Assembly (NCBI RefSeq): GCF_002995495.1
Contig: NZ_PVZV01000008.1
Location: 186,001 to 250,000, forward strand
Source of the DNA: Actinocorallia populi
GTDB lineage: Bacteria > Actinomycetota > Actinomycetes > Streptosporangiales > Streptosporangiaceae
DNA: 64,000 nt
Direction of reading: 5' to 3'
Positions 1 to 64,000 of this stretch are shown piece after piece. The stretch's first letter is position 1. Each line of letters begins with the position of its first letter. The notes beneath the pieces were generated by a model, which had not been told where the DNA came from, made no database searches, and worked only from the letters and a program-made list of their open reading frames with translations. Made by a program: the position numbers and the translations under genes.

Positions 1-303
1 GGCCATGTACTCGCGTTCCTGGAGGACCGGCCCCTCGAACCAGCGGACGCGTTCAACCGGGATGCCGGCCGACTCGGCGATCTCCTCGGCGGTCTCCCCG
101 GCGCGGATGCGGGCCTGGATCTCCTTGGGGCGCAACGGACTCTCCACTTCGATCTCGAACTGACCGAGACGGGAGAAGTGCCCGCGGATCGCGGCGCGCA
201 GCCGGTCGTCCACGGGCAGGGTGAACCGGGTGCCCCGGCCGGCGGAGGCCAGCACGAGGTACGAACCGTCCTCGCTCACCGCCACGAGGCGCAGCTCCTG
301 CAT
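1..303 (-). CDS. sepH: Septation protein SepH, N-terminal part (cut by window edge)
   Basis: Reading leftwards from the ATG at 303 gives an open frame that leaves the window after 101 residues. It begins MQELRLVAVSEDGSYLVL and continues with a charged segment containing LRPKEIQARIRAGET and IPVERVRWFEGPVL. This is the DUF3071 domain of SepH, the actinobacterial cell-division protein that stimulates FtsZ assembly; the second half of the domain is a helix-turn-helix-like element. A GGAAGG ribosome site lies about 7 nt upstream of the ATG. The C-terminal part, normally a long disordered tail, is outside the window. The gene lies downstream of, and co-oriented with, the oxidase gene at 758-2071, but 450 bp separate them. 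Family assignment is from memory of the domain and is fairly sure. Confidence 0.85.
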   Translation of the reverse strand, partial: MQELRLVAVSEDGSYLVLASAGRGTRFTLPVDDRLRAAIRGHFSRLGQFEIEVESPLRPKEIQARIRAGETAEEIAESAGIPVERVRWFEGPVLQEREYMA

Positions 304-757
304 GCGTGTCCTTCCCAGCCTTGTCCCCGGCCCTCATCCAAGCACCGTCCTTGCGACAGCGGGCGCATGCGTCCCTTCCCCCGATTCCCCGGACCGAAGA
401 CTTCGATCCGGAGCCCCTGGAGTCTCTCGCCAAGGACGCACCCACTGCCAGCACCGTACCCGGCATGTCCGAACATCGTCGCTTGGATTCGTTCGGTGTG
501 CTAGTGCGATGTGAGTGCGGTCACCTGGTGTTAAGGAACAAAGCTGTTCTTCTCCCTGGGTCAGCTTGCCGTGCCGGAGGCCCTCCGGGGGGTGAGGCTG
601 CCGTTTTCTTATGCATCCTTTTCCCGACCGCCGCCGGTCCACCCAAGCTGGAACAGGGAAAACATGTGGTTGGTTGAGGTTTCTCTACCTCATTATGGTT
701 GAGCCGAAACGCCACTCTTTGAGGTACGTGTCAGAAATATCTCTCGGCTGCCTCCGG
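304..757. other. Intergenic region upstream of sepH
   Basis: About 450 bp with no credible gene; the short open frames here have no ribosome site or family resemblance. It holds the sepH promoter (reading left) and the 3' end of the oxidase transcript. A short hairpin CGGAGG/CCTCCG lies near 575-588. The stretch 655-740 is AT-richer than its surroundings and is a plausible promoter zone. I see no RNA gene here. Confidence 0.5.
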
Positions 758-2071
758 TCAGTCCCCGAGGACCTGGCGGAGGTAGGGGTTGGCGAAGCGG
801 CGGTCGGGGTCGAGTTCGCTCCGGATCCGGGCGAAGTCGGCGAAGCGCGGGTAGACGGTCTCCAGGTAGGACGCGTCGCGGGTGTGCATCTTGCCCCAGT
901 GGGGGCGGCCGCCGAGCGCGGTGAGGATCTCCTCGACGCCCTCGAAGTAGGCGGCGTGCTCGTTGCGGTGGTAGACGTGGATCGCGATGAACGCCGTCCG
1001 GCGGCCGTGGGCCATCGACAGCCAGGCGTCCTCGGCCGGGAGCACCCGCACCTCGATCGGGAAGCTGATCCGCCATCCGTGCCGGTCGAACGCGGCGCGG
1101 ATCTCGCGCAGCGCGGGCACCAGGTGCTCGCGCGGGATCGCGTACTCCTGCTCCTTGAAGCGCACGGCGCGGGAGCTGGTGAACACCTTGTAGGAGGTGT
1201 CGGTGTAGGCGCGCGCGCCGAGCAGCCTGGCCGATATCCCGTTGATGGAGCCGATGGTCCCCGGGAGGCGCCGGGTCACCTTCTGGGCGACGCCGAACAC
1301 CTGGTTGGACAGGAACTCGTCGTCCAGCCATGCCTTGAAGCCCGGCAGCGGCTCGCGCGGCCCGTCCACCCGGTTGTTGCGCTTGGTCAGGCAGCCCTCG
1401 CTGTGCGGGAACCAGTAGAACTCGAAGTGCTCGTTGTCGGCCTCCAGCTCGTCCAGCCGGGCGAGCACCTCGTCCCAAACCATCGGCTCCTCCTGCGCGC
1501 GCAGCAGGAAGGCCGGGACGGTCTGCCAGGTGATGGCGGTGACGACGCCCAGCGCGCCCATGCCGACCCGGGCGGCGTCGAACAGCTCCGGGCGCTCGGT
1601 GCGCGAGCAGGCGACCTTGCTCCCGTCGGCGAGCACCATCTCCAGGCCGGCGATCTGGGAGGCGAGCCCGGCGTGGTCGCGCCCGGTGCCGTGGGTGCCC
1701 GTCTGGGAGGCGCCGGCGATCGTCTGCTCCTGGATGTCGCCCATGTTGGCCAGGGCGAGGCCGTGCTCCTCCAGCACCTGGTTGAGCCGCCACAGCGGCA
1801 GCCCGGCCTCGGCGGTGACCAGCCCGGTGGCGGTGTCGATGGAGCGGACGGCCGTCAGCTCGCGCGGGCTGAGCTGCACCCCCTCGGTGAGCGCCACCCC
1901 GGTGAAGGAGTGGCCGGATCCCGGCATGCGGACGGTCAGGCCGTCCTCGGCGGCACGGCGGACCTGCTCGGCGACCTCTTCGGCGGATCGGGGGAAGACC
2001 GTCCGCGCCGGGGCCGACTGCTGGTTCCCGGCCCAGTTGCGCCAGGCACCGGGGGAGGTTTCAGGAGGCAT
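758..2071 (-). CDS. FAD-linked sugar-lactone/alditol oxidase (D-arabinono-1,4-lactone oxidase family)
   Basis: 437 residues, full length for the VAO-type flavoprotein family that includes L-gulono-lactone, D-arabinono-lactone and alditol oxidases. The N-terminal half is the FAD-binding domain: VRMPGSGHSF is the typical flavin-binding segment and TGTHGTG the second. The C-terminal ALO domain ends with the diagnostic HWGKMH and DPDRRFANPYL motifs. Expected chemistry is oxidation of a sugar lactone or polyol by O2, giving H2O2; the substrate cannot be read from sequence. The enzyme has no signal peptide and is probably cytoplasmic. It is divergent from the transglycosylase gene. A TACTCT hexamer ends 6 nt before the ATG (2078-2083 on the minus strand), so the mRNA is probably leaderless. 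Confidence 0.88.
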   Translation of the reverse strand: MPPETSPGAWRNWAGNQQSAPARTVFPRSAEEVAEQVRRAAEDGLTVRMPGSGHSFTGVALTEGVQLSPRELTAVRSIDTATGLVTAEAGLPLWRLNQVLEEHGLALANMGDIQEQTIAGASQTGTHGTGRDHAGLASQIAGLEMVLADGSKVACSRTERPELFDAARVGMGALGVVTAITWQTVPAFLLRAQEEPMVWDEVLARLDELEADNEHFEFYWFPHSEGCLTKRNNRVDGPREPLPGFKAWLDDEFLSNQVFGVAQKVTRRLPGTIGSINGISARLLGARAYTDTSYKVFTSSRAVRFKEQEYAIPREHLVPALREIRAAFDRHGWRISFPIEVRVLPAEDAWLSMAHGRRTAFIAIHVYHRNEHAAYFEGVEEILTALGGRPHWGKMHTRDASYLETVYPRFADFARIRSELDPDRRFANPYLRQVLGD

Positions 2072-2241
2072 GGGAGGAGAGTAGTGGACGCTATTCGTGA
2101 GGAAAATTCACGTTCCGAATGGTTATCCGATCGTGATCCGACCGGGGGCGGCATCCGGTAGGGATCACTGCCGGGCTCTCCTCCCGGATCACCGTACCGG
2201 GGGCCCGGGACCGGTATCACCCGGCCCGATAACCTGCTGCG

Positions 2242-3318
2242 GTGAGAAGAAACCGGCTGCTCACCGCTCTGTCCGTGGTCCTGGTGCTGGCGTTGACGGC
2301 CGGCGCGGGCTGGCTGGCCGTCCGGCTCGGGGAGGAGGGCGGCCGGCCGACGGCCCGGACGCCGCAGTCCCGGATCACCGCGGACATGGTGGTCGCCGAG
2401 CAGGTGGCGCCGCTGGAGCGGGTCGTCCCCCCGCACGTCCTGGCGGTGGCCGCCGCCGGGGTGGGCGACGCGCAGGTCGAGCGGGTCCGCCGGATCCCCC
2501 GGGTGCGGGACGTGATCGTGGTGGACGGCGGCGCGGTCTCCCTGGAGGGGCGGCGGGTCAACGTCTTCGCCGTCGACCCCTCGCGGTTCCGGTCCTGGAC
2601 CGCCCCGGCGACCGCCAGGAACCAGGACCTGTGGGCGGCGCTGGCCGCCGACAGGTTCGTGGCCGCCGCCGGCACCGCCCGCGAGCTGAAGCTGGAGCTC
2701 GGCCGCCCCTACCAGATCGTCGCCCGCTCCGCCCCGGAGGTCGTCCTGGGCGGCACCGCGCCGCTGGGCGTCCCCCAGGTGGACCTCCTGGTCAGCCGGC
2801 GCACCGGGACGGCGCTCGGGCTGGTCTCCTCCGTCGCGCTGATGGTCAACGCCCCGGGTGCCGCGTCCGCGGACATCGCGAAGAAGGTCCGCGCGGTCCT
2901 GGGGAGGAAGGCCGTCGTGGTGGACCTGGACACCGCGGCCCCGCAGGCCGGAGCCAGCTACCTCGACCTCTACAAGAAGGCCGCCACCACCTGTCCGGGC
3001 CTGTCCTGGACGGTCCTGGCCGCGATCGGGCAGGTCGAGAGCGACCACGGCACCAACGTCGGCCCGTCCAGCGCCGGGGCCCTGGGCCCCATGCAGTTCA
3101 TGCCCGCCACCTGGAGGTCCTACGGCGTGGACGGCGACGGAGACGGCAGGGCGGACATCATGAACCCCTACGACGCCATCCCGGCGGCGGCCCGCTACCT
3201 GTGCGCCTCAGGCGCGCAGCGCGACCTCTACAAGGCCGTCTACGCCTACAACCACGCCGACTGGTACGTCCGCAAGGTCCTGTCCCTCGCCGACGCCTAC
3301 GCCCGGCGGTTCTCATAG
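2242..3318 (+). CDS. Secreted or membrane-anchored lytic transglycosylase (SLT domain)
   Basis: 358 residues from a GTG start. Residues about 5-28 form a hydrophobic signal/anchor segment (LLTALSVVLVLALTAGAGWLAV). The middle, about 45-235, is an uncharacterised extracytoplasmic region. The last 110 residues are a lysozyme-like SLT domain: IGQVESDHG carries the catalytic Glu, followed by GALGPMQFMPATW and AAARYLCASG, as in actinobacterial transglycosylases. Role: cleavage of peptidoglycan glycan strands outside the membrane. It may be co-transcribed with the ferrochelatase 9 bp downstream. TAACCT at 2230-2235 ends 6 nt before the GTG, suggesting a leaderless mRNA. Confidence 0.88.
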   Translation: MRRNRLLTALSVVLVLALTAGAGWLAVRLGEEGGRPTARTPQSRITADMVVAEQVAPLERVVPPHVLAVAAAGVGDAQVERVRRIPRVRDVIVVDGGAVSLEGRRVNVFAVDPSRFRSWTAPATARNQDLWAALAADRFVAAAGTARELKLELGRPYQIVARSAPEVVLGGTAPLGVPQVDLLVSRRTGTALGLVSSVALMVNAPGAASADIAKKVRAVLGRKAVVVDLDTAAPQAGASYLDLYKKAATTCPGLSWTVLAAIGQVESDHGTNVGPSSAGALGPMQFMPATWRSYGVDGDGDGRADIMNPYDAIPAAARYLCASGAQRDLYKAVYAYNHADWYVRKVLSLADAYARRFS

Positions 3319-3327
3319 GCTGAGGCC

Positions 3328-4200
3328 ATGGACGCTCTGCTGCTGATCTCGTTCGGGGGGCCGGAGGGCCCCGAGGACGTCATGCCCTTTCTGGAGAACG
3401 TCACCAGGGGCCGCAACGTGCCGCGGGAGAGACTGGAAGAGGTGGCCGAGCACTACCACCTCTTCGGCGGCGTGAGCCCCATCAACGAGCTGTGCCGCGA
3501 GCTGAAGAGCGCCATCGAGGACCTGGTCGACGTGCCGGTCTACTGGGGCAACCGCAACTGGCCCCCCTACCTGGAGGACACCGTCGCCCGGATGAAGGAG
3601 GACGGCGTCCGCTCGGCGGCGGCGTTCGTCACGTCGGCCTACAGCGGCTACTCCTCCAGCGGCCAGTACCTGGAGGACATCGCCCGCGCCCGCGCGGCCG
3701 TCCCGGACGCCCCCGAGATCACCAAGCTGCCGGTCTACTGCCTGGAGCCGGGGTTCCTCGAGCCGTTCACGGCCAACACCCGCGAGGCGCTCGCCCAGGC
3801 GCCGGGGGCGCGGCTCGTCTTCACCGCCCACAGCGTCCCGTTGGCGCAGAAGGGCAGCGAGGACTACGTGCGGGAGCTGGAGGAGGTCGCCCGCCGGGTC
3901 CACGCGGCCTCCGGGTCCGACCGGCCCTACGACCTCGTCTACCAGAGCCGCAGCGGGCCGCCTTCCCAGCCCTGGCTGGAGCCCGACGTGCTCGACCACC
4001 TGGAGCGCCTGCACGAGGAGGGCGTCGACAGCGTGGTGCTGGTGCCGATCGGCTTCGTGTCCGACCACATGGAGGTCAAGTTCGACCTCGACGTCGAGGC
4101 CCGGCAGACCGCCGAGAAGCTGGGCATGACCCTGGTACGCGCCTCCACCCCCGGTGCCGCGCTGGCCCCCCTGGCCCGCGACCTGTTCGAGAGGGCCTGA
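3328..4200 (+). CDS. hemH: Ferrochelatase (coproporphyrin ferrochelatase type)
   Basis: 290 residues, slightly shorter than most ferrochelatases (about 310-350). It begins MDALLLISFGGPEGPEDV, and the catalytic His is in FTAHSVP (about residue 168); metal- and porphyrin-contacting segments include GNRNWPPY, SAYSGYSS and the late VPIGFVSDHMEVKFDLD. It inserts Fe2+ into the porphyrin; in Actinobacteria the substrate is coproporphyrin III, so cpfC is the more precise name (family knowledge). It is followed 1 nt later by the inositol monophosphatase gene and is probably co-transcribed with it. TAGGCT at 3316-3321, overlapping the stop codon of the preceding gene, ends 6 nt before the ATG, so it may also have its own leaderless promoter. 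Confidence 0.93.
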   Translation: MDALLLISFGGPEGPEDVMPFLENVTRGRNVPRERLEEVAEHYHLFGGVSPINELCRELKSAIEDLVDVPVYWGNRNWPPYLEDTVARMKEDGVRSAAAFVTSAYSGYSSSGQYLEDIARARAAVPDAPEITKLPVYCLEPGFLEPFTANTREALAQAPGARLVFTAHSVPLAQKGSEDYVRELEEVARRVHAASGSDRPYDLVYQSRSGPPSQPWLEPDVLDHLERLHEEGVDSVVLVPIGFVSDHMEVKFDLDVEARQTAEKLGMTLVRASTPGAALAPLARDLFERA

Positions 4201-4201
4201 G

Positions 4202-5023
4202 ATGAACCCGAGCGTCGGCGACGAGCCGCAGGAACTGCTGGCCCTGCTCGACCTGGCGGTGGAGACCGCCAGGGAGACCGGCCGCATGCTCATCGACAAG
4301 CGGCCGGCCACCGGTCCCGAGGTGGTGGCGGTCAAGTCCAGCGCCACCGACGTCGTCACCCAGATGGACGAGGCGGCCGAGCGGCTGATCCGCGACCGGA
4401 TCGGCGCGGCGCGGCCGCTGGACGCCTTCCTCGGCGAGGAGGGCGGCGCCAGCGAGGGCTCCTCGGGCATCCGCTGGGTGATCGACCCGATCGACGGCAC
4501 CGTCAACTACCTGTACGACCTGCCGGACTGGGCGGTGAGCATCGCCGCCGAGCGGGACGGCCAGACCGTCGCGGCGGTGATCGAGGTGCCGCGCCGGGGC
4601 TGGACGTTCACCGCGGTCAGGGGCGGCGGGGCGTTCCGCAACGGCGAGCCGGTGCGCTGCGGCACCGGGGTGCCGCTGGAGCAGGCGCTGATCGCGACGG
4701 GGTTCGGGTACGCGCCGCGGCGCCGCGCCACGCAGGCGGAGGTGCTGGCGGGGGTGCTGCCGCACGTCCGCGACATCCGCAGGAACGGGGCCTGCGCCAT
4801 CGACCTGTGCATGGTGGCGTCAGGCCTGGTGAACGGCTACTACGAGCGGGGGGTCCAGCTCTGGGACATCGCCGCGGGCAGGCTGATCGTGACCGAGGCG
4901 GGCGGGCGGATCGGCGGGCTGCGGGGGGAGGCCGCCGGGCCCGAGCTCACGATCGCCGCGGCCGCCGATCTCTTCGGCCCGCTGCACGACCTGCTGGCCC
5001 CGCTGGATCCCCTGCGGGACTAG
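4202..5023 (+). CDS. Inositol monophosphatase family protein
   Basis: 273 residues. All metal-site motifs of the Mg2+-dependent phosphatase family are present: DVVTQMD, GEEGG, the hallmark WVIDPIDGTVNYLY, and the C-terminal WDIAAGRLIVTEAGG. The likely reaction is dephosphorylation of myo-inositol 1-phosphate or a related sugar phosphate; histidinol phosphatase or 3'-phosphoadenosine phosphatase activity cannot be excluded in this superfamily. I start at the ATG one base after the hemH stop, because the in-frame upstream ATG lies inside hemH and the residues it would add look like out-of-frame sequence. Its stop overlaps by 4 bp the stop of the convergent small gene at 5020-5196. Confidence 0.88.
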   Translation: MNPSVGDEPQELLALLDLAVETARETGRMLIDKRPATGPEVVAVKSSATDVVTQMDEAAERLIRDRIGAARPLDAFLGEEGGASEGSSGIRWVIDPIDGTVNYLYDLPDWAVSIAAERDGQTVAAVIEVPRRGWTFTAVRGGGAFRNGEPVRCGTGVPLEQALIATGFGYAPRRRATQAEVLAGVLPHVRDIRRNGACAIDLCMVASGLVNGYYERGVQLWDIAAGRLIVTEAGGRIGGLRGEAAGPELTIAAAADLFGPLHDLLAPLDPLRD

Positions 5024-5196
5024 ACGGGTTGGCCCGCGTGCGGGGGGAGGTCGTGGTTGGCGGCGATACGGCGCAGTTCGTCGATCTCGGACTGGCGGAG
5101 GTCGGCCAGGTAGACGTCTCCTTCCGTCTTGGCCGCGTGCAGCGACTCGTAGGCCTCGGCCAGCCGCTGCTGGATGGTCTCGTTCAGCTCGCTCAT
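5020..5196 (-). CDS. Small conserved-type hypothetical protein, 58 aa
   Basis: An ATG at 5196 preceded by a good ribosome site (GGAAGG) opens a 58-codon frame beginning MSELNETIQQRLAEAYESLH and ending in HAGQPV. The protein is acidic and almost all predicted helix, with leucines spaced as in a short coiled coil, and has no membrane segment or cysteine. Its codon third positions follow the high-GC pattern of the neighbours, supporting a real gene. I do not recognise the family. It sits between the monophosphatase gene (convergent) and a two-component system (divergent). Confidence 0.65.
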   Translation of the reverse strand: MSELNETIQQRLAEAYESLHAAKTEGDVYLADLRQSEIDELRRIAANHDLPPHAGQPV

Positions 5197-5288
5197 GGGG
5201 GCGGTCCTTCCGGGTCAGACCCTCCTTACCCCTGGCTCATTGGTCTAAACCAGGAAATCCAGGAGGGGGTGAGATTCTCGCACGCGCT

Positions 5289-5310
5289 ACTTACCGGTCA
5301 CTTACCCGGT
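5289..5310 (+). promoter_or_regulatory. Tandem 11-bp direct repeat upstream of the two-component operon
   Basis: ACTTACCGGTC is followed immediately by ACTTACCCGGT. Two tandem copies at one-helical-turn spacing are the classic layout of OmpR/PhoB-type response regulator sites. The regulator encoded 44 bp downstream is of that class, so autoregulation is likely (inference). A candidate -10 (CATAAC, 5318-5323) lies just downstream. Confidence 0.45.
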
Positions 5311-5353
5311 GTGTGACATAACGGATGCTGTTGCGAGAACAGGGGGAGACGAA

Positions 5354-6007
5354 GTGCGAGTTCTGGTCGTCGAGGACGAGCGGGTGATGGCGGACGCGAT
5401 CGCCACGGGTCTGCGGCGGGAGGCGATGGCCGTCGACATCGCCTACGACGGTGCGGGCGCGCTGGAGCGCGCCTCCGTGAACGACTACGACGTGGTCGTG
5501 CTCGACCGGGACCTGCCGAAGGTGCACGGGGACGAGGTGTGCCGGGTGCTCGTCGCCGAGCGCTACGGCGCGCGCATCCTCATGCTGACCGCCGCGGGGG
5601 AGCTGGACGACCGGGTGGCCGGGCTCAACCTGGGCGCCGACGACTACCTGGCCAAGCCGTTCGCCTTCAAGGAGCTGATCGCCAGGGTGCGGGCGCTGGG
5701 CCGCCGCGCGGCCACCCCGCTGCCGCCGGTGCTGTCGCGGGCGGGCATCGAACTCGATCCCAACCGGTTCACCGTCACCAGGGACGGCAGGCCGGTGGAG
5801 CTGACCCGCAAGGAGTTCGCCGTCCTGCAGGTGCTGATGGCCGCCGAAGGCGTGGTCGTCAGCTCCGAGCAGCTGCTGGAGAAGGCCTGGGACGAGCACA
5901 TCGACCCGTTCACCAACGTGGTGCGGGTGACGATGATGACCCTGCGCAAGAAGCTCGGCGACCCGCCCGTCATCGAGACCGTCCCGGGAGTGGGGTACCG
6001 GCTGTGA
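5354..6007 (+). CDS. OmpR-family response regulator
   Basis: 217 residues. Receiver domain at about 1-118 with the acidic pair E7/D8, phospho-acceptor D51 (VVVLDRDLP), T79 and K101 (YLAKPF), all intact. The winged-helix DNA-binding domain occupies about 125-217, ending VETVPGVGYRL-like (IETVPGVGYRL here). I choose the GTG at 5354, which follows GGGGGAGACGA, rather than an upstream ATG that would add residues before the conserved VRVLVVEDE start. It overlaps the kinase gene by 4 bp (GTGA). Its overall look resembles CutR of Streptomyces, but the stimulus is unknown. Confidence 0.9.
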   Translation: MRVLVVEDERVMADAIATGLRREAMAVDIAYDGAGALERASVNDYDVVVLDRDLPKVHGDEVCRVLVAERYGARILMLTAAGELDDRVAGLNLGADDYLAKPFAFKELIARVRALGRRAATPLPPVLSRAGIELDPNRFTVTRDGRPVELTRKEFAVLQVLMAAEGVVVSSEQLLEKAWDEHIDPFTNVVRVTMMTLRKKLGDPPVIETVPGVGYRL

Positions 6008-7170
6008 CGTCCCCGGGCACCCTCATCTCGGACCTCCGCCAGCTGCCGCGCCGGGTCAGCGTCCGGATGCGGCTCACCCTGCTGTACGGCTCGCTCTTCT
6101 TCTTCGCCGGCGTGCTGCTGATGCTGGTCACCTACGTCTTCGTGGGCCAGTCCTTCAGCTCGGTGCTCCCCCCGAACAAGCAGCTCAACTACCCGGACCT
6201 GGACTCCCCGCGGGGCTACTACACGGTGGAGGTCAACTACCTCCGCGAGACGATGCTGGCGCAGCTGGTCAAGCGCATGCTCTTCGCCCTGGGCGGGGTC
6301 GGCGTGCTCGCCCTGTTCCTCGGCTACGTCGTCGCCGACCGCGCCCTGGCCCCGCTGCAGAACATCACCGCCGCGGCCCGCCGCCTGTCCGGGAGCACCC
6401 TGCACCAGCGCATCGCGCTGGAGGGGCCCGAGGACGAGATCAAGGAGCTGGCCGACACGTTCGACGCCATGCTGGAGCGGCTCGGCGAGGCGTTCGACTC
6501 CCAACGCCGGTTCGTCGGCAACGCCTCGCACGAGCTGCGCACCCCGCTGGCGATCAACCGCACGCTGCTGGAGGTCGCGCTCACCGACCCGGACGTCTCG
6601 CCGGACCTGCTGACGATCGGCAAGACCCTGCTGGCCAACAACGCCCGGCACGAGCGGCTCATCGAGGGCCTGCTGCTGCTGGCCCGCAGCGAGCGGGAGC
6701 TGACCACGCACACGACCGTCGACCTCAAGGAGGTCACCGAGACGGTCCTGGAGTCGATGCGCAAGCGCTCCGGCGGCAACCCCCTCGAGGTCGTGCTGCA
6801 CACCGAGCTCACCTCCGCGGAGACCACCGGCGACCCGGTCCTGCTGGAGCACCTGGTGGCCAACCTGGTGGAGAACGCCTTCAAGCACAACGTCGAGGAC
6901 GGCGAGGTCTACGTCCGCACCGGAGAGCTGAACGGGTTCGCGACCTGCCAGGTGGAGAACACCGGCCCGACGATCCCCGCCTACGAGGTGGACCGCCTCT
7001 TCGAACCGTTCCGGCGGCTCAACAGCGACCGGATCGAGTCGGCCAAGGGCGCGGGCCTGGGGCTGTCCATCGTCCGCTCGGTGGTCACCGCGCACCGCGG
7101 CGTCGTCGTGGCCAACCCGCGTCCGGGCGGGGGCCTCATCATCACCGCCAGCCTCCCCCTCCACCAGTAG
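6004..7170 (+). CDS. Membrane sensor histidine kinase, partner of the upstream regulator
   Basis: 388 residues from a GTG that overlaps the regulator stop. The first membrane segment (about 22-46, LTLLYGSLFFFAGVLLMLVTYVF) and a second at about 93-115 (ALGGVGVLALFLGYVVA) enclose a short extracellular loop of about 45 residues. HAMP domain at about 116-168. The H-box NASHELRTPLAINRT has the phosphorylated His at about residue 176. ATPase domain: N-box LVANLVENAFKHN and G-box GAGLGLSIV. It resembles CutS-type kinases. A strong bidirectional terminator follows at 7181-7218. Confidence 0.9.
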   Translation: MTSPGTLISDLRQLPRRVSVRMRLTLLYGSLFFFAGVLLMLVTYVFVGQSFSSVLPPNKQLNYPDLDSPRGYYTVEVNYLRETMLAQLVKRMLFALGGVGVLALFLGYVVADRALAPLQNITAAARRLSGSTLHQRIALEGPEDEIKELADTFDAMLERLGEAFDSQRRFVGNASHELRTPLAINRTLLEVALTDPDVSPDLLTIGKTLLANNARHERLIEGLLLLARSERELTTHTTVDLKEVTETVLESMRKRSGGNPLEVVLHTELTSAETTGDPVLLEHLVANLVENAFKHNVEDGEVYVRTGELNGFATCQVENTGPTIPAYEVDRLFEPFRRLNSDRIESAKGAGLGLSIVRSVVTAHRGVVVANPRPGGGLIITASLPLHQ

Positions 7171-7180
7171 GGGAACGAAG

Positions 7181-7218
7181 GAAGGGCCCCCGGGACGGTG
7201 CCGTCCCGGGGGCCCTTC
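7181..7218. terminator. Bidirectional hairpin terminator
   Basis: An 18-bp perfect inverted repeat (GAAGGGCCCCCGGGACGG and its complement) around a 2-nt centre lies between the convergent kinase gene and the gene at 7241-7933. There is no U tract, as is usual in actinomycetes. Confidence 0.8.
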
Positions 7219-7240
7219 GCGTGAGCGGTGCCGGCCGCGT

Positions 7241-7933
7241 TCAGCTCTGCCGCTTCAGCTCGCCGATCGCGTTGTGGTCGTCGTCGGCGTCCGCGACGCT
7301 CTCACTGAAGTAGTTCTTGATGAACATGCCGTCCGTGAGCGCGCCGGTGTTGTCCGGCTTGGGGAAGAGGACGTCGTAGGAGTACGTGTCGCACTTCGCG
7401 TTGTTCTTGTTCGTGATGTTCTCGCGGACGACGGACTTGTAGTCCGCGCCGGGAGTGTGGTGCAGGAACTCCACGGTGCCCGAGCACGACCAGGTGGAGG
7501 CGGCGCCGGGCTCGTTCTCGTAGGTGATCTGCCCGGTGGTGGAGTTCTGCGGGATGACGACGGTGACGACGTACCTGCCGGTGGTGGGCTTGGTCTGGAT
7601 GACCTCGCCCCGCCAGGTCCCCACGTAGGTGGGGCCGAACCCGCCGGTGACCACCGGGTCGGCCGGGGTGCTGCTCTGCTGCTGCGGGTCCTGCTGTTGC
7701 TGCTGCTGCTGCGGCGGCGGGAGGACGGTCGGGCGTTCGTCGCCGTCGTCCAGGACGGTGATCAGGACCGCGATGAGGACGACGAAGACCACCACGACGC
7801 CGAGCAGGACCATGAGCATCGCCGGCAGCTTGGACTTGCGCGGCGGCGGGGTCGGGGTGAAGGGCGGCGGGGTGCCGCCGAACGGCGGAGGAGTGCCGCC
7901 GTACGGCGGAGGGTTACCGGGGGGTTGATACAC
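7241..7933 (-). CDS. Membrane-anchored protein with the same extracellular domain as the adjacent Ser/Thr kinase
   Basis: 230 residues: a Pro/Gly-rich cytoplasmic N-terminus with PPPFGGTPPPF-type repeats (1-32), one membrane helix at about 36-60 (LPAMLMVLLGVVVVFVVLIAVLI), a Gln-rich linker (encoded by CTG/CAG repeats), then an extracellular domain of about 130 residues. That domain contains YVGTWRGEVIQTKPTTGRY, TWSCSGTVEFLHHTP and VVRENITNKNNAKCD. The same motifs, with the same two cysteines, form the C-terminus of the kinase just upstream (8026-9894). It has no kinase domain. I infer a decoy, co-receptor or ligand-binding partner of the kinase; the function is unproven. Confidence 0.8.
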   Translation of the reverse strand: MYQPPGNPPPYGGTPPPFGGTPPPFTPTPPPRKSKLPAMLMVLLGVVVVFVVLIAVLITVLDDGDERPTVLPPPQQQQQQQDPQQQSSTPADPVVTGGFGPTYVGTWRGEVIQTKPTTGRYVVTVVIPQNSTTGQITYENEPGAASTWSCSGTVEFLHHTPGADYKSVVRENITNKNNAKCDTYSYDVLFPKPDNTGALTDGMFIKNYFSESVADADDDHNAIGELKRQS

Positions 7934-8025
7934 GGGGGAATCCCATCTGCGATGAGCTTGTGTGCAGGTGGCGGGGGCAAAGGGGGTAGCGGATCACGCG
8001 GGGAGGCGCGGGACCGGGGGAGCGC

Positions 8026-9894
8026 TCACTGCCTCGTCAGAGTGCCGATCGCGCTGTAGTCGTCGCCGCCTTCGTCGGCGTCTTCCTGGTTGAAGAAGTT
8101 GGTGAAGAACATTTCGTTCTTGTTGGAGGACTTAGGGAACAACTCGTCGTATGAGACGCTGTCGCACTTCGCGTTGTTCTTGGTGGTGATGTTCTCGCGG
8201 ACGACCGTCTTGTAGACGGCGTCGGGGGTGTGGTGCAGGAAGGTCAGCGTGCCCGAGCACGACCAGGTGCTGTCGTCGCCGGGGGCGTTGGCGTAGGTGA
8301 CCTGCCCGGTGGAGGCGCCCTCCTGGATGACGACGGTGACCCGGTAGCGGCCGGTGGACGGCTTGACCTGGGTGATGACGCCCGTCCAGGTGCCGGCGTA
8401 GTCCGAGCAGAAGGTCGTGTCGGACGGCTGCGGGTCGCATTCGCCGGAGGGCTCCGGCACGTTCTGCGGCGGCTGCTGCTGCGACGGCTCGCTGGTGGTG
8501 TTGTTGGTGGGGGCGACGATCGGGTCGTTCTCGTCCTTGTCGGAGACGACGACCACGATCGCCACCAGCAGGACCAGGATGAGCAGCACCGAGCAGCCGA
8601 TGGCGGCGATCGCCGGGCCGTTGGACTTGCGGGCAGGGGGGCCGGGGGGCGGCGGCGCGAACGCGCCGGGGGTGCCGGGGCCGGGCGGGAAGCCCTGCCC
8701 GTGGCCGCCCGGCTGGAACGGCGGGGGAGTGTGCGGCTGGAACGGAGAGGCCGGCTGGAAGCTCGGCTGGCCCGGCTGGGGGTGCTGCCCGTGCTGGGGG
8801 TGCTGTCCGTGCTGCAGTCCGGGCTGGAACCCCGACTGCTGGAACGGCGGCGGGGTGCCGGGCTGCCCGTGTTGCGGCGGCAGGCCCGGCTGCTGGAACG
8901 GCTGGGGGCTGACCGTGCCGGGGGCGGCCGCGTAGGGCTGCTGCGGCTGCTGGGCGGGCGGGGCGAAGGGCGCCGGGGTGGGCGTGCGCGGAGGGGGCGG
9001 AGCGGGCAGCTGCGCGGCGATCCGGGTGCCCTCGTTGAGGAGCTCCTCGCGCTGGCCGGGAGTGGCCGCGGCGCCGCCGGACTGGGGCACCAGCTGCAGC
9101 AGGGCCTCCAGCGCCGAGGGGCGGCGGGCGGCGTCCTTGGCCAGGCAGCCGGCGATCAGCGGCCGCAGCTGCGGTGGCAGCCCCGACAGGTCGGGGTCGT
9201 CGTTGAGGATGCGGTTGATGATGACCGGGAGGGTCTCGGCCTCGAACGGCGACTGGCCGGTCGCGGCGAAGACCATGGTGGCGCCGAAGGCGAAGATGTC
9301 GACGCCCGGCTGCAGCGGCGCTCCGGTGAGCTGCTCGGGTGCCAGGTAGCCGGGGGTGCCCACCACCATGCCGGTCGCGGTGACCGCGCTCTCCTGGGAG
9401 TTGACGGTGCGGGCGATGCCGAAGTCCACGACGCGGGGGCCGTCGGCGGCGATGAGCACGTTGTTGGGCTTGAAGTCGCGGTGCACGATGCCGACCTCGT
9501 GGATGGCCGCGAGGGCGGTCAGCATGCCGATGGCCAGCAGGTTGAGCTCCTGCGCCGGGCGCGGCCCCTGCGTGGCGACGAGCTCGTGCAGGGAGGGCCC
9601 GTCGATGTACTCGCTGACCACGTAGGGCTGCTCGCCGTCGACCTGCGCCTCGATGATGCGGGCGGTGCAGAAGGGCTCCACCTTCTGGGCCGCGGCGACC
9701 TCGCGGACGAAGCGGGCCCGCGCCTGGGGGTCGGCGTTCATCTGGGCGTGCAGGAGCTTGATGGCCACGTGCTCGCCGCCGGCCGTCCTGCCCAGGTAGA
9801 CGGCGCCCTGGCCGCCCGCGCCGAGGCGCCCGAGCACCTCGTAGGCGCCGAGCGAGGTCGGGTCACCCTGCTCCAGGGGAGCGTACTTCGGCAT
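8026..9894 (-). CDS. Transmembrane serine/threonine protein kinase (PknB-like) with extracellular sensor domain
   Basis: 622 residues. Kinase domain at about 15-275: glycine loop GRLGAGGQGAVYLG, Lys in HVAIKLL, catalytic loop HRDFKPNN, DFGIA, and PGYLAPEQLTG after the activation loop. Then a long disordered Pro/Gln/His/Gly-rich stretch (about 290-425, with repeated QPGxPP- and HGQHPQ-like units), one membrane helix at about 433-456 (AIAAIGCSVLLILVLLVAIVVV), and an extracellular domain of about 130 residues with TWTGVITQVKPSTGRYRVTV and SCSGTLTFLHHTP. There is no PASTA domain. The kinase probably senses an extracellular cue and phosphorylates cytoplasmic proteins. The downstream gene (7241-7933) duplicates the sensor domain. 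Confidence 0.92.
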   Translation of the reverse strand: MPKYAPLEQGDPTSLGAYEVLGRLGAGGQGAVYLGRTAGGEHVAIKLLHAQMNADPQARARFVREVAAAQKVEPFCTARIIEAQVDGEQPYVVSEYIDGPSLHELVATQGPRPAQELNLLAIGMLTALAAIHEVGIVHRDFKPNNVLIAADGPRVVDFGIARTVNSQESAVTATGMVVGTPGYLAPEQLTGAPLQPGVDIFAFGATMVFAATGQSPFEAETLPVIINRILNDDPDLSGLPPQLRPLIAGCLAKDAARRPSALEALLQLVPQSGGAAATPGQREELLNEGTRIAAQLPAPPPPRTPTPAPFAPPAQQPQQPYAAAPGTVSPQPFQQPGLPPQHGQPGTPPPFQQSGFQPGLQHGQHPQHGQHPQPGQPSFQPASPFQPHTPPPFQPGGHGQGFPPGPGTPGAFAPPPPGPPARKSNGPAIAAIGCSVLLILVLLVAIVVVVSDKDENDPIVAPTNNTTSEPSQQQPPQNVPEPSGECDPQPSDTTFCSDYAGTWTGVITQVKPSTGRYRVTVVIQEGASTGQVTYANAPGDDSTWSCSGTLTFLHHTPDAVYKTVVRENITTKNNAKCDSVSYDELFPKSSNKNEMFFTNFFNQEDADEGGDDYSAIGTLTRQ

Positions 9895-10496
9895 GTGACC
9901 CCTCCCAGGTCGGTGAAACGTTCAACGCGCGCCGGCGCGTTCGGCCCACGGGTGCTGCGTGCCGGTGCAGGCACCGCGGTGGGACATCAAGCGGCGACGA
10001 TATCGCGTTAGGTCAGACGTACGAGTGCTGTCCGAGGTTCTGCCCTTTTCTAGAGCTTTGCCCTGTCCGCACCCCAGGGACCTGTGTCCCGGTCTTGTCC
10101 GGTCTTCCTCTGGTGCGACGGTGGACGAAGCAGTGTTGTTCGCCACAAAGGTGGCAATGTCTTGCGGTTTTTTGTCGCACATGGTCATGTCATGACTCCT
10201 CCCGACGTCCCCAAGGGGTATGATCCCCGCCGCGGTAGCGCTCCATGTGGGTGATTCCACGGTGCGCGACCCGCCTTTCCGGGCAGGAAGGTCGGCCGCG
10301 GACGCCCGAGGGTATTTCCGCGACTGGAGAGCATCATTGCGACATGTGTGTTGAGCGTCACATTATGTGACAGAATTTCCCGCCCAAGATCGGGCACAAG
10401 TTAGACCTCTCGGGCGTTACATCCGCGCGACGGGGTGCATATAGAGGAACGGAGCCTCAGGGCGGCGCCCCGAGGGTGTGAGGGGGATGGAGAGAG
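9895..10496. other. 600-bp divergent intergenic region with two near-perfect palindromes
   Basis: It lies between the kinase gene (reading left) and the DUF4193 gene (reading right). I see no credible gene; the short open frames lack ribosome sites and coding bias. It contains a small hairpin GCCAC/GTGGC (10142-10155), the palindrome GTCATGTCATGAC (10184-10196), a -10-like TATGAT (10219-10224), and a composite palindromic site at 10347-10371 listed separately. Confidence 0.5.
10347..10371. promoter_or_regulatory. Overlapping CRP-like and palindromic operator candidate
   Basis: TGTGTTGAGCGTCACA (10347-10362) matches the CRP/FNR-family pattern TGTGA-N6-TCACA with one mismatch. It overlaps the perfect inverted repeat GTCACAT-T-ATGTGAC (10357-10371). 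The site lies about 125 bp upstream of the DUF4193 start, in a locally AT-rich stretch. The binding protein is unknown. Confidence 0.4.
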
Positions 10497-10793
10497 ATGG
10501 CCACCGACTACGACAGCCCACGCAAGACCGACGACGACCTCGGTGAGGACAGCCTGCAGGAACTGCAGGCCCGCCGCACCGACAAGTCGGCCGGGATCAT
10601 CGACGAGGACCTGGACGCCGGCGAGGTCGCCGAGCTGCCGGGCGCGGACCTGTCCAACGAGGAACTGTCCTTCAAGGTGGTTCCCAAGCAGGCCGACGAG
10701 TTCACCTGCAGCAGGTGCTTCCTGGTCCACCACCGCAGCCAGCTCGCCAAGGAGAAGAACGGCGAGCCGGTCTGCACCGAGTGCGCGGCCTGA
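10497..10793 (+). CDS. DUF4193 family protein (zinc-ribbon-like)
   Basis: 98 residues, starting MATDYDSPRKTDDDLGEDSL. Very acidic N-terminal two thirds, then a C-terminal CSRC...CTEC pair (about residues 77-80 and 94-97) that probably binds one zinc ion. This matches DUF4193, a small actinobacteria-specific family of unknown function. A purine-rich ribosome site (GGGGGATGGAGAG) precedes the ATG. The next gene begins 2 nt after its stop and is probably co-transcribed. Confidence 0.85.
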   Translation: MATDYDSPRKTDDDLGEDSLQELQARRTDKSAGIIDEDLDAGEVAELPGADLSNEELSFKVVPKQADEFTCSRCFLVHHRSQLAKEKNGEPVCTECAA

Positions 10794-10795
10794 CC

Positions 10796-11638
10796 ATGAC
10801 GGACGAAGGCGAACACCTTCCCGCTCCCGAAGACGAGCGGAGGGAGATGGGCGAGCTGATCGGTCGCCTGTCCGGTACGGAGGACCTGGACAACGCGACC
10901 CGCGGCAGGCTGCTGGCCAGGCTGGCCCGGCTGCTGAGCGACAACGCCAGGCAGGCCGGGATCAGGGGCCTGCAGGGCGGCCGCTGGCTCGGTGAGGTGT
11001 TCGCCGACATCGCCCCCAGGATCCCGATCCGGGATCTTGAGACGCTCCGCCGGCACCATCCGGGCCTGTCCGCACAGGCCCTCGCCGACGAACTGACGCG
11101 GAACGCCGTGAACGCCACCACGGCGGTGGGCGCGGCCGGTGGAGCACTGGCGGCGGTGCAGTTCACCGCCCCGCCGCTGCTGCTCACCGCCCCCGCCCAG
11201 ATCGTCGCCGAGACCCTGGTGGTGGCGGCGATCGAGACCAAGCTGATCGCCGAGCTGCACGAGGCGCACGGTGTGCAGGTGCAGGGCGGCCCGGCCCAGC
11301 GGGCGATGGCGCACGTCACCGCCTGGGCCAAGCAGCGGGGCGTCAACCCGCTGGAGACCGGCTCGCTCAGCGCCGGGCTCGGCAGCGCCGCCAAGGCGGC
11401 GCTGCGCAAACGGCTGCTGCGCACGCTCGGCCGCCACATGACGACGCTGGGGCCCTTCCTCACCGGAGCCGTGGCGGGCGGGACGCTCAACCGCGCGGCC
11501 ACCAAGAAGCTCGCGGAGAAGGTGCGCGACGACCTCGCCAGGTACGGCGGCGTGAAGGGACTGGACCGGGGAGCCCGCGAGTTCCCGGGCCACCGCCCTT
11601 CGGAACTGCCGCCGCCCGGCCCCCCTCCGGCCGACTGA
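10796..11638 (+). CDS. Conserved-type hypothetical protein with hydrophobic helical core
   Basis: 280 residues from the ATG just after the DUF4193 stop; the in-frame upstream ATG would lie inside that gene. After a charged helical N-terminus (about 1-95) comes a moderately hydrophobic Ala/Gly-rich stretch (NATTAVGAAGGALAAVQF and PPLLLTAPAQIVAETLVVAAI, about 102-145). A basic region and a second small hydrophobic patch (TLGPFLTGAVAGGTLN) follow, then a Pro-rich tail. The pattern recalls EcsC-like membrane-associated proteins, but I cannot assign a family with confidence. A hairpin terminator follows immediately. Confidence 0.75.
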   Translation: MTDEGEHLPAPEDERREMGELIGRLSGTEDLDNATRGRLLARLARLLSDNARQAGIRGLQGGRWLGEVFADIAPRIPIRDLETLRRHHPGLSAQALADELTRNAVNATTAVGAAGGALAAVQFTAPPLLLTAPAQIVAETLVVAAIETKLIAELHEAHGVQVQGGPAQRAMAHVTAWAKQRGVNPLETGSLSAGLGSAAKAALRKRLLRTLGRHMTTLGPFLTGAVAGGTLNRAATKKLAEKVRDDLARYGGVKGLDRGAREFPGHRPSELPPPGPPPAD

Positions 11639-11640
11639 CC

Positions 11641-11664
11641 GGCCGCCTCCTTCCGGAGGCGGCC
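11641..11664. terminator. Bidirectional hairpin terminator
   Basis: GGCCGCCTCC-TTCC-GGAGGCGGCC, a perfect 10-bp stem with a 4-nt loop, lies between two convergent genes. Confidence 0.8.
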
Positions 11665-11689
11665 CGCCGCGCGGAGGGGGCCTCGCCGC

Positions 11690-11995
11690 CTAGTCGGCGA
11701 GCGGCGTCTCCTTGAGCAGGTGCAGCGGCAGCGCACCCGTGCTGCTCTCCCAGCGCTTGACCGCGGCGCGGCTGATCAGCACCCGGGTGACCTCCATGCC
11801 CACGCCGATCAGCACCGACCAGCCGAGGGCCTCGCCCAGCGTGACGTCCGGGGACTCGGGACTGACCGGGGGCTTCTTTCCGGTCCCCTTCGTCCAGGCG
11901 TACTCCAGGCCCTTGCGGGCCACGAAGCCGCCCGCCAGCCCGGCGACCCCCACGAAGATCTTCCAGCCGACATCCGGCTTCTGGCGCATCCGCAT
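11690..11995 (-). CDS. DUF4235 small membrane protein
   Basis: 101 residues. Two hydrophobic segments, KIFVGVAGLAGGFVARKGLEYAW (about 12-34) and LGEALGWSVLIGVGMEVTRVLISR (about 53-76), are separated by a Lys/Pro-rich loop, followed by RAAVKRW. This is the DUF4235 layout, an actinobacterial inner-membrane family of unknown function. It stands alone between a terminator and the divergent valS. Confidence 0.85.
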   Translation of the reverse strand: MRMRQKPDVGWKIFVGVAGLAGGFVARKGLEYAWTKGTGKKPPVSPESPDVTLGEALGWSVLIGVGMEVTRVLISRAAVKRWESSTGALPLHLLKETPLAD

Positions 11996-12122
11996 CCTCG
12001 TCGTTCCTCCTCAGCGTCCGGCACTTTCCGACCGCGACGACGCTATCGCGATCCCGCCTTCATCCCCGCGGCCCCCGGGAAATAAGCGCGACGGGGCTGT
12101 GACCTCTCTCTATCCTTGGCGC

Positions 12123-14647
<2,525 letters not shown>

Positions 14648-14660
<13 letters not shown>

Positions 14661-15922
14661 GGAAGGTGTTTGATGCCGTTGATGAAGCCGGACAGGAGGC
14701 GGTCCGGCGGGGCGGTGGAGCGCAGGGAGGGGACGCGGGTGTAGAGCTCGCGCAGCATCACGCCGATCTCCCGGCGGGCCAGGTTCGCGCCCAGGCAGAA
14801 GTGCGGGCCGGGCCCGCCGAACCCGACGTGCGGGTTGGGCGAGCGGGTGATGTCGAAGCGGTCGGGGTCGGGGAAGACCGCCTCGTCGCGGTTGGCGGAG
14901 TTGTAGAACAGCAGCACCTTCTCGCCCTCGCGCAGCGGGTGGCCGTTCAGGACGGTGTCGCGGGCGAGGGTGCGGCGGAACTGGATGACGGGCGTGGCGT
15001 AGCGGACGACCTCCTCGATCGCGCCGGGCATCCGGGCGGCCGGGTCGGCCAGCAGCAGGGCGCGCTGGTCCTCGTGGACGGTCAGCAGCTTCAGCGCGTG
15101 GCTGATGGCGTTGCGGGTGGTCTCGTTGCCCGCCACGACGAGCAGGATGAAGAACGAGCCGAGCTCCTGGTCGGTGAGGTGCTCGCCGTCGACGTTGCCG
15201 TGCACGAGCGCGGTGACCAGGTCGTCGCCGGGCCGGCGGCGGCGGAGCCGGCCGAGCCTGCGGATGAGCAGCTGCAGCTCCATCCCGGCGTCGAGCAGCC
15301 GGGTGAGGGCCATCCCGACGCTGACCCGGCTGATCTGCGAGCCGACCCCGTACTCGGGGTCGCCGATGCCCAGGATGGTGTTGGAGCGCTCGAGCACCAT
15401 CTCCCGGTCGGCCTCGGGGATGCCCATCATGTCGCAGATGATCGTCAGGGGCAGCCGGGCCGCCACGTCCGAGACGAAGTCGCCGGTGCCCTCGCCGCGC
15501 AGCACGCCGTCGACGATGCCGCGCGCCGTCTCCTCGATCTGGTGGTCCAGGCGGGCGAGCACGCGCGGGGTGAAGGCGCGCGAGACGATGCGCCGGATCT
15601 TGGCGTGCCGCGGATCGTCCATGTTGATCATGGAGCCGAAGAACCGCGCCAGGTAGCCGGGCATGTCGGCGATGCTGTTGGTGGTGGGCTCGCTGCTGAA
15701 GACCTCAGGGCGGCGGCTGGCCTCCACCACGTCCGCGTGCCGCACCAGCGCCCAGTAGCCGTCGCCGCCCTTGATGAAGGGCACGTCGATCTCCGGGAAG
15801 AGCACCGGGGAGGGCAGCGAACGCAGGTGGGCGAAGGCCGCGTCGCGCTCGGCCAGGGGCCGGGTCCAGAACATCGGGTCGGACAGGTCGAGTCCCGCCG
15901 GTCCGGTCGTCTGCACCGTCAT
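14648..15922 (-). CDS. Cytochrome P450 (CYP124/125/142-like group)
   Basis: 424 residues from the ATG at 15922, chosen because GGAGG lies 5 nt upstream; an in-frame ATG 12 nt earlier lacks a site. Haem-binding loop FGGPGPHFCLGANLAR with the Cys ligand at about residue 375; I-helix VVAGNETTRNAISH; ExxR in EEVVRYATP. The N-terminal section MINMDDPRHAKIRRIVSRAFTP resembles the steroid/fatty-acid omega-hydroxylase P450s of Actinobacteria (CYP124, 125, 142), so oxidation of a sterol or branched-lipid side chain is a reasonable guess. No ferredoxin or reductase gene is adjacent, so it must use partners encoded elsewhere. Confidence 0.93.
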
Positions 15923-15988
15923 CGCCGCCTCCATCAGAACCGCGTTCGGTTTATGCAACCCCCCGCGGGCCCTCCCGGTCAAGCCCCG

Positions 15989-16957
15989 TCAGAGGCCCTT
16001 CGTCAACGATCTGGTGAGCGCGGTGATGCGCTCGACGGACGAGCGGTAGGACGCGCCCGCGGGGTTGAGCGTCAGCACGACCACGATCCAGCGGTCCCGG
16101 CCCCCCACCGTGCCGGTGGTGTGCAGCACGGGGCGGCCCAGACCGAGGTCGGGCGCGGCCGCCGGGACGAACCGGGCGCCGCTCGTGCACGGGTAGGGCG
16201 GGGTGAGCCCGAAGCCGGACCAGCCCTGCTTGACGGCCCCGGCCCGCCTGGTCGCCCGGGGCAGCCCGAAGGACTGGTCGAAGCCGTCCGTGCCGCACTT
16301 GGTCGCCTTGCGCAGATGGCCCATGATCGTCGAACGGGCGCTCGGCGAGGCCTTCTCCAGCAGGTACCGGTAGGTCTTGGCGATGTCCATCGCGCTGATC
16401 GCGGTGTAGCCCCAGTACCCCGGTTGCGCGGCGGGCGGCGGCGCGGTGTCGGTCAGGCCGATCCTCTTGCTCATCCGCTTGACGATCGCGCCCTTGCCGC
16501 CCAGGTTCCAGAAATGGGTGGCGGCCTTGTCGTCGCTGGAGCGCAGCATCGCACGGAACCGCCTCGCGTCGGCGGGCGCCACCTTCCCGCCGCGCCGCTG
16601 CAGGTAGTCCAGCGCGATGAACAGCTTCACCACCGAGGCCGAGCGCACGGTCTTGTGCACGGCCCGCCGGCTGACGGTCCTGCCGGTGGTGCGGTCGTAG
16701 ACGACCCACCGCGCCGAGACCCCCGGCGCCACCTTCGGTTTGACCGCCGGCGCCCGTTCCGGAGCGGCGGGGGTGCCGGGCGCGGACGGGGCCGGCGGGG
16801 AGGCCGCCGGAGCCGTCCGCGCGCTGGACACGGGCACGGTGCCGACGTCGCCGCCACCGCCGCCGCAGGCCGTGGCCGCGGCCAGCAGGACCGCCAGGGG
16901 CGCCAGACGCGCGCTCGTCCTCACACGCGGCCCGCCGCGACTGGTCTTCAGGTTCAC
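15989..16957 (-). CDS. Lipoprotein with beta-lactamase/penicillin-recognising serine hydrolase fold
   Basis: 322 residues if started at the GTG that overlaps the preceding small gene's stop (GTGA). A shorter start at the GTG at 16924 gives a more classical lipoprotein signal (RTSARLAPLAVLLAAATAC), so the true start is uncertain. The lipobox AATAC is followed by a Pro/Ala-rich spacer. The catalytic domain has SVVKL (SxxK motif, about 130), SSDDKA (SDN-like) and KQGWSGFG (in place of KTG). A hydrolytic beta-lactamase would normally show KTG and an Omega-loop Glu that I cannot place, so a peptidase or degenerate PBP-like role is as likely. Confidence 0.8.
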   Translation of the reverse strand: MNLKTSRGGPRVRTSARLAPLAVLLAAATACGGGGGDVGTVPVSSARTAPAASPPAPSAPGTPAAPERAPAVKPKVAPGVSARWVVYDRTTGRTVSRRAVHKTVRSASVVKLFIALDYLQRRGGKVAPADARRFRAMLRSSDDKAATHFWNLGGKGAIVKRMSKRIGLTDTAPPPAAQPGYWGYTAISAMDIAKTYRYLLEKASPSARSTIMGHLRKATKCGTDGFDQSFGLPRATRRAGAVKQGWSGFGLTPPYPCTSGARFVPAAAPDLGLGRPVLHTTGTVGGRDRWIVVVLTLNPAGASYRSSVERITALTRSLTKGL

Positions 16958-17238
16958 GCCGGACAGACTAGTGCGGCGTCCTCAGGCCCGCCGCGCCCCC
17001 GCGACCGGCGCGACGCGCCGGAGGAGCAGCGGAGGACGGGCGAAGAGCACGACCAGGGGGCCAGGACCAGCAGGCCGGGCTCGGTGCCAATGGCCTCCAG
17101 GGCCGCGCCTCCGAAGGGCTCCGGCTCCAGCGGCCTGCGCCAGGAGGCGTTCAGGGGGAAGCCGCCCAGCCGTCCCACGTCGGCCGGTGCGCGGGGAGTG
17201 CCGTTGTCCAGCAGCCTGTCGAAGGGATTCTCAGTCAT
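16954..17238 (-). CDS. Small hypothetical protein, 94 aa, possible frameshift near its end
   Basis: An ATG at 17238 opens a frame starting MTENPFDRLLDNGTPRAPAD. It is clean and proline-containing up to LLVLAP (about residue 61), then becomes Ser/Arg/Cys-rich nonsense-like sequence to a stop that overlaps the lipoprotein GTG. One extra C in the C5 run at about 17055-17059 would instead give LVVLFARPPLLLRRVAPV, a credible membrane-type end, with a stop at 16982. Either the run is a sequencing or assembly slip, or the gene is frameshifted. I do not recognise the family. It lies upstream of the lipoprotein gene and divergent from the PIG-L gene. Confidence 0.55.
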   Translation of the reverse strand: MTENPFDRLLDNGTPRAPADVGRLGGFPLNASWRRPLEPEPFGGAALEAIGTEPGLLVLAPWSCSSPVLRCSSGASRRSRGRGGPEDAALVCPA

Positions 17239-17302
17239 ATGGCTCGCTTGGCGACGGCGGATGGGTCCGGTGGTGAGGGGATAAAGGGGGAGCCATGTAA
17301 TG

Positions 17303-17341
17303 CGAATTCCATGAAGAGTCCACCGATCAATACGGAATTCG
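17303..17341. promoter_or_regulatory. Inverted repeat in the PIG-L gene promoter region
   Basis: CGAATTCC (17303-17310) and GGAATTCG (17334-17341) are exact inverted copies about three helical turns apart. They sit just upstream of a TAATGT hexamer (17348-17353) that ends 8 nt before the chosen ATG. They could be an operator for the divergent gene pair. Confidence 0.35.
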
Positions 17342-17361
17342 GGCGGGCTAATGTGGAACGT

Positions 17362-18057
17362 ATGGAACCGGTGGCTGAGGACTGGCAGCGCGCCCTGGCG
17401 ATCGTGGCGCACCCCGACGACCTGGAGTACGGCGCGGCCATGGCGATCGCCCGCTGGACGGCGCAGGGCAAGGAGGTCGTCGAGGTCCTGGCGACCAGCG
17501 GCGAGGCGGGCATCCAGTCGATGGAGCCCGAGCGGGTCGGGCCGCTGCGCGAGGCCGAGCAGATCGAGGCGGCGCGCCGGGTGGGCGTGGCGACGGTGGA
17601 GTTCCTCGGCTTTCCCGACGGCACGCTCGAGTACGGCCTGCCGCTGCGCCGGGAGCTGGCGCGGGCGATCCGGCGGCACCGCCCGGAGGCCGTCGTCTCC
17701 CTGAACTTCCGCGAGACGTTCGGCGGCGGCAACTTCAACATGGCCGACCACCGGGTCCTGGGCCCGGCCGTCGTGGACGCGATCCGCGACGCCGCCAACC
17801 CGTGGGTCTTCCGGGACCTGGCCGAGCCCGCCTGGCAGGGCGTGCGCTTCGCGCTGTTCGCCAACTCCCCGCAGGCCGCGCACTACGTGGACGTCACCGA
17901 CCATATGGAGACCGGCCTGCACGCCCTGCGCGCGCACAAGGTCTACTTCGACAACCTCGACGGCGACTTCGACACCGAGGGCATGATCCGCTCGATCGTC
18001 GCGGAGACCGGCGCGTCCGTCGGGGTCCCGTACGCCGTGCCCTTCGAGCAGATCTGA
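17362..18057 (+). CDS. PIG-L/LmbE family N-deacetylase
   Basis: 231 residues. The zinc-site signature AHPDD is at about residues 16-20, followed by EYGAAMAIARWTAQG; further ligands are in the ADHRVLG segment. The family removes acetyl groups from N-acetylglucosamine-type substrates (MshB in mycothiol synthesis, Mca, LmbE). Which substrate this one uses is not visible; it is somewhat shorter than MshB (about 300). The ATG at 17362 is preferred to longer frames because it fits the promoter-to-start spacing and precedes the conserved domain by only a dozen residues. Confidence 0.85.
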   Translation: MEPVAEDWQRALAIVAHPDDLEYGAAMAIARWTAQGKEVVEVLATSGEAGIQSMEPERVGPLREAEQIEAARRVGVATVEFLGFPDGTLEYGLPLRRELARAIRRHRPEAVVSLNFRETFGGGNFNMADHRVLGPAVVDAIRDAANPWVFRDLAEPAWQGVRFALFANSPQAAHYVDVTDHMETGLHALRAHKVYFDNLDGDFDTEGMIRSIVAETGASVGVPYAVPFEQI

Positions 18058-18159
18058 GGCCCGTTCCGCCGACCTTGAAACGGGTCCTGGAACGGTAGGG
18101 TTCCCGTGGCGGCCGTGCCCGGGCGGGGCGGCCCGAGGCCTGGACATCGGGGGAGTGAC

Positions 18160-18624
18160 GTGCGGAGCAGTGTCGAGGTGCTCTTCAGGCGGCTGGATCC
18201 GGAACTGCCGGTGCCCGCCTACGCGCATCCGGGGGATGCCGGAGCCGATCTGCACGCGGCGCGGGACGTGGTGCTGGAGCCGGGGGAGCGGGAGGTCGTG
18301 CCCACCGGGCTGGCCATCGCGCTGCCTGATGGTTTTGCCGCTTTTGTCCATCCGCGTTCTGGTCTGGCGGCTAAATTGGGGGTGACACTCGTCAACGCGC
18401 CCGGCACCGTGGACGCGGGATACCGGGGTGAGATCATGGTCACCCTGATCAACACCGACCTCCGGGAGACCGTGCGGCTGGCCCGGGGGGACCGCATCGC
18501 CCAGCTGGTGATCCAGAAGGTGGAGCGGGCGGCCTTCCACGAGGTGGAGGAACTGCCGGGATCGGCCCGCGGAAGCGGTGGTTTCGGCTCCACCGGGGGA
18601 TACGCTCAGCGGGCGCACTCATAA
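18160..18624 (+). CDS. dut: dUTP diphosphatase
   Basis: 154 residues. All trimeric dUTPase motifs are in order: [10 protein letters not shown] (1), [14 protein letters not shown] (2/3), [17 protein letters not shown] with the catalytic Asp, [12 protein letters not shown] (4) and the flexible C-terminal arm [11 protein letters not shown] (5). It hydrolyses dUTP to dUMP and PPi. The GTG start follows GGGGGAGTGAC. Codons over the motif at about 18325-18378 switch from the normal GC-ending pattern to many T/A-ending codons (TTT, AAA, GGT, CGT), unlike the rest of the gene. The DUF3710 gene follows 15 bp later. Confidence 0.95.
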
Positions 18625-18639
18625 CGAAGGAGTAGTCAA

Positions 18640-19440
18640 GTGGCTTTCGGACGTCGTCGTCAGGAAGAGAAGCCGGCGGCGGAGACCGCCGGGACCGAGG
18701 CCGAGGCGCCCGAGACGGGTGAGGCCGCCGGCGGTCCCTGGGACGCCGCCGTGGACACGGTGCCCGAGATGGAGCGGCTGGACTTCGGCGCGCTGCAGGT
18801 GCCGATCGGGCCCGGCATCGAGGTGCAGGTCAACCTCGAGCCCAACGAGTTCGACGCCGAGGGCAACCCGGTCAACGGCCGGATCGTGGCGATCACCGTG
18901 GTCGCCGGGGAGAGCAGCATGCAGCTGCAGGCGCTGGCCGCCCCCAAGCGCTCGGGGATCTGGGACGAGCTGCGCAAGGAGCTCGCCGAGGAGGTCACCG
19001 AGAACGCCCAGGGGCAGGTGCAGGACGCCGAGGGCCCGTTCGGTCCCGAGCTGCACGCGATGATCCCGGCGCCGCTGACCCCGGAGGTCCTGGAGCAGAT
19101 GCCGCAGGAGATGCGCGAGCAGATCCCGCAGGAGATCATCGACCAGGGCTACGCCTGGCAGCCGCTGCGCTTCATCGGCGTGGACGGCTCCCGCTGGTTC
19201 CTGCGCGCCGTCGTCACCGGCGCAGCGGTCCAGGACGAGGAGCAGTGGCAGTTCCTGGAGGACGTGTTCCGCCAGGTGGTCGTGGTCCGCGGCGACCACC
19301 CGATGCCGCCGCGCGAGCTGCTGGAGCTCACCCTGCCCGCCGAGGCGCAGCAGGCCTTCGCCCAGCAGGAGGACGAGGACGAGGCCGAGGACGGCTTCGA
19401 CCCGTTCCGCCGCGGCCCCGAGATCAGCGAGGTCCGCTGA
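18640..19440 (+). CDS. DUF3710 family protein
   Basis: 266 residues, GTG start with a strong ribosome site (GAAGGAG). It has an acidic Ala/Glu-rich N-terminus (1-35), then the DUF3710 core with MERLDFGALQVPIGPGIEV, a met/gln-rich segment (EVLEQMPQEMREQIP) and YAWQPLRFIGVDGSRWFLR, and an acidic tail. This protein is conserved beside dut in many Actinobacteria (family knowledge); its function is unknown. It is probably co-transcribed with dut. Confidence 0.9.
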   Translation: MAFGRRRQEEKPAAETAGTEAEAPETGEAAGGPWDAAVDTVPEMERLDFGALQVPIGPGIEVQVNLEPNEFDAEGNPVNGRIVAITVVAGESSMQLQALAAPKRSGIWDELRKELAEEVTENAQGQVQDAEGPFGPELHAMIPAPLTPEVLEQMPQEMREQIPQEIIDQGYAWQPLRFIGVDGSRWFLRAVVTGAAVQDEEQWQFLEDVFRQVVVVRGDHPMPPRELLELTLPAEAQQAFAQQEDEDEAEDGFDPFRRGPEISEVR

Positions 19441-19480
19441 CCGCGCGCCCGCACTGACGCGCCCGCCCCGGCGGGAGGAG

Positions 19481-19512
19481 GGGCCCCGGCCGGTAACCAC
19501 CGGCCGGGGCCC
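19481..19512. terminator. Bidirectional hairpin terminator
   Basis: GGGCCCCGGCCGGT-AACC-ACCGGCCGGGGCCC, a 14-bp perfect stem, lies between the convergent DUF3710 and LacI-family genes. Confidence 0.85.
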
Positions 19513-19532
19513 TCGTCGCTTCGCGCGCCGCC

Positions 19533-20549
19533 TCAGGAGACCGTGCGGTCCGCGGTGTCGGCGTGCCCGGTCTCGATGGTGAGCGGGGCGGTGGGCGAGG
19601 TCGAGCGCCGGATGACCACCTCGGTGGGCAGGACGGGCCGGGGCGGGGTGCGCCCGTTCAGCAGGTCCAGCAGCGCCAGCATGGCGCGGGCGCCGAGCTG
19701 CTCGGCCGGCAGCCGGACCGTGGTGATCTCCAGCGCCTCGGCCAGGAGCACGTCGTCGAAGCCGGTGATGGCCACGTCGCCCGGCACGTCGAGGCCGAGC
19801 GCCTGCGCGGCCTTGTGGGCGCCGACGGCCAGGGTGTCGTCGTCGCAGACCAGCGCGGTGGGCCGGTCCGGCCGCGACAGCAGCCGCATCGCGGCCTCGA
19901 AGCCGGTGGTGATGCTGATCGCCGCCCGCTCGGTGACCACGTCGGGCACCCTGGCCTCCAGCGCCGCCGCCCGGCACTGGAACGTCCAGACGTCGATGTC
20001 GGCGGCCACGTGCCCGATCCGGCGGTGGCCCAGCGCGAACAGGTGCCCGGTCAGGTCGTGCATGGCGCCGTCGATGTCGAAGTTGACGGTGGGCGCCGCG
20101 CCGCCCGGGTCGCTGTCGAGCATGACCAGCGGGACCGGCCGCCGCATCCCGGCCAGGGACGCCTCGGCCATGGAGGAGGCGAGCATGCCGTCGATGGCCT
20201 CGTGCGGTCCGTTGAAGGGTCCGTCGAGCTCCAGCGGCCAGGTGAAGACGACCAGGCTGAACCCGTGCTCGGCGGCGACCCGGGCCGCGCCGATGTAGAC
20301 GGACGAGAAGAACGGCGCGGTGATCGTCGGGGTGACGAGCATGATCGTGCGGGTCCGGCCGAGACGCAGGTTGCGGGCCGCGGGGTTGGGGCGGTAGCCC
20401 AGGCGTTCGGCGGCGTCGCGGACCTTCTGCGCGGTGCTCGCCGAGACCCTGCCCGGCCACTTGCCGCTGAGGACCATCGAGACGGTGGACTGGGAGACTC
20501 CCGCCGCCGCGGCCACGTCCTTGCTCGTGGGCGGAGTTTCTGCAGGCAT
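19533..20549 (-). CDS. LacI-family transcriptional regulator
   Basis: 338 residues. N-terminal helix-turn-helix TSKDVAAAAGVSQSTVSMVLSG (about 7-28) with the hinge region RVSASTAQKVRDAAERLGYRPN, then a periplasmic-binding-type effector domain (RTIMLVTPTITAPFFSSVY; CDDDTLAVGAHKAA; DVAITGFDD). The ATG at 20549 is preceded by AAGGGG. It is divergent from the MFS transporter gene at 20700 and probably controls it through the repeats at 20590-20660. The effector is unknown. Confidence 0.92.
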   Translation of the reverse strand: MPAETPPTSKDVAAAAGVSQSTVSMVLSGKWPGRVSASTAQKVRDAAERLGYRPNPAARNLRLGRTRTIMLVTPTITAPFFSSVYIGAARVAAEHGFSLVVFTWPLELDGPFNGPHEAIDGMLASSMAEASLAGMRRPVPLVMLDSDPGGAAPTVNFDIDGAMHDLTGHLFALGHRRIGHVAADIDVWTFQCRAAALEARVPDVVTERAAISITTGFEAAMRLLSRPDRPTALVCDDDTLAVGAHKAAQALGLDVPGDVAITGFDDVLLAEALEITTVRLPAEQLGARAMLALLDLLNGRTPPRPVLPTEVVIRRSTSPTAPLTIETGHADTADRTVS

Positions 20550-20589
20550 CACGCCCCTTGAGATTAGGGTGAGGTCTGGTGGAACACGA

Positions 20590-20660
20590 AGTATTACGTA
20601 CGGGCCGGAGAGCAGAGACATCGCCTGTGTCTTATGCCCGCCCTCGTCATACGTATTACT
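20590..20660. promoter_or_regulatory. Pair of TACGTA-centred inverted sites between LacI regulator and MFS gene
   Basis: AGTATTACGTACG (20590-20602) and CATACGTATTACT (20648-20660) are inverted copies of each other with 11 of 13 bases matching. Each has the palindrome TACGTA, with their centres about 55 bp apart. They flank the presumed promoters of the divergent pair and are good candidate operators for the LacI-family protein, possibly with looping. Confidence 0.5.
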
Positions 20661-20699
20661 TTCGCATATCCCCGCATACCCCCACAAGCGAGGAGAAAA

Positions 20700-21887
20700 A
20701 TGCGCGTCTATGGAGAGCTCCTGCGTGTCCCCTGGGCGGCCCGCCTGCTCGGCGGCACCCTGCTGGGACGCCTGCCGAACGGGATGGGGGCGCTGGCCAT
20801 CGTCCTCTTCACCCGCGCCGAGGACGGGAGCTACGCCCTGGCCGGAGCCCTGTCGGCGGTGCACGGGCTGGCGACGGGAGTGGGGCAGCCCCTGCTGGGC
20901 AGGATGATGGACCGGCTCGGCCAGCCCAGGATCCTCCTGCCCAGCGCCCTGCTGGCCGGGCTGGGATTCGTGCTCTTCGCCCTCACCGGGATCTCCTCCG
21001 TCCCGCTGGCGGTCCTCACCGTGGCGCTGGCGGGCTTCTTCACACCGCCCCTGGAGCCGGGGCTGCGCGCCCTGTGGCCCCGGGTGCTGCACCGGCCCTC
21101 CCACGTGCAGGCCGCCTACTCCATGGACGCCGCGGCGCAGGAACTGATCTTCACCTTCGGCCCGCTCCTGGTCGTCCTGGCCGGGCTGGCCTCCGACACC
21201 GCGTCCCTGTACGCGGCGGCGCTGCTGGGGCTGGCCGGGACGCTCGTGGTGGTCACCTCCCGGCCCTCCCGCGACTGGCGGGGCGAGGTCCGCGCCGCGC
21301 ACTGGGCCGGCGCGCTGCGCTCCCGCGGGCTGCTGCTCCTCGCCTCCTGCCTGGGCTTCGTCGGGCTGAGCCTGGGCGTGCTCATGGTGGCGATGCCCGC
21401 CTACGCCGAGGGGCGGGGCCAGGAGGGCGCCGAGGGCTGGCTGCTGGCGGTCAACGCGCTGGGCGCGCTCACCGGCGGGCTGGTCTACGGCTCCCGCGTC
21501 TGGCCAGGCGCGCCCGAACGGCGCATCCTCCCGCTGCTGGCCGGGCTCACCGCCGGTTACGCGCTGCTGGCGCTCACACCGTCGCTGCCGGTCATGGTGC
21601 TGCTGTCCTACCTGGCGGGCGTCTGCCTGGCCCCGGTCCTGGCCTGCGTCTTCGGGCTGGTCGAGGGGCTGGCGCCGACCGGCACCGTCACCGAGGCGTT
21701 CGCCTGGATCGTGGCCTTCATGACGGTCGGCACCTCGGCGGGCTCCGCGCTGGCCGGCTGGCTCCAGGAGGAGGCGGGCAACCGCGCCTCCTTCTCCGGC
21801 GCCGCGCTCGGCGGGCTGGCCGCCGTCGCCCTGTGCGCGCTGGGCGGGGCCTGGCTGCGGGCGCGCCCCGGGGCGAAGGCCGTGTGA
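20700..21887 (+). CDS. MFS transporter (12 membrane segments)
   Basis: 395 residues. The ATG at 20700 directly follows AGGAGAAAA; an earlier in-frame ATG would put the operator region inside the gene. About twelve hydrophobic segments are visible. The motif-A-like loop GRMMDRLGQPRIL lies between helices 2 and 3, and no large soluble domain is present. It resembles small-molecule efflux MFS proteins of actinomycetes. Substrate unknown; control by the divergent LacI-type protein suggests a sugar-like or cell-made inducer. Confidence 0.88.
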   Translation: MRVYGELLRVPWAARLLGGTLLGRLPNGMGALAIVLFTRAEDGSYALAGALSAVHGLATGVGQPLLGRMMDRLGQPRILLPSALLAGLGFVLFALTGISSVPLAVLTVALAGFFTPPLEPGLRALWPRVLHRPSHVQAAYSMDAAAQELIFTFGPLLVVLAGLASDTASLYAAALLGLAGTLVVVTSRPSRDWRGEVRAAHWAGALRSRGLLLLASCLGFVGLSLGVLMVAMPAYAEGRGQEGAEGWLLAVNALGALTGGLVYGSRVWPGAPERRILPLLAGLTAGYALLALTPSLPVMVLLSYLAGVCLAPVLACVFGLVEGLAPTGTVTEAFAWIVAFMTVGTSAGSALAGWLQEEAGNRASFSGAALGGLAAVALCALGGAWLRARPGAKAV

Positions 21888-21963
21888 CGGGGGAGAAGCC
21901 AGGATGATCCGGGAATGAACGCGGACTGCCGGTGAGGGGACGAGATGCCGTAGCCTCTGCTTC

Positions 21964-22344
21964 ATGGACGAAGCGCCTGAGAGGGGCGGCCTGCGGAGGT
22001 TCCTGCGCCGCCTCGCCTCCAGCAACGCCGAGCTCGAAGCGGAGGAGCTCAAGAAGGACACGGGCGCTGAGGGTGCGACGCCGATCGCCCAGTGCGGGGA
22101 GCGCCGCCGCGCTCAGGTCGCCGGTACGCTACGTACCGTGACCCTGCGTCCACGGGGCGGGGCCCCCGCCCTGGAGGCCGAGCTCTACGACGGTTCGGAC
22201 GTGGTCAACCTCGTCTGGCTCGGCCGCCGCCGCATCGCAGGGATCGAGCCCGGCCGCCGGTTGCGCGCCGAGGGCCTGGTGAGCCTCCAGGACGGTCGCA
22301 AGGTCATCTTCAATCCGCGCTACGAGCTTCGGGGAATCACGTGA
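21964..22344 (+). CDS. OB-fold nucleic-acid-binding domain protein
   Basis: 126 residues. A short basic/acidic N-terminus (MDEAPERGGLRRFLRRLASS) precedes an OB-fold: RAQVAGTLRTVTLRP, LEAELYDGSDVVNLVWLGRRRIAGI, GRRLRAEGLVS, the strand pattern of small OB proteins. It is often found beside DUF3159 genes in Actinobacteria. TAGCCT (21951-21956) ends 7 nt before the ATG. The GTGA overlap with the next gene implies translational coupling. Confidence 0.85.
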   Translation: MDEAPERGGLRRFLRRLASSNAELEAEELKKDTGAEGATPIAQCGERRRAQVAGTLRTVTLRPRGGAPALEAELYDGSDVVNLVWLGRRRIAGIEPGRRLRAEGLVSLQDGRKVIFNPRYELRGIT

Positions 22345-23054
22345 CAGAGGCCGACGCCTTCGCAAAATCCACCGACGAGCAGGCCAGGCAGACCGTCGAG
22401 GCGGCGGTCCGCACCCAGCTGAGCAAGGCGCTCGGCGGGGTGCGCGGGACGGTCGAGAGCGCGGTCCCCACCATCGCCTTCACCCTCTCCTGGCTGATCA
22501 CGCACGACCTGCGGCTGTCGGTGGGGCTGGGCGTCGGCTCGGCGGTGCTGCTGCTGGTGGTCCGGCTGGCCCAGCGCTCCACCGTGCAGTTCGTGCTCAA
22601 CAGCCTGTTCGGCATCGGCATCGCCGCGTTCTTCGCGCTGCGCACCGGCAAGGCCGAGGACGCGTTCCTGCCGGGCATCCTCTACAACGCCGGCTACGCG
22701 GCGGCGATGATCTTCTCGATCGCGGTGCGCTGGCCGGTGGTGGGGTTCATCATCGGCTCGGTCACCGGCGACCCGACCGCCTGGCGCGAGAACCCGGCGG
22801 TGGTGCGCCTGTGCTCCAGGCTGACCTGGCTGCTGGTGCTGCCGTGCCTCCTGCGGGTGGTGGTGCAGTACCCGCTGTACCTGGCGGGCATGGTCGGCTG
22901 GCTGGGCACCGCCAAGATCGCGCTGGGCTGGCCGCTGCAGGTCGCCTCCTTCGGGGCGATGGTCTGGGTGCTCGCCCGGGGCAGGACCCCGCTGGAGTCC
23001 CCCGCCGCGGCCGGGAACGCAGAACCGGGCGCCCGTCCGGCGCCCGGCGAGTGA
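22341..23054 (+). CDS. DUF3159 integral membrane protein
   Basis: 237 residues from the GTG overlapping the OB-fold gene stop. A soluble N-terminus of about 45 residues is followed by five or six hydrophobic segments, including TIAFTLSWLI, LGVGSAVLLLVVRLAQRS and the conserved NSLFGIGIAAFFALRTGKAEDAFLPG-type section split over two helices. The family is actinobacterial and of unknown function; the constant pairing with an OB-fold protein is suggestive but unexplained. Confidence 0.87.
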   Translation: MTEADAFAKSTDEQARQTVEAAVRTQLSKALGGVRGTVESAVPTIAFTLSWLITHDLRLSVGLGVGSAVLLLVVRLAQRSTVQFVLNSLFGIGIAAFFALRTGKAEDAFLPGILYNAGYAAAMIFSIAVRWPVVGFIIGSVTGDPTAWRENPAVVRLCSRLTWLLVLPCLLRVVVQYPLYLAGMVGWLGTAKIALGWPLQVASFGAMVWVLARGRTPLESPAAAGNAEPGARPAPGE

Positions 23055-23061
23055 CTGCGCG

Positions 23062-24339
23062 CTAACGGGCGCCGGCGCGCCTGCGGCGGGCGCCGATGCC
23101 GACCAGGATCAGGCCCGTGCCCAGCAGGGCCAGTGCCAGGTCCACCCGCGACTGGGTGTCGCTCCCGGTGTCCGGCAGCTCCTCGACGGCCGTGCGCGGC
23201 GCCGGGACGGGCGCGGCGGGAGCCGCCGGAGCAGGAGCCGCCGGGGCGGGGGCGGCCGGCCTTTCGGGAGCCTCCCGGGGCCCCGGGGCGTCCTGCGGCA
23301 GGTGCGGCATCGGCCGGGGCCGCACGGGGCCGGGGAACTCCTCCCTGTCCCGGGTGGGAAGGTACCTGATCACGGTGGGCCGGACGGTGGCGTGGTTGTC
23401 CTCCGGGTGCAGGTCGGGCACGCCGGACACGGCCTCGAAGCGCCTGACGTAGATCAGCCCGGGTGAGGCCTTGGGCGTCGCCCTGAACACCACGTGGAAG
23501 GTCTTGCTCTGCTGGGCCTCCAGGGTGCCCAGCTGGCAGGTGACGCCCTGGCCGGCCTGCGCGGTGCAGCCCTGGCCGGCCTCGACCTGCACCGCGGTCT
23601 GCGGCGGCGAGGCGGCCGGGGCGCTCACGGTGACCCCGGTGGCCGGGGACGGGCCGCGGTTCTCCACGGTGAACGTGTAGGTGATCTTCTGTCCGGGCTG
23701 GAGCTGCGCCGGGCCGTCGGCGGTCACCACCAGGTCCGAGGTCGGGGAGACGGTGTGGGCGGGGAAGGACCCGTGTGTCGTCCCGCCGCTCCACTCGACC
23801 GTGACCTTGCCCTGGACGGTGGTGGCGGGCTTGGCGCTCTCCGCCACCTTGGTGGTGATCGTCCCGGTGTGGGTCTTGCCCTCGCCCAGGGGGCCGACGG
23901 CGCAGACCACGTCCTTGCCCTGCATCGAGCAGTTCCCCTGCCCGGAGACGAACTCCAGGTCGTAGGGGACGGGGGCCACGAAGAAGACCTCCTCGGCCCG
24001 CTCCGAACCCAGGTTGGTGATGGAGTACGGCCACTCGTAGGTCCGGCCGGGCACGAGCGGGCCCTCGGGGCCGCCCATGTCCAGCCGGATCTCCGGCCGC
24101 CGGGCCTCGACGGGCCGGGCGGCCCTGCGCTTCTTCTTCCGCGCCTTCTCGGCCTTGGCCGGACGGGCCGGCCGCACCAGTGACTTGGGCCGTTCCTTCG
24201 GCTGCTGCCACCGGGGCTGCGGCACCGGCTGCCCGTCCGCGGCGTGGGCGGGCGCGGGGAGCCCGGGAGCGAGCCCCGCGACCGCCAGGGCCGAGACGAG
24301 CGTGACGGCGCCGGTACCGCGCCTGAAGCTGTGGATCAT
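23062..24339 (-). CDS. Sortase-anchored (LPDTG) surface protein with two DUF11 domains
   Basis: 425 residues. Signal peptide about 1-33 (AVTLVSALAVAGLAPGLPAPAHA), a Lys/Arg/Pro-rich segment, then two DUF11-like beta-sandwich repeats (GRTYEWPYSITNLGSERAEE and GQKITYTFTVENRGPSPATG, about 105-190 and 200-310). A long Pro/Ala-rich spacer leads to the cell-wall sorting signal ELPDTGS, a hydrophobic helix (VDLALALLGTGLILVGIG) and an RRRR tail. It is a cell-wall-linked structural or adhesive protein. Start: ATG at 24339 with GGGAG upstream; the longer frame reads through a promoter-like region. Confidence 0.88.
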   Translation of the reverse strand: MIHSFRRGTGAVTLVSALAVAGLAPGLPAPAHAADGQPVPQPRWQQPKERPKSLVRPARPAKAEKARKKKRRAARPVEARRPEIRLDMGGPEGPLVPGRTYEWPYSITNLGSERAEEVFFVAPVPYDLEFVSGQGNCSMQGKDVVCAVGPLGEGKTHTGTITTKVAESAKPATTVQGKVTVEWSGGTTHGSFPAHTVSPTSDLVVTADGPAQLQPGQKITYTFTVENRGPSPATGVTVSAPAASPPQTAVQVEAGQGCTAQAGQGVTCQLGTLEAQQSKTFHVVFRATPKASPGLIYVRRFEAVSGVPDLHPEDNHATVRPTVIRYLPTRDREEFPGPVRPRPMPHLPQDAPGPREAPERPAAPAPAAPAPAAPAAPVPAPRTAVEELPDTGSDTQSRVDLALALLGTGLILVGIGARRRRAGAR

Positions 24340-24439
24340 CGACGGACTCCCGAAGTTATTGAGAGTAACCGTTGTAATCCGAAGAGTGCCGACTCTCCTA
24401 ACGTGCCCCCGAGGCACGCCGGTCAAGGTCCGGTAAAGG

Positions 24440-25009
24440 CTAGCGGCGGGCCATCGCGGTCATGACGTGGCCCATCAGGGTGATGAGCACCTGGCGCGTG
24501 GACTCGCGGCTGCGGGCGTCGCAGTTGATGACGGGGATGTCGGGATCGAGGTCCAGCGCCACCCGGATGTCGTCGGGGGTGTGGTTCTTGCCCCCCTCGA
24601 AGGTGTTCACCGCGATGATGAACGGCAGCCCGCGCCGCTCGAAGTAGTCGATCGAGGCGAAGCAGTCGGCCAGCCGGCGGGTGTCGACCAGCACGACCGC
24701 GCCGAGCGCCCCCTCGGACAGCTCGTCCCACATGAACCAGAACCGGTCCTGGCCCGGCGTGCCGAACAGGTAGAGCACCAGCCCGGTCCGCAGGGTGATG
24801 CGGCCGAAGTCCATGGCGACCGTGGTGGTGCGTTTCTGCTCCACGCCGGTGAGCTCGTCCACCCCGACGCTGCGTTCGGTCAGCTGTTCCTCGGTGCGCA
24901 GGGGGCGCATCTCGCTGACCGAGCCGACCAGCGTGGTCTTCCCCGCGCCGAACCCGCCCGCCACCAGGATCTTGACGGCGAGCTCGGCCTCAGAGGGCCT
25001 GGAGTCCAT
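24440..25009 (-). CDS. cvnD: Conservon GTPase CvnD (ATP/GTP-binding protein)
   Basis: 189 residues, small Ras/MglA-like GTPase. Walker A GGFGAGKTTLVGS (about 18-30), the switch/Walker B region YLFGTPGQDRFWFMWDEL, and the base-recognition segment around AVNTFEG, which is not a textbook NKxD. It is the fourth gene of a complete cvnA-D set and overlaps cvnC by 20 bp. In Streptomyces the four proteins form a membrane complex likened to eukaryotic GPCR/G-protein systems and influence development and secondary metabolism. Confidence 0.92.
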   Translation of the reverse strand: MDSRPSEAELAVKILVAGGFGAGKTTLVGSVSEMRPLRTEEQLTERSVGVDELTGVEQKRTTTVAMDFGRITLRTGLVLYLFGTPGQDRFWFMWDELSEGALGAVVLVDTRRLADCFASIDYFERRGLPFIIAVNTFEGGKNHTPDDIRVALDLDPDIPVINCDARSRESTRQVLITLMGHVMTAMARR

Positions 25010-25361
25010 GAATTACCTCTTCGATGATTCTGGGATGGGGGAACTGTGCCACCGGAGCGGGACGGCGCATCGTGATGTGCCGGTCCGCGAGCAGGTCGCC
25101 GAGCAGCACCTTCACCACGCCCACCGCGAGGTCGAGTTCGGCGGCCACTTCGGCCACCGTCAGCGGACTGTGGGCGAGGCGCAGGATCGCCTCGTGTTCC
25201 GGGGACAGGAGCAGCGAACCGTACACCGGTTCGGAAGTGCGTACCACGAGTGTCATCAGATCGAGACCGGACGGATGCCCGGAGGCGGTCCGGCCCCCGG
25301 TGAGGGTGAAGGGGCGGACGATCGGCCCCGCCTCCTCGTCGAGCCACTCGTGGCCGGTCAT
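24990..25361 (-). CDS. cvnC: Conservon protein CvnC (DUF742)
   Basis: 123 residues: DEEAGPIVRPFTLTGGRT at the start, a winged-helix-like middle (LTVAEVAAELDLAVGVVKVLLGDLLADRH) and IIEEVIHGLQAL at the end. This is the DUF742 family, always found in conservons. It overlaps cvnB by 4 bp (ATGA) and cvnD by 20 bp. Confidence 0.92.
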   Translation of the reverse strand: MTGHEWLDEEAGPIVRPFTLTGGRTASGHPSGLDLMTLVVRTSEPVYGSLLLSPEHEAILRLAHSPLTVAEVAAELDLAVGVVKVLLGDLLADRHITMRRPAPVAQFPHPRIIEEVIHGLQAL

Positions 25362-25756
25362 GACTGGCTCGCCGTCCGGGGCCGCGCGGACAGGTGCCGC
25401 CCCACCCGGGTGACCAGCATGGCCATCTCGTAGGCGATGACGCCCACGTCGGCCTTGGCGTCGGCCAGGACCGCCAGGTTGGCGCCCTGGCCGGCGGAGG
25501 TGACGAAGAGGAAGGCCTCGTCCATCTCCACGATCGTCTGGCGGACGGCGCCGCCCTGGAACTGCTCGCCGGTGCTGCGGGCCAGGCTCTGGAAGCCGGA
25601 GGCCAGCGCGGCCAGGTGCTCGGCGTCGTCCCGGGCCAGTTCCCGGGACTGGCCGACGACCAGGCCGTCGCTGGACAGGACGACGGCCTGCCTGACCTGG
25701 GCCACCCGGGTGACCAGGTTGTCGAGCAGCCAGTTGAGATCACCGGGTTCGGTCAT
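25358..25756 (-). CDS. cvnB: Conservon roadblock/LC7 protein CvnB
   Basis: 132 residues, roadblock/LC7 fold: LNWLLDNLVTRVAQVRQAVVLSSDGLVVGQS and the C-terminal LADAKADVGVIAYEMAMLVTR. By analogy with MglB it should act on the CvnD GTPase as a GAP or scaffold. It overlaps cvnA by 4 bp and cvnC by 4 bp. Confidence 0.93.
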   Translation of the reverse strand: MTEPGDLNWLLDNLVTRVAQVRQAVVLSSDGLVVGQSRELARDDAEHLAALASGFQSLARSTGEQFQGGAVRQTIVEMDEAFLFVTSAGQGANLAVLADAKADVGVIAYEMAMLVTRVGRHLSARPRTASQS

Positions 25757-28026
25757 GGGCGCTCCTCAGAGGGAAGGGACGGGTCGTCGGCCAAGGAGGT
25801 CGATTCGGAGCGGCCGCGCTCCCAGCCCCGCTGCATCGCCGACATGCGCAGCCGCAGGTCGTCGGGGGAGCGTTCGGCTCCGGCGGCCGGCGGCACCGCG
25901 CCGACGGGCCCCGGGGCCGCGGGCGCGGGACCCGCGGGCGCCGCCTCGGCGGACGGCTGGGACCGCGCCTTGCGCCGCCGCCGGGGAAGCCCCTGGTGGA
26001 ACTCCGGCTCCGCGGGGGGATCCTCCACCAGGACGGGCCGGGGGGACGCCGCCCGCGCCGCAGGCGCGGGGTCCGGAGCGGCCTCCAGCGGGGCGGGGGA
26101 GGGGGCGGTCGCGCGCCTCTCCCGGGGCTCTGCGGGCTCCGCCGCGGGCAGGTCCGTGCTGAGGATCCTGGTGGGGAGGAAGACCACCGCGGTGGTGCCC
26201 CCGTAGGGGGACGCGCGCAGGGAGACCTTGATGTCGTGCCGCCGGGCCAGCCGGGCGACGACGAACAGGCCGAGCCGCGCGCTGTCGGAGAGGGCGAGGT
26301 CCGGCGGCGCGGCCAGCCGCTCGTTGAGCTGCTCCAGCACGTCGGCGGGCAGGCCCAGGCCGCGGTCCTCGATCTCCAGCACGTACCCGGAGGCGACGCC
26401 CTGCCCGGAGACCTCGATCGGGGCGTCCGGCGGCGAGTACTGGACGGCGTTCTCGATGAGGTCGGCCAGCAGGTGGATGGTGTCGGCGACGGCGGGGCCC
26501 AGCACCGCGATCCCCGGCATGGGCAGCACCCGGACCCGGGTGTAGTCCTCCACCTCCGAGGCCGCGCCGCGCACCACGTCCATGAGCGGGACGGGCGAGC
26601 GCCAGCCGCGTCCGGGCGCCTTGCCCGCCAGGATGACCAGGCCCTCGGCGTGCCGCCGCATCCGGGTGGCCAGGTGGTCGAGCTGGAACAGCAGGGCCAG
26701 CTCGTCGGGGTCGTCGGCGTCGCGCTCCATCTGGTCCAGCAGCGACAGCTGCCGGTGCAGCAGCGCCTGGTTGCGGGAGGCCAGGTTGACGAACACGTCG
26801 CGGACGGTGCCCATGGTGGCGGCCTCGTGCCGGGCGGCCTCCAGGACGGCCGACCGCGCGGCGGCGAACGAGCGGAAGACGCGCTCGATCTCGGTGACGC
26901 TGAACCGCACCCCGGAGGGGGCGCCGGGGTCGGTGATCCGGTCGCCCTTGCGCACCATCTCGGCGAGCACGGGCAGCTGGTCGCGGGTGAAGTCGCCGAC
27001 GGTGTCGGCGAGCGCCCGGCTCTCCCGGATGAGCCTGCGCGCCACCCGCCAGGCGATGACCAGCGAGAGGACCACGGCCAGCAGGCCGATGCCGCCGAGC
27101 AGGCAGATGTGCAGCAGCACGCCGAAGGAGGCCGACAGCTCCCGCTCGTCGAGCTCCTCGCGCAGGCCGGTCTCCAGGTCCTGCAGGTCGCCGAGCACCT
27201 TGCCGGTGGCGGCGTCCCACTCCTGCTGGGGCACCGCCGCGGTGCCGCGGGTGATGCGCTCCTCCATCTGCACGAGCCGCTGGTAGTCGACGGTGTTGAA
27301 GAGGGCGTTGTAGCGGTCGCGCTCTCCGGCCGGCAGCTGCGGGAGGATGTCGTCGTAGATGTAGTCGCGGGCGCCGACGGCCGCGGTCAGCTCCTTGCGG
27401 TCCCAGGAGCCGGCGGCGGCGGGCAGCCGGCCGACGGCGACGGCGTCGGCGCGGGAGACCTGCTCCCTGGCCAGGCTCAGCGAGATGAGCAGGGCGTTGT
27501 CGCGGGCGAGTTCCGGTTGCACGGGGACGACGGCCCGCTGGACGCTGAAGGCGCCGTCGACCAGGTTCTGGAAGTGGGTGTAGACCTCGGCGCGGTTGCG
27601 GGCGCCGCCGTCGTCGACGAGGGAGCGCAGCAGCGCCAGGCTGCCCAGTTCGCGGCCGAGCCGGTCCATGGGGTCGCGGACGTCCTCGCCGACGGAGCCG
27701 CGCAGGTTGCGGCTCGAGATGTTGCGGTCGAAGACCTCGCGCGCCGAGTCGGTGAGGTCGCGGTAGGTCTGCAGCTGGCCCGGCCGCACCCCCGCCGGGA
27801 GGCTCATGATGAGCATCGACAGCCTGCGTTCGTGCTGGAGCGCCCCGACCAGCTCCCGGACCGGCTGCACCAGGTCCGCCTTCAGCGTGCGCGCCCTGGC
27901 CAGGTCGAGCCCTTGGGACAGGACGCTGGCCGCGGTGAACGCCCACAGCACGACGAGCGCGGTGAGCGGGACTGCCAGCAGCGAGATGATCGCGGATCTG
28001 ATCGGCTGGCTGCGCGAACGTCGCAT
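25753..28026 (-). CDS. cvnA: Conservon sensor histidine kinase-like protein CvnA (nitrate-sensor type)
   Basis: 757 residues. Membrane helix at about 12-36, an all-helical extracellular NIT (nitrate- and nitrite-sensing-like) domain at about 45-305, a second helix at about 309-332 (ICLLGGIGLLAVVLSLVIAW), a HAMP-like linker, then a GHKL ATPase domain (N-box LADLIENAVQYSPP, G-box SDSARLGLFVVARLARRH). The normal H-box is replaced by the segment around ASRNQALLHRQLSLLDQ, as in other CvnA proteins. A disordered Pro/Ala-rich tail covers about 630-757. First gene of the conservon; GGAGG lies upstream of the ATG. Confidence 0.92.
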   Translation of the reverse strand: MRRSRSQPIRSAIISLLAVPLTALVVLWAFTAASVLSQGLDLARARTLKADLVQPVRELVGALQHERRLSMLIMSLPAGVRPGQLQTYRDLTDSAREVFDRNISSRNLRGSVGEDVRDPMDRLGRELGSLALLRSLVDDGGARNRAEVYTHFQNLVDGAFSVQRAVVPVQPELARDNALLISLSLAREQVSRADAVAVGRLPAAAGSWDRKELTAAVGARDYIYDDILPQLPAGERDRYNALFNTVDYQRLVQMEERITRGTAAVPQQEWDAATGKVLGDLQDLETGLREELDERELSASFGVLLHICLLGGIGLLAVVLSLVIAWRVARRLIRESRALADTVGDFTRDQLPVLAEMVRKGDRITDPGAPSGVRFSVTEIERVFRSFAAARSAVLEAARHEAATMGTVRDVFVNLASRNQALLHRQLSLLDQMERDADDPDELALLFQLDHLATRMRRHAEGLVILAGKAPGRGWRSPVPLMDVVRGAASEVEDYTRVRVLPMPGIAVLGPAVADTIHLLADLIENAVQYSPPDAPIEVSGQGVASGYVLEIEDRGLGLPADVLEQLNERLAAPPDLALSDSARLGLFVVARLARRHDIKVSLRASPYGGTTAVVFLPTRILSTDLPAAEPAEPRERRATAPSPAPLEAAPDPAPAARAASPRPVLVEDPPAEPEFHQGLPRRRRKARSQPSAEAAPAGPAPAAPGPVGAVPPAAGAERSPDDLRLRMSAMQRGWERGRSESTSLADDPSLPSEERP

Positions 28027-28169
28027 GCCCGGCAGGCCTCCGTGGGGGGTTCCGTCGGATGGTCACAGTGAAACGGCGGGGACGTGCGGAGCCTACTACG
28101 GGGGTGATCTCCTGCGCTTCCCCGGGCATATCGCACAAAGTAAGTACGTTACGGGACTACCCTTACCCC

Positions 28170-28958
28170 GTGACCGAACTCCCCGATGTGACTCCCGACG
28201 CGCTGCCCACCCGGCGCCGTGCCGGTCGTCGCGGCGGCCGACACCGCGGCGGCTCCTTCACGCTCCCGCCCGACTCACCCGCCGTGGTGCTCGCCGGCGG
28301 GCCGCCCGAGGTCATGGCCGAGATGGCACGGATCATCACCGCGATGCACCCCGGAATCCCCGTGCACGCCGGAGCCGACGCCGAACTGAGCCTGATGGAC
28401 GGCGACCCCGCGGCCGTGGTCGTGCCGCTGCTGCTCACCCCCGACCCCGCGGTCGAGACCGCGCTGCGCCAGGGCCTGGCCGAGCTGCCCATCCTGGTCT
28501 CCGAGGGGCTCGGCCCGCACCCGCTGCTGGCCGAGGCGCTGCACATGAGGCTGGCCGAGTCGGGCCTGGCCCGCGCCGACCGCATCCGCATGATGAGCAT
28601 GGTGACCGCCGCGGACGGCGTCGTACTGGCCTGCCGCGCCGTCGACGAGAGCGCCGAGGTGACCTCGGTGCTGCTGGCCTCCCGGCTGGCCGTCCCCGTG
28701 GTGGCCGCGCCGCTGGGCGACCCGGCGGCGCTGGCCGCCGCCGCCGAGTCGCTGCGCGGCATGGGCTCCCACCGGCCCGCGCTGTCCCCCTGCGCGCTGG
28801 ACGTGGACGAGACCGAGCTGGCCAAGGCCGCGGCGGACGCGGGCGCCGAGCCGGCCCGCCCGCTGGGCGCGCATCCTGCGGTGGCGCAGCTGGCCGTCCT
28901 GCGGTACGTGGAGGCCCTGGAGGCCGCCTACTACCAGTCCGGCGGCCTGGAGGAGTGA
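28170..28958 (+). CDS. CbiX/sirohydrochlorin-chelatase-like protein lacking the catalytic histidines
   Basis: 262 residues from GTG. A basic Arg/Gly-rich N-terminus (1-38) is followed by two chelatase-like half domains: AVVLAGGPPEVMAEM, VVVPLLLTPDPAVETAL, SEGLGPHPLLAEALHMRLAE, then VVLACRAVDESAEVTSVLLAS and PLGAHPAVAQLAVLRY. The layout follows CbiX-type class II chelatases. However, the GHG-type first His is replaced by AGG and the second metal-ligand His region is replaced by TPDPAV, so metal insertion activity is unlikely. It may be a binding or regulatory protein. It is divergent from the conservon; TACCCT (28158-28163) ends 6 nt before the GTG. Confidence 0.7.
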   Translation: MTELPDVTPDALPTRRRAGRRGGRHRGGSFTLPPDSPAVVLAGGPPEVMAEMARIITAMHPGIPVHAGADAELSLMDGDPAAVVVPLLLTPDPAVETALRQGLAELPILVSEGLGPHPLLAEALHMRLAESGLARADRIRMMSMVTAADGVVLACRAVDESAEVTSVLLASRLAVPVVAAPLGDPAALAAAAESLRGMGSHRPALSPCALDVDETELAKAAADAGAEPARPLGAHPAVAQLAVLRYVEALEAAYYQSGGLEE

Positions 28959-28995
28959 CGCTCCGGCACGGAGCGCGGTGACCGCACACGACGAA

Positions 28996-29021
28996 GCCCC
29001 CGGGTCGGCGGACCCGGGGGC
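28996..29021. terminator. Bidirectional hairpin terminator
   Basis: GCCCCCGGGTC-GGCG-GACCCGGGGGC followed by CTCTTT; an 11-bp perfect stem between the convergent CbiX-like and trkA genes. Confidence 0.85.
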
Positions 29022-29041
29022 CTCTTTCGTTCCGCGGCGGT

Positions 29042-29701
29042 TCAGCGGGGGCTGAGCAGGTCCCCCAGCTCGTCCTCGACGTCCTGGCTGGCCACGAACA
29101 TCAGCTCGTCCCCGGCCTCCAGGGTGTCGTCCTTGGACGGCACGAGCACCCGCCCCTCGCGCAGGATCGCCACCAGCGCGGTGTCCCTGGGCCACTGGAC
29201 GGTGCCGACGCGCTGGCCGTTGAGCGGGGCGTCGTCGGGCAGGGTCAGCTCGACCAGGTTGGCGTCGCCCTGGCGGAACGTCATCAGCCGCACCAGGTCG
29301 CCGACGCTGACCGCCTCCTCCACCAGCGCGCTGAGCAGGCGGGGGGTGGAGACCGCGACGTCGACGCCCCAGGACTCGTTGAACAGCCACTCGTTCTTCG
29401 GGTGGTTGATCCGGGCCACCACCCGGGGCACCCCGTACTCGGTCTTGGCCAGCAGCGAGACCACGAGGTTGACCTTGTCGTCGCCGCTGGAGGCCACCAC
29501 CACCTGGCAGCGCTCCAGCGCCGCGTCGTCCAGCGAGGAGATCTCGCAGGCGTCGGCCAGCAGCCACTCGGCGCGCGGCACCATCTCCACCTTGATGGCC
29601 TTGGGGTCCTTGTCGATGAGCAGGACCTCGTGCCCGTTCTCCAGCAGCTCCTGGGCGATGGAGCGGCCGACGGCGCCGGCCCCGGCGATCGCTACGCGCA
29701 T
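29042..29701 (-). CDS. trkA: TrkA-type K+ uptake regulatory protein (RCK), second of two
   Basis: 219 residues: Rossmann NAD-binding RCK_N domain (AIAGAGAVGRSIAQELLENGHEVLLIDKDP, seen in two blocks) at about 1-130 and the RCK_C domain at about 140-219 (GRVLVPSKDDTLEAGDELMFVAS). RCK proteins gate K+ channels or transporters in response to nucleotides, including c-di-AMP in some families. It lies 1 nt after the other trkA gene and is divergent from the KimA-like transporter, a common actinobacterial arrangement (ceoB/ceoC). Confidence 0.92.
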   Translation of the reverse strand: MRVAIAGAGAVGRSIAQELLENGHEVLLIDKDPKAIKVEMVPRAEWLLADACEISSLDDAALERCQVVVASSGDDKVNLVVSLLAKTEYGVPRVVARINHPKNEWLFNESWGVDVAVSTPRLLSALVEEAVSVGDLVRLMTFRQGDANLVELTLPDDAPLNGQRVGTVQWPRDTALVAILREGRVLVPSKDDTLEAGDELMFVASQDVEDELGDLLSPR

Positions 29702-29702
29702 G

Positions 29703-30368
29703 TCACTCGCCCTCCTGGACGCGCTCGGCCAGCGCCTCGGTGATCCGGTCGATGTCGGCGGTGCGGGCCATCACGTGCACCACGTCGCCGTCCTGGATGA
29801 CGGTGTCCCCGGTGGGGACCACGGCCTCGCCGAGCCGGTTGAGGAAGGCCACGCGGGTGCGCGCGGCGCTCTCCAGGTCCGCGACCCGGGCGCCGATCCA
29901 GGCCGGGTCGGTCTGCACCTCGGCGAGCTTGACCTCGCCGGTGGGGTCGCGCCACAGCGGCATCGCCCCGTCGGGAAGCAGCCGGCGCAGCATCTGCTCG
30001 GCGGTCCAGCGCACGGTCGCCACGGTCGGGATGCCCAGCCGCTGGTAGACCTCGGCCCGGCGGGAGTCGTAGATGCGCGCGACGACGTTCTCCACACCGA
30101 AGGTCTCCCGCGCCACCCGCGCGGAGATGATGTTGGAGTTGTCGCCGCTGCTGACCGCGACGAAGGCGGAGGCCTTCTCGATCTGCGCCTCGATGAGGAC
30201 GTCCCTGTCGAAGCCCATGCCGATCACCCTGCGGCCCTTGAACGTCCCGCGCAGCCGGCGGAACGCCTCGGGGCTCTGGTCGATGATGGCGACCGAATGG
30301 CCCTTGTCCTCCAGGATATGGGCCAGGGTCGAGCCGACCCGGCCGCATCCCATGATGACGATATGCAC
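29703..30368 (-). CDS. trkA: TrkA-type K+ uptake regulatory protein (RCK), first of two
   Basis: 221 residues, GTG start. RCK_N with IVIMGCGRVGSTLAHILEDKGHSVAIID at the start and VAVSSGDNSNIISA mid-domain, and RCK_C at about 135-221 (GDTVIQDGDVVHVMA). It shares fold and motifs with the next gene and probably pairs with it. The shared regulatory region with the transporter gene at 30548 suggests coordinated control of potassium uptake. Confidence 0.92.
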   Translation of the reverse strand: MHIVIMGCGRVGSTLAHILEDKGHSVAIIDQSPEAFRRLRGTFKGRRVIGMGFDRDVLIEAQIEKASAFVAVSSGDNSNIISARVARETFGVENVVARIYDSRRAEVYQRLGIPTVATVRWTAEQMLRRLLPDGAMPLWRDPTGEVKLAEVQTDPAWIGARVADLESAARTRVAFLNRLGEAVVPTGDTVIQDGDVVHVMARTADIDRITEALAERVQEGE

Positions 30369-30547
30369 GAACCGTCCCGTTCTCGATCGTGAAGATGTTC
30401 GGTGGCTGTACGCGACAGTATCCCCCTGAACGGGTCAAGGCCCGGTCTACCGCGATTCGGGATACCGGCCCCCGGGCTCCGCCGCGCCGCCGCCGGGGGG
30501 GAGTCCGTCAGGAAAACGTATGCGGGCGCCGGTTAGAGTCTCTCTAC

Positions 30548-32572
30548 GTGTCGAAGGTTCCCGACGTTGCCAAACGTCTGCTGCTGGGACGGGCGCTGCG
30601 CAGCCGCCAGGCCCACGAGCAGCTCCTGCCCAAGCGCGTCGCGCTTCCCGTGTTCGCCAGCGACGCGCTGTCCTCCGTGGCGTACGCGCCGCAGGAGATC
30701 CTGATCACGCTGGGCATCGCCGGGCTGGCCGGTTACGCCTTCACCCCCTGGGTGGGCGCCGCGGTCATCCTGATCCTCCTCGTGGTGGTCGCCTCCTACC
30801 GGCAGAACGTCCGGGCCTACCAGAGCGGCGGCGGCGACTTCGAGGTCGCCACCACCAACCTGGGCGGCAACTGGGGACTGGTGGTGGCCAGCGCGCTGCT
30901 GGTCGACTACGTGCTCACCGTCGCGGTGTCCATCTCGTCGGCGGTGGAGAACCTCGGCGCGTTCTCCCACCTCATCCACGAGCACAAGGTCGGCTTCGCG
31001 ATCCTGATCGTGACCCTGCTGACCATGCTGAACCTGCGCGGCCTGCGGGAGTCGGGCATCGCCTTCGCGGTCCCGACCTACCTGTTCATGTTCGCGGTGT
31101 TCTCCATGATGATCTGGGGTTTCACCCGGCTCGCCTTCGGCGCCGAGCTCAGGGCCGAGACCGCTGACCTGGAGGTCCAGGGCACCGCGACCGGCGTGGC
31201 CGGGGCGGCGGGGGTCTTCCTGCTGCTGCGCGCGTTCGCCTCCGGGTGCGCGGCGCTCACCGGCGTCGAGGCGATCAGCAACGGCGTCCCGGCGTTCAAG
31301 AAGCCCAAGGGGCAGAACGCCGCCAAGACGCTGGCCATGCTGGGCCTGGTCGCGGTCACCATGTTCGGCGGCGTCACCGCGCTGGCCTACCTGACGGGGG
31401 CCAAGGCCGCCGACCCCCTGCACGGCAGCCACCTGATCGACCCGGCGACCGGCGAGGACGTCTCCAAGCAGCAGAACACGGTGATCACCCAGATCGCCGA
31501 GACGGTGTTCAGCAACTTCACGCCCATGTACGTGTTCGTGACGGCCATGACGGCGCTGATCCTGGTCCTGGCGGCCAACACCGCCTACAACGGCTTCCCC
31601 GTGCTCGCCTCGGTGCTGGCGCAGAACCGCTACCTGCCCCGGCAGCTGCACACCCGCGGCGACCGGCTGGCCTTCAGCAACGGCATCCTCATGCTGGCCG
31701 GCGCCGCGATCGTGCTGATCTACGCCTTCCAGGCGGACGTGACCAAGCTGATCCAGCTCTACATCCTCGGCGTCTTCGTGTCGTTCACCGTGAGCCAGAC
31801 CGGCATGGTCCGGCACTGGAACCGGCTGCTGCGCACCGAGACCGACCCGGCGAAGCGCCGCCAGATGAAGACCTCCCGGCTGATCAACACGGTGGGCCTG
31901 GTCATCACCGGGACCGTGCTGGTGATCGTCCTCATCACCAAGTTCACCCACGGCGCCTGGATCGTGTGCATCGCGATGCCCGTCCTGTTCCTGTTGATGC
32001 GGGGGATCCGCACCCACTACGACCGGGTCGCGGTGGAGCTGGAGCCCGACGAGGGGGAGTACGCGCTGCCCGCGCGCAACCACGCCATCGTGCTGGTCTC
32101 CAAGATCCACAAGCCGACGTTGCGGGCCGTGGCCTACGCCAGGGCCACCCGCCCCTCCATCCTGGAGGCGGTCACGGTCGCGGTGGACACCCAGGAGGCG
32201 GCGCGGCTCCAGGACGAGTGGGACGCCCTGGACCTGCCGGTCCCGCTCAAGGTCCTCGACTCGCCCTACCGCGAGATCACCCGCCCGGTCCTGGACTACG
32301 TGCGCAACGTCCGGCGCAAGTCGCCCCGCGACGTGGTGACCGTCTACATCCCCGAGTACGTGGTGGGCCGCTGGTGGGAGCACGTCCTGCACAACCAGAG
32401 CGCCCTGCGCCTGAAGGGCCGCCTGCTCTTCCAGCCGGGCGTCATGGTGACCAGCGTCCCCTGGCAGCTGGCCTCCTCCGCGCGCCGCAAGGCACGGGTC
32501 GAGCGCCTAGGGGCCGGCCCGGTCCGGCGGGGCGACTCCCCGGAGCAGACTAAACTCGCGGAACGTGACTGA
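30548..32572 (+). CDS. APC-superfamily K+/amino-acid transporter, KimA-like
   Basis: 674 residues from GTG. About twelve membrane segments (about 40-480), beginning ALPVFASDALSSVAYAPQEIL, the KimA/YdaO-type first helix region. Conserved GGGDFEVA and GVEAISNGVPAF follow. A C-terminal cytoplasmic domain of about 170 residues (HAIVLVSKIHKPTLRAVAYA; Usp-like alpha/beta) is the c-di-AMP-binding part in KimA proteins. It imports K+ by proton symport in characterised homologues. The two divergent RCK genes strengthen the potassium link. TAGAGT (30534-30539) ends 8 nt before the GTG. Overlaps the next gene by 8 bp. Confidence 0.85.
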   Translation: MSKVPDVAKRLLLGRALRSRQAHEQLLPKRVALPVFASDALSSVAYAPQEILITLGIAGLAGYAFTPWVGAAVILILLVVVASYRQNVRAYQSGGGDFEVATTNLGGNWGLVVASALLVDYVLTVAVSISSAVENLGAFSHLIHEHKVGFAILIVTLLTMLNLRGLRESGIAFAVPTYLFMFAVFSMMIWGFTRLAFGAELRAETADLEVQGTATGVAGAAGVFLLLRAFASGCAALTGVEAISNGVPAFKKPKGQNAAKTLAMLGLVAVTMFGGVTALAYLTGAKAADPLHGSHLIDPATGEDVSKQQNTVITQIAETVFSNFTPMYVFVTAMTALILVLAANTAYNGFPVLASVLAQNRYLPRQLHTRGDRLAFSNGILMLAGAAIVLIYAFQADVTKLIQLYILGVFVSFTVSQTGMVRHWNRLLRTETDPAKRRQMKTSRLINTVGLVITGTVLVIVLITKFTHGAWIVCIAMPVLFLLMRGIRTHYDRVAVELEPDEGEYALPARNHAIVLVSKIHKPTLRAVAYARATRPSILEAVTVAVDTQEAARLQDEWDALDLPVPLKVLDSPYREITRPVLDYVRNVRRKSPRDVVTVYIPEYVVGRWWEHVLHNQSALRLKGRLLFQPGVMVTSVPWQLASSARRKARVERLGAGPVRRGDSPEQTKLAERD

Positions 32573-33962
32573 TTCGGATCTCCTTGAACTCGAAGTCGGC
32601 CCTGTCGGGCACGGAGGCTTCTGCGTGGCCCGGCACGAGGGGCTGGTCGTGTTCGTGCGCCATGCCCTCCCGGGAGAGCTCGTCCGGGCCCGGGTGACCG
32701 AGGAGACCCGTACCTATTTGCGGGCGGACGCGGTGGAGATCCTCCGGCCCTCGCCGGACCGCGTGGAGGCGCCCTGCCCGTTCGCGGGGCCCGGCCGGTG
32801 CGGTGGATGCGACTGGCAGCACGCCGCCCCGGCGGCGCAGCGGGCGCTGAAGGCCGACGTGGTCGCCGAGCAGCTGAAGCGGCTGGCCGGGATCGACCGC
32901 CCCGTGCACGTGGAGGAGGTGCCCGTCCCGGCCGTCTACACCGAGGACGGCGAGCCGCTGAGCTCCGGCCCGGGCCTCGGCTGGCGGACCCGCGTGCAGT
33001 TCGCCGTGGACCCCCAGGGCTCGGTGGGGCTGCGCAAGCACCGCTCGCACGAGCTGGAGTACGTGGACGAGTGCCTGATCGCCCACCCCGGCGTGGAGAT
33101 GATCGGCATCGAGCGCAAGCGCTGGTCCGGCGCGTCCTCGGTGGAGGGCATCACGTCCGCCGCCACGGGCGACCGCCTGGTGGTGGTCTCCGAGCCCAAG
33201 GGCCGCCGCGGCAAGCCGGTGCAGGTGCCGCAGCTGGACGTCCCGGTGCGGCTGGTCAAGCCGGAGCGCAAGGGTCCGCCGCAGCAGCAGCGGGAGGGGC
33301 GCCGTCCGGTCGTGCCGTTCGTCCGGGAGGAGGCGGCCGGGCGCCTGTGGCAGGTCACCGGCAGCGGTTTCTGGCAGGTGCACCCGGGGGCGGCGGACAC
33401 GCTGGTGGCGGCCGTGCTGGAGGCGCTGCAGCCCAAGCAGGGCGAGATCGCCCTGGACCTGTACTGCGGGGTCGGCCTGTTCGCCGGGGTGCTGGGCGAG
33501 CGGGTGGGCGCCGGCGGCCTGGTGGTCGGCGTGGAGGCCGGGGGCCAGGCGGTGCGCGACGCCAAGTTCAACCTCAGGGACCTGCCCCAGGTCAGCGTCG
33601 AGCAGGGCAAGGTCGAGGAGGTGCTGGCCGCGCTGGAGTTCGGCCAGAGCCAGGGCAGGAGCACCGCCGCGGCGCAGGCCAAGCGCGGCGGGGCGGCCGG
33701 GCACCGGGGCGGCTCCCGGGTGCGCGGCGCCGACATCACGGTGCTGGACCCGCCGCGGGCGGGCGCGGGGGAGAAGGTGGTCGACGAGATCGCCCGCCGC
33801 ACCAACCGGAAGATCGCGTACGTGTCCTGCGACCCGGCGACGCTGGCGCGCGACCTGAAGTACTTCTCGGCGCGCGGCTGGGTGCTGGAGACGCTCCGGG
33901 CGTTCGACCTGTTCCCCAACACCAGCCACGTCGAGTGCGTGGCCTCCCTGGTCAGGGGCTGA
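32565..33962 (+). CDS. RNA (uracil-5-)-methyltransferase, TrmA/RlmD (RumA) family with TRAM domain
   Basis: 465 residues. TRAM domain about 1-60 (LLELEVGPVGHGGFCVARHE). An iron-sulphur cluster motif, CPFAGPGRCGGC (about 67-78), has a fourth Cys in DECLIAHP. SAM-binding domain LDLYCGVGLFAGVLGERV, the catalytic-loop VLDPPRAGAGEKV, and the nucleophile Cys in YVSCDPATLARDL. It methylates uridine to m5U in rRNA or tRNA; which one cannot be told. A low-complexity basic insert (SQGRSTAAAQAKRGG) interrupts the methyltransferase domain. TAAACT (32551-32556) ends 8 nt before the GTG although the gene overlaps kimA. Confidence 0.9.
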   Translation: MTDSDLLELEVGPVGHGGFCVARHEGLVVFVRHALPGELVRARVTEETRTYLRADAVEILRPSPDRVEAPCPFAGPGRCGGCDWQHAAPAAQRALKADVVAEQLKRLAGIDRPVHVEEVPVPAVYTEDGEPLSSGPGLGWRTRVQFAVDPQGSVGLRKHRSHELEYVDECLIAHPGVEMIGIERKRWSGASSVEGITSAATGDRLVVVSEPKGRRGKPVQVPQLDVPVRLVKPERKGPPQQQREGRRPVVPFVREEAAGRLWQVTGSGFWQVHPGAADTLVAAVLEALQPKQGEIALDLYCGVGLFAGVLGERVGAGGLVVGVEAGGQAVRDAKFNLRDLPQVSVEQGKVEEVLAALEFGQSQGRSTAAAQAKRGGAAGHRGGSRVRGADITVLDPPRAGAGEKVVDEIARRTNRKIAYVSCDPATLARDLKYFSARGWVLETLRAFDLFPNTSHVECVASLVRG

Positions 33963-33968
33963 CCCGAG

Positions 33969-33994
33969 GGCGGGGCGGAGCCGTCCGCCCCGCC
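33969..33994. terminator. Bidirectional hairpin terminator
   Basis: GGCGGGGCGGA-GCCG-TCCGCCCCGCC, an 11-bp perfect stem between convergent genes. Confidence 0.8.
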
Positions 33995-34008
33995 TCCTCA
34001 GCGGCGGT

Positions 34009-34464
34009 TCAGCACGCGGTGGATCCCTTGGCGCTGTTCCAGGCGCAGGCGTCGACCCGCTTGTTGGCCTTGTCGAACAGGTAGGCCGCGCCCTTGACGT
34101 TGGGCCACAGGTGGCGGCGCATGCCCTGGTAGACGGTCGTCCTGGTCTTCCTGCCCTCGCCCATGCGCACCATGACCTTGCCCCCGGGCTTGACCGTGAA
34201 CTTCCGCGCCGGGAAGTAGAAGACGTACTTGGAGTCCTTCAGCTGCCGGGTGTGACCGATGGTCCAGCCCGCCAGGCTCACCGCCTTGCGCCCGCGATTG
34301 GTGACGACCAGGTACTCCCCGTTGACGTTCTTGCGCGTGTCCTTGCCCTTGGCGTCGTACTGGACGAAGGAGAAGCGCACGGCGGGGGCGGCCTCGGCGG
34401 GCGCCGCGGCGACCAGCGGCAGGGCGACGCCGAGGACGAGGGCACCGATCAGTGACTTGCGCAT
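34009..34464 (-). CDS. Secreted lamin-tail-domain protein
   Basis: 151 residues from the ATG at 34464 (an ATG 18 nt upstream has its purine tract too close). Signal peptide about 1-26 (SLIGALVLGVALPLVAAAPAEA). The mature part is a small LTD-like immunoglobulin fold: VRFSFVQYDAKG, NGEYLVVTNRGRKAVSLAGWTIGHTR, YVFYFPARKFTVKPGGKVMV, ending VDACAWNSAKGSTAC with one likely disulphide. Such small extracellular lamin-tail proteins are common in actinomycetes; function unknown. Confidence 0.87.
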   Translation of the reverse strand: MRKSLIGALVLGVALPLVAAAPAEAAPAVRFSFVQYDAKGKDTRKNVNGEYLVVTNRGRKAVSLAGWTIGHTRQLKDSKYVFYFPARKFTVKPGGKVMVRMGEGRKTRTTVYQGMRRHLWPNVKGAAYLFDKANKRVDACAWNSAKGSTAC

Positions 34465-34765
34465 CAGCGGTTCGTCTCCCATCTCTCCAAGGGGCCTGGA
34501 GTCGCCCCAGACTGGCAGGGTTCAGCAGACTACTGGGCTTTTGTACCCGATGTCTTATGAAGCAGGGGAGGCAGGCGGTGCGGCGGGGGCGCCGCCGCTA
34601 GCTGACTGGCTAGTTCTGGGTTTGTCAGGAAGATCCCGCTTAGGTTTTTGAAGCCTTAAAGGTAAAAAGTTTCGAATGTTACATTTGACCTAGTGCTATT
34701 TCTCCTTCACGCTGAGTTGCGGTCGTCGTGGGCGACCTGCCGGTGGTGACCAGGGAAGGGCGGCT
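34465..34765. other. Divergent intergenic region with AT-rich island
   Basis: About 300 bp without a gene. It contains a hairpin GCGGCG/CGCCGC near 34580-34597, an inverted repeat CTAGC-N6-GCTAG (34598-34613) and an AT-rich stretch (34640-34700) unusual for this genome. That stretch holds the palindrome AATGT-T-ACATT (34675-34685) and TTGACC (34685-34690). It should carry the promoter of the atypical regulator at 34766 and of the lamin-tail gene. Confidence 0.5.
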
Positions 34766-35401
34766 GTGATTCGGGTGCTGATCGCCGACCAGGCGCGGTT
34801 GTTCCGCAGCGGGCTGGCCGCGCTGCTGGCCGACGAACCGGACATCGTCCTGGGCGGCGAGGCGGACGACGCCGGCAAGGTGGCACGGGTGGCGATGGAG
34901 TGCGCGGCGGACGTCGCGCTGGTCGCCTCCGAACTGCCCGGCCTGGACTTCTTCCCCCTGATCGAGGAGATGCGCGTGACGGCGCCCGAGTGCGCGGTGG
35001 TCGTGCTGGCCGCGCGGAGCCGGCCGGGGGACCTGCGCCGCGCGGTGGCCGCGGGAGCCTTCGGCTTCGTGCTCAAGGACAGCTCGCCGGTCCAGCTGTC
35101 CGACGCCATCCGCCGGGTCGCGCGCGGCGAGCGGGTCGTCGACCCCGACCTGGCCTACGCCGAGCTGGTGACCGCGCCTCCGCCGCTCACCCCCCGGGAA
35201 CTGGACGTCCTCAATGTCGCGGCGGAGGGCGCGACGGTCGGCGAGATCGCCGAACGGCTGCACCTGTCACCGGGGACGGTGCGCAACTACCTGGCCCGGA
35301 TCGTCGGCAAGGCCGGAGCGCGCACCCGGGTGGAGGCGATCGCCATCGCCCGGGAGCGCGGCTGGTTGTGGCACGAATCCGTGCGGCGGTTCAACGGCTG
35401 A
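34766..35401 (+). CDS. Atypical NarL/LuxR-family response regulator (RamR/AmfR-like) without phospho-acceptor Asp
   Basis: 211 residues from GTG with AGGGAAGGG upstream. The receiver-like domain begins IRVLIADQARLFRSGLAALL: the usual DD acidic pair is D8-Q9. The position of the phosphorylated Asp (normally in LLDxxMPGxDG) reads LVASELPGLD, with Ala at residue 54. The C-terminal LuxR helix-turn-helix (LTPRELDVLNVAAEGATVGEIAERLHLSPGTVRNYLARI) is intact. It therefore cannot be switched by normal phosphorylation. No kinase gene is adjacent. Placement at the end of a lanthipeptide cluster parallels ramR/amfR, orphan regulators of SapB/AmfS genes. Its stop overlaps the convergent peptidase gene by 11 bp. 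Confidence 0.85.
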   Translation: MIRVLIADQARLFRSGLAALLADEPDIVLGGEADDAGKVARVAMECAADVALVASELPGLDFFPLIEEMRVTAPECAVVVLAARSRPGDLRRAVAAGAFGFVLKDSSPVQLSDAIRRVARGERVVDPDLAYAELVTAPPPLTPRELDVLNVAAEGATVGEIAERLHLSPGTVRNYLARIVGKAGARTRVEAIAIARERGWLWHESVRRFNG

Positions 35402-37319
35402 GGCCGGTCCCGGCGGCGAGGAAGGCCAGCAGGTCGGCGGCCAGCCCGGCGGCCGTGCCGGTGGCGCGGTCGCCGTGGCCCACCCCGGACTCGTGGCGCA
35501 GCAGGATCGGGCCGTCCCCGGAGGTGGCCCGCTGGAGCGCGGCGCACATCTTCCGCGCGTGCAGGGGGTCCACCCGGGTGTCGCCGCCGAAGGACGCGAG
35601 GAGGACCGCGGGATAACGGGTCCCGGGGCGGACCCGGTGGTAGGGGGAGTAGGCCAGCAGGTGGTGGAAGGCCGCGGGGTCGGAGGCGGAGCCGTACTCG
35701 GCGGTCCAGAGGGGGCCGAGGCCGGAGCGCTCGTAGCGGACCATGTCGAGCAGGGGGGCGACGCACACCGCGGCGGCGAAGAGCTCGGGGCTGCGGGTGA
35801 GGGCGGCGGCCGCCAGCAGGCCCCCGTTGGACTCCCCCCACAGGCCGAGCCGGTCGGGGGAGGTCCAGCCGTCGTCGATCAGGAGCCGGGCCGCGGCCAG
35901 GAAGTCCTCCAGGGTCCGCATCCGGTGGGCGCCCACGCCCTGGGAACGGCTGCCCGCGTCACCGCGCACGTGGGCGATCGCCAGCGCCCCGCCCGCCTCG
36001 ATCCAGGCCAGGGAGTCGGGGGCGTAGGAAGGCGTCATCGGCAGGCCGAACCCGCCGTAGCCGTGCAGGATCGTGGGACGGGGCCCGGCGCCGGGCGGAG
36101 CCAGGACGGTGACGCGTACCGGCGTCCCGTCCGGGGACGTCGCGGTGAGGACGTGGGTGCGGACCTCGGGGAGTCCGATCCGGGCGGGGGAGTCCTCCCA
36201 CAGGGACGCGGCCTCCGCGCCGCCGTCGTAGCGCCAGACCTGCGGGGGCGTGAGGGTGTCGGTGTAGGTGAACCAGGCGGAGTCGCCCTCGGCGGAGAGC
36301 CGCCCGAGGGTGCCGCGGCCGGGCAGCGCGACGGAACCCAGGTACGCGCCGCTCTCCCGGTCGTGCCGCAGGAGTTCACCCGCCCCGTCGCGGAGGCGGG
36401 AGACCAGCAGCGTCTCGGCGAGGACGGTGAAGTCGGCGAGCGGCGCCTCCGGGTCGGGCGGCAGGAGCGTCCGGCGTTCCCGGGGGCGGCGCGGGTCGGC
36501 GACGGCGAGGGCGAGCCCGTCCCGTTCCGGAACGGCCAGGTAGAGGCGCCCGTCGCGGCCGACGGCGGCGGCCAGCGCGTGGGGGACGGGCCGCGAGGGC
36601 GGCGCGGCGGGAGAGCCGTGCCGCAGGTCGGCCAGCCGCAGCCCCGTCCCCCCGGGCCCGGCCGAGGAGATCACCAGCCAGTTCCCGTCGTGGCTGATCC
36701 CGAGGCCGGGGACCCCTCTCACCCGCAGGACGGCGGTGTCCTCGCCGCCGACCCGGCGTACCCTCATCCACTGGTCGCGCACGTAGTAGAAGGCGTCCTC
36801 GCAGATCCAGGCGACGGGCGCGTGGCGGCACCCCGGGACGGGCGGGCCGAGCACGTCCCCGGTCCCGGCGTCCAGCACGTGGAGGTCGCCGACCTCGGTC
36901 CCGTCCCGGGACAGCTGGACGGCGACGCGGGTCCCCTCCGGGGAGGGGTCCCAGGAGTCCAGGACGGTCGTGCCGCCCGGATCCAGCAGGGCCGGATCCA
37001 CGATGGCCCGCCCGTCGGCGTAGAGGACGGGATGCGGGCGGCCGGGCAGGCGGCGCAGCGCGAACTCCCGTCCGGCCCGCCGGACCGGTGCGGTGACCGT
37101 CCCGGCGTCGGCCAGGGCCAGTGCCCGCTCGCGCAGGGCCTCGCGGCCGGGGAGCCCGGCGGCGTGGGCGCGCCACAGCGCGTCCTGCTCGGCCGACCAC
37201 CGGGCGGTCGCCGCCGAGGCCGCGTCCTCCAGCCAGCGGTAGGGGTCGGCCACGGGACGCCCGTGCAGGACCTCCACCAGGTCGCCGCGCTCCGCGCGCG
37301 GGTAGGCGGTCACACGCAT
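35391..37319 (-). CDS. Prolyl oligopeptidase (S9A), probable lanthipeptide leader protease
   Basis: 642 residues, typical S9A length. N-terminal beta-propeller at about 60-390; the start is typical (VADPYRWLED). C-terminal hydrolase domain: YGGFGLPMTPSY, catalytic Ser in GESNGGLL (about 496), Asp in GGDTRVDPLHARK (about 580), His in GVGHG (about 615). No signal peptide, so it acts in the cytoplasm. It cleaves after proline in short peptides. It is last in the lanthipeptide operon, its ATG sharing a base with the stop of the upstream ABC gene (TGATG). The closest functional parallel I know is FlaP, which trims the flavipeptin leader after Pro; the precursor here has exactly one leader Pro (residue 12). 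Confidence 0.9.
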   Translation of the reverse strand: MRVTAYPRAERGDLVEVLHGRPVADPYRWLEDAASAATARWSAEQDALWRAHAAGLPGREALRERALALADAGTVTAPVRRAGREFALRRLPGRPHPVLYADGRAIVDPALLDPGGTTVLDSWDPSPEGTRVAVQLSRDGTEVGDLHVLDAGTGDVLGPPVPGCRHAPVAWICEDAFYYVRDQWMRVRRVGGEDTAVLRVRGVPGLGISHDGNWLVISSAGPGGTGLRLADLRHGSPAAPPSRPVPHALAAAVGRDGRLYLAVPERDGLALAVADPRRPRERRTLLPPDPEAPLADFTVLAETLLVSRLRDGAGELLRHDRESGAYLGSVALPGRGTLGRLSAEGDSAWFTYTDTLTPPQVWRYDGGAEAASLWEDSPARIGLPEVRTHVLTATSPDGTPVRVTVLAPPGAGPRPTILHGYGGFGLPMTPSYAPDSLAWIEAGGALAIAHVRGDAGSRSQGVGAHRMRTLEDFLAAARLLIDDGWTSPDRLGLWGESNGGLLAAAALTRSPELFAAAVCVAPLLDMVRYERSGLGPLWTAEYGSASDPAAFHHLLAYSPYHRVRPGTRYPAVLLASFGGDTRVDPLHARKMCAALQRATSGDGPILLRHESGVGHGDRATGTAAGLAADLLAFLAAGTGLSR

Positions 37320-39013
37320 CAGGCTTTTCCTTCCACCAGTCTCACCGGGTTCACCGGCGGTTCGGATCCGAAGAGCTCGGCGTAGTGCGGGAACGAGTCG
37401 AGGAGTTCGGCGTGGGGGCCGAGCGCGATCGTGCGGCCGTCCATGAACAGCACCCGTGCGGCGCGCTTCGCCGAGGAGACCCGGTGCGCGACGACGAGGA
37501 GGACGCCGCCGCGCTCCATGAAGGCCCGCTCCGCGCGGGCCTCGGCCGCGGGGTCCAGGTGGCAGGTCGCCTCGTCCAGCACGGTCGGCCCGGCGGGGGC
37601 CAGGTAGGCGCGGGTGAGCGCGATGAGCTGGCGTTCGCCCGCCGACAGGAGGGCGGGGTCGACCCGGGCCGACAGCCCGCCGAGCCGCTCGGCGAGCCCG
37701 GTGAGCCCCACCGCGTCGGCGGCCCGCCAGAGCGCGGCGTCGGAGGCGGCGGCGTGGAAGGACAGGTTCTCGCGGAGCGTGCCCTGGAAGACGTAGGCCT
37801 CCTGGGGGATCAGCGTGCGGGCGGCGGGGTCGAGCAGCGGGGCGGGGACGCCCCGGACCAGGACCTCGCCGGTGTCGGGGGCGAGCAGCCCGCAGACCAG
37901 GCCCGCCAGCGTCGACTTGCCGATGCCGCTCGGCCCGACGACCGCCAGGTGGTCGTCGCCGTCGAGGGCCAGCGACAGCCCCCGCAGCACCGGCGCGGCG
38001 CGCGGGCCGTAGGCGAAGGAGACCCGGCGCAGCTCGACCTGCGGCCGGCCGGGGCGCGGCGGCCGCAGGTCGCGCCGCGGCGGGGGCGCGAGGAGCAGCA
38101 GGTCCAGGACGGCGGCGAGCCTGACGCCGCTCATCCCCAGGCCCTCGACCAGCCCGCCGAGCGCGGGGGCCAGCGACTGGGTGACGTAGGCCAGCGCCCC
38201 GACGACCGCGCCCGCGCTCGCGCCCCGGCCGAGCAGCCAGGGCGTGCCCGCCAGCAGGACCAGGGCGGGCAGCAGCCCGCCGAGCGCCAGGGCGACGGTC
38301 CGCAGCGCGGTCACCCGGGCCAGGGCGCGGCCCGCGCGGGCCTGCTCCGCCACGATCCCGCAGACCTGCCCGGCCAGGCGCTCCTCGGCCCCGCAGGCGG
38401 CGATGTCGCGCAGCCCGCCGGCCAGCCCGGTGACCGCGCCGGTGGTCCGCTCGTCCGCCCGCAGGAACGCCCGCTGGCGGCGGGCCAGGGCGGGCAGCGA
38501 GCACAGGAAGCAGCACAGGCCGAGCAGGAACGGCGGCAGCACCAGCAGCGCGATCTGCGGCATCAGGGCCAGCAGCCCCAGGACCACGCTCGCCACGGTG
38601 AAGACGAAGGACCGCAGGACCGTGACGACGGAGGCGAGGGAGTCCCTGGCCAGCTCGACCTGCTGGTTGGCGCGGGCCGCCGGCGCGTCCGCCGGGCGCC
38701 CCCCGGCCAGCCCGTGCCGGACGACATGGGCCAGCAGCCGGTCCCGGAACGGCTCGACCACCTCGGCCACCGCCAGCACGACCCGCCCGGCCGCGACCGC
38801 CGCCCCCGTCCAGACGAGGGCGAGCAGCGCCAGCCAGGCGAGGCCGCCGGCGGGCCGCCCCTCGGCGAACAGGTCGACGGCCCGTGCGACGGCGTAGCCC
38901 AGGAAGAACGCCGGGGCGCTCTCCAGCACCGACCAGGCGAGGATGCGCCTCAGCCGTCCGGGCTCCTGCCGCAGCGCCCGCCAGACGATCACCGGCAGGG
39001 GCCGCCGCCTCAC
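37319..39013 (-). CDS. ABC transporter, fused membrane and ATPase domains (RamB-like half-transporter)
   Basis: 564 residues from a GTG that overlaps the stop of the preceding ABC gene (GTGA), giving a start close to RRRPLPVIVWRALRQEP. Six membrane helices at about 20-305, then the ATPase: Walker A VVGPSGIGKSTLAGL (about 360-374), LLSAGERQLIALTRAYLAP (signature LSAGE, normally LSGGQ), Walker B VLDEATCHLDP, H-loop VVAHRVSSA. It probably pairs with the next upstream gene as a heterodimeric exporter of the modified peptide. No N-terminal C39 peptidase domain is present, consistent with a separate leader protease. Confidence 0.9.
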   Translation of the reverse strand: MRRRPLPVIVWRALRQEPGRLRRILAWSVLESAPAFFLGYAVARAVDLFAEGRPAGGLAWLALLALVWTGAAVAAGRVVLAVAEVVEPFRDRLLAHVVRHGLAGGRPADAPAARANQQVELARDSLASVVTVLRSFVFTVASVVLGLLALMPQIALLVLPPFLLGLCCFLCSLPALARRQRAFLRADERTTGAVTGLAGGLRDIAACGAEERLAGQVCGIVAEQARAGRALARVTALRTVALALGGLLPALVLLAGTPWLLGRGASAGAVVGALAYVTQSLAPALGGLVEGLGMSGVRLAAVLDLLLLAPPPRRDLRPPRPGRPQVELRRVSFAYGPRAAPVLRGLSLALDGDDHLAVVGPSGIGKSTLAGLVCGLLAPDTGEVLVRGVPAPLLDPAARTLIPQEAYVFQGTLRENLSFHAAASDAALWRAADAVGLTGLAERLGGLSARVDPALLSAGERQLIALTRAYLAPAGPTVLDEATCHLDPAAEARAERAFMERGGVLLVVAHRVSSAKRAARVLFMDGRTIALGPHAELLDSFPHYAELFGSEPPVNPVRLVEGKA

Positions 39014-40563
39014 TGGAAGACCTCCCGGTAGCCGGGGTCGCGCCACAGGTCGGTGTGCGCGCCGTGGCCGCGGATGCGGCCGTCCTCCAGCCACAGGACG
39101 AGGTCGGCCGCGGCGGCGGTGGCGGCCCGGTGGGTGACGACCAGCCGGGTCGCGGGGAGCGCGGCCACGGCGGCCAGGACCCGGTTGCGGGTGAGCGGGT
39201 CGAGCGAGGAGGTGGCGTCGTCCAGGACCAGGACCCGGCAGGGGCGGGCCAGCGCGCGGGCCAGCCCCACCCGCTGGCGCTCCCCGCCGGACAGCGGGGC
39301 GCGCTCGGGCGGGGTGGCGTACCCCCGGGGGAGGGCGCGCAGGAAGACGTCGGCCTCGGCCGCCCGCGCCGCGGGCACGGGATCGGCGCGCGGGCCGCCC
39401 AGGGTGATCGCCTCCCCCAGGGTGGGGCCGACCAGGACGGGCCGGTCGAAGGCCACCGAGACGGCCCGGCGCAGCGCCGGGCGGGACAGCTCCGGCACCG
39501 GGACGCCGTCCAGGAGCACGGGGAAGGCGGGGGGAGCGAGCCCGGCGACCGAGGCGGCGAGCCGGGACTTGCCCGAGCCGGACCGGCCGACGACGGCGAC
39601 CAGGGCGCCGCCGGGCACGGCCAGCCCGGCCAGTTCCAGGGCGCCGGGCCCTTCGGGCGGCTCCCGGTCGCCGTGCGGGGGCGCGGCCTCCTCCAGCACC
39701 GCCCGGATGCGGGCGCGGGCGGCGCGGGCGCGGGCGAGGGCGCCGACCTGGCCGAGCGCCGAGCTCAGACCGGCGCCCAGGACCGCGTAGCGGACCGCGG
39801 CGTACAGCTCCCCGACGGTCAGCTCTCCGGCGGCCAGGCGCAGCCCGCCCGCGGCCAGCACCGCCACCTCCAGGAGCGGGACGACCAGCCCGGCCCGGAC
39901 TCCGGCGCGGGCGTTGGCCCGCCACAACCGCATGCCGTGGGCGCGCAGGAGGGCGAGGGGGGCCAGGACCCGGGCGGTCTCGGCGTCCGCCGCGCCGGCC
40001 GCGGCGATCGTCCGGGCCCCGGCCAGGGCGTCGACGAGCCGGGAGGCGAGTTCGCCCTGGGTGCGCTGGTAGCGCTCGGCGAGGACGCCGGAGTCGCGGT
40101 GGAAGGCGCGCAGCACCCGGCCGATCAGGACCAGTGCCACGACGAGGGCGAGGGCGAGCCACGGGTCGATCAGGACCAGTGCCACCAGCCCGCCCGCGGT
40201 CGGGACGAGCGAGGCGAGCACGGCGATCCGGGCCTGGGGCGCCTGCCCGGCCTCCTCGGCGTTCAGCCCGGCCCGCGTGGCCAGCTCCCCGCCGGGGAAC
40301 CGTCCCAGCAGCGACGGCCCCGCCGCCAGGACATGCCGCACGACCCGCTCGCGCAACCGGGCCGAGGCCGCCGCGCCGGTCGCTCCCGCCGCCCAGGTCT
40401 CCAGGCTGTCGCAGGCCACCGCCGCGCCGACCAGCAGCGCGCAGGCCGGCAGGAGCCCGGGGTCCCCCGAGACCGTCCGGTCGAAGGCCGCGCCCAGGAC
40501 GGCCGGAAGGGCGAGTTGCAACGCGGCTCCGGCCACCGCGAAGAGCGCGAGCCACCACCGCAC
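39010..40563 (-). CDS. ABC transporter, fused membrane and ATPase domains (RamA-like half-transporter)
   Basis: 517 residues; the GTG at 40563 has GGAGG about 5 nt upstream, and the first membrane helix begins almost at once (RWWLALFAVAGAALQLALPAVL). Membrane domain about 1-280; ATPase with Walker A VVGRSGSGKSRLAAS (about 328-342), LSGGERQRVGLARALARP, Walker B VLVLDDATSSLDP (Asp-Asp where most exporters have Asp-Glu, so this site may be the weak, non-hydrolysing one), H-loop VVTHRAAT. It forms the first half of the presumed heterodimeric peptide exporter. It is separated from the precursor gene by two strong hairpins. Confidence 0.9.
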   Translation of the reverse strand: MRWWLALFAVAGAALQLALPAVLGAAFDRTVSGDPGLLPACALLVGAAVACDSLETWAAGATGAAASARLRERVVRHVLAAGPSLLGRFPGGELATRAGLNAEEAGQAPQARIAVLASLVPTAGGLVALVLIDPWLALALVVALVLIGRVLRAFHRDSGVLAERYQRTQGELASRLVDALAGARTIAAAGAADAETARVLAPLALLRAHGMRLWRANARAGVRAGLVVPLLEVAVLAAGGLRLAAGELTVGELYAAVRYAVLGAGLSSALGQVGALARARAARARIRAVLEEAAPPHGDREPPEGPGALELAGLAVPGGALVAVVGRSGSGKSRLAASVAGLAPPAFPVLLDGVPVPELSRPALRRAVSVAFDRPVLVGPTLGEAITLGGPRADPVPAARAAEADVFLRALPRGYATPPERAPLSGGERQRVGLARALARPCRVLVLDDATSSLDPLTRNRVLAAVAALPATRLVVTHRAATAAAADLVLWLEDGRIRGHGAHTDLWRDPGYREVFQ

Positions 40564-40603
40564 CGCGACCTCCGGTCCTCGGGAATGTTCCAGTCCGCAC
40601 GGG

Positions 40604-40639
40604 GGCTCCGGGCGGTGCTCCGCAGAGCCGCCCGGAGCC
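40604..40639 (-). terminator. Second hairpin between precursor and transporter genes
   Basis: GGCTCCGGGCGG and its exact complement (40604-40615 and 40628-40639) form a 12-bp stem with a 12-nt loop, 40 bp before the transporter GTG. With the hairpin at 40660-40697 it probably limits read-through so that more precursor than transporter mRNA is made (inference). Confidence 0.65.
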
Positions 40640-40659
40640 GTCTCACCTGTACGGCCGTC

Positions 40660-40697
40660 CCGGCGGCCGGACGTCAGGGGGCGCGTCCGGCCGCCGG
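40660..40697 (-). terminator. Strong hairpin directly after the precursor gene
   Basis: A 14-bp perfect stem (CCGGCGGCCGGACG, 40660-40673, against 40684-40697) with a 10-nt loop starts 5 nt after the precursor stop codon. Typical partial terminator or mRNA 3'-stabilising element following a lantibiotic structural gene. Confidence 0.75.
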
Positions 40698-40702
40698 TCC
40701 GC

Positions 40703-40831
40703 TCAGTGGCAGAGGAGCAGGCTGAGGTTGCTGGGCTTGGCCGAGGCGCAGCCCAGGACGGTCAGGGTGCTGCCGCCGCCGTGGCCGCCGCCGCCAGGGG
40801 TCTCCAGGGTCTGCAGGTCGAGCAGGGTCAT
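40703..40831 (-). CDS. lanA: Class III lanthipeptide precursor (RamS/AmfS-like), 42 aa
   Basis: A 42-codon ATG frame directly downstream of the synthetase gene, with a GAGAAGG ribosome site. The leader begins MTLLDLQTLETP; the LLDLQ box is the recognition motif of class III leaders (AmfS and RamS start almost identically). A Gly-rich GGGGHGGG stretch follows, then the core with two modification motifs: S21-TL-T24-VLG-C28 and S34-NL-S37-LLL-C41, both exact S-x2-(S/T)-x3-C patterns that give lanthionine or labionin rings. The peptide ends CH. The only leader Pro is residue 12, a plausible cut site for the clustered prolyl oligopeptidase. The product is probably a SapB-like amphiphilic morphogen or a related peptide; activity is unknown. 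Confidence 0.93.
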   Translation of the reverse strand: MTLLDLQTLETPGGGGHGGGSTLTVLGCASAKPSNLSLLLCH

Positions 40832-40901
40832 GTGATCCGCCTTCTCTTTCGCTGATGGGATGCGGGGGTCTCGCGGGCGCCTAGCGGCAGATCAGGGCAT
40901 G

Positions 40902-43502
40902 TCACGCACCTCCTTTCCAGGTGTCGGAGGGGGGAGCCGCTCGGTGCTTCCGGTCCGCGGTGCCGGGCGGCTGCATCAGGGGGAGGAAGCAGGGGGCCGC
41001 GTCGAGCGCGTGGCCCAGGGCGAACAGGACTCCGGCCGTACCGGTCGCGAAGTCCATCGACAACCGCAGGAGCCGGTCGCCGGGGAAGGCCGTCCCCCCT
41101 TGGTGGACCAGCGCGTGCCAGCGCAGTCCGGCGACGAGGCCGGGCAGGTCCGGGTCGCCGGGGGGCAGCGCGGCGATGAGTCCGGCGCGGCCGTTGAACA
41201 GGCCGGGCTGGACGAAGAACCGCGCCCCGGCGACGGCGCGCAGCCCGGCGAGGGACCCGGCGAGCCGCGGGTCGTCCCGGTGGGACAGGTAGCGGGACAG
41301 GACGGGGACGATGCCCGCCGAGCCCTCCTCCAGGTAGGGCAGGAGGCGCCAGCCCTGGTCGACCTGCAGGGACCCGTCCGGGCCGCGTCTGCAGCGGCGC
41401 AGGTCCTGGGCCAGGGCGTCGCGCGCCAGGTCCAGCAGCGCGGGATCGCCGTCGAGTTCGTAGGCGTGCAGGAACAGCAGCGCCGCCCCGGAGGAGCCGT
41501 GCATCAGCCCGGCCCGCGGGTGCCGGCCGCCGCTGAGCCCGGGGACGCCGTCCGGACCGCCGATCCGCTCGGCGCAGGTCCGGACGATCTCGCGCGCCGG
41601 GTCGGCGAGCCCGAGCCCGAGCAGGCCCAGCGCCAGCCCGGACAGGCCCGAGTACAGGCTCAGGCCCGGGTCGTGGCGGTGCCCGTTCAGGCGGTGCTCG
41701 TCCAGGCAGCGCCCGGCCAGTTCCAGCGCGTCGTCCCGGCGGCCGAGCCGGTGCAGCACGTGGGCGACGCCGATCACGCCGTCGTACAGGCCCAGCCCGT
41801 TGCCGGGCCGCAGCGCGCGGTCCAGCAGCCAGTCCTCGTACTGCGGGAACCGGCCCGCGCCGGTCTCGTACAGGGCCAGCAGGACGCCGGCCGCGCCGGT
41901 GGCGATGTTCACCGCGCCGCCGCCGCGGAACTGGGCGACGTCGCCGGGGAACAGCCGGTCGCCGCGTTCGGGGGTGGCCGAGGCCAGGATCGTGCGGTGC
42001 AGTTCGTCGCGCAGTTCCGGCCATGCCGCCGAGCCCTCCCGGGCCGCCCGGTCCAGGGCGGAGGGGGCCGCGGCGCGGGGGGCGCCCCGTTCGCGCCCGC
42101 CGGTCAGCACCCGCACGGCGTCCTCGATGAGGCGGGGCGGGACGGGGAAGGTCTCGGTGATCAGCGCCCCCAGCCGCGCGGCCTTGCCCGGGTCCAGCGG
42201 GAGGGTGATCGTCACCTGGGGGGCGAACAATCCCAGGACCAGGCAGGCCAGGGCGTAGCGGTCGGCCTCGACGCCGCTCCGGCCGGCCGGGGCGAGGAAG
42301 GCCGGGTGGGCCAGCGCGGGGCGGGCGTCGTCGGCGGCCGGGGAGGCGACCTCGAAGTCGATCAGGACCGGCCGCCCCTCGGCGGTCACCAGGATGTTCT
42401 CCGGGTGCAGGTCGCCGAAGACCACGCCGCGGGCGTGCAGGGCGGCCACCGCCTGCTCGACCTTCGGCAGGATCTCGCAGGCCCAGGCGGTGTACTCGGC
42501 CAGCGCCTCGGGCTCGGGACGGGCGGTGGACAGCGGGTAGCGGTTCACCAGCATGCGCTGGAGCGGTTCGCCGTCGACGAACCCGGTGACGAGGAACTCG
42601 TGCCCGCCGAGGACGAAGTGGTCGACCAGCTCCGGGACCACGTCCAGTCCCTCGAGGCGCCGCAGGATGTCGCGCTCGTGGCGGGAGCGGGCGACCGCGT
42701 CCCTGTTCATGGCGTCGAGACCGGCGTGCGGGCGGGACTCCTTGAGGATGACGCGCCGCCCGTCGCGGTCGTGGCCGAAATAGACGCCGCCGCCGTTGGA
42801 GAACTGGACGACGTTCTCGATCTCGTAGGGGAGGCCGGCGACGGTGACGGCGTTGCGCGCCTCCAGGTGGGGTTCGAGGAACGCCGGCAGGCGGATCCAC
42901 GGCGGGACGGCGAAGGCGACTCCGCGCACGTCGGGGACGAGTTCGCCTTCGCCGTTCTCCAGGGCCAGGACGCGTTCTCCTCGCTCGTCCAGGCAGTGGC
43001 GCTCGGCGAAGGCCCCGTACCTGACGTGGAGCGGCCCCGTCCCGTAACGCAGATCGCTGAGGATGTAGGGGCCCTCGATCCCGTCGAGCAGCTCGTCGAG
43101 CTCCTTGAGGGCGAGTTCGAGTTCCGCCTCGTCCCGCGGGTAGACGGTGATGAACTTCCCGCTGGAGGCGCGGTCGGCGGTCTTGGAGTTCTGCGCGAGC
43201 AGGGCGGGGGCGCCGCGCAGGTGCTTGAAGGCGATCCGCCGCCCGACGCAGTGCTCCCAGACGAGGTCCAGCGCGCGGACGGCGTCCTCGTGCCGGGCCG
43301 AGACGTGGATCTTCCAGCCCTGGGCCGGCAGGTCCCCGGCGTCCTCGGGCGCGTGGTAGACCCAGGTGTCGGTGACGTGGCGCAGCCAGCCGTCCGGCGC
43401 GGGGCCGATCGTCCTGGCGTAGTCCGAGTCCCGCAGCGCCGCGGAGGTGAGCCGGTCGTAGAAGAACGGATCCATCCGGCAGTAGAACTCGTAGCCGTCC
43501 AC
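40902..43502 (-). CDS. lanKC: Class III lanthipeptide synthetase LanKC
   Basis: 866 residues from GTG with GAGAGGGAGAC upstream. N-terminal phospho-Ser/Thr lyase domain about 1-215 (starts DGYEFYCRMDPFFYDRL; KIHVSARHEDAVRAL, AFKHLRG, GKFITVYP). Kinase domain about 225-500: VILKESRPHAG with the ATP Lys (about 252), catalytic loop GVVFGDLHPENILV (about 366) and LIDFEVA (about 381). C-terminal LanC-like cyclase domain about 530-866 with LMHGSSGAALLF (about 667) but without the Cys-Cys-His zinc ligands of classes I, II and IV, which defines class III. It phosphorylates Ser/Thr of the precursor, eliminates phosphate and closes the rings. Orthologous in layout to RamC/AmfT. Confidence 0.95.
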   Translation of the reverse strand: MDGYEFYCRMDPFFYDRLTSAALRDSDYARTIGPAPDGWLRHVTDTWVYHAPEDAGDLPAQGWKIHVSARHEDAVRALDLVWEHCVGRRIAFKHLRGAPALLAQNSKTADRASSGKFITVYPRDEAELELALKELDELLDGIEGPYILSDLRYGTGPLHVRYGAFAERHCLDERGERVLALENGEGELVPDVRGVAFAVPPWIRLPAFLEPHLEARNAVTVAGLPYEIENVVQFSNGGGVYFGHDRDGRRVILKESRPHAGLDAMNRDAVARSRHERDILRRLEGLDVVPELVDHFVLGGHEFLVTGFVDGEPLQRMLVNRYPLSTARPEPEALAEYTAWACEILPKVEQAVAALHARGVVFGDLHPENILVTAEGRPVLIDFEVASPAADDARPALAHPAFLAPAGRSGVEADRYALACLVLGLFAPQVTITLPLDPGKAARLGALITETFPVPPRLIEDAVRVLTGGRERGAPRAAAPSALDRAAREGSAAWPELRDELHRTILASATPERGDRLFPGDVAQFRGGGAVNIATGAAGVLLALYETGAGRFPQYEDWLLDRALRPGNGLGLYDGVIGVAHVLHRLGRRDDALELAGRCLDEHRLNGHRHDPGLSLYSGLSGLALGLLGLGLADPAREIVRTCAERIGGPDGVPGLSGGRHPRAGLMHGSSGAALLFLHAYELDGDPALLDLARDALAQDLRRCRRGPDGSLQVDQGWRLLPYLEEGSAGIVPVLSRYLSHRDDPRLAGSLAGLRAVAGARFFVQPGLFNGRAGLIAALPPGDPDLPGLVAGLRWHALVHQGGTAFPGDRLLRLSMDFATGTAGVLFALGHALDAAPCFLPLMQPPGTADRKHRAAPPSDTWKGGA

Positions 43503-43626
43503 GTCTCCCTCTCGTTCGCCCGCTGGAAACGAGAATTCAGGAAATCGGTGGATACTCCTAGTTGCGAGCCGTCACCTCTCGCGATGGATGATGCACGGGC
43601 GGATCATGCGTTCCGCACCGGTCGGG

Positions 43627-45705
43627 TCAGCGGCACACCCTGGCGGACAGGGGGAGCCCGCGGCTGGAGGAGCCGACCTCGACGGTGTGGCAGCCGCGGA
43701 CGGCCTTCCACCCGCTCTTCCAGACGGAGAAGGAGCGCTGGTCGAGGACGAAGGTGACGCGCCTGGACCGGCCCGGCGCCAGGGTGACCTTCTTGAAGCC
43801 CTTGAGCTGGCGGGGAGGCTCCCCGGCGCTGCGCGGGAAGGTGAGGTAAAGCTGCGGGACGGCCGATCCCGAACGGTTCCCGGTGTTCGTCACGGTCACC
43901 TGGACGCGGTTGCCGGACACCTTCAGCCGGCTGTACTTGAACTTCGTGTACGAGAGTCCGTACCCGAACGGGTAGGCGACGGGGAGTTTGCGGGCGTTGT
44001 ACCGGCGGTACCCGACGTGGAGCCGCTCGGTGTAGCGGACGGTTCCGCCCTTGGCCGCCTTCACACCGGTGAGGGGGAAGGTGACGGGCAGCCGTCCGCC
44101 GGGCTCGGCGTCGCCGTAAAGGACGCGCGCGATGGCCGTGCCGCCGCGCTCGCCGGGGTACCACGCCTGCACCAGGCCGGCGATCCTGTTCCGCCACGGG
44201 GTGAGGACGGGCCCGCCGGTCTGCATGACCACGACGGTGTTGCGGTTGGCGGCGGCGACCCTGCGGATCAGGGCGTCCTGGTCCTCGCGGTCGGGAGCCC
44301 CGCACTTGAGGGTGAGGCACTTGAGGTCCTCGGCCTCCTCCCGCGCGTCGGAGACCACCACGATGGCCACGTCGGCGCGGCGGGCGGTGGCGGCGGCCGC
44401 GGTGAGGCTGGAGCCGTCGGCGTAGGCGACGGTGCCGCCCGCGCGGGCGCGGATGCCTTCCAGCGCGGTGACGGGGTCGCGCGGGGTGACCCGGGAGGAG
44501 CCCACGCCGCTGATGTAGTCGGCGGCGGACGAGCCGATGACGGCGACGCTCGTCCCGGCCTTGAGCGGCAGGACGCCCTTGTTGCGCAGCAGGGTGACGC
44601 CGTTCTCGGCGACGGACTGCGCGGTCCGGTTGCCGGCCGCCACGTCGATGGTCTGCGGCCGGTCGCGGTACCGGGCCCGGTCGAACACGCCGTGCGCGAA
44701 GAGCGTGCGCAGGTAGGCCCGCACCCGCTTGTCGATCTGCCCCCGGGTGATCTTCTTGTCGCGCAGCGCCTCGCTGAGCCGGTCCTTGCTGTACACGAGG
44801 CCGACGGGCATCTCGATGTCCATGCCGCCGCGCACGGACCCCGCCGTGTTCTTCGCGCCGACCAGCCAGTCGGAGGCGACGAATCCGCGGAAGCCCCACG
44901 AGCCGCGCAGGACGGAGCCCAGGAACGCGCCGTTGGAGCAGGAGGGCTTGCCGTTCACCTGGTTGTAGCCGCACATGACGGCGGCGGCGCCGCCCCGGCG
45001 GACCGCGGCCTCGAACGGCGGCAGGTAGATCTCGCGCATCGTCCGGGAGTCGACGACCGCGTTCATCTTGTAGCGGTCGGTCTCCTGGTTGTTGGCAGGG
45101 TAGTGCTTGATCATCGACATGACGCCCTGCTTCTGCGCGGCCCTGATCCAGGGGGCGCCCAGGGCGCCGGTCAGGTACGGGTCCTCGCCGTAGGACTCGT
45201 ATCCCCGTCCGGCGTTGGGGATGCGCAGGATGTCCAGGGCGGGCCCGAGGACGATGTCGTTGCCCCTGCGCCGGCCCTCGTCGCCGACGAGCCTGCCGTA
45301 CCGGGCGGCGGCCGCGGTGGAGAAGCCCGCGCCGAGCGCGATCGGGGCGGGCAGCGCCGTGCCCGGACCCTGCCGGATCCCGGCGGGCCCGCCGCCGGCC
45401 ATGAGCACGGTCGGGACGCCGAGCCGGGGGACGCCCCGGACGGTGCCCTCGTGCGAGTCGGGGTTCGTCTCCGTCGACAGCGGCCCGAGGGCGTCGTCCC
45501 CGGCCATCAGGCCGAGCTTCTCGTCCAGGGTCAGCGCCTTGACCAGCAGCCCGGCGCGCCGGTCCGGCGGCAGGTCGCGGTCGCACCAGGGGCGGGCGGC
45601 CGCGCTCCCGCAGGGGCCGGGGGCGGCGGCCGAGGACCCCGCCACGCTGAGCAGGGGGAGGCCCAGGACGGCGACGAGGGCGACTGCTGTGCTTCGGGAG
45701 ATCAC
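43627..45705 (-). CDS. Secreted glycoside hydrolase family 3 (beta-glucosidase-type)
   Basis: 692 residues from GTG. Signal peptide about 1-28 (AVALVAVLGLPLLSVAGSSAAA). GH3 N-terminal barrel about 50-335, with KHYPANNQE and the nucleophile Asp in FVASDWLVG (about 277). GH3 C-terminal sandwich about 365-560 (ENGVTLLRNKGVLPL) and a fibronectin-III-like end domain about 600-680. It acts outside the cell, probably on beta-glucosides or xylosides. It stands alone, divergent from hen1. The sugar-uptake operon 11 kb away has its own intracellular glycosidases. Confidence 0.92.
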   Translation of the reverse strand: MISRSTAVALVAVLGLPLLSVAGSSAAAPGPCGSAAARPWCDRDLPPDRRAGLLVKALTLDEKLGLMAGDDALGPLSTETNPDSHEGTVRGVPRLGVPTVLMAGGGPAGIRQGPGTALPAPIALGAGFSTAAAARYGRLVGDEGRRRGNDIVLGPALDILRIPNAGRGYESYGEDPYLTGALGAPWIRAAQKQGVMSMIKHYPANNQETDRYKMNAVVDSRTMREIYLPPFEAAVRRGGAAAVMCGYNQVNGKPSCSNGAFLGSVLRGSWGFRGFVASDWLVGAKNTAGSVRGGMDIEMPVGLVYSKDRLSEALRDKKITRGQIDKRVRAYLRTLFAHGVFDRARYRDRPQTIDVAAGNRTAQSVAENGVTLLRNKGVLPLKAGTSVAVIGSSAADYISGVGSSRVTPRDPVTALEGIRARAGGTVAYADGSSLTAAAATARRADVAIVVVSDAREEAEDLKCLTLKCGAPDREDQDALIRRVAAANRNTVVVMQTGGPVLTPWRNRIAGLVQAWYPGERGGTAIARVLYGDAEPGGRLPVTFPLTGVKAAKGGTVRYTERLHVGYRRYNARKLPVAYPFGYGLSYTKFKYSRLKVSGNRVQVTVTNTGNRSGSAVPQLYLTFPRSAGEPPRQLKGFKKVTLAPGRSRRVTFVLDQRSFSVWKSGWKAVRGCHTVEVGSSSRGLPLSARVCR

Positions 45706-45796
45706 AAGCGGACATTCTCGTGTCTGGTGTTACTCGCCAGGAACCCGGCGCGAATAACAAATCGTGCATTTCTCTGATCCGGGGGAGACTGGCGTG

Positions 45797-47206
45797 GTGC
45801 TGCTGACGATCACGATGACTTCGGACGAGAGCGCCCCCGCGACGGACCTGGGCTTCCTGCTCCACAAGCACCCCGACCGCGTGCAGACGTTCGAGCAGGC
45901 CTTCGGGACGGCTCACGTGTTCTACCCGGAGGCCTCTCCCGAGCGCTGCACCGCCGCGCTGCTGCTGGAGGTGGACCCGATCGGCCTCCAGCGGAGCCGG
46001 GGTAAGAACAGCCCGGACTTCTCCCTGAGCCAGTACGTGAACGACCGCCCGTACGCGGCGTCGTCCCTGCTGTCCTCGGCGATGAACGCGGTGTTCCGCA
46101 CCGCGATGCGCGGGCGCTGCCCGTCCCGCCAGGAACTCGCCGACGGGGCCGTCCCGCTGGAGTTGTCGCTGCCCGCGCTGCCCTGCCGCGGCGGGGCGGC
46201 CTACGCGCGGAGGCTGTTCGAGCCGCTCGGCTGGGAGGTCTCCGCCGAGCCCGTCCCGCTGGACGAGCGCTTCCCCGCGTGGGGCGACTCCCGGTACGTC
46301 ACGCTGACCCTGCGCGGGACCGCGCGCCTCGCGGACGCGCTCAACCAGGTGTACGTGCTGCTGCCGGTGCTCGACCAGGCCAAGCACTACTGGCTCGCCC
46401 CCGACGAGGTCGACAAGCTGATCCGCGCGGGCTCCGGCTGGCTGGCCGACCACCCCGAACGGGCCGGGATCACCCGCCGCTACCTGGGCAACCGGAGCAG
46501 GCTGGTGCAGGCCGCGCTCGGTCGCCTCGCCGACGCCGAGGGCCTGCCCGAGGACGCGCTGGAGCTGCCCGAGGCCGACCGGTCGGAGGAGGAGCACGAG
46601 CGCAGGGTCCCGCTGAACGAACGGCGGCTGGAGGCCGTCTCCGCCGCGCTGAAGAAGGAGGAGGCGCGCTCCGTCCTGGATCTGGGATGCGGGCAGGGCA
46701 AGCTGCTCGCCCGGCTGCTGCGCGACCCGTCCTTCGCCCGCGTCGCCGGCGTGGACGTCTCGTACACCGCCGTCGCCATCGCCCGCCGCAGGCTGAAGGT
46801 CGACCGCATGCCCTCCGCGCAGGCCGCGCGGCTGGAGCTGTTCCAGGGCGCGCTGACCTACCTGGACGACAGGTTCCGCGGGTACGACGCCGCCGTGCTG
46901 ATGGAGGTCATCGAGCACGTCGACCCGCCCCGCCTGCCCGCCCTGGCCCGCGTGGTCTTCGGCCACGCGCGGCCCCGGACGGTCGTGGTGACCACGCCCA
47001 ACGTGGAGCACAACGTGCGCTACGAGGGCCTGACGGGGATGCGGCACGCCGACCACCGCTTCGAGTGGACCCGGGCGCAGTTCCGCGAGTGGGCCGAGGA
47101 GGTCTGCGCCCGGTACGGCTACCAGGTCCGCTACGAGCCGGTGGGCGAGGACGACCCGGAGGTCGGCCCGCCCACCCAGATGGGCGTCTTCACCGCCGTG
47201 CGGTGA
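45797..47206 (+). CDS. hen1: Hen1-type 3'-terminal RNA ribose 2'-O-methyltransferase
   Basis: 469 residues. Start set at the second of two adjacent GTGs so the protein begins LLTIT-like, as in other bacterial Hen1; the GTG 3 nt upstream is equally possible. N-terminal Hen1-specific domain about 1-240 (ATDLGFLLHKHPDR, LYLLP-type YVLLPVLDQAKHYW). Methyltransferase domain about 285-469: SAM site LDLGCGQGKLLARLL, Mn2+-binding residues in EVIEHVDPPRL, and TPNVEHN with DHRFEWTRAQF. It marks repaired RNA 3' ends against re-cleavage. Its partner Pnkp, normally adjacent, is not in this window. The 3' end overlaps the convergent methyltransferase gene by 17 bp. Confidence 0.93.
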   Translation: MLLTITMTSDESAPATDLGFLLHKHPDRVQTFEQAFGTAHVFYPEASPERCTAALLLEVDPIGLQRSRGKNSPDFSLSQYVNDRPYAASSLLSSAMNAVFRTAMRGRCPSRQELADGAVPLELSLPALPCRGGAAYARRLFEPLGWEVSAEPVPLDERFPAWGDSRYVTLTLRGTARLADALNQVYVLLPVLDQAKHYWLAPDEVDKLIRAGSGWLADHPERAGITRRYLGNRSRLVQAALGRLADAEGLPEDALELPEADRSEEEHERRVPLNERRLEAVSAALKKEEARSVLDLGCGQGKLLARLLRDPSFARVAGVDVSYTAVAIARRRLKVDRMPSAQAARLELFQGALTYLDDRFRGYDAAVLMEVIEHVDPPRLPALARVVFGHARPRTVVVTTPNVEHNVRYEGLTGMRHADHRFEWTRAQFREWAEEVCARYGYQVRYEPVGEDDPEVGPPTQMGVFTAVR

Positions 47207-48005
47207 ACAGGAAGTTGCGCGGGAACCCCTCCACCTCGCGGGGGAGGGGCTCCCACGGCCAGCGCCCGAAGGACGCGCCGGGCTCACCCGGGCATTTCAC
47301 CTCGGAAGGCTGCCAGCCGCAGTCGGCCAGGAAGTCCTCCGGCCGGTCGGTGCCGAACAGCCAGGGGCAGCCGTCCTCGGTGAGCCTGCGCAGCCCCTCG
47401 CGGGAGAACTCGCTGACCATCGACTGGTGGCTGAGCAGGTCGCCCGCCAGCACGCTTCCCGGCGCGGACAGCTCCGCCACCCCGCCCACGAGGGTGCGGG
47501 CGTCCTCCTCGGGCAGGTAGAAGAGCAGCCCCTCGGCGATCCACAGGGTGGGCGCGCCGGGGTCCCAGCCGGCCTCCCGCAGCGCGGACGGCCAGTCGCC
47601 GGTCAGGTCCGCCGGGACGGTCCTGCGCTCGCAGCCGTGCCGGGCGCCGAGCCCGGCCAGCTCCTCGTCCTTGGCCTCCAGCAGCGCGGGCCGGTCCACC
47701 TCGTAGACGACCGCGCCGGGCCGCCACGCCAACCGGGCCGTCCGGGTGTCCAGCCCCGCGGCCAGCAGGACGACCTGGCCGGACGCCCCGGCGACCGCCT
47801 CGTCCAGGTAGCGGGTGCGGATCGCGATGAACTCCTTGACGCCCGGGTTGCCGTAGCGCTCCAGCAGCCGGAAGCCCTCCTCCCCGGCCAGGTCGGCGGC
47901 GTACGGGTCGGTGAACAGCGCGTCCGGCAGCCCGGACTCGTGCGCCCGTACGGCCGCCGTCCAGCGGGCGGTCGCCGCGACCGCCTCCTCCTTGCGTTCG
48001 TGCAC
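47190..48005 (-). CDS. SAM-dependent O-methyltransferase (PPM/leucine carboxyl methyltransferase-like, TIGR00027 type)
   Basis: 271 residues from GTG with GGAGATCCC upstream. Motifs: ARWTAAVRAHESGLPDALFTDPYAA (start of family), VVLLAAGLDTRTARLAW (SAM loop), YEVDRPALLEAK, LWIAEGLLFYLPEEDA. These are the marks of the actinobacterial PPM-like O/carboxyl methyltransferases often found in polyketide clusters. It is 8 bp after the thioesterase gene and the last member of the PKS operon, so a carboxyl or hydroxyl group of the polyketide is a likely target (inference). Confidence 0.88.
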   Translation of the reverse strand: MHERKEEAVAATARWTAAVRAHESGLPDALFTDPYAADLAGEEGFRLLERYGNPGVKEFIAIRTRYLDEAVAGASGQVVLLAAGLDTRTARLAWRPGAVVYEVDRPALLEAKDEELAGLGARHGCERRTVPADLTGDWPSALREAGWDPGAPTLWIAEGLLFYLPEEDARTLVGGVAELSAPGSVLAGDLLSHQSMVSEFSREGLRRLTEDGCPWLFGTDRPEDFLADCGWQPSEVKCPGEPGASFGRWPWEPLPREVEGFPRNFLFTARR

Positions 48006-48013
48006 GGGATCTC

Positions 48014-48448
48014 CTAACGACTCTGGACCTGGGAAAGGACGCGCCGCATCGACTCGGGGAAACGGGCGGGGACGAGATGGCCGTTGGCGTCGGTGGTGAC
48101 GCAGGCGATCCGCTGCTCCCCGGTGGCGACGAGCTCCTCGCCGCCGTCGGGGAGCTGCCGCCAGTACTCGAACGTCATCACCGACTGGGTCTGGCCCAGC
48201 TCGCCCTGCCGCATCCGCACCACGACCTCGTCGAACACCCGCAGCTCGCGCAGGTAGTCGCAGTGGCAGCTGACGGTCAGCAGCCGCACCCCGTCGGCGA
48301 ACCCGGCGACGACGTCGGGCGTGTAGTCCCGCAGGAACAGCTCGCGGGCCCTGCCCTGCCACCGGATGTAGTTGACGTAGTTGACGTTGCCGAGGAGGTC
48401 GGTGTCCTCGATGGTGACGATGTGCCGGTACTCGTAGGCGTCGCCCAT
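48014..48448 (-). CDS. Hotdog thioesterase of the enediyne-PKS type (E10/E7-like)
   Basis: 144 residues. YRHIVTIEDTDLLGNVNYVNYIRWQGRARELFL is the 4HBT fold signature as found in SgcE10/CalE7; it lacks the usual catalytic Asp and uses the Asn/Arg-type pocket of this subgroup (NVNYVNY...R). It releases the polyene chain from the ACP of the iterative PKS; in known systems PKSE plus this enzyme gives a linear C15 heptaene. Its ATG shares one base with the PKS stop (TGATG), so the two are translationally coupled. Confidence 0.9.
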   Translation of the reverse strand: MGDAYEYRHIVTIEDTDLLGNVNYVNYIRWQGRARELFLRDYTPDVVAGFADGVRLLTVSCHCDYLRELRVFDEVVVRMRQGELGQTQSVMTFEYWRQLPDGGEELVATGEQRIACVTTDANGHLVPARFPESMRRVLSQVQSR

Positions 48449-51400
48449 CAGCGGGTCTGCCCTTCCGCCGGGCCCTCGGAGGTGAGGACGGCCAGCACGA
48501 CGGGCTCGGCGACGTCCCGCAGCCGGGTGGCGTAGGTGAGGACGCGCTGCCCGCCGCAGCGCAGCCCGGCCCAGCCGCCCTCGTTCACCGAGTCGAAGGT
48601 GAGCGGGGTCTCGACCGGCAGCCCGGCCTTGACCACGCACTCCCCGGCCGACCACACGCGGGTCGCGGCGGCGTCGAGGCTCTCGCCCGCCTCCTCGGCG
48701 ATCGTCTCGGCCAGCGCGAGCCTGTCCGGGCCGAGCAGGCTCGCCCAGTCCCGGCTCTCCACGAGCTCCAGGTCGACGCCCGGAACGGCCGCCGCGACCG
48801 TGACGCCGGCCCGGTGCGAGACCGAGACCGTCCGTCCGGAGTCCACCTCGGGCTTGCCGTCGGGCCGCCAGGAGACCTCGGTGCCCGCGCCGAGCAGCCG
48901 CTTGAGCATCAGCTCGCTGGCCTCCCGCCGCCCGGCGCCCGCCGGGTCGCGGTCGAGCATGATCCGGCCGGCCAGGCCCTGGTCGATGAGCGCCTGCTCC
49001 AGGTAGGAGCCGAGCAGCATCGGCACCCACACCGACGGCACCTCGTACTTGCTGACGAGCTGGGTGGTGAAGCCCTCCCAGGTCTCGATGACCCGCCCGT
49101 CGTGCCCGGTGACCTCCACGTCCCATTCCTCGTCGTCGAACCGGTGCCGGACGTGCACCGTCGCCGGGGCCGAGCCGGTCGCCGGTCCGGGCACCAGTCG
49201 CCGGATCCCCGCGGGGATCGCCAGGACCGTCGGGCCGCACGTCTGGATCGGCTGCATGTAGGCGTCGCGCGCGGCCGGGTCGCCCAGCAGCAGCGTGGAC
49301 GGCAGGTAGCGGCCGAACCACGCCGCGCCGGTGCCGGGCAGCAGCCGGCTCGTCGCGAGCTGCGCGCCGGTCCGGTGCACGCTGTCCACCAGCTTGAACC
49401 GCGGCCCGTGGAAGAGCATCGGCCCGTACAGGTCGGTGGCCGGGTCGAACGCCATCGCCGGCAGGTCGGCGTCGGCCGGGTCGGCGAACCCGAGCGGGGC
49501 GGGCACTGTGCTCTTCTGGGGGGCGACCCCCAGACCCCCGAGGGCCGGTTCGGCCGATCCTCGCTGCGCTGCGGTCGTCCGAACCGGGGCGGAGAAGTCG
49601 CACACGGCCCGGTAGTGGTCGAGCTGGAAGCGGGTGGTGCTGGAGCGCACGACCGTGGTGACGCGGCCGGGCGCGGTCACCAGGGCGGCGACCCGCAGCG
49701 TGACCTTCTCGTCCTCGCCGAGGACCACGGCGCGCAGGAACTCCACGTCCTCCAGGACCGGGACGGCGTCGGTGCCCAGCACCCCGGCCGCGGCCTGCGT
49801 CATCGCCTCGATGCCCACGGTGCCCGGAAGCACCGCGTTGGTGCCGCCGCTGAAGACGTGCTCGGCCAGGTAGGGGTCGTTGGCCCAGCTGAGCTCGGAG
49901 TCGGCGACCAGCTCGATGCCGGGGTAGAGCACCCGCGGCTGCTCCAGGAAGCGCAGCAGCGGCAGCTCGCCGGAGCCGAACCGGACGGTCGGCATCTGCC
50001 CGAACCGGCCGGTGACCACGGCGACGACCGGCGCGTCCGGGTCGGCGACGAGGCCGCGCAACATCCGCACGCCCTGGTCGGGGGTGATGGTGTGGACGCC
50101 GACGCGCGAGAGGTTCTCCACCGAGCCGAGCCGCTCGCCCATGCCGACGCCCGACCACAACGACCACTCCACCGCGCGGCAGCGGGTGTGCGGCAGCCGG
50201 GCGGCCAGCTCCTGGACGAGGTCGCTCTGCCACTCGTTGGCGACGGCGTAGTGGGCCTCGCCGCGCAGCCCGGCCCGCCCGGTGATGCTGCCGAAGGTGA
50301 CGAGCAGCTTCAGCGTGTCGTGGTCGACGGCGTTCAGGACGGCTTCCAGGCCGGTGACCTTCGGGTCGATGGTCCGCCGGTAGTCGTCGTCGGTGAGCTC
50401 CTCCAGCAGCTTCGGCACGTTGCCGCCCGCCCCGTACAGCACGGCGGTGACCTTGCCGAGGACCTCGCCGACCTCCTGCACGGTCGCGGCGACGGCGGCG
50501 TGGTCGGTGACGTCGACCCGGAAGTACCGCGCGGTCACCCCGGCCGCCTCCATGCGGGCCAGGTTGGCGGCGAGCTCGTCGTCGGACGCGGGGTCGGAGC
50601 GGCCGAGCAGGGCGAGCGCGGTGCCGCTCTCGCGGGCCAGTTCCAGTGCGCACTCGGCGGTGATGCCCTTGCCGCCGCCCGCCACCAGCATGACGTCACC
50701 GGTGCCGACCGGCAGGTCCGTCCCGGCGAGCGCGACCTGCTGGAGGACGGGCTCGGTACGGGTGCCGTCGGCGGCGTAGGCGGCCTCGCGGAACCCGTCG
50801 GTCGCGACGGCCTCGGCGACGACGCGCTCGATCTGCCCGGCCTGCGCGAGGTCGGCCGTGATGACGGCCGTGGCGACCCAGGGGGCCTCCAGGTGCAGGG
50901 TCTTGCCGAAACCGGCGGAGCCCGGTCCCTCCTGGACGATCACGCAGCGCGAGACGTCCTTGTTCGCCAGCACCGCGCCGGCGGCCGCGCGCAGCAGGCC
51001 GAGCCGCTCGGGTCCGGCGGCGGGCACGACGGCCACGACGCCCGAGCCGCACGCGGCGGCCTCCAGCGCCTCGGCCAGCGCGGGCCCGGCCGGGTGCGCG
51101 CCGACGAGCCGCCACGCGCCGGGCGTGCGCATCGCGCTGCGCGCCGGGGCGTCCAGCTCGCGCCAGTCGATCGCGAACGCCTCGACCCAGGTGTCCACGC
51201 CGGGCGGGACGATCTTGGCGGCGGCCTCGGCCGAGTCCTCGGTGGCGGCCTCACCGGTCTCGACGAGCCGGGTGAGGGTCTCGGCCACCTGGCCGAGCGT
51301 GGCGGTCGCGTAGCCGGTCGGCGCGGCGGGCCGGTCCAGGCCGAGCTTCTTCATCGCCTCGCCGACGATCTGCCCCACCACGATCGAGCTCAGGTGCAGG

Positions 51401-54276
51401 TCGTCCAGGAACTTGCTGTCGGCCTGCACCGACTCGAGGGGGAACTCGGCGAAATCGGCGACCATCCGGCGCAGGAGCAGCAGAGGGTCCGTGGTGTCGT
51501 CGGCCTCCGGGGACACCGCAGTCGCGCCGCTCCCGGCCGGGGCCGTGCTCACCAGCAGCTCCGGGTCCACGTCGGGAGTGGTCTCGCACGGGTTGGACAG
51601 GAAGTAGGGCTTGGCGGCGGGGTCGAACGGCCGGCTGAACCGCCCGGCGAACAGCTCGCCGATCTGAACGTTCGCGCCCAGCGCGAACACGGCGCCGAGC
51701 GTCTGCAGCAGCCCCGCCAGGGACTCCTCGTCGGTCCTGGTCGCCACGGCGGGAACGTCGGTGATCTCGCGTGCCAGCCCGGTCAGGACCTGGCCGGGAC
51801 CGACCTCGATGAGCAGGTCGGCGTCCTTGGCCGCCTCGCCGAGCGCCTCGGTGAACCGCACAGGCGCGGTGATCTGTTCGCGCAGCAGCTCCCGAGGGTC
51901 CTCGGCGACGGCGGCCGCGGTGACCGTCGAGATGACCCGGCGGCGCACCGGTCCGGGCCTCTCCTCGGCCAGCCGCGCGGCGAACGCGTCGGCGGCGGGG
52001 GAGACCAGCGGCGAGTGGAAGGCGTGCGAGACCGGCAGCCGCACCGCGGACAGCCCGGCCCGGGTCGCCGCGGCCACCACGCGGGTGACGGCCTCGGACG
52101 GCCCGGAGACGACGGTCTGGCCGGGGGAGTTGTAGCCGGCGACGACCACCGGCTCGCCGGCGAGCAGCGGCGTGACGGCGGCGGCGTCGGCGGCGATGCT
52201 CGCCATCGCGCCGCCGCTCTCCGACAGCTCGCTCATCGCCCTGCCCCGCGCGGCGGCGATCCGCAGCAGCGCGGTCTCGTCGTAGGAGCCGCCCCAGTGC
52301 AGCGCGACGAGCTCGCCGAGGCTGTGCCCGACCGCGGCGCGCGCCTGGATCCCGAAGCGGTCGAGCAGCCGCAGGCCCGCGACGGAGGCGGTGGCGATCC
52401 GCGGCTGGGCCACGGCCGTGTCGACCTGGTCGCCGCCGGTGGGCAGCGCGGCCCGCTCGTACAGCTCCTCGATCTCCTCGAACCGGCGGCGGGCCGCGCC
52501 CCCGGAGGCGTTCCCGCCCGAGCCCTGGCCCGGGAACATCAGCACCACGCGCGGCAGCTCGCCGAGCGTCCCGACGAACACGCCGCCCAGCGGGTCGAGG
52601 TGCCGTTCGGCTCCGGCGAGCGAGGCGACCTGGCGGAGCCGGTCGGCCAGCTGCCGCGGCGTGCTCGCCACCACGGCCGCGCGCCGCGCCCGGCGGCCCA
52701 GCTTCGTGGCGAGGTGTGCGGCGAGGTCGGGCAGCTCGGCGCGGGACATGCCCTCGGCGACGGCCGACAGCGAGACCGCGGTGGCGGCGAGCTCGTCGGC
52801 GGTGTCGGCGTCCAGGCAGAACAGTTCGGTGTCCTGCTGCGAGCTGAGGATCGTGCGGGTCCGCCCGTCGATCCGGGGCCGCGACGGGCGCGCGGACTCC
52901 ACCACCACATGGGTGTTTATACCGCCGAAACCCATGGCGCTGACGCCCGCGCGCAGCGGCGCGCCCTCCGGCCACGCCTCGCCCTTGGGCAGCACCCGCA
53001 GCGACGGGGTGCCCTCGGTGAGGATCGGGTGGGGCCGCTCGCAGCCGGTGGTCGGCGGCAGGACCCCGTGGTTCACGGCCTGCACGGCCTTGATCAGCCC
53101 GGCCACGCCGGCGGCGGCCTTGGTGTGCCCGATGTTGGCCTTGATCGAGCCGATCACGGCAGGGGGAGCGGACGGGTCGGCGGCCTTGCGGGCGTCGCTG
53201 ATCGTCTGGAGCTCGGCGGCGTCGCCGACGGCGGTGCCGGTGCCGTGGCCCTCGAAGTACGGCACCTCCTCGACGCCGAAGCCGGCGCGCCGGTAGGCGC
53301 GGTCGATGCAGATGCGCTGGCCGTCGGTCTCGGGCCGGGTGATGCCGCCCGCGCCGTCGGAGGACATGCCCCAGCCGTTGACGATGCCGTGGACGCGGTG
53401 GCCGCGCGCCAGGGCGTCCTCCTCGCGCATCAGCACCACCATGCCGGCGCCCTCGCCGGGCCAGAACCCGGCCGAGCGCTGGTCGTACACCCGCATGTCG
53501 TCGGTGGCCAGGGCCCCGGCGCGGGAGAAGCCGATCAGCTCGTTGGGGTCGATGCTGATGTCCACGCCGCCCGCGACCGCGACGTCCATGTCCCCGGAGA
53601 TCAGCGCGTTGCAGGCGGTGATGAGGGACAGCAGGGACGAGGCGCACGCCCCGTCGACGGTGTAGCCGCCGCCGTTGAAGTCGAAGTGGTTGCAGACGCG
53701 GCCCGCGATCGTGTTGGCCAGGCCGCCCGCGAGGTAGTCGCCGTCCGGCACCGGGAAGGGCGCCTTGTAGTCGTGCTCCATCCGGCCCAGCAGCTCGGCG
53801 AGGTCCTCCCTGCCGACCTTGCCCTCCAGGGCGTTCGCGACGATCCGCCGGACGTACGGCCAGCGCAGCCGGATCCCGGCGGCGCGCTGCCCCTCGCCGG
53901 TCAGCGAGTTGCCGATGACCACGCCGGTGGACTCCAGCGGCGCGCCCTTGCCGTCGGGGAAGCCCGCGTCGGCCAGCGCCTCGGCCGCGACCTCCAGGGC
54001 CAGCCAGTGCACCATGTCGGTGTTGCGGTAGGTGGTTCCGGCGACCTTGAAGCGCAGCCGGTCGAACTCCCAGTCGCGCAGCAGCGCGGCCTCGGTCGAG
54101 TAGAAGTGGTCGGGCGCTGACCTGTCGGCCGACCAGTAGTCCTCCATCCGGATGCGCTCCGGGGGGAGGCGGCGGAAGGAGCGCCGCCCGGCGAGGGCGT
54201 TCTCCCACAGCTCGGCGGGGTTGGCCGCGTCCGGGAAGCGGCAGGCCATACCGATGATGGCGATGCGAGAAGACAT
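48448..54276 (-). CDS. pksE: Enediyne-type iterative type I polyketide synthase (KS-AT-ACP-KR-DH-PPTase)
   Basis: 1942 residues, the usual length of PKSE. KS about 1-455: IAIIGMACRFPDAANPAELW, active Cys in DGACASSLL (about 211), GHGTGTAVGD and IGHTKAAAG histidines. AT about 575-880: FPGQGSG, GHSLGELVALHW. ACP about 940-1015 with phosphopantetheine Ser in DLHLSSI (about 963). KR about 1195-1430: AGGGKGITAE, GSITGRAGLRGEAHYAVANE. DH about 1460-1650: DPYLAEHVF and VLPGTVG. C-terminal integrated phosphopantetheinyl transferase with VWSAGECVVKAG (about 1875-1886). All catalytic motifs look intact. The SSI ACP motif and the KS start match the enediyne PKS family, but no E3/E4/E5 accessory gene lies nearby. 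A repeat-like insert sits in the DH-PPTase linker (49516-49587). Confidence 0.93.
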   Translation of the reverse strand: MSSRIAIIGMACRFPDAANPAELWENALAGRRSFRRLPPERIRMEDYWSADRSAPDHFYSTEAALLRDWEFDRLRFKVAGTTYRNTDMVHWLALEVAAEALADAGFPDGKGAPLESTGVVIGNSLTGEGQRAAGIRLRWPYVRRIVANALEGKVGREDLAELLGRMEHDYKAPFPVPDGDYLAGGLANTIAGRVCNHFDFNGGGYTVDGACASSLLSLITACNALISGDMDVAVAGGVDISIDPNELIGFSRAGALATDDMRVYDQRSAGFWPGEGAGMVVLMREEDALARGHRVHGIVNGWGMSSDGAGGITRPETDGQRICIDRAYRRAGFGVEEVPYFEGHGTGTAVGDAAELQTISDARKAADPSAPPAVIGSIKANIGHTKAAAGVAGLIKAVQAVNHGVLPPTTGCERPHPILTEGTPSLRVLPKGEAWPEGAPLRAGVSAMGFGGINTHVVVESARPSRPRIDGRTRTILSSQQDTELFCLDADTADELAATAVSLSAVAEGMSRAELPDLAAHLATKLGRRARRAAVVASTPRQLADRLRQVASLAGAERHLDPLGGVFVGTLGELPRVVLMFPGQGSGGNASGGAARRRFEEIEELYERAALPTGGDQVDTAVAQPRIATASVAGLRLLDRFGIQARAAVGHSLGELVALHWGGSYDETALLRIAAARGRAMSELSESGGAMASIAADAAAVTPLLAGEPVVVAGYNSPGQTVVSGPSEAVTRVVAAATRAGLSAVRLPVSHAFHSPLVSPAADAFAARLAEERPGPVRRRVISTVTAAAVAEDPRELLREQITAPVRFTEALGEAAKDADLLIEVGPGQVLTGLAREITDVPAVATRTDEESLAGLLQTLGAVFALGANVQIGELFAGRFSRPFDPAAKPYFLSNPCETTPDVDPELLVSTAPAGSGATAVSPEADDTTDPLLLLRRMVADFAEFPLESVQADSKFLDDLHLSSIVVGQIVGEAMKKLGLDRPAAPTGYATATLGQVAETLTRLVETGEAATEDSAEAAAKIVPPGVDTWVEAFAIDWRELDAPARSAMRTPGAWRLVGAHPAGPALAEALEAAACGSGVVAVVPAAGPERLGLLRAAAGAVLANKDVSRCVIVQEGPGSAGFGKTLHLEAPWVATAVITADLAQAGQIERVVAEAVATDGFREAAYAADGTRTEPVLQQVALAGTDLPVGTGDVMLVAGGGKGITAECALELARESGTALALLGRSDPASDDELAANLARMEAAGVTARYFRVDVTDHAAVAATVQEVGEVLGKVTAVLYGAGGNVPKLLEELTDDDYRRTIDPKVTGLEAVLNAVDHDTLKLLVTFGSITGRAGLRGEAHYAVANEWQSDLVQELAARLPHTRCRAVEWSLWSGVGMGERLGSVENLSRVGVHTITPDQGVRMLRGLVADPDAPVVAVVTGRFGQMPTVRFGSGELPLLRFLEQPRVLYPGIELVADSELSWANDPYLAEHVFSGGTNAVLPGTVGIEAMTQAAAGVLGTDAVPVLEDVEFLRAVVLGEDEKVTLRVAALVTAPGRVTTVVRSSTTRFQLDHYRAVCDFSAPVRTTAAQRGSAEPALGGLGVAPQKSTVPAPLGFADPADADLPAMAFDPATDLYGPMLFHGPRFKLVDSVHRTGAQLATSRLLPGTGAAWFGRYLPSTLLLGDPAARDAYMQPIQTCGPTVLAIPAGIRRLVPGPATGSAPATVHVRHRFDDEEWDVEVTGHDGRVIETWEGFTTQLVSKYEVPSVWVPMLLGSYLEQALIDQGLAGRIMLDRDPAGAGRREASELMLKRLLGAGTEVSWRPDGKPEVDSGRTVSVSHRAGVTVAAAVPGVDLELVESRDWASLLGPDRLALAETIAEEAGESLDAAATRVWSAGECVVKAGLPVETPLTFDSVNEGGWAGLRCGGQRVLTYATRLRDVAEPVVLAVLTSEGPAEGQTR
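49516..49587. repeat. Two-hairpin repeat-like element inside the PKS coding sequence
   Basis: CTGGGGG-GCGA-CCCCCAG (49516-49533) is followed by CCGGTTCGG...CCGAACCGG (49545-49553 and 49579-49587). The composition and twin-hairpin form look like small intergenic palindromic repeats of actinomycetes rather than coding sequence. It is read in frame as a Ser/Pro/Gly/Ala linker between the DH and PPTase domains and does not interrupt the gene. Confidence 0.55.
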
Positions 54277-54313
54277 GGAAGGGAACTCCAGGAAAGGGGT
54301 ACGGAAGGCGGCG

Positions 54314-55513
54314 TCAGCGGCCGAGACGGTGCAGGGCGTTCACCCGCAGCGCGCGCAGCAGCGCGGGCGGGGAGACGAACTCCTTCACGTCGATGAGCCG
54401 TCCGGCGAACCGCTGGTGGTGCCGGGCCGCGGCGGCGTCGCGCGCGGCGGCGGAGAGCAGGAGCTTCTCGAACGGGTTGAACGGGCGGACGGAGGCGTAG
54501 TCCTCCATCAGCTTGTGGTGGCCGTCGAGGGCGGAGCGGTGCCTGCGCCCGTACTCCTCGAGCCCCTCGCCGGGTCCCCGGACGGAGGCCTCGGCGAGCC
54601 ACTGCGCGGACTGCAGGGCCCAGCCGATGCCCACGCCCCACACGGGGTCGGTGGCCAGCGCCGCGTCGCCGACGAGCGCGAGGCCCGGACGGTGCGGCTT
54701 GCGGTAGACGTTGGGCAGGTCGAACGTGCCGACCACCTTCGAGACCCGCTCGCCCTCGTCGATGGGAGGGGCGTCGGGCAGTGCGCGGATGAAGCGCTCG
54801 TAGGAGCCTTCCATGTCGCGCCGGAAGGCCGCGGAGTGCTTCTCCTTGGCGGGGGAGCAGGCGACCACCGTGATGTCGCCGTCGTTGGGGAAGGCGAAGG
54901 CGGTGTCGGGGTCGAGGAACCACACCCGGCTGGGCGCGGGGGGAAGCCCCCGGTACTGGGCGAAGAACCCGAGCCTGTTGTTGGCGCTGACCCTGGCGGG
55001 CAGGCCGCTGTGCGCGGCGACGGTGGAGTTGCGGCCGTCCGCGCCGACGGTGAGCCGGGCGGTGACGGTCCGCCCGCCGGTGCGCACTCCGGTGATCCGG
55101 CCGTCCTCCTCCAGCAGGCCGGTGACCTGCTCGCCGAGCATCAGGTCGACGCCCGGCGTCTCGGCGGCGGCCCGCCGCAGGACCGGGTCGAGCGTGGAGC
55201 GGCGGACGTTGAGCCCCCGGGGCAGCGGGGGGCCGCCCGGCTCCGGGCGGGGCCGGATCCAGCCCCACGGCGTCCACAGCTCGGTGACGTGCCACCGGGC
55301 GCCGGCGGCCTCCAGCTCCGGCAGCACTCCCAGTGTCTTCAGGACGGGCAGGGCGCCGGGCTGGAGGGTGTGGGTGCACAGCACCTTGTGGGCGTCCATG
55401 CCGGTGCGCTTCTCCAGCAGCGCGACCCGCGCGCCCTGCGCCGCGAGGAGCATCGCGGCCGCGCAGCCGGCCGTGCTCGCCCCCGCGACGACGACGTCGT
55501 ATTCGCCGGACAA
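54314..55513 (-). CDS. FAD-dependent oxidoreductase/monooxygenase of the PKS operon
   Basis: 399 residues, TTG start preceded by GGGGAGAG. N-terminal FAD-binding motif DVVVAGASTAGCAAAMLLAAQGARVALLEK (GxGxxG variant GASTAG), mid-protein VGADGRNSTVA (DG motif), and C-terminal GLALVGDAALATDPVWGVGIGWAL (the GD motif). This is the group-A flavin monooxygenase/geranylgeranyl-reductase-like fold seen in tailoring enzymes. It is the first gene of the operon, 37 bp ahead of the PKS, so it probably oxidises or reduces the polyene product. Halogenase activity is unlikely, as I see no halogenase WxWxIP motif. Confidence 0.87.
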   Translation of the reverse strand: MSGEYDVVVAGASTAGCAAAMLLAAQGARVALLEKRTGMDAHKVLCTHTLQPGALPVLKTLGVLPELEAAGARWHVTELWTPWGWIRPRPEPGGPPLPRGLNVRRSTLDPVLRRAAAETPGVDLMLGEQVTGLLEEDGRITGVRTGGRTVTARLTVGADGRNSTVAAHSGLPARVSANNRLGFFAQYRGLPPAPSRVWFLDPDTAFAFPNDGDITVVACSPAKEKHSAAFRRDMEGSYERFIRALPDAPPIDEGERVSKVVGTFDLPNVYRKPHRPGLALVGDAALATDPVWGVGIGWALQSAQWLAEASVRGPGEGLEEYGRRHRSALDGHHKLMEDYASVRPFNPFEKLLLSAAARDAAAARHHQRFAGRLIDVKEFVSPPALLRALRVNALHRLGR

Positions 55514-55583
55514 AAAGCTCTCTCCCCGATTGTTACTCCTTGGTAGGGGGTAAGCCTGCCGGGCGTGATCATGCTCGGTCCAA

Positions 55584-55596
55584 TACCCATTGGGTA
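55584..55596. promoter_or_regulatory. LysR-type operator candidate (T-N11-A palindrome)
   Basis: TACCCA-T-TGGGTA is a perfect inverted repeat and has the T-N11-A form of LysR-family sites. It lies between the divergent FAD oxidoreductase and lysR-type genes, 24 bp before the regulator ATG. Confidence 0.6.
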
Positions 55597-55619
55597 CTGA
55601 CCGGTAATACTGTGCCGGT

Positions 55620-56507
55620 ATGTCAGTTGATCTTCGTCTGATGCGCTACGTGATCGCGGTCGCCGACGAGGGCGGCTTCCAGAACGCCGCGCGGAGACTG
55701 AACATGGCCCAACCACCACTGAGCAGACAGATCCGTGACCTGGAGCGGCAGCTGGGGGTCGCGCTCTTCGAGCGCAGGCCGACCCGCCTCACCGAGGCCG
55801 GCCGGCAGTTCGTCGCCAGCGCCCGCAGGATCGTCGAGGACGCCGACCGGCTCGTACGGGAGCTGGGCCGAGACGACCTCGCCGAACCGGCGGGCACCGT
55901 GCGGCTGGGCTACCTGCCCGCCGCGGGGTTCGACACCGTCCCCGAGCTGACCCGGGTCCTGGCCGAGGAGCACCCGGGCATCACGCTGGAGGCGGTGAAG
56001 CACTGGGCGCCCGACCGCGCCCTCCTCGACGGGGAGGCGGACGTGGTGCTGACGCGCTGCGCGCCCGCGCACGCCCGGCTCGCCCGCCGGACCCTGCGCA
56101 GGGAGCACCTGGTGGCGCTGCTGCCCGCCACCCACCCCAAGGCCCTGTCCGGAGGCGTGGCGCTGCGCGACCTGCGCGGCCACACCTTCTGCTACTTCCC
56201 CCGCCGCCGCGCGCCCGCCTACCACGACGCGGTCCTCGAGGCGCTCTCCAGCACCGGCGAGGACTTCACCGTCTGGGAGCACCCGATCCCCAACGACCCG
56301 CTGAACTTCACCGTCATCCCGTCCTCGACCATCCCCCACGTCCCCGACGGCCTGGCCGTCGTCCCGTTCACCGACCCGCTCCCGGACTTCGACCTGGAGC
56401 TGCTGTGGAACGCCCGAGCCGCCGAGCCGGTGACCGAGGCCGTCGTGGCCGCGGCACTGCGGCTGGCCCGCCGGGAGGGCTGGATCCCCGAGAACCCCTG
56501 GACGTGA
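55620..56507 (+). CDS. LysR-family transcriptional regulator of the PKS operon
   Basis: 295 residues. N-terminal helix-turn-helix RLMRYVIAVADEGGFQNAARRLNMAQPPLSRQIRDLERQLG (in two blocks, about 6-50), then the two-lobed effector domain (VRLGYLPAAGFDTVPELTRV; LLDGEADVVLTRC). It is divergent from the oxidoreductase-PKS operon and probably controls it through the palindrome at 55584-55596. TACTGT (55608-55613) ends 6 nt before the ATG, suggesting a leaderless transcript. Confidence 0.92.
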   Translation: MSVDLRLMRYVIAVADEGGFQNAARRLNMAQPPLSRQIRDLERQLGVALFERRPTRLTEAGRQFVASARRIVEDADRLVRELGRDDLAEPAGTVRLGYLPAAGFDTVPELTRVLAEEHPGITLEAVKHWAPDRALLDGEADVVLTRCAPAHARLARRTLRREHLVALLPATHPKALSGGVALRDLRGHTFCYFPRRRAPAYHDAVLEALSSTGEDFTVWEHPIPNDPLNFTVIPSSTIPHVPDGLAVVPFTDPLPDFDLELLWNARAAEPVTEAVVAAALRLARREGWIPENPWT

Positions 56508-56575
56508 GTCCCTGAGGAGGCGTGCCCCGGTGCGCCTCCCGTGTTGTGCCCTGGGTCACTTTGTCCTATCTTCTG

Positions 56576-56604
56576 TCGAAGCGTTTCGAATCGAAGCGAT
56601 TCGA
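56576..56604. promoter_or_regulatory. Overlapping LacI-type operators before the sugar operon
   Basis: TCGAA-GCGT-TTCGA (56576-56589) overlaps TCGAATCG-AAG-CGATTCGA (56586-56604), both inverted repeats of the CGAAnCGnTTCG kind bound by LacI-family sugar repressors. The solute-binding-protein ATG is 34 bp downstream with an AGGAGG site between. The LacI-type gene at 62979 is the natural candidate. Confidence 0.65.
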
Positions 56605-56637
56605 TTATCGGGGGCTGACCCACCCCAGGAGGACCCC

Positions 56638-57942
56638 ATGGGAAGAAAGACCAGGCTCGCCGCCGTGCTCACGGCCGGCGCGCTGGCACTGTCACTGGCC
56701 GCGTGCGGCGGCTCGGACCCGGCGGAGTCCGGTGCCAAGGAGCTGCGGTTGTGGCATTACGAGAGCCCTGACGGCGCGATGGGCCAGGCGTGGGCGGAGG
56801 CGATCAAGCGCTTCGAGGAGTCCCACCCCGGCGTGAAGGTCAAGTTCGAGGAGAAGTCCTTCGAGCAGATCCAGCAGAGCGGCTCGATGGCGCTGAACTC
56901 CGCCGAGGCCCCTGACATCCTGGAGTACAACAAGGGCAACGCCACCGCCGGCCTGCTCGTCCAGCAGGGCCTGCTCACCGACCTGACCGAGGAGGCGGGC
57001 GAGCGCGGCTGGGACGAGCTGCTCGGCCCGTCCCTGCAGACCACCGCCAAGTACGACGACCGCGGGGTCATGGGCGGCGACCGCTGGTACGGCGTCCCCA
57101 ACTACGCCGAGTACGTGATGGTCTACTACAACAAGGACCTCTTCGAGAAGCACGGCGTCGAGGTCCCGACGACCATGGACGAGTTCACGCGGGTGCTCGA
57201 CGCCTTCGCGGCCGAGAAGGTCACCCCGATCGCCACGGCCGGCGCGGAGTACCCGGCCCAGCAGATCATGTACCAGCTCGCGCTGAGCAAGGCCGACCGC
57301 GCGTGGGTCGACCGGTTCGAGCTCTACAAGGGCGCCGCCGACTTCAAGGACGCCGCCTGGACGTACGGCGCGACCACCTTCGCCGACTGGGTGAAGAAGG
57401 GCTACATCGCCAAGGAGTCCGCCGGCATCAAGGCCGAGGACATGGGCACGTCCTTTATGAAGGGCGACTACCCGATCGTGGTCTCCGGAAGCTGGTGGTA
57501 CGGCCGCTTCCAGACGGAGATCAAGGACTTCGAGTGGGGCAGCTTCCTGTGGCCCGGCAACGACCTGCACGCCGGCTCCAGCGGGAACCTCTGGGTCGTC
57601 CCGGAGAACTCCGACGCCAAGGACCTGGCCTACGACTTCATCGACATCACGATGAGCAAGGACATCCAGAACATCCTCGGCAACGCCGGCGGCGTCCCGG
57701 TCGCGTCCGACCCCGCGGCCATCGAGGACCCCAAGTCCAAGGAGCTCATCGAGAACTACAACAAGCTGGCGAACGGCGACGGTCTGGCCTTCTACCCCGA
57801 CTGGCCCGCGCCCGGCTACTACGACGTCATGGTCTCCGGCACCCAGAAGCTGATCAACGGCAGCTTCACCCCGGAGCAGTTCCTGGAGTCCCTGGCCGGG
57901 CCCTACCGGGAGCACGTCGAGGACAACGGCCTTGGCGAGTGA
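56638..57942 (+). CDS. Sugar ABC transporter solute-binding lipoprotein
   Basis: 434 residues. Lipoprotein signal with LSLAACGGS (Cys about 23). The mature protein is a family 1 extracellular solute-binding protein: KELRLWHYESPDGAMGQAWAEAIKRFEE, YNKDLFEKHGVEVPTTMDEF, GSWWYGRF, and many Trp/Tyr for sugar stacking. It captures an oligosaccharide and delivers it to the permeases encoded next. First gene of a five-to-six-gene operon; the next gene starts inside its 3' end. Confidence 0.93.
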   Translation: MGRKTRLAAVLTAGALALSLAACGGSDPAESGAKELRLWHYESPDGAMGQAWAEAIKRFEESHPGVKVKFEEKSFEQIQQSGSMALNSAEAPDILEYNKGNATAGLLVQQGLLTDLTEEAGERGWDELLGPSLQTTAKYDDRGVMGGDRWYGVPNYAEYVMVYYNKDLFEKHGVEVPTTMDEFTRVLDAFAAEKVTPIATAGAEYPAQQIMYQLALSKADRAWVDRFELYKGAADFKDAAWTYGATTFADWVKKGYIAKESAGIKAEDMGTSFMKGDYPIVVSGSWWYGRFQTEIKDFEWGSFLWPGNDLHAGSSGNLWVVPENSDAKDLAYDFIDITMSKDIQNILGNAGGVPVASDPAAIEDPKSKELIENYNKLANGDGLAFYPDWPAPGYYDVMVSGTQKLINGSFTPEQFLESLAGPYREHVEDNGLGE

Positions 57943-58855
57943 CGTGAAGTCCCGTGAGCGGACGGCGGCCCGCCCGCCGTCCGCGCGCGGCTCGTACGCG
58001 CTCTACCTGGTCCCCAGCGCCGTCCTGTTCGCGTGCGTGATCGGCCTGCCGTTCCTGATGAGCGTCGGGCTGAGCTTCACCCGCTGGCGCGGCGTGGGGG
58101 ACCCGGAGTTCATCGGGCTGGAGAACTACCGGAAGCTGCTGGAGGACGACCGGTTCTGGCAGTCCTTCCAGAACAACGTCGTCCTCATCATCGCGATGGC
58201 CGTCATTCCGACCCTGATCGGGCTGGTGCTGGCCGCGGCGATCTTCGACTTCGTCTCCAAGCACTACGGGCAGCGGCCCGCCAGCGCCCTGCGCGCGGCC
58301 TTCTACCTGCCGCAGGTGCTGCCGGTCGCGGTCGCCGGCGTGGTGTGGACCTGGATCCTGCACCCGACGTACGGCGCGCTCAACGAGCTGCTCGGCCTGG
58401 TCGGGCTCGAAGGCCACGACTGGCTCGGCGACGAGTCCACCGCGCTGTTCAGCGTCGGCGGCATCCTCGTCTGGCTGCAGATCGGCTATCCCGTGGTCAT
58501 CTTCATGGCGGGCCTGCAGCGGGTCGACCCGGCCCTGTACGAGGCCGCCCAGCTGGACGGCGCGGGCTGGTGGCGGCGGTTCCGGCACATCACCGTGCCG
58601 CAGATCCGGCCCGAGGTCTTCGTGGTGCTGCTGACCTGCACCATCGCCGCCCTCAAGGTGTTCGGCCCGATCTACGTGCTCACCAGGGGCGGGCCGGGCG
58701 GGTCGACCAACGTCCCGTCCTACTTCTCCTACCAGAACTTCTTCCAGAAGGCCCAGGTCGGTTACGGCTCGGCGATCGCGACCGTGCTGACGCTGGTCAT
58801 CGTCGCGGTGACGTTCGCGTTCCTGCGCGCCCAGGACCGAGGGGAGCGGTCATGA
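57932..58855 (+). CDS. Sugar ABC transporter permease (MalF type)
   Basis: 307 residues from a TTG overlapping the binding-protein gene; GAGGA lies 8 nt upstream, while the alternative GTG at 57944 has no clear site. Six membrane segments; the EAA loop reads [23 protein letters not shown] (about 210-232), the contact site for the ATPase. No ATPase gene is in the operon, so a shared MsiK-type ATPase is presumably used, as is usual in actinomycetes. Confidence 0.92.
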   Translation: MASDVKSRERTAARPPSARGSYALYLVPSAVLFACVIGLPFLMSVGLSFTRWRGVGDPEFIGLENYRKLLEDDRFWQSFQNNVVLIIAMAVIPTLIGLVLAAAIFDFVSKHYGQRPASALRAAFYLPQVLPVAVAGVVWTWILHPTYGALNELLGLVGLEGHDWLGDESTALFSVGGILVWLQIGYPVVIFMAGLQRVDPALYEAAQLDGAGWWRRFRHITVPQIRPEVFVVLLTCTIAALKVFGPIYVLTRGGPGGSTNVPSYFSYQNFFQKAQVGYGSAIATVLTLVIVAVTFAFLRAQDRGERS

Positions 58856-59673
58856 CGGCCATCAGGCGCGGATCCGTGCTGGCGGCGCTCGCCGTGCTGG
58901 CGGTCGTGATGCTCGTGCCGTTCGCGATCGTGGCGATGAACGCGGTCAAGACCCCGGCGGACTACTCCTCCGGCGGCCCGCTGGCCCTGCCCGAGAGCAT
59001 CCACTTCGACGCCCTGCGTGCGTTCTGGGACCGTGTCGACTTCGGGCAGAAGTTGTGGAACAGCGCCCTGATCAGCGCCTCGGTCGCGTTCTTCGCGGTC
59101 GTCCTGTCGGTGCTGAACGCCTACGCGCTGGGCATCGGCCGGGTCAAGGGCCGGCTGTGGATCATGGTGCTCTTCCTGGTGGCCAACACCCTCCCGCAGG
59201 AGCAGCTGGTCTACCCGCTGTACTACCTGGCCAAGGAGACCGGCCTGTACGACACCAGGCTGAGCATGATCATCATCTTCACCGCGATCCAGTCGGCCTT
59301 CGGCACCTACCTGCTGTCGTCGGTGTTCGGCACGTTCCCGCGCGAGCTGCTCGAGGCCGCCCAGCTCGATGGCGCGGGCCGCTGGCGCACGCTGTGGCGG
59401 GTCGTGGTCCCGATGAGCATGCCGACGCTGACCGTGCTGATGGTCTTCTTCTTCATCTGGACCTGGAACGAGTTCTTCCTCCCGTTGATCTTCCTCATCT
59501 CCAACGAGAACCAGACCGTTCCCGTCGCCCTCGGCGTCACCGCCGGCGACAAGTACATGGACGCCACGATGCAGAGCGCCGCCTCGCTGCTCGGCATCCT
59601 CCCCGCGATCGTCTTCTTCCTCATCTTCCAGCGGACGCTGACGCGCGGCATCACCGTAGGAGCCATCAAGTAA
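58852..59673 (+). CDS. Sugar ABC transporter permease (MalG type)
   Basis: 273 residues; ATG overlaps the stop of the preceding permease (ATGA). Six membrane segments with the EAA loop [22 protein letters not shown] (about 168-189) and the C-terminal [10 protein letters not shown] typical of MalG-like permeases. Partner of the MalF-type protein. Confidence 0.93.
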
Positions 59674-61688
59674 TGAAGTTCACCGACGGATACTGGCTCA
59701 TGCGCGAGGGCGTGCAGGCCTCCTATCCCGCGGAGGTCCTGGACGCCCAGGCGGGCCCCGGCAGCCTGAACGTGTACGCCCCCGTCACCCGGATCCGGCA
59801 CCGCGGCGACCTCCTCAAGGGCCCCCTGCTCACCTTCGAGTGCGCCGCGCCCCTGGCGGACGTGATCAGCGTCCGGGTCACCCACTTCGCCGGCGGCGCG
59901 GACCGCGGCCCGCGCTTCCCGCTGGACACCGTTCCGGTCGAGGAGCCGGGGAGGATCACCGACGAGGAGGCGACGCTCACCTCGGGCGCGCTGACCGTCC
60001 GGTTCCGCAAGGACGGTCCCTGGCGCATGGAGTTCGAGGCGGACGGGCGGATCCTCACCGGCACCTCCGCCAAGGCGACCGCGATGCTCGACGCCCCCGA
60101 GGGCCGCTTCATCCGCGAGCAGCTCGACCTCGGCGTCGGGCAGCACGTGTACGGGCTGGGAGAGCGGTTCGGGCCGCTGGTCAAGAACGGCCAGACGGTG
60201 GACGTGTGGAACGCCGACGGCGGCACCGCCAGCGAGCAGGCCTACAAGAACGTCCCGTTCTTCCTCACCGACGCCGGCTACGGGGTGTTCGTCAACCACA
60301 CCGGGCACGTCTCGTTCGAGGTGGGCTCCGAGGCGGTCTCGCGCGTCCAGTTCAGCGTGGGCGGCGAGTCCCTGGAGTACCTGCTCATCTACGGGCCGAC
60401 GCCCAAGGAGATCCTGCGCAAGTACACCGCCCTCACCGGGCGGCCCGCGAAGCTGCCGGAGTGGTCGTTCGGCCTGTGGCTGTCGACGTCGTTCACCACC
60501 TCCTACGACGAGGAGACCGTCACCTCCTTCCTCGACGGGATGGCCGAGCGCGACCTGCCGCTGAGCGTCTTCCACTTCGACTCGTTCTGGATGCGCGAGT
60601 TCCACTGGTGCGACTTCGAGTGGGACCCCAGGACGTTCCCCGATCCCGCCGGGATGCTGCGCAGGCTCAAGGAGCGCGGCCTGAAGATCTGCGTGTGGAT
60701 CAACCCCTACATCGCGCAGCGGTCGCCGCTGTTCGCCGAGGGCAAGGAGAAGGGATACCTGCTCAGGCGGCCCGACGGCGGCGTCTGGCAGTGGGACCTG
60801 TGGCAGCCCGGCCTGGCCGTCGTCGACTTCACCAACCCCGAGGCGCGCCGCTGGTGGGCGTCCAAGCTCGAGGCGCTGCTCGACATGGGAGTGGACTGCT
60901 TCAAGACCGACTTCGGCGAGCGCATCCCCACGGACGTCGTCTACCACGACGGATCCGACCCCGAGGGCATGCACAACTACTACACCCAGCTGTACAACGA
61001 GACGGTCTTCGAGCTACTGCGCGAGCACAAGGGCGAGGACGAGGCCGTCGTGTTCGCGCGGTCGGCGACCGCCGGAGGCCAGAAGTTCCCGGTCCACTGG
61101 GGCGGCGACTGCGAGTCGACCTTCCCCGCGATGGCCGAGAGCCTGCGCGGCGGCCTGTCCCTCGGGCTGTGCGGTTTCGGGTACTGGAGCCACGACATCG
61201 GCGGCTTCGAGGGGACGCCCGACGCCGAGCTGTTCAAGCGCTGGATCGCGTTCGGCCTGCTGTCCTCGCACAGCCGGCTGCACGGCAGCGAGTCCTACCG
61301 GGTGCCGTGGGCGTTCGACGAGGAGTCGGTGGACGTCCTGCGCCACTTCACCGAGCTGAAGCTCTCCCTGATGCCCTACCTGCGCGAGGTGGCGCGCGAG
61401 GCGCACGAGGACGGCGTGCCGATGATGCGGGCGATGGTCCTGGAGTTCCCCGAGGACCCGGCCTGCGCCACGCTCGAGCTGCAGTACATGCTCGGCTCCG
61501 ACCTGCTGGTCGCGCCCGTCTTCGATCCTTCGGGCGACGTGTCCTACTACGTGCCCGAGGGCGAGTGGACCCGTCTGCTGACGGGGGAAAAGGTCGCCGG
61601 GCCCCGCTGGGTGAAAGAGAATCACGGGGTGCTGAGCCTTCCGCTGCTCGTCCGCCCGGGCGCGGTCATCCCCCTGGAGGACAGATGA
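59673..61688 (+). CDS. Glycoside hydrolase family 31, alpha-xylosidase-like (YicI type)
   Basis: 671 residues; TAATG overlap with the permease gene. The N-terminal YicI-like sandwich starts [14 protein letters not shown]. The (beta/alpha)8 barrel has [18 protein letters not shown] and [18 protein letters not shown] (a W/C-rich substrate loop typical of alpha-xylosidases), and the nucleophile Asp in [10 protein letters not shown] (about 412). No signal peptide, so it acts on imported sugar. With the adjacent GH1 beta-glucosidase this fits stepwise breakdown of xyloglucan or isoprimeverose-like oligosaccharides. It is about 100 residues shorter than E. coli YicI at the C-terminus. Confidence 0.92.
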
Positions 61689-62977
61689 GACGTTTCCCCG
61701 AGGGCTTCGTCTGGGGGGCGGCCACCGCCGCCTACCAGATCGAGGGAGCCGTCGCCGAGGACGGCCGCGCGCCGTCCATCTGGGACGGCTTCGGCCCGAT
61801 CGCGAACGGCGACACCGGCGAGACGGCCTGCGACCACTACCACCGGTACCGCGAGGACCTCGGGCACCTGGCCGACCTCGGCGTGGGCTCCTACCGCTTC
61901 TCCGTCTCCTGGCCGCGGGTCCTGCCGTACGGCAAGGTCGAGCGGCGCGGCCTGGACTTCTACTCCCGGCTCGTCGACGGGCTGCTGGAGCGCGGGATCG
62001 AGCCCGCCGCCACCCTCTACCACTGGGACCTGCCCCGGGAGCTGGAGGAGCGGGGCGGCTGGACCGACCGCGACACCGCCCACCGGTTCGCCGAGTACGC
62101 CGCCGTCGTGGCCGAGGAACTGGGCGACCGGGTCCCGACCTGGATCACCCTCAACGAGCCGTGGTGCTCGGCCTTCCTCGGGCACGGCACGGGCGAGCAC
62201 GCGCCCGGCCGCCGGGACCCCGAGGCCGTCTTCACCGCGGCCCACCACCTCAACCTGGCGCACGGCCTGGCCGCGCGGCTGCTGCCCGGACGCAGGGGGG
62301 TCACCCTCAACCCGCAGGTGCTGCGGGGGCCGGACGCCGCCGCGGTGCGCCGCGCCGACGCCGTCGGCAACGGGGTCTTCTTCGGCCCGCTGCTGTCCGG
62401 CGCCTATCCGGAGGAGCTGTTCGCGCACACCGCGCACCTCACCGACTGGTCGTTCGTGCGCGACGGCGACGTGGAGACGATCCACGCCCCGCTGGACTTC
62501 CTCGGGGTGAACTACTACACCACGACGGTCGTGGCGCCCGGCGGCACCGGCCGGGCGGACTTCCCCGGCTGCGAGGACCTGGCGTTCTCGGCCGAGCCGG
62601 GGCCGGTCACCGACATGGGGTGGACGATCGAGCCGTCCGGCCTGACCGAGCTGCTGCTGCGGCTGTCGCGGGAGTACCCGGGCCTGCCGCTGGTGATCAC
62701 CGAGAACGGGGCGGCGTTCCCCGAACCCGTCCGCGACGAGGGGCGGATCGGCTACCTGCACGGCCACCTCGGCGCGGTCCTGGACGCGATCGAGGCGGGC
62801 GCGGACGTCCGCGGATACTACGTGTGGTCCCTGCTGGACAACTTCGAGTGGGCCTTCGGCTACGGAAAGCGGTTCGGCATCATCCACGTCGACTACGAGA
62901 CCCAGCGCCGCACCTGGAAGGACAGCGCCCGCTGGTACCGCGACGTGGCGGCATCCGCAACCCTGCCGGACGCCTGA
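61685..62977 (+). CDS. Glycoside hydrolase family 1 beta-glucosidase
   Basis: 430 residues, ATGA overlap with the GH31 gene. [19 protein letters not shown] is the GH1 N-terminal signature; acid/base Glu in TLNEPW (about 158), nucleophile Glu in VITENGAAF (about 341), glucose-binding [13 protein letters not shown] at the end. Cytoplasmic. It removes beta-linked glucose (or a related sugar) from imported oligosaccharides after the alpha-xylosidase has acted. Confidence 0.95.
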
Positions 62978-62978
62978 C

Positions 62979-64000
62979 ATGAGCGAGAAGAGGCGGAAGA
63001 AGAGCCCGGTCAAGATCACGGATGTGGCGCGGCGGGCGGGGGTGTCGCCCAGCACGGTCTCCTACGTGCTGTCGGGCAAGCGGACCATCTCCGAGGAGAC
63101 CCGGCGGCGCGTCCAGGAGAGCATCGAGGAGCTCGGCTACCAGCCGCACGCCGGGGCGCGGGCGCTGGCCAGCAGCCGCTCGAACGTGCTGGCGCTGATG
63201 CTGCCGCTGCGCCCGGGCATCCACGTCCCGGTCGTCATGCAGTTCGCCGCCTCGGTGGTGACCGAGGCGCGCCGGCACGACCACGACGTCCTGCTCCTCA
63301 CCCAGGAGGAGGGCGTCGCGGGACTGCGCCGGGTCGCCGGCAGCGCCCTGGCGGACGCGCTGATCGTGATGGACGTCCAGCTGCACGACGAGCGGGTGCC
63401 GCTGCTGCGGGAGCTGGACCGGCCGTCGGTGCTCATCGGCTTTCCCGCCGAGCCGTCCGGGCTGACCTGCATCGACCTGGACTTCCGGGCGGCGGGCGCG
63501 GCGTGCGTCGACCACCTGGCGGCGCTCGGCCACCGCTGCGTCGACCTCGTCGGCTCGCCGCCCGAGGTCTACCGGCGGGGGACGGGTTTCGCCCAGCGGG
63601 TGATCGAGGGCTTCCAGGAGTCCTGCGCCGCGCACGGGATCGAGTCGACGATCCACCCGTGCGAGGCCACCCCGGAGGCCGCGCGCGCCGTGGCCGAGCG
63701 GCTGCTGGCCCTGCACCCCGGCCTCACCGCGGTGGTGGTGCACAACGAGCCGCTGGTGGAGCCGCTGGTCGCGGCCTTCGCGGACCTGGGCCTGCGGGTG
63801 CCGCAGGACCTCTCCGTGGTCGCGCTGTGCCCGGACGAGATCGCCGAGCGCACCGCGCTGCCGCTGACCTCCGTGGCCATCGAGGCCCACGAGGTCGGCA
63901 CCCGCGCGGTCGACCTCCTCATGGCCAAGCTGGACGGCCTCGACGTCCCCGAGGCCACCCTCCTGCCGCCCCGGCTGACGGCGAGGGCCAGCACGGCCCC
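62979..64000 (+). CDS. LacI-family repressor of the sugar operon (3' end cut by window edge)
   Basis: The ATG one base after the GH1 stop opens a frame that runs to the window edge (340 codons), probably only a few residues short of complete. The helix-turn-helix KITDVARRAGVSPSTVSYVLSGKRTISEETRRRVQ is read in two blocks at about 12-46. The effector domain covers about 65-340 (LALMLPLRPGIHVPVV, FRAAGAACVDHLAALGHR, LSVVALCPDEIAERTALPLTSV). It is last in the operon, and its likely operators are the palindromes at 56576-56604. Confidence 0.92.
   Translation, partial: MSEKRRKKSPVKITDVARRAGVSPSTVSYVLSGKRTISEETRRRVQESIEELGYQPHAGARALASSRSNVLALMLPLRPGIHVPVVMQFAASVVTEARRHDHDVLLLTQEEGVAGLRRVAGSALADALIVMDVQLHDERVPLLRELDRPSVLIGFPAEPSGLTCIDLDFRAAGAACVDHLAALGHRCVDLVGSPPEVYRRGTGFAQRVIEGFQESCAAHGIESTIHPCEATPEAARAVAERLLALHPGLTAVVVHNEPLVEPLVAAFADLGLRVPQDLSVVALCPDEIAERTALPLTSVAIEAHEVGTRAVDLLMAKLDGLDVPEATLLPPRLTARASTA

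Follow-up and report, generated by a model that had tools for sequence, protein, structure and literature searches.

The locus considered here raises the question of whether a class III lanthipeptide cluster that shows the gene order of the Streptomyces ram and amf clusters and also encodes a prolyl oligopeptidase (POP) is a hybrid of two systems or an ordinary member of one of them. It lies in a stretch of 64,000 nucleotides of Actinocorallia populi DNA (hereafter the window, meaning the whole stretch that was analyzed), and a preliminary description had presented the ram layout plus a flavipeptin-like POP as a special combination, suggestive of a SapB-like morphogen. We consider it likely that the locus is instead a flavipeptin-type class III cluster, in which the POP would cut after Pro12 of the precursor, with later trimming and ABC export.

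Five genes form a minus-strand operon, with a response regulator gene convergent at its end, and both their placement and the ram-like order reported in the preliminary description are borne out by coordinates and profile matches. Specifically, the class III lanthionine synthetase, LanKC (866 aa; 40902..43502, minus strand), matches NCBIfam NF038151 with 1003.6 bits (cut-off 575, full model covered, E 8.3e-302), as opposed to 349.9 bits, below the cut-off of 650, for the class IV model. RamC_N (254.2 bits), Pkinase, and LANC_like all score above their cut-offs, giving the RamC-type N terminus, kinase, and LanC-like domain that define a class III LanKC. The 42-aa precursor, MTLLDLQTLETPGGGGHGGGSTLTVLGCASAKPSNLSLLLCH (40703..40831, minus strand), passes Pfam RamS PF19402 (54.3 bits, cut-off 24.3) and NF033212 (SapB/AmfS family; 59 bits, cut-off 25, E 3.6e-16), the latter a broad model that does not discriminate between the SapB/AmfS and flavipeptin types. 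It has the LLDLQ-type leader and S/T-x2-S/T-x3-C core of a class III precursor and, in particular, a leader proline (Pro12), two S/T-x2-S/T-x3-C motifs, a proline at the ring junction (Pro33), and the C terminus PSNLSLLLCH. ABC half-transporter A (517 aa; 39010..40563, minus strand; PF00664 and PF00005) has no C39 peptidase domain listed in the Pfam profile search. In half-transporter B (564 aa; 37319..39013, minus strand) Pfam sees the ATPase domain only (PF00005, above cut-off), and ABC exporter models span residues 114-547. The start of B lies inside the end of A (GTGA) and that of the POP gene inside the stop codon of B (TGATG), overlaps that make it very likely that A, B, and POP belong to a single operon.

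The POP (642 aa; 35391..37319, minus strand) contains the S9 catalytic domain PF00326 (116.7 bits) and the propeller PF02897 (116.2 bits; E <= 2e-33 for both). Its presumed triad, Ser497, Asp580, and His615, is invariant in an alignment of 24 cluster POPs, which was used in place of an earlier, narrow catalytic-motif pattern that was complete in 36 of 78 POPs; the start residues of some of these proteins are approximate. No hydrophobic signal stretch is seen at the N terminus of the 642-aa translation, and the enzyme is probably cytoplasmic. The proposal that it acts as a leader protease inside the cell is a probable one.

A hairpin with a perfect 14-bp stem, found by stem search, occupies the gap between the precursor and transporter genes (40660..40697, minus strand). 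With duplicate copies of a locus retained, stems of 10 or more are present in 123 of 158 rows that have a POP and in 30 of 75 that lack one, compared with a mean of ~5.5 in base-composition shuffles, and they differ in sequence between loci. The whole stretch around the hairpin has a z of -1.60, with 14 of 200 shuffles folding equally well. The hairpin may act as a partial terminator or affect stability, and it could govern how much precursor mRNA there is relative to transporter mRNA.

A comparison with flavipeptin and a search for orthologous clusters, both proposed in the preliminary description, answer the question of type. The genome of Kribbella flavida, home of the flavipeptin cluster (FlaKC, FlaA, FlaP), contains two POP clusters, either of which may be flavipeptin, each with LanKC, precursor, POP, two ABC genes, and a convergent regulator. 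Both precursors carry Pro12 and the PSNLS core, and the 22-residue C-terminal core of one of them matches that of the window at 21 of 22 positions; the core of L093, from a genome of the window's family, is identical to it. In a tree of family LanKCs, a branch with SH-aLRT 97 separates those of the POP-bearing loci from 58 POP-free ones. A quick LanKC tree of 92 rows likewise unites the POP-bearing loci, Kribbella included (SH-aLRT 98); a single POP-free locus, L247, falls among them. Against the assignment, the window proteins are on long branches, at 0.65 for LanKC and 0.95 for POP. The K. flavida clusters differ from the window in having the POP gene directly after the precursor gene, rather than last in the operon; a POP between precursor and transporter genes was treated as a variant order and not as a defining feature. 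In the quick LanKC tree the Kribbella-order loci form their own group (support 99), whereas the window order is not one group and requires three changes. The locus thus has a cluster POP with intact catalytic residues, a leader proline, a K. flavida-like core, and the corresponding LanKC grouping. Given the core match and the grouping with Kribbella we assign it to the flavipeptin type and not to a SapB hybrid: judged from its sequence, it is an ordinary, well-formed flavipeptin-type cluster with the gene order usual for its family, and its peptide type is already known and common to many related bacteria.

The extent of the layout shows how little of it is special. The RamC_N domain, adopted as genome probe since PF05147 (LanC-like) missed the window LanKC and matched another gene and NF038151 was swamped by kinases, is found in 252 of the 341 genomes of the window's family (E 1e-20), and within the three genomes of its genus in the window's own genome only. 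A search of the 341 genomes with the window POP gave at least 81 matches of at least 594 bits, the window counted, the next match scoring 576 bits. It is an undercount, as the search scored at most three candidates per genome and at this level lacked the cluster POP of genome G312. Five matches at contig ends were left out, and 75 regions were fetched together with one weaker match in G176 (L092-L167). The order LanKC-A-B-POP on one strand is present at 78 or more loci in 77 of the 341 genomes (window counted), each of these 78 yielding at least one precursor. More than one precursor gene occurs in 23 of 78 POP-bearing loci, with up to four in tandem (among L092-L167, e.g., L125), several loci having identical cores and different leaders.

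The set was then widened beyond these loci, which had been chosen by POP match. It includes sixty RamC_N loci with no listed POP (L168-L227, of which L207, in G312, turned out to be POP-bearing), the best 80 loci of a LanKC scan of named genomes and 20 Kribbella regions out of 48 matches, both chosen by LanKC, and three further regions chosen by POP score across the class. After removal of 52 copies with identical LanKC DNA, and with eight loci that have <7 kb downstream set aside (among them L233, L239, and L243, which carry a POP-type precursor on a cut contig), there are 116 distinct POP-bearing loci, found via POP and LanKC: 79 with the window order and 37 with the Kribbella order. Among the best 80 LanKC matches the former occurs in Nonomuraea, Streptosporangium, Microtetraspora, Herbidospora, Acrocarpospora, and several Actinomadura loci, and the latter, with POP directly after the precursor, in Kribbella, Jiangella, Labedaea, Microlunatus, and Nocardioides loci. 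A LanKC match was obtained in 37 of 38 Kribbella genomes and a POP in 19 of the 20 Kribbella regions fetched. Combining a ram layout with a POP is therefore ordinary, and so is the placement of the regulator, which the K. flavida clusters share. The titles and abstract beginnings searched, most subscription journals being outside the scope, gave no account of this cluster type in the Streptosporangiaceae. POP-free clusters with WECC-type precursors, presumably resembling labyrinthopeptin, were also encountered (L223 and L226 in two genomes of the window's family, L397 in one of the genus Kribbella).

These data bear on the reading in which the product is a SapB/AmfS-like surfactant morphogen and the POP an accessory that brings it to its mature form prior to export, a reading partly compatible with the flavipeptin assignment. 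It draws on the order of synthetase, precursor, two ABC genes, and LuxR-type regulator, shared with ram and amf, and on the precursor passing the SapB/AmfS and RamS models, although the breadth of NF033212 deprives that match of the power to separate the two types. The window differs from ram/amf in its cluster protease, the S. coelicolor and S. griseus sequences being outside the comparison. The SapB core has a GDSSLS-type second ring. This ring is absent from the window core, which is of the flavipeptin type and nearly identical to the K. flavida cores, and the window LanKC clusters apart from the LanKCs whose precursors have a GDSSLS core. We therefore regard the reading as unlikely and the SapB-like morphogen of the preliminary description as doubtful; morphogen activity of the window peptide is at most a possibility.

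The flavipeptin-type assignment also draws on the pairing of POP and precursor. With Pro12 defined as the fifth residue following LQ, and with a precursor motif filter that makes no demand for proline, all 152 precursors from the 116 distinct POP-bearing loci retain Pro12 and terminate in PSx(L/I/V)Sx3CH. At the 52 POP-free loci with a precursor (12 of 64 gave none that passed the filter, some since the candidate lacked a DLQ motif), the conserved end is found in 0 of 81 precursors, yet Pro12 is found in 55 of the 81; a separate count for the POP-free sister clade gives 48 of 51. Pro12 was accordingly rejected as a marker of POP processing, and its distribution indicates that it is older than the POP or serves another purpose too. 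At L247 (Planomonospora sp. ID67723) the cluster lacks a POP and the precursor lacks both Pro12 and the conserved core end. The genome of this strain yields just one POP match at E 1e-40 or better, scoring 510.6 bits, as against 655.6 and 520.2 in the related L296 genome, which suggests one event of POP loss in which the entire precursor changed. A limit on this association between POP and kind of precursor is that it amounts to approximately one gain and one loss. Cluster POPs are in turn distinct from 19 POPs presumed to be housekeeping, so classed by the assumption that no LanKC lies nearby: in a quick, unrooted 64-row POP tree the two kinds, both of which are carried by the window genome, are split by a single change (housekeeping group 99), with the cluster POPs of L273 and L167 adjoining the housekeeping group (support 81).

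While the anatomy, kinship, and conservation of the cluster are observed directly, all the enzymatic steps we infer. By analogy with its family, LanKC would phosphorylate, dehydrate, and cyclize the two S/T-x2-S/T-x3-C motifs of the core. According to a review of leader proteases (PMC10885120), efficient cleavage by FlaP takes place only behind Pro(-12) and requires installed rings, and residues -11 to -1 are likely taken off by metalloproteases. Pro12 is residue -12 from the conserved Ser in the K. flavida L381 precursor, which agrees with this site, and residue -9 in the window, with the core assumed to begin at that Ser. The presence of Pro12 wherever there is a POP, together with the preference of FlaP, leads us to take the window POP as cutting the modified precursor behind Pro12 in the cytoplasm. 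The leftover glycine-rich stretch would then be trimmed by aminopeptidases encoded elsewhere, and the two half-transporters would export the peptide. Class III cluster POPs are not always paired with a leader proline, since, of the six precursors predicted for Brevibacterium POP clusters, just one has such a residue (PMC5719810).

Alternatively, the POP could be a passenger gene and an unlinked AplP-like M1 peptidase could remove the leader, as would suit the sister clade, which has the same leader type without a cluster POP, and the five M1 peptidase matches above cut-off in the window genome, each only putatively AplP-like. A passenger would not be expected to persist as this POP has, kept across the LanKC clade in two gene orders with one loss seen and with Ser, Asp, and His invariant in the 24 aligned proteins, and we judge this quite improbable. 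We give a little less credence still to the idea that the POP proofreads its product at a conditional second site, Pro33-Ser34, at which an unmodified core would be cut and destroyed, whereas in finished peptide Pro33 would be protected by the second ring and release would occur at Pro12 alone. Least probable of all, indeed very improbable, is that the POP also or mainly cuts after Pro33 to give two single-ring products, for although the proline-containing core end accompanies the POP (152 of 152 precursors versus 0 of 81) and is missing with it in L247, this pattern comes from one clade only, a linker proline occurs in the POP-free sister clade as well, in CTPHEN, and both K. flavida precursors share Pro33 while FlaP is reported to cut the modified peptide efficiently only after Pro(-12) (PMC10885120).

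Walker et al. 2020 (PMC7268733) describe actinobacterial class III clusters as usually lacking a protease. In contrast, within one large actinobacterial branch of these clusters the presence of a POP is the normal state. The Firmicutes LanPB clusters (family III 3) of that study likewise combine a class III precursor with a cluster POP, but, by its description, they are set apart by their occurrence in Streptococcus pneumoniae with a CAAX protease. The actinobacterial branch supplies many natural POP-substrate pairs and one natural POP loss, and such pairs allow testing of the odd preference of FlaP for ring-bearing peptide.

The LuxR-type response regulator (34766..35401, plus strand; PF00196 and PF00072) overlaps the end of the POP gene by 11 bases, and a convergent regulator is present at 95 of the 116 distinct POP-bearing and 37 of the 64 POP-free loci. 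Its description as an orphan holds, as no sensor kinase was found among the eight neighboring frames scanned, from 30.4 to 55.5 kb; nor were direct repeats, as candidate regulator sites, found upstream of the synthetase. At the presumed phosphoacceptor position 54 the window regulator, aligned with 57 others from POP loci, has Ala, where Asp is present in 56 of the 58 (window counted), and in the regulators of POP-free loci in 24 of 31, the other seven having Gly. Position 9 is Gln in the window and Asp in 49 of the 58. The window regulator may work without phosphorylation. Beyond it lie genes for an LTD-domain protein, an RNA methyltransferase, and a permease, and upstream of the synthetase that for a GH3 glycosidase, past which (47190-55513, minus strand) are a methyltransferase, a type I polyketide synthase (1942-aa frame with KS, AT, KR, and DH domains), and an FAD-binding oxidoreductase. 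Elsewhere in the window genome a second LanC-like gene (G000:C3:236099-237082, L001) perhaps belongs to another lanthipeptide cluster.
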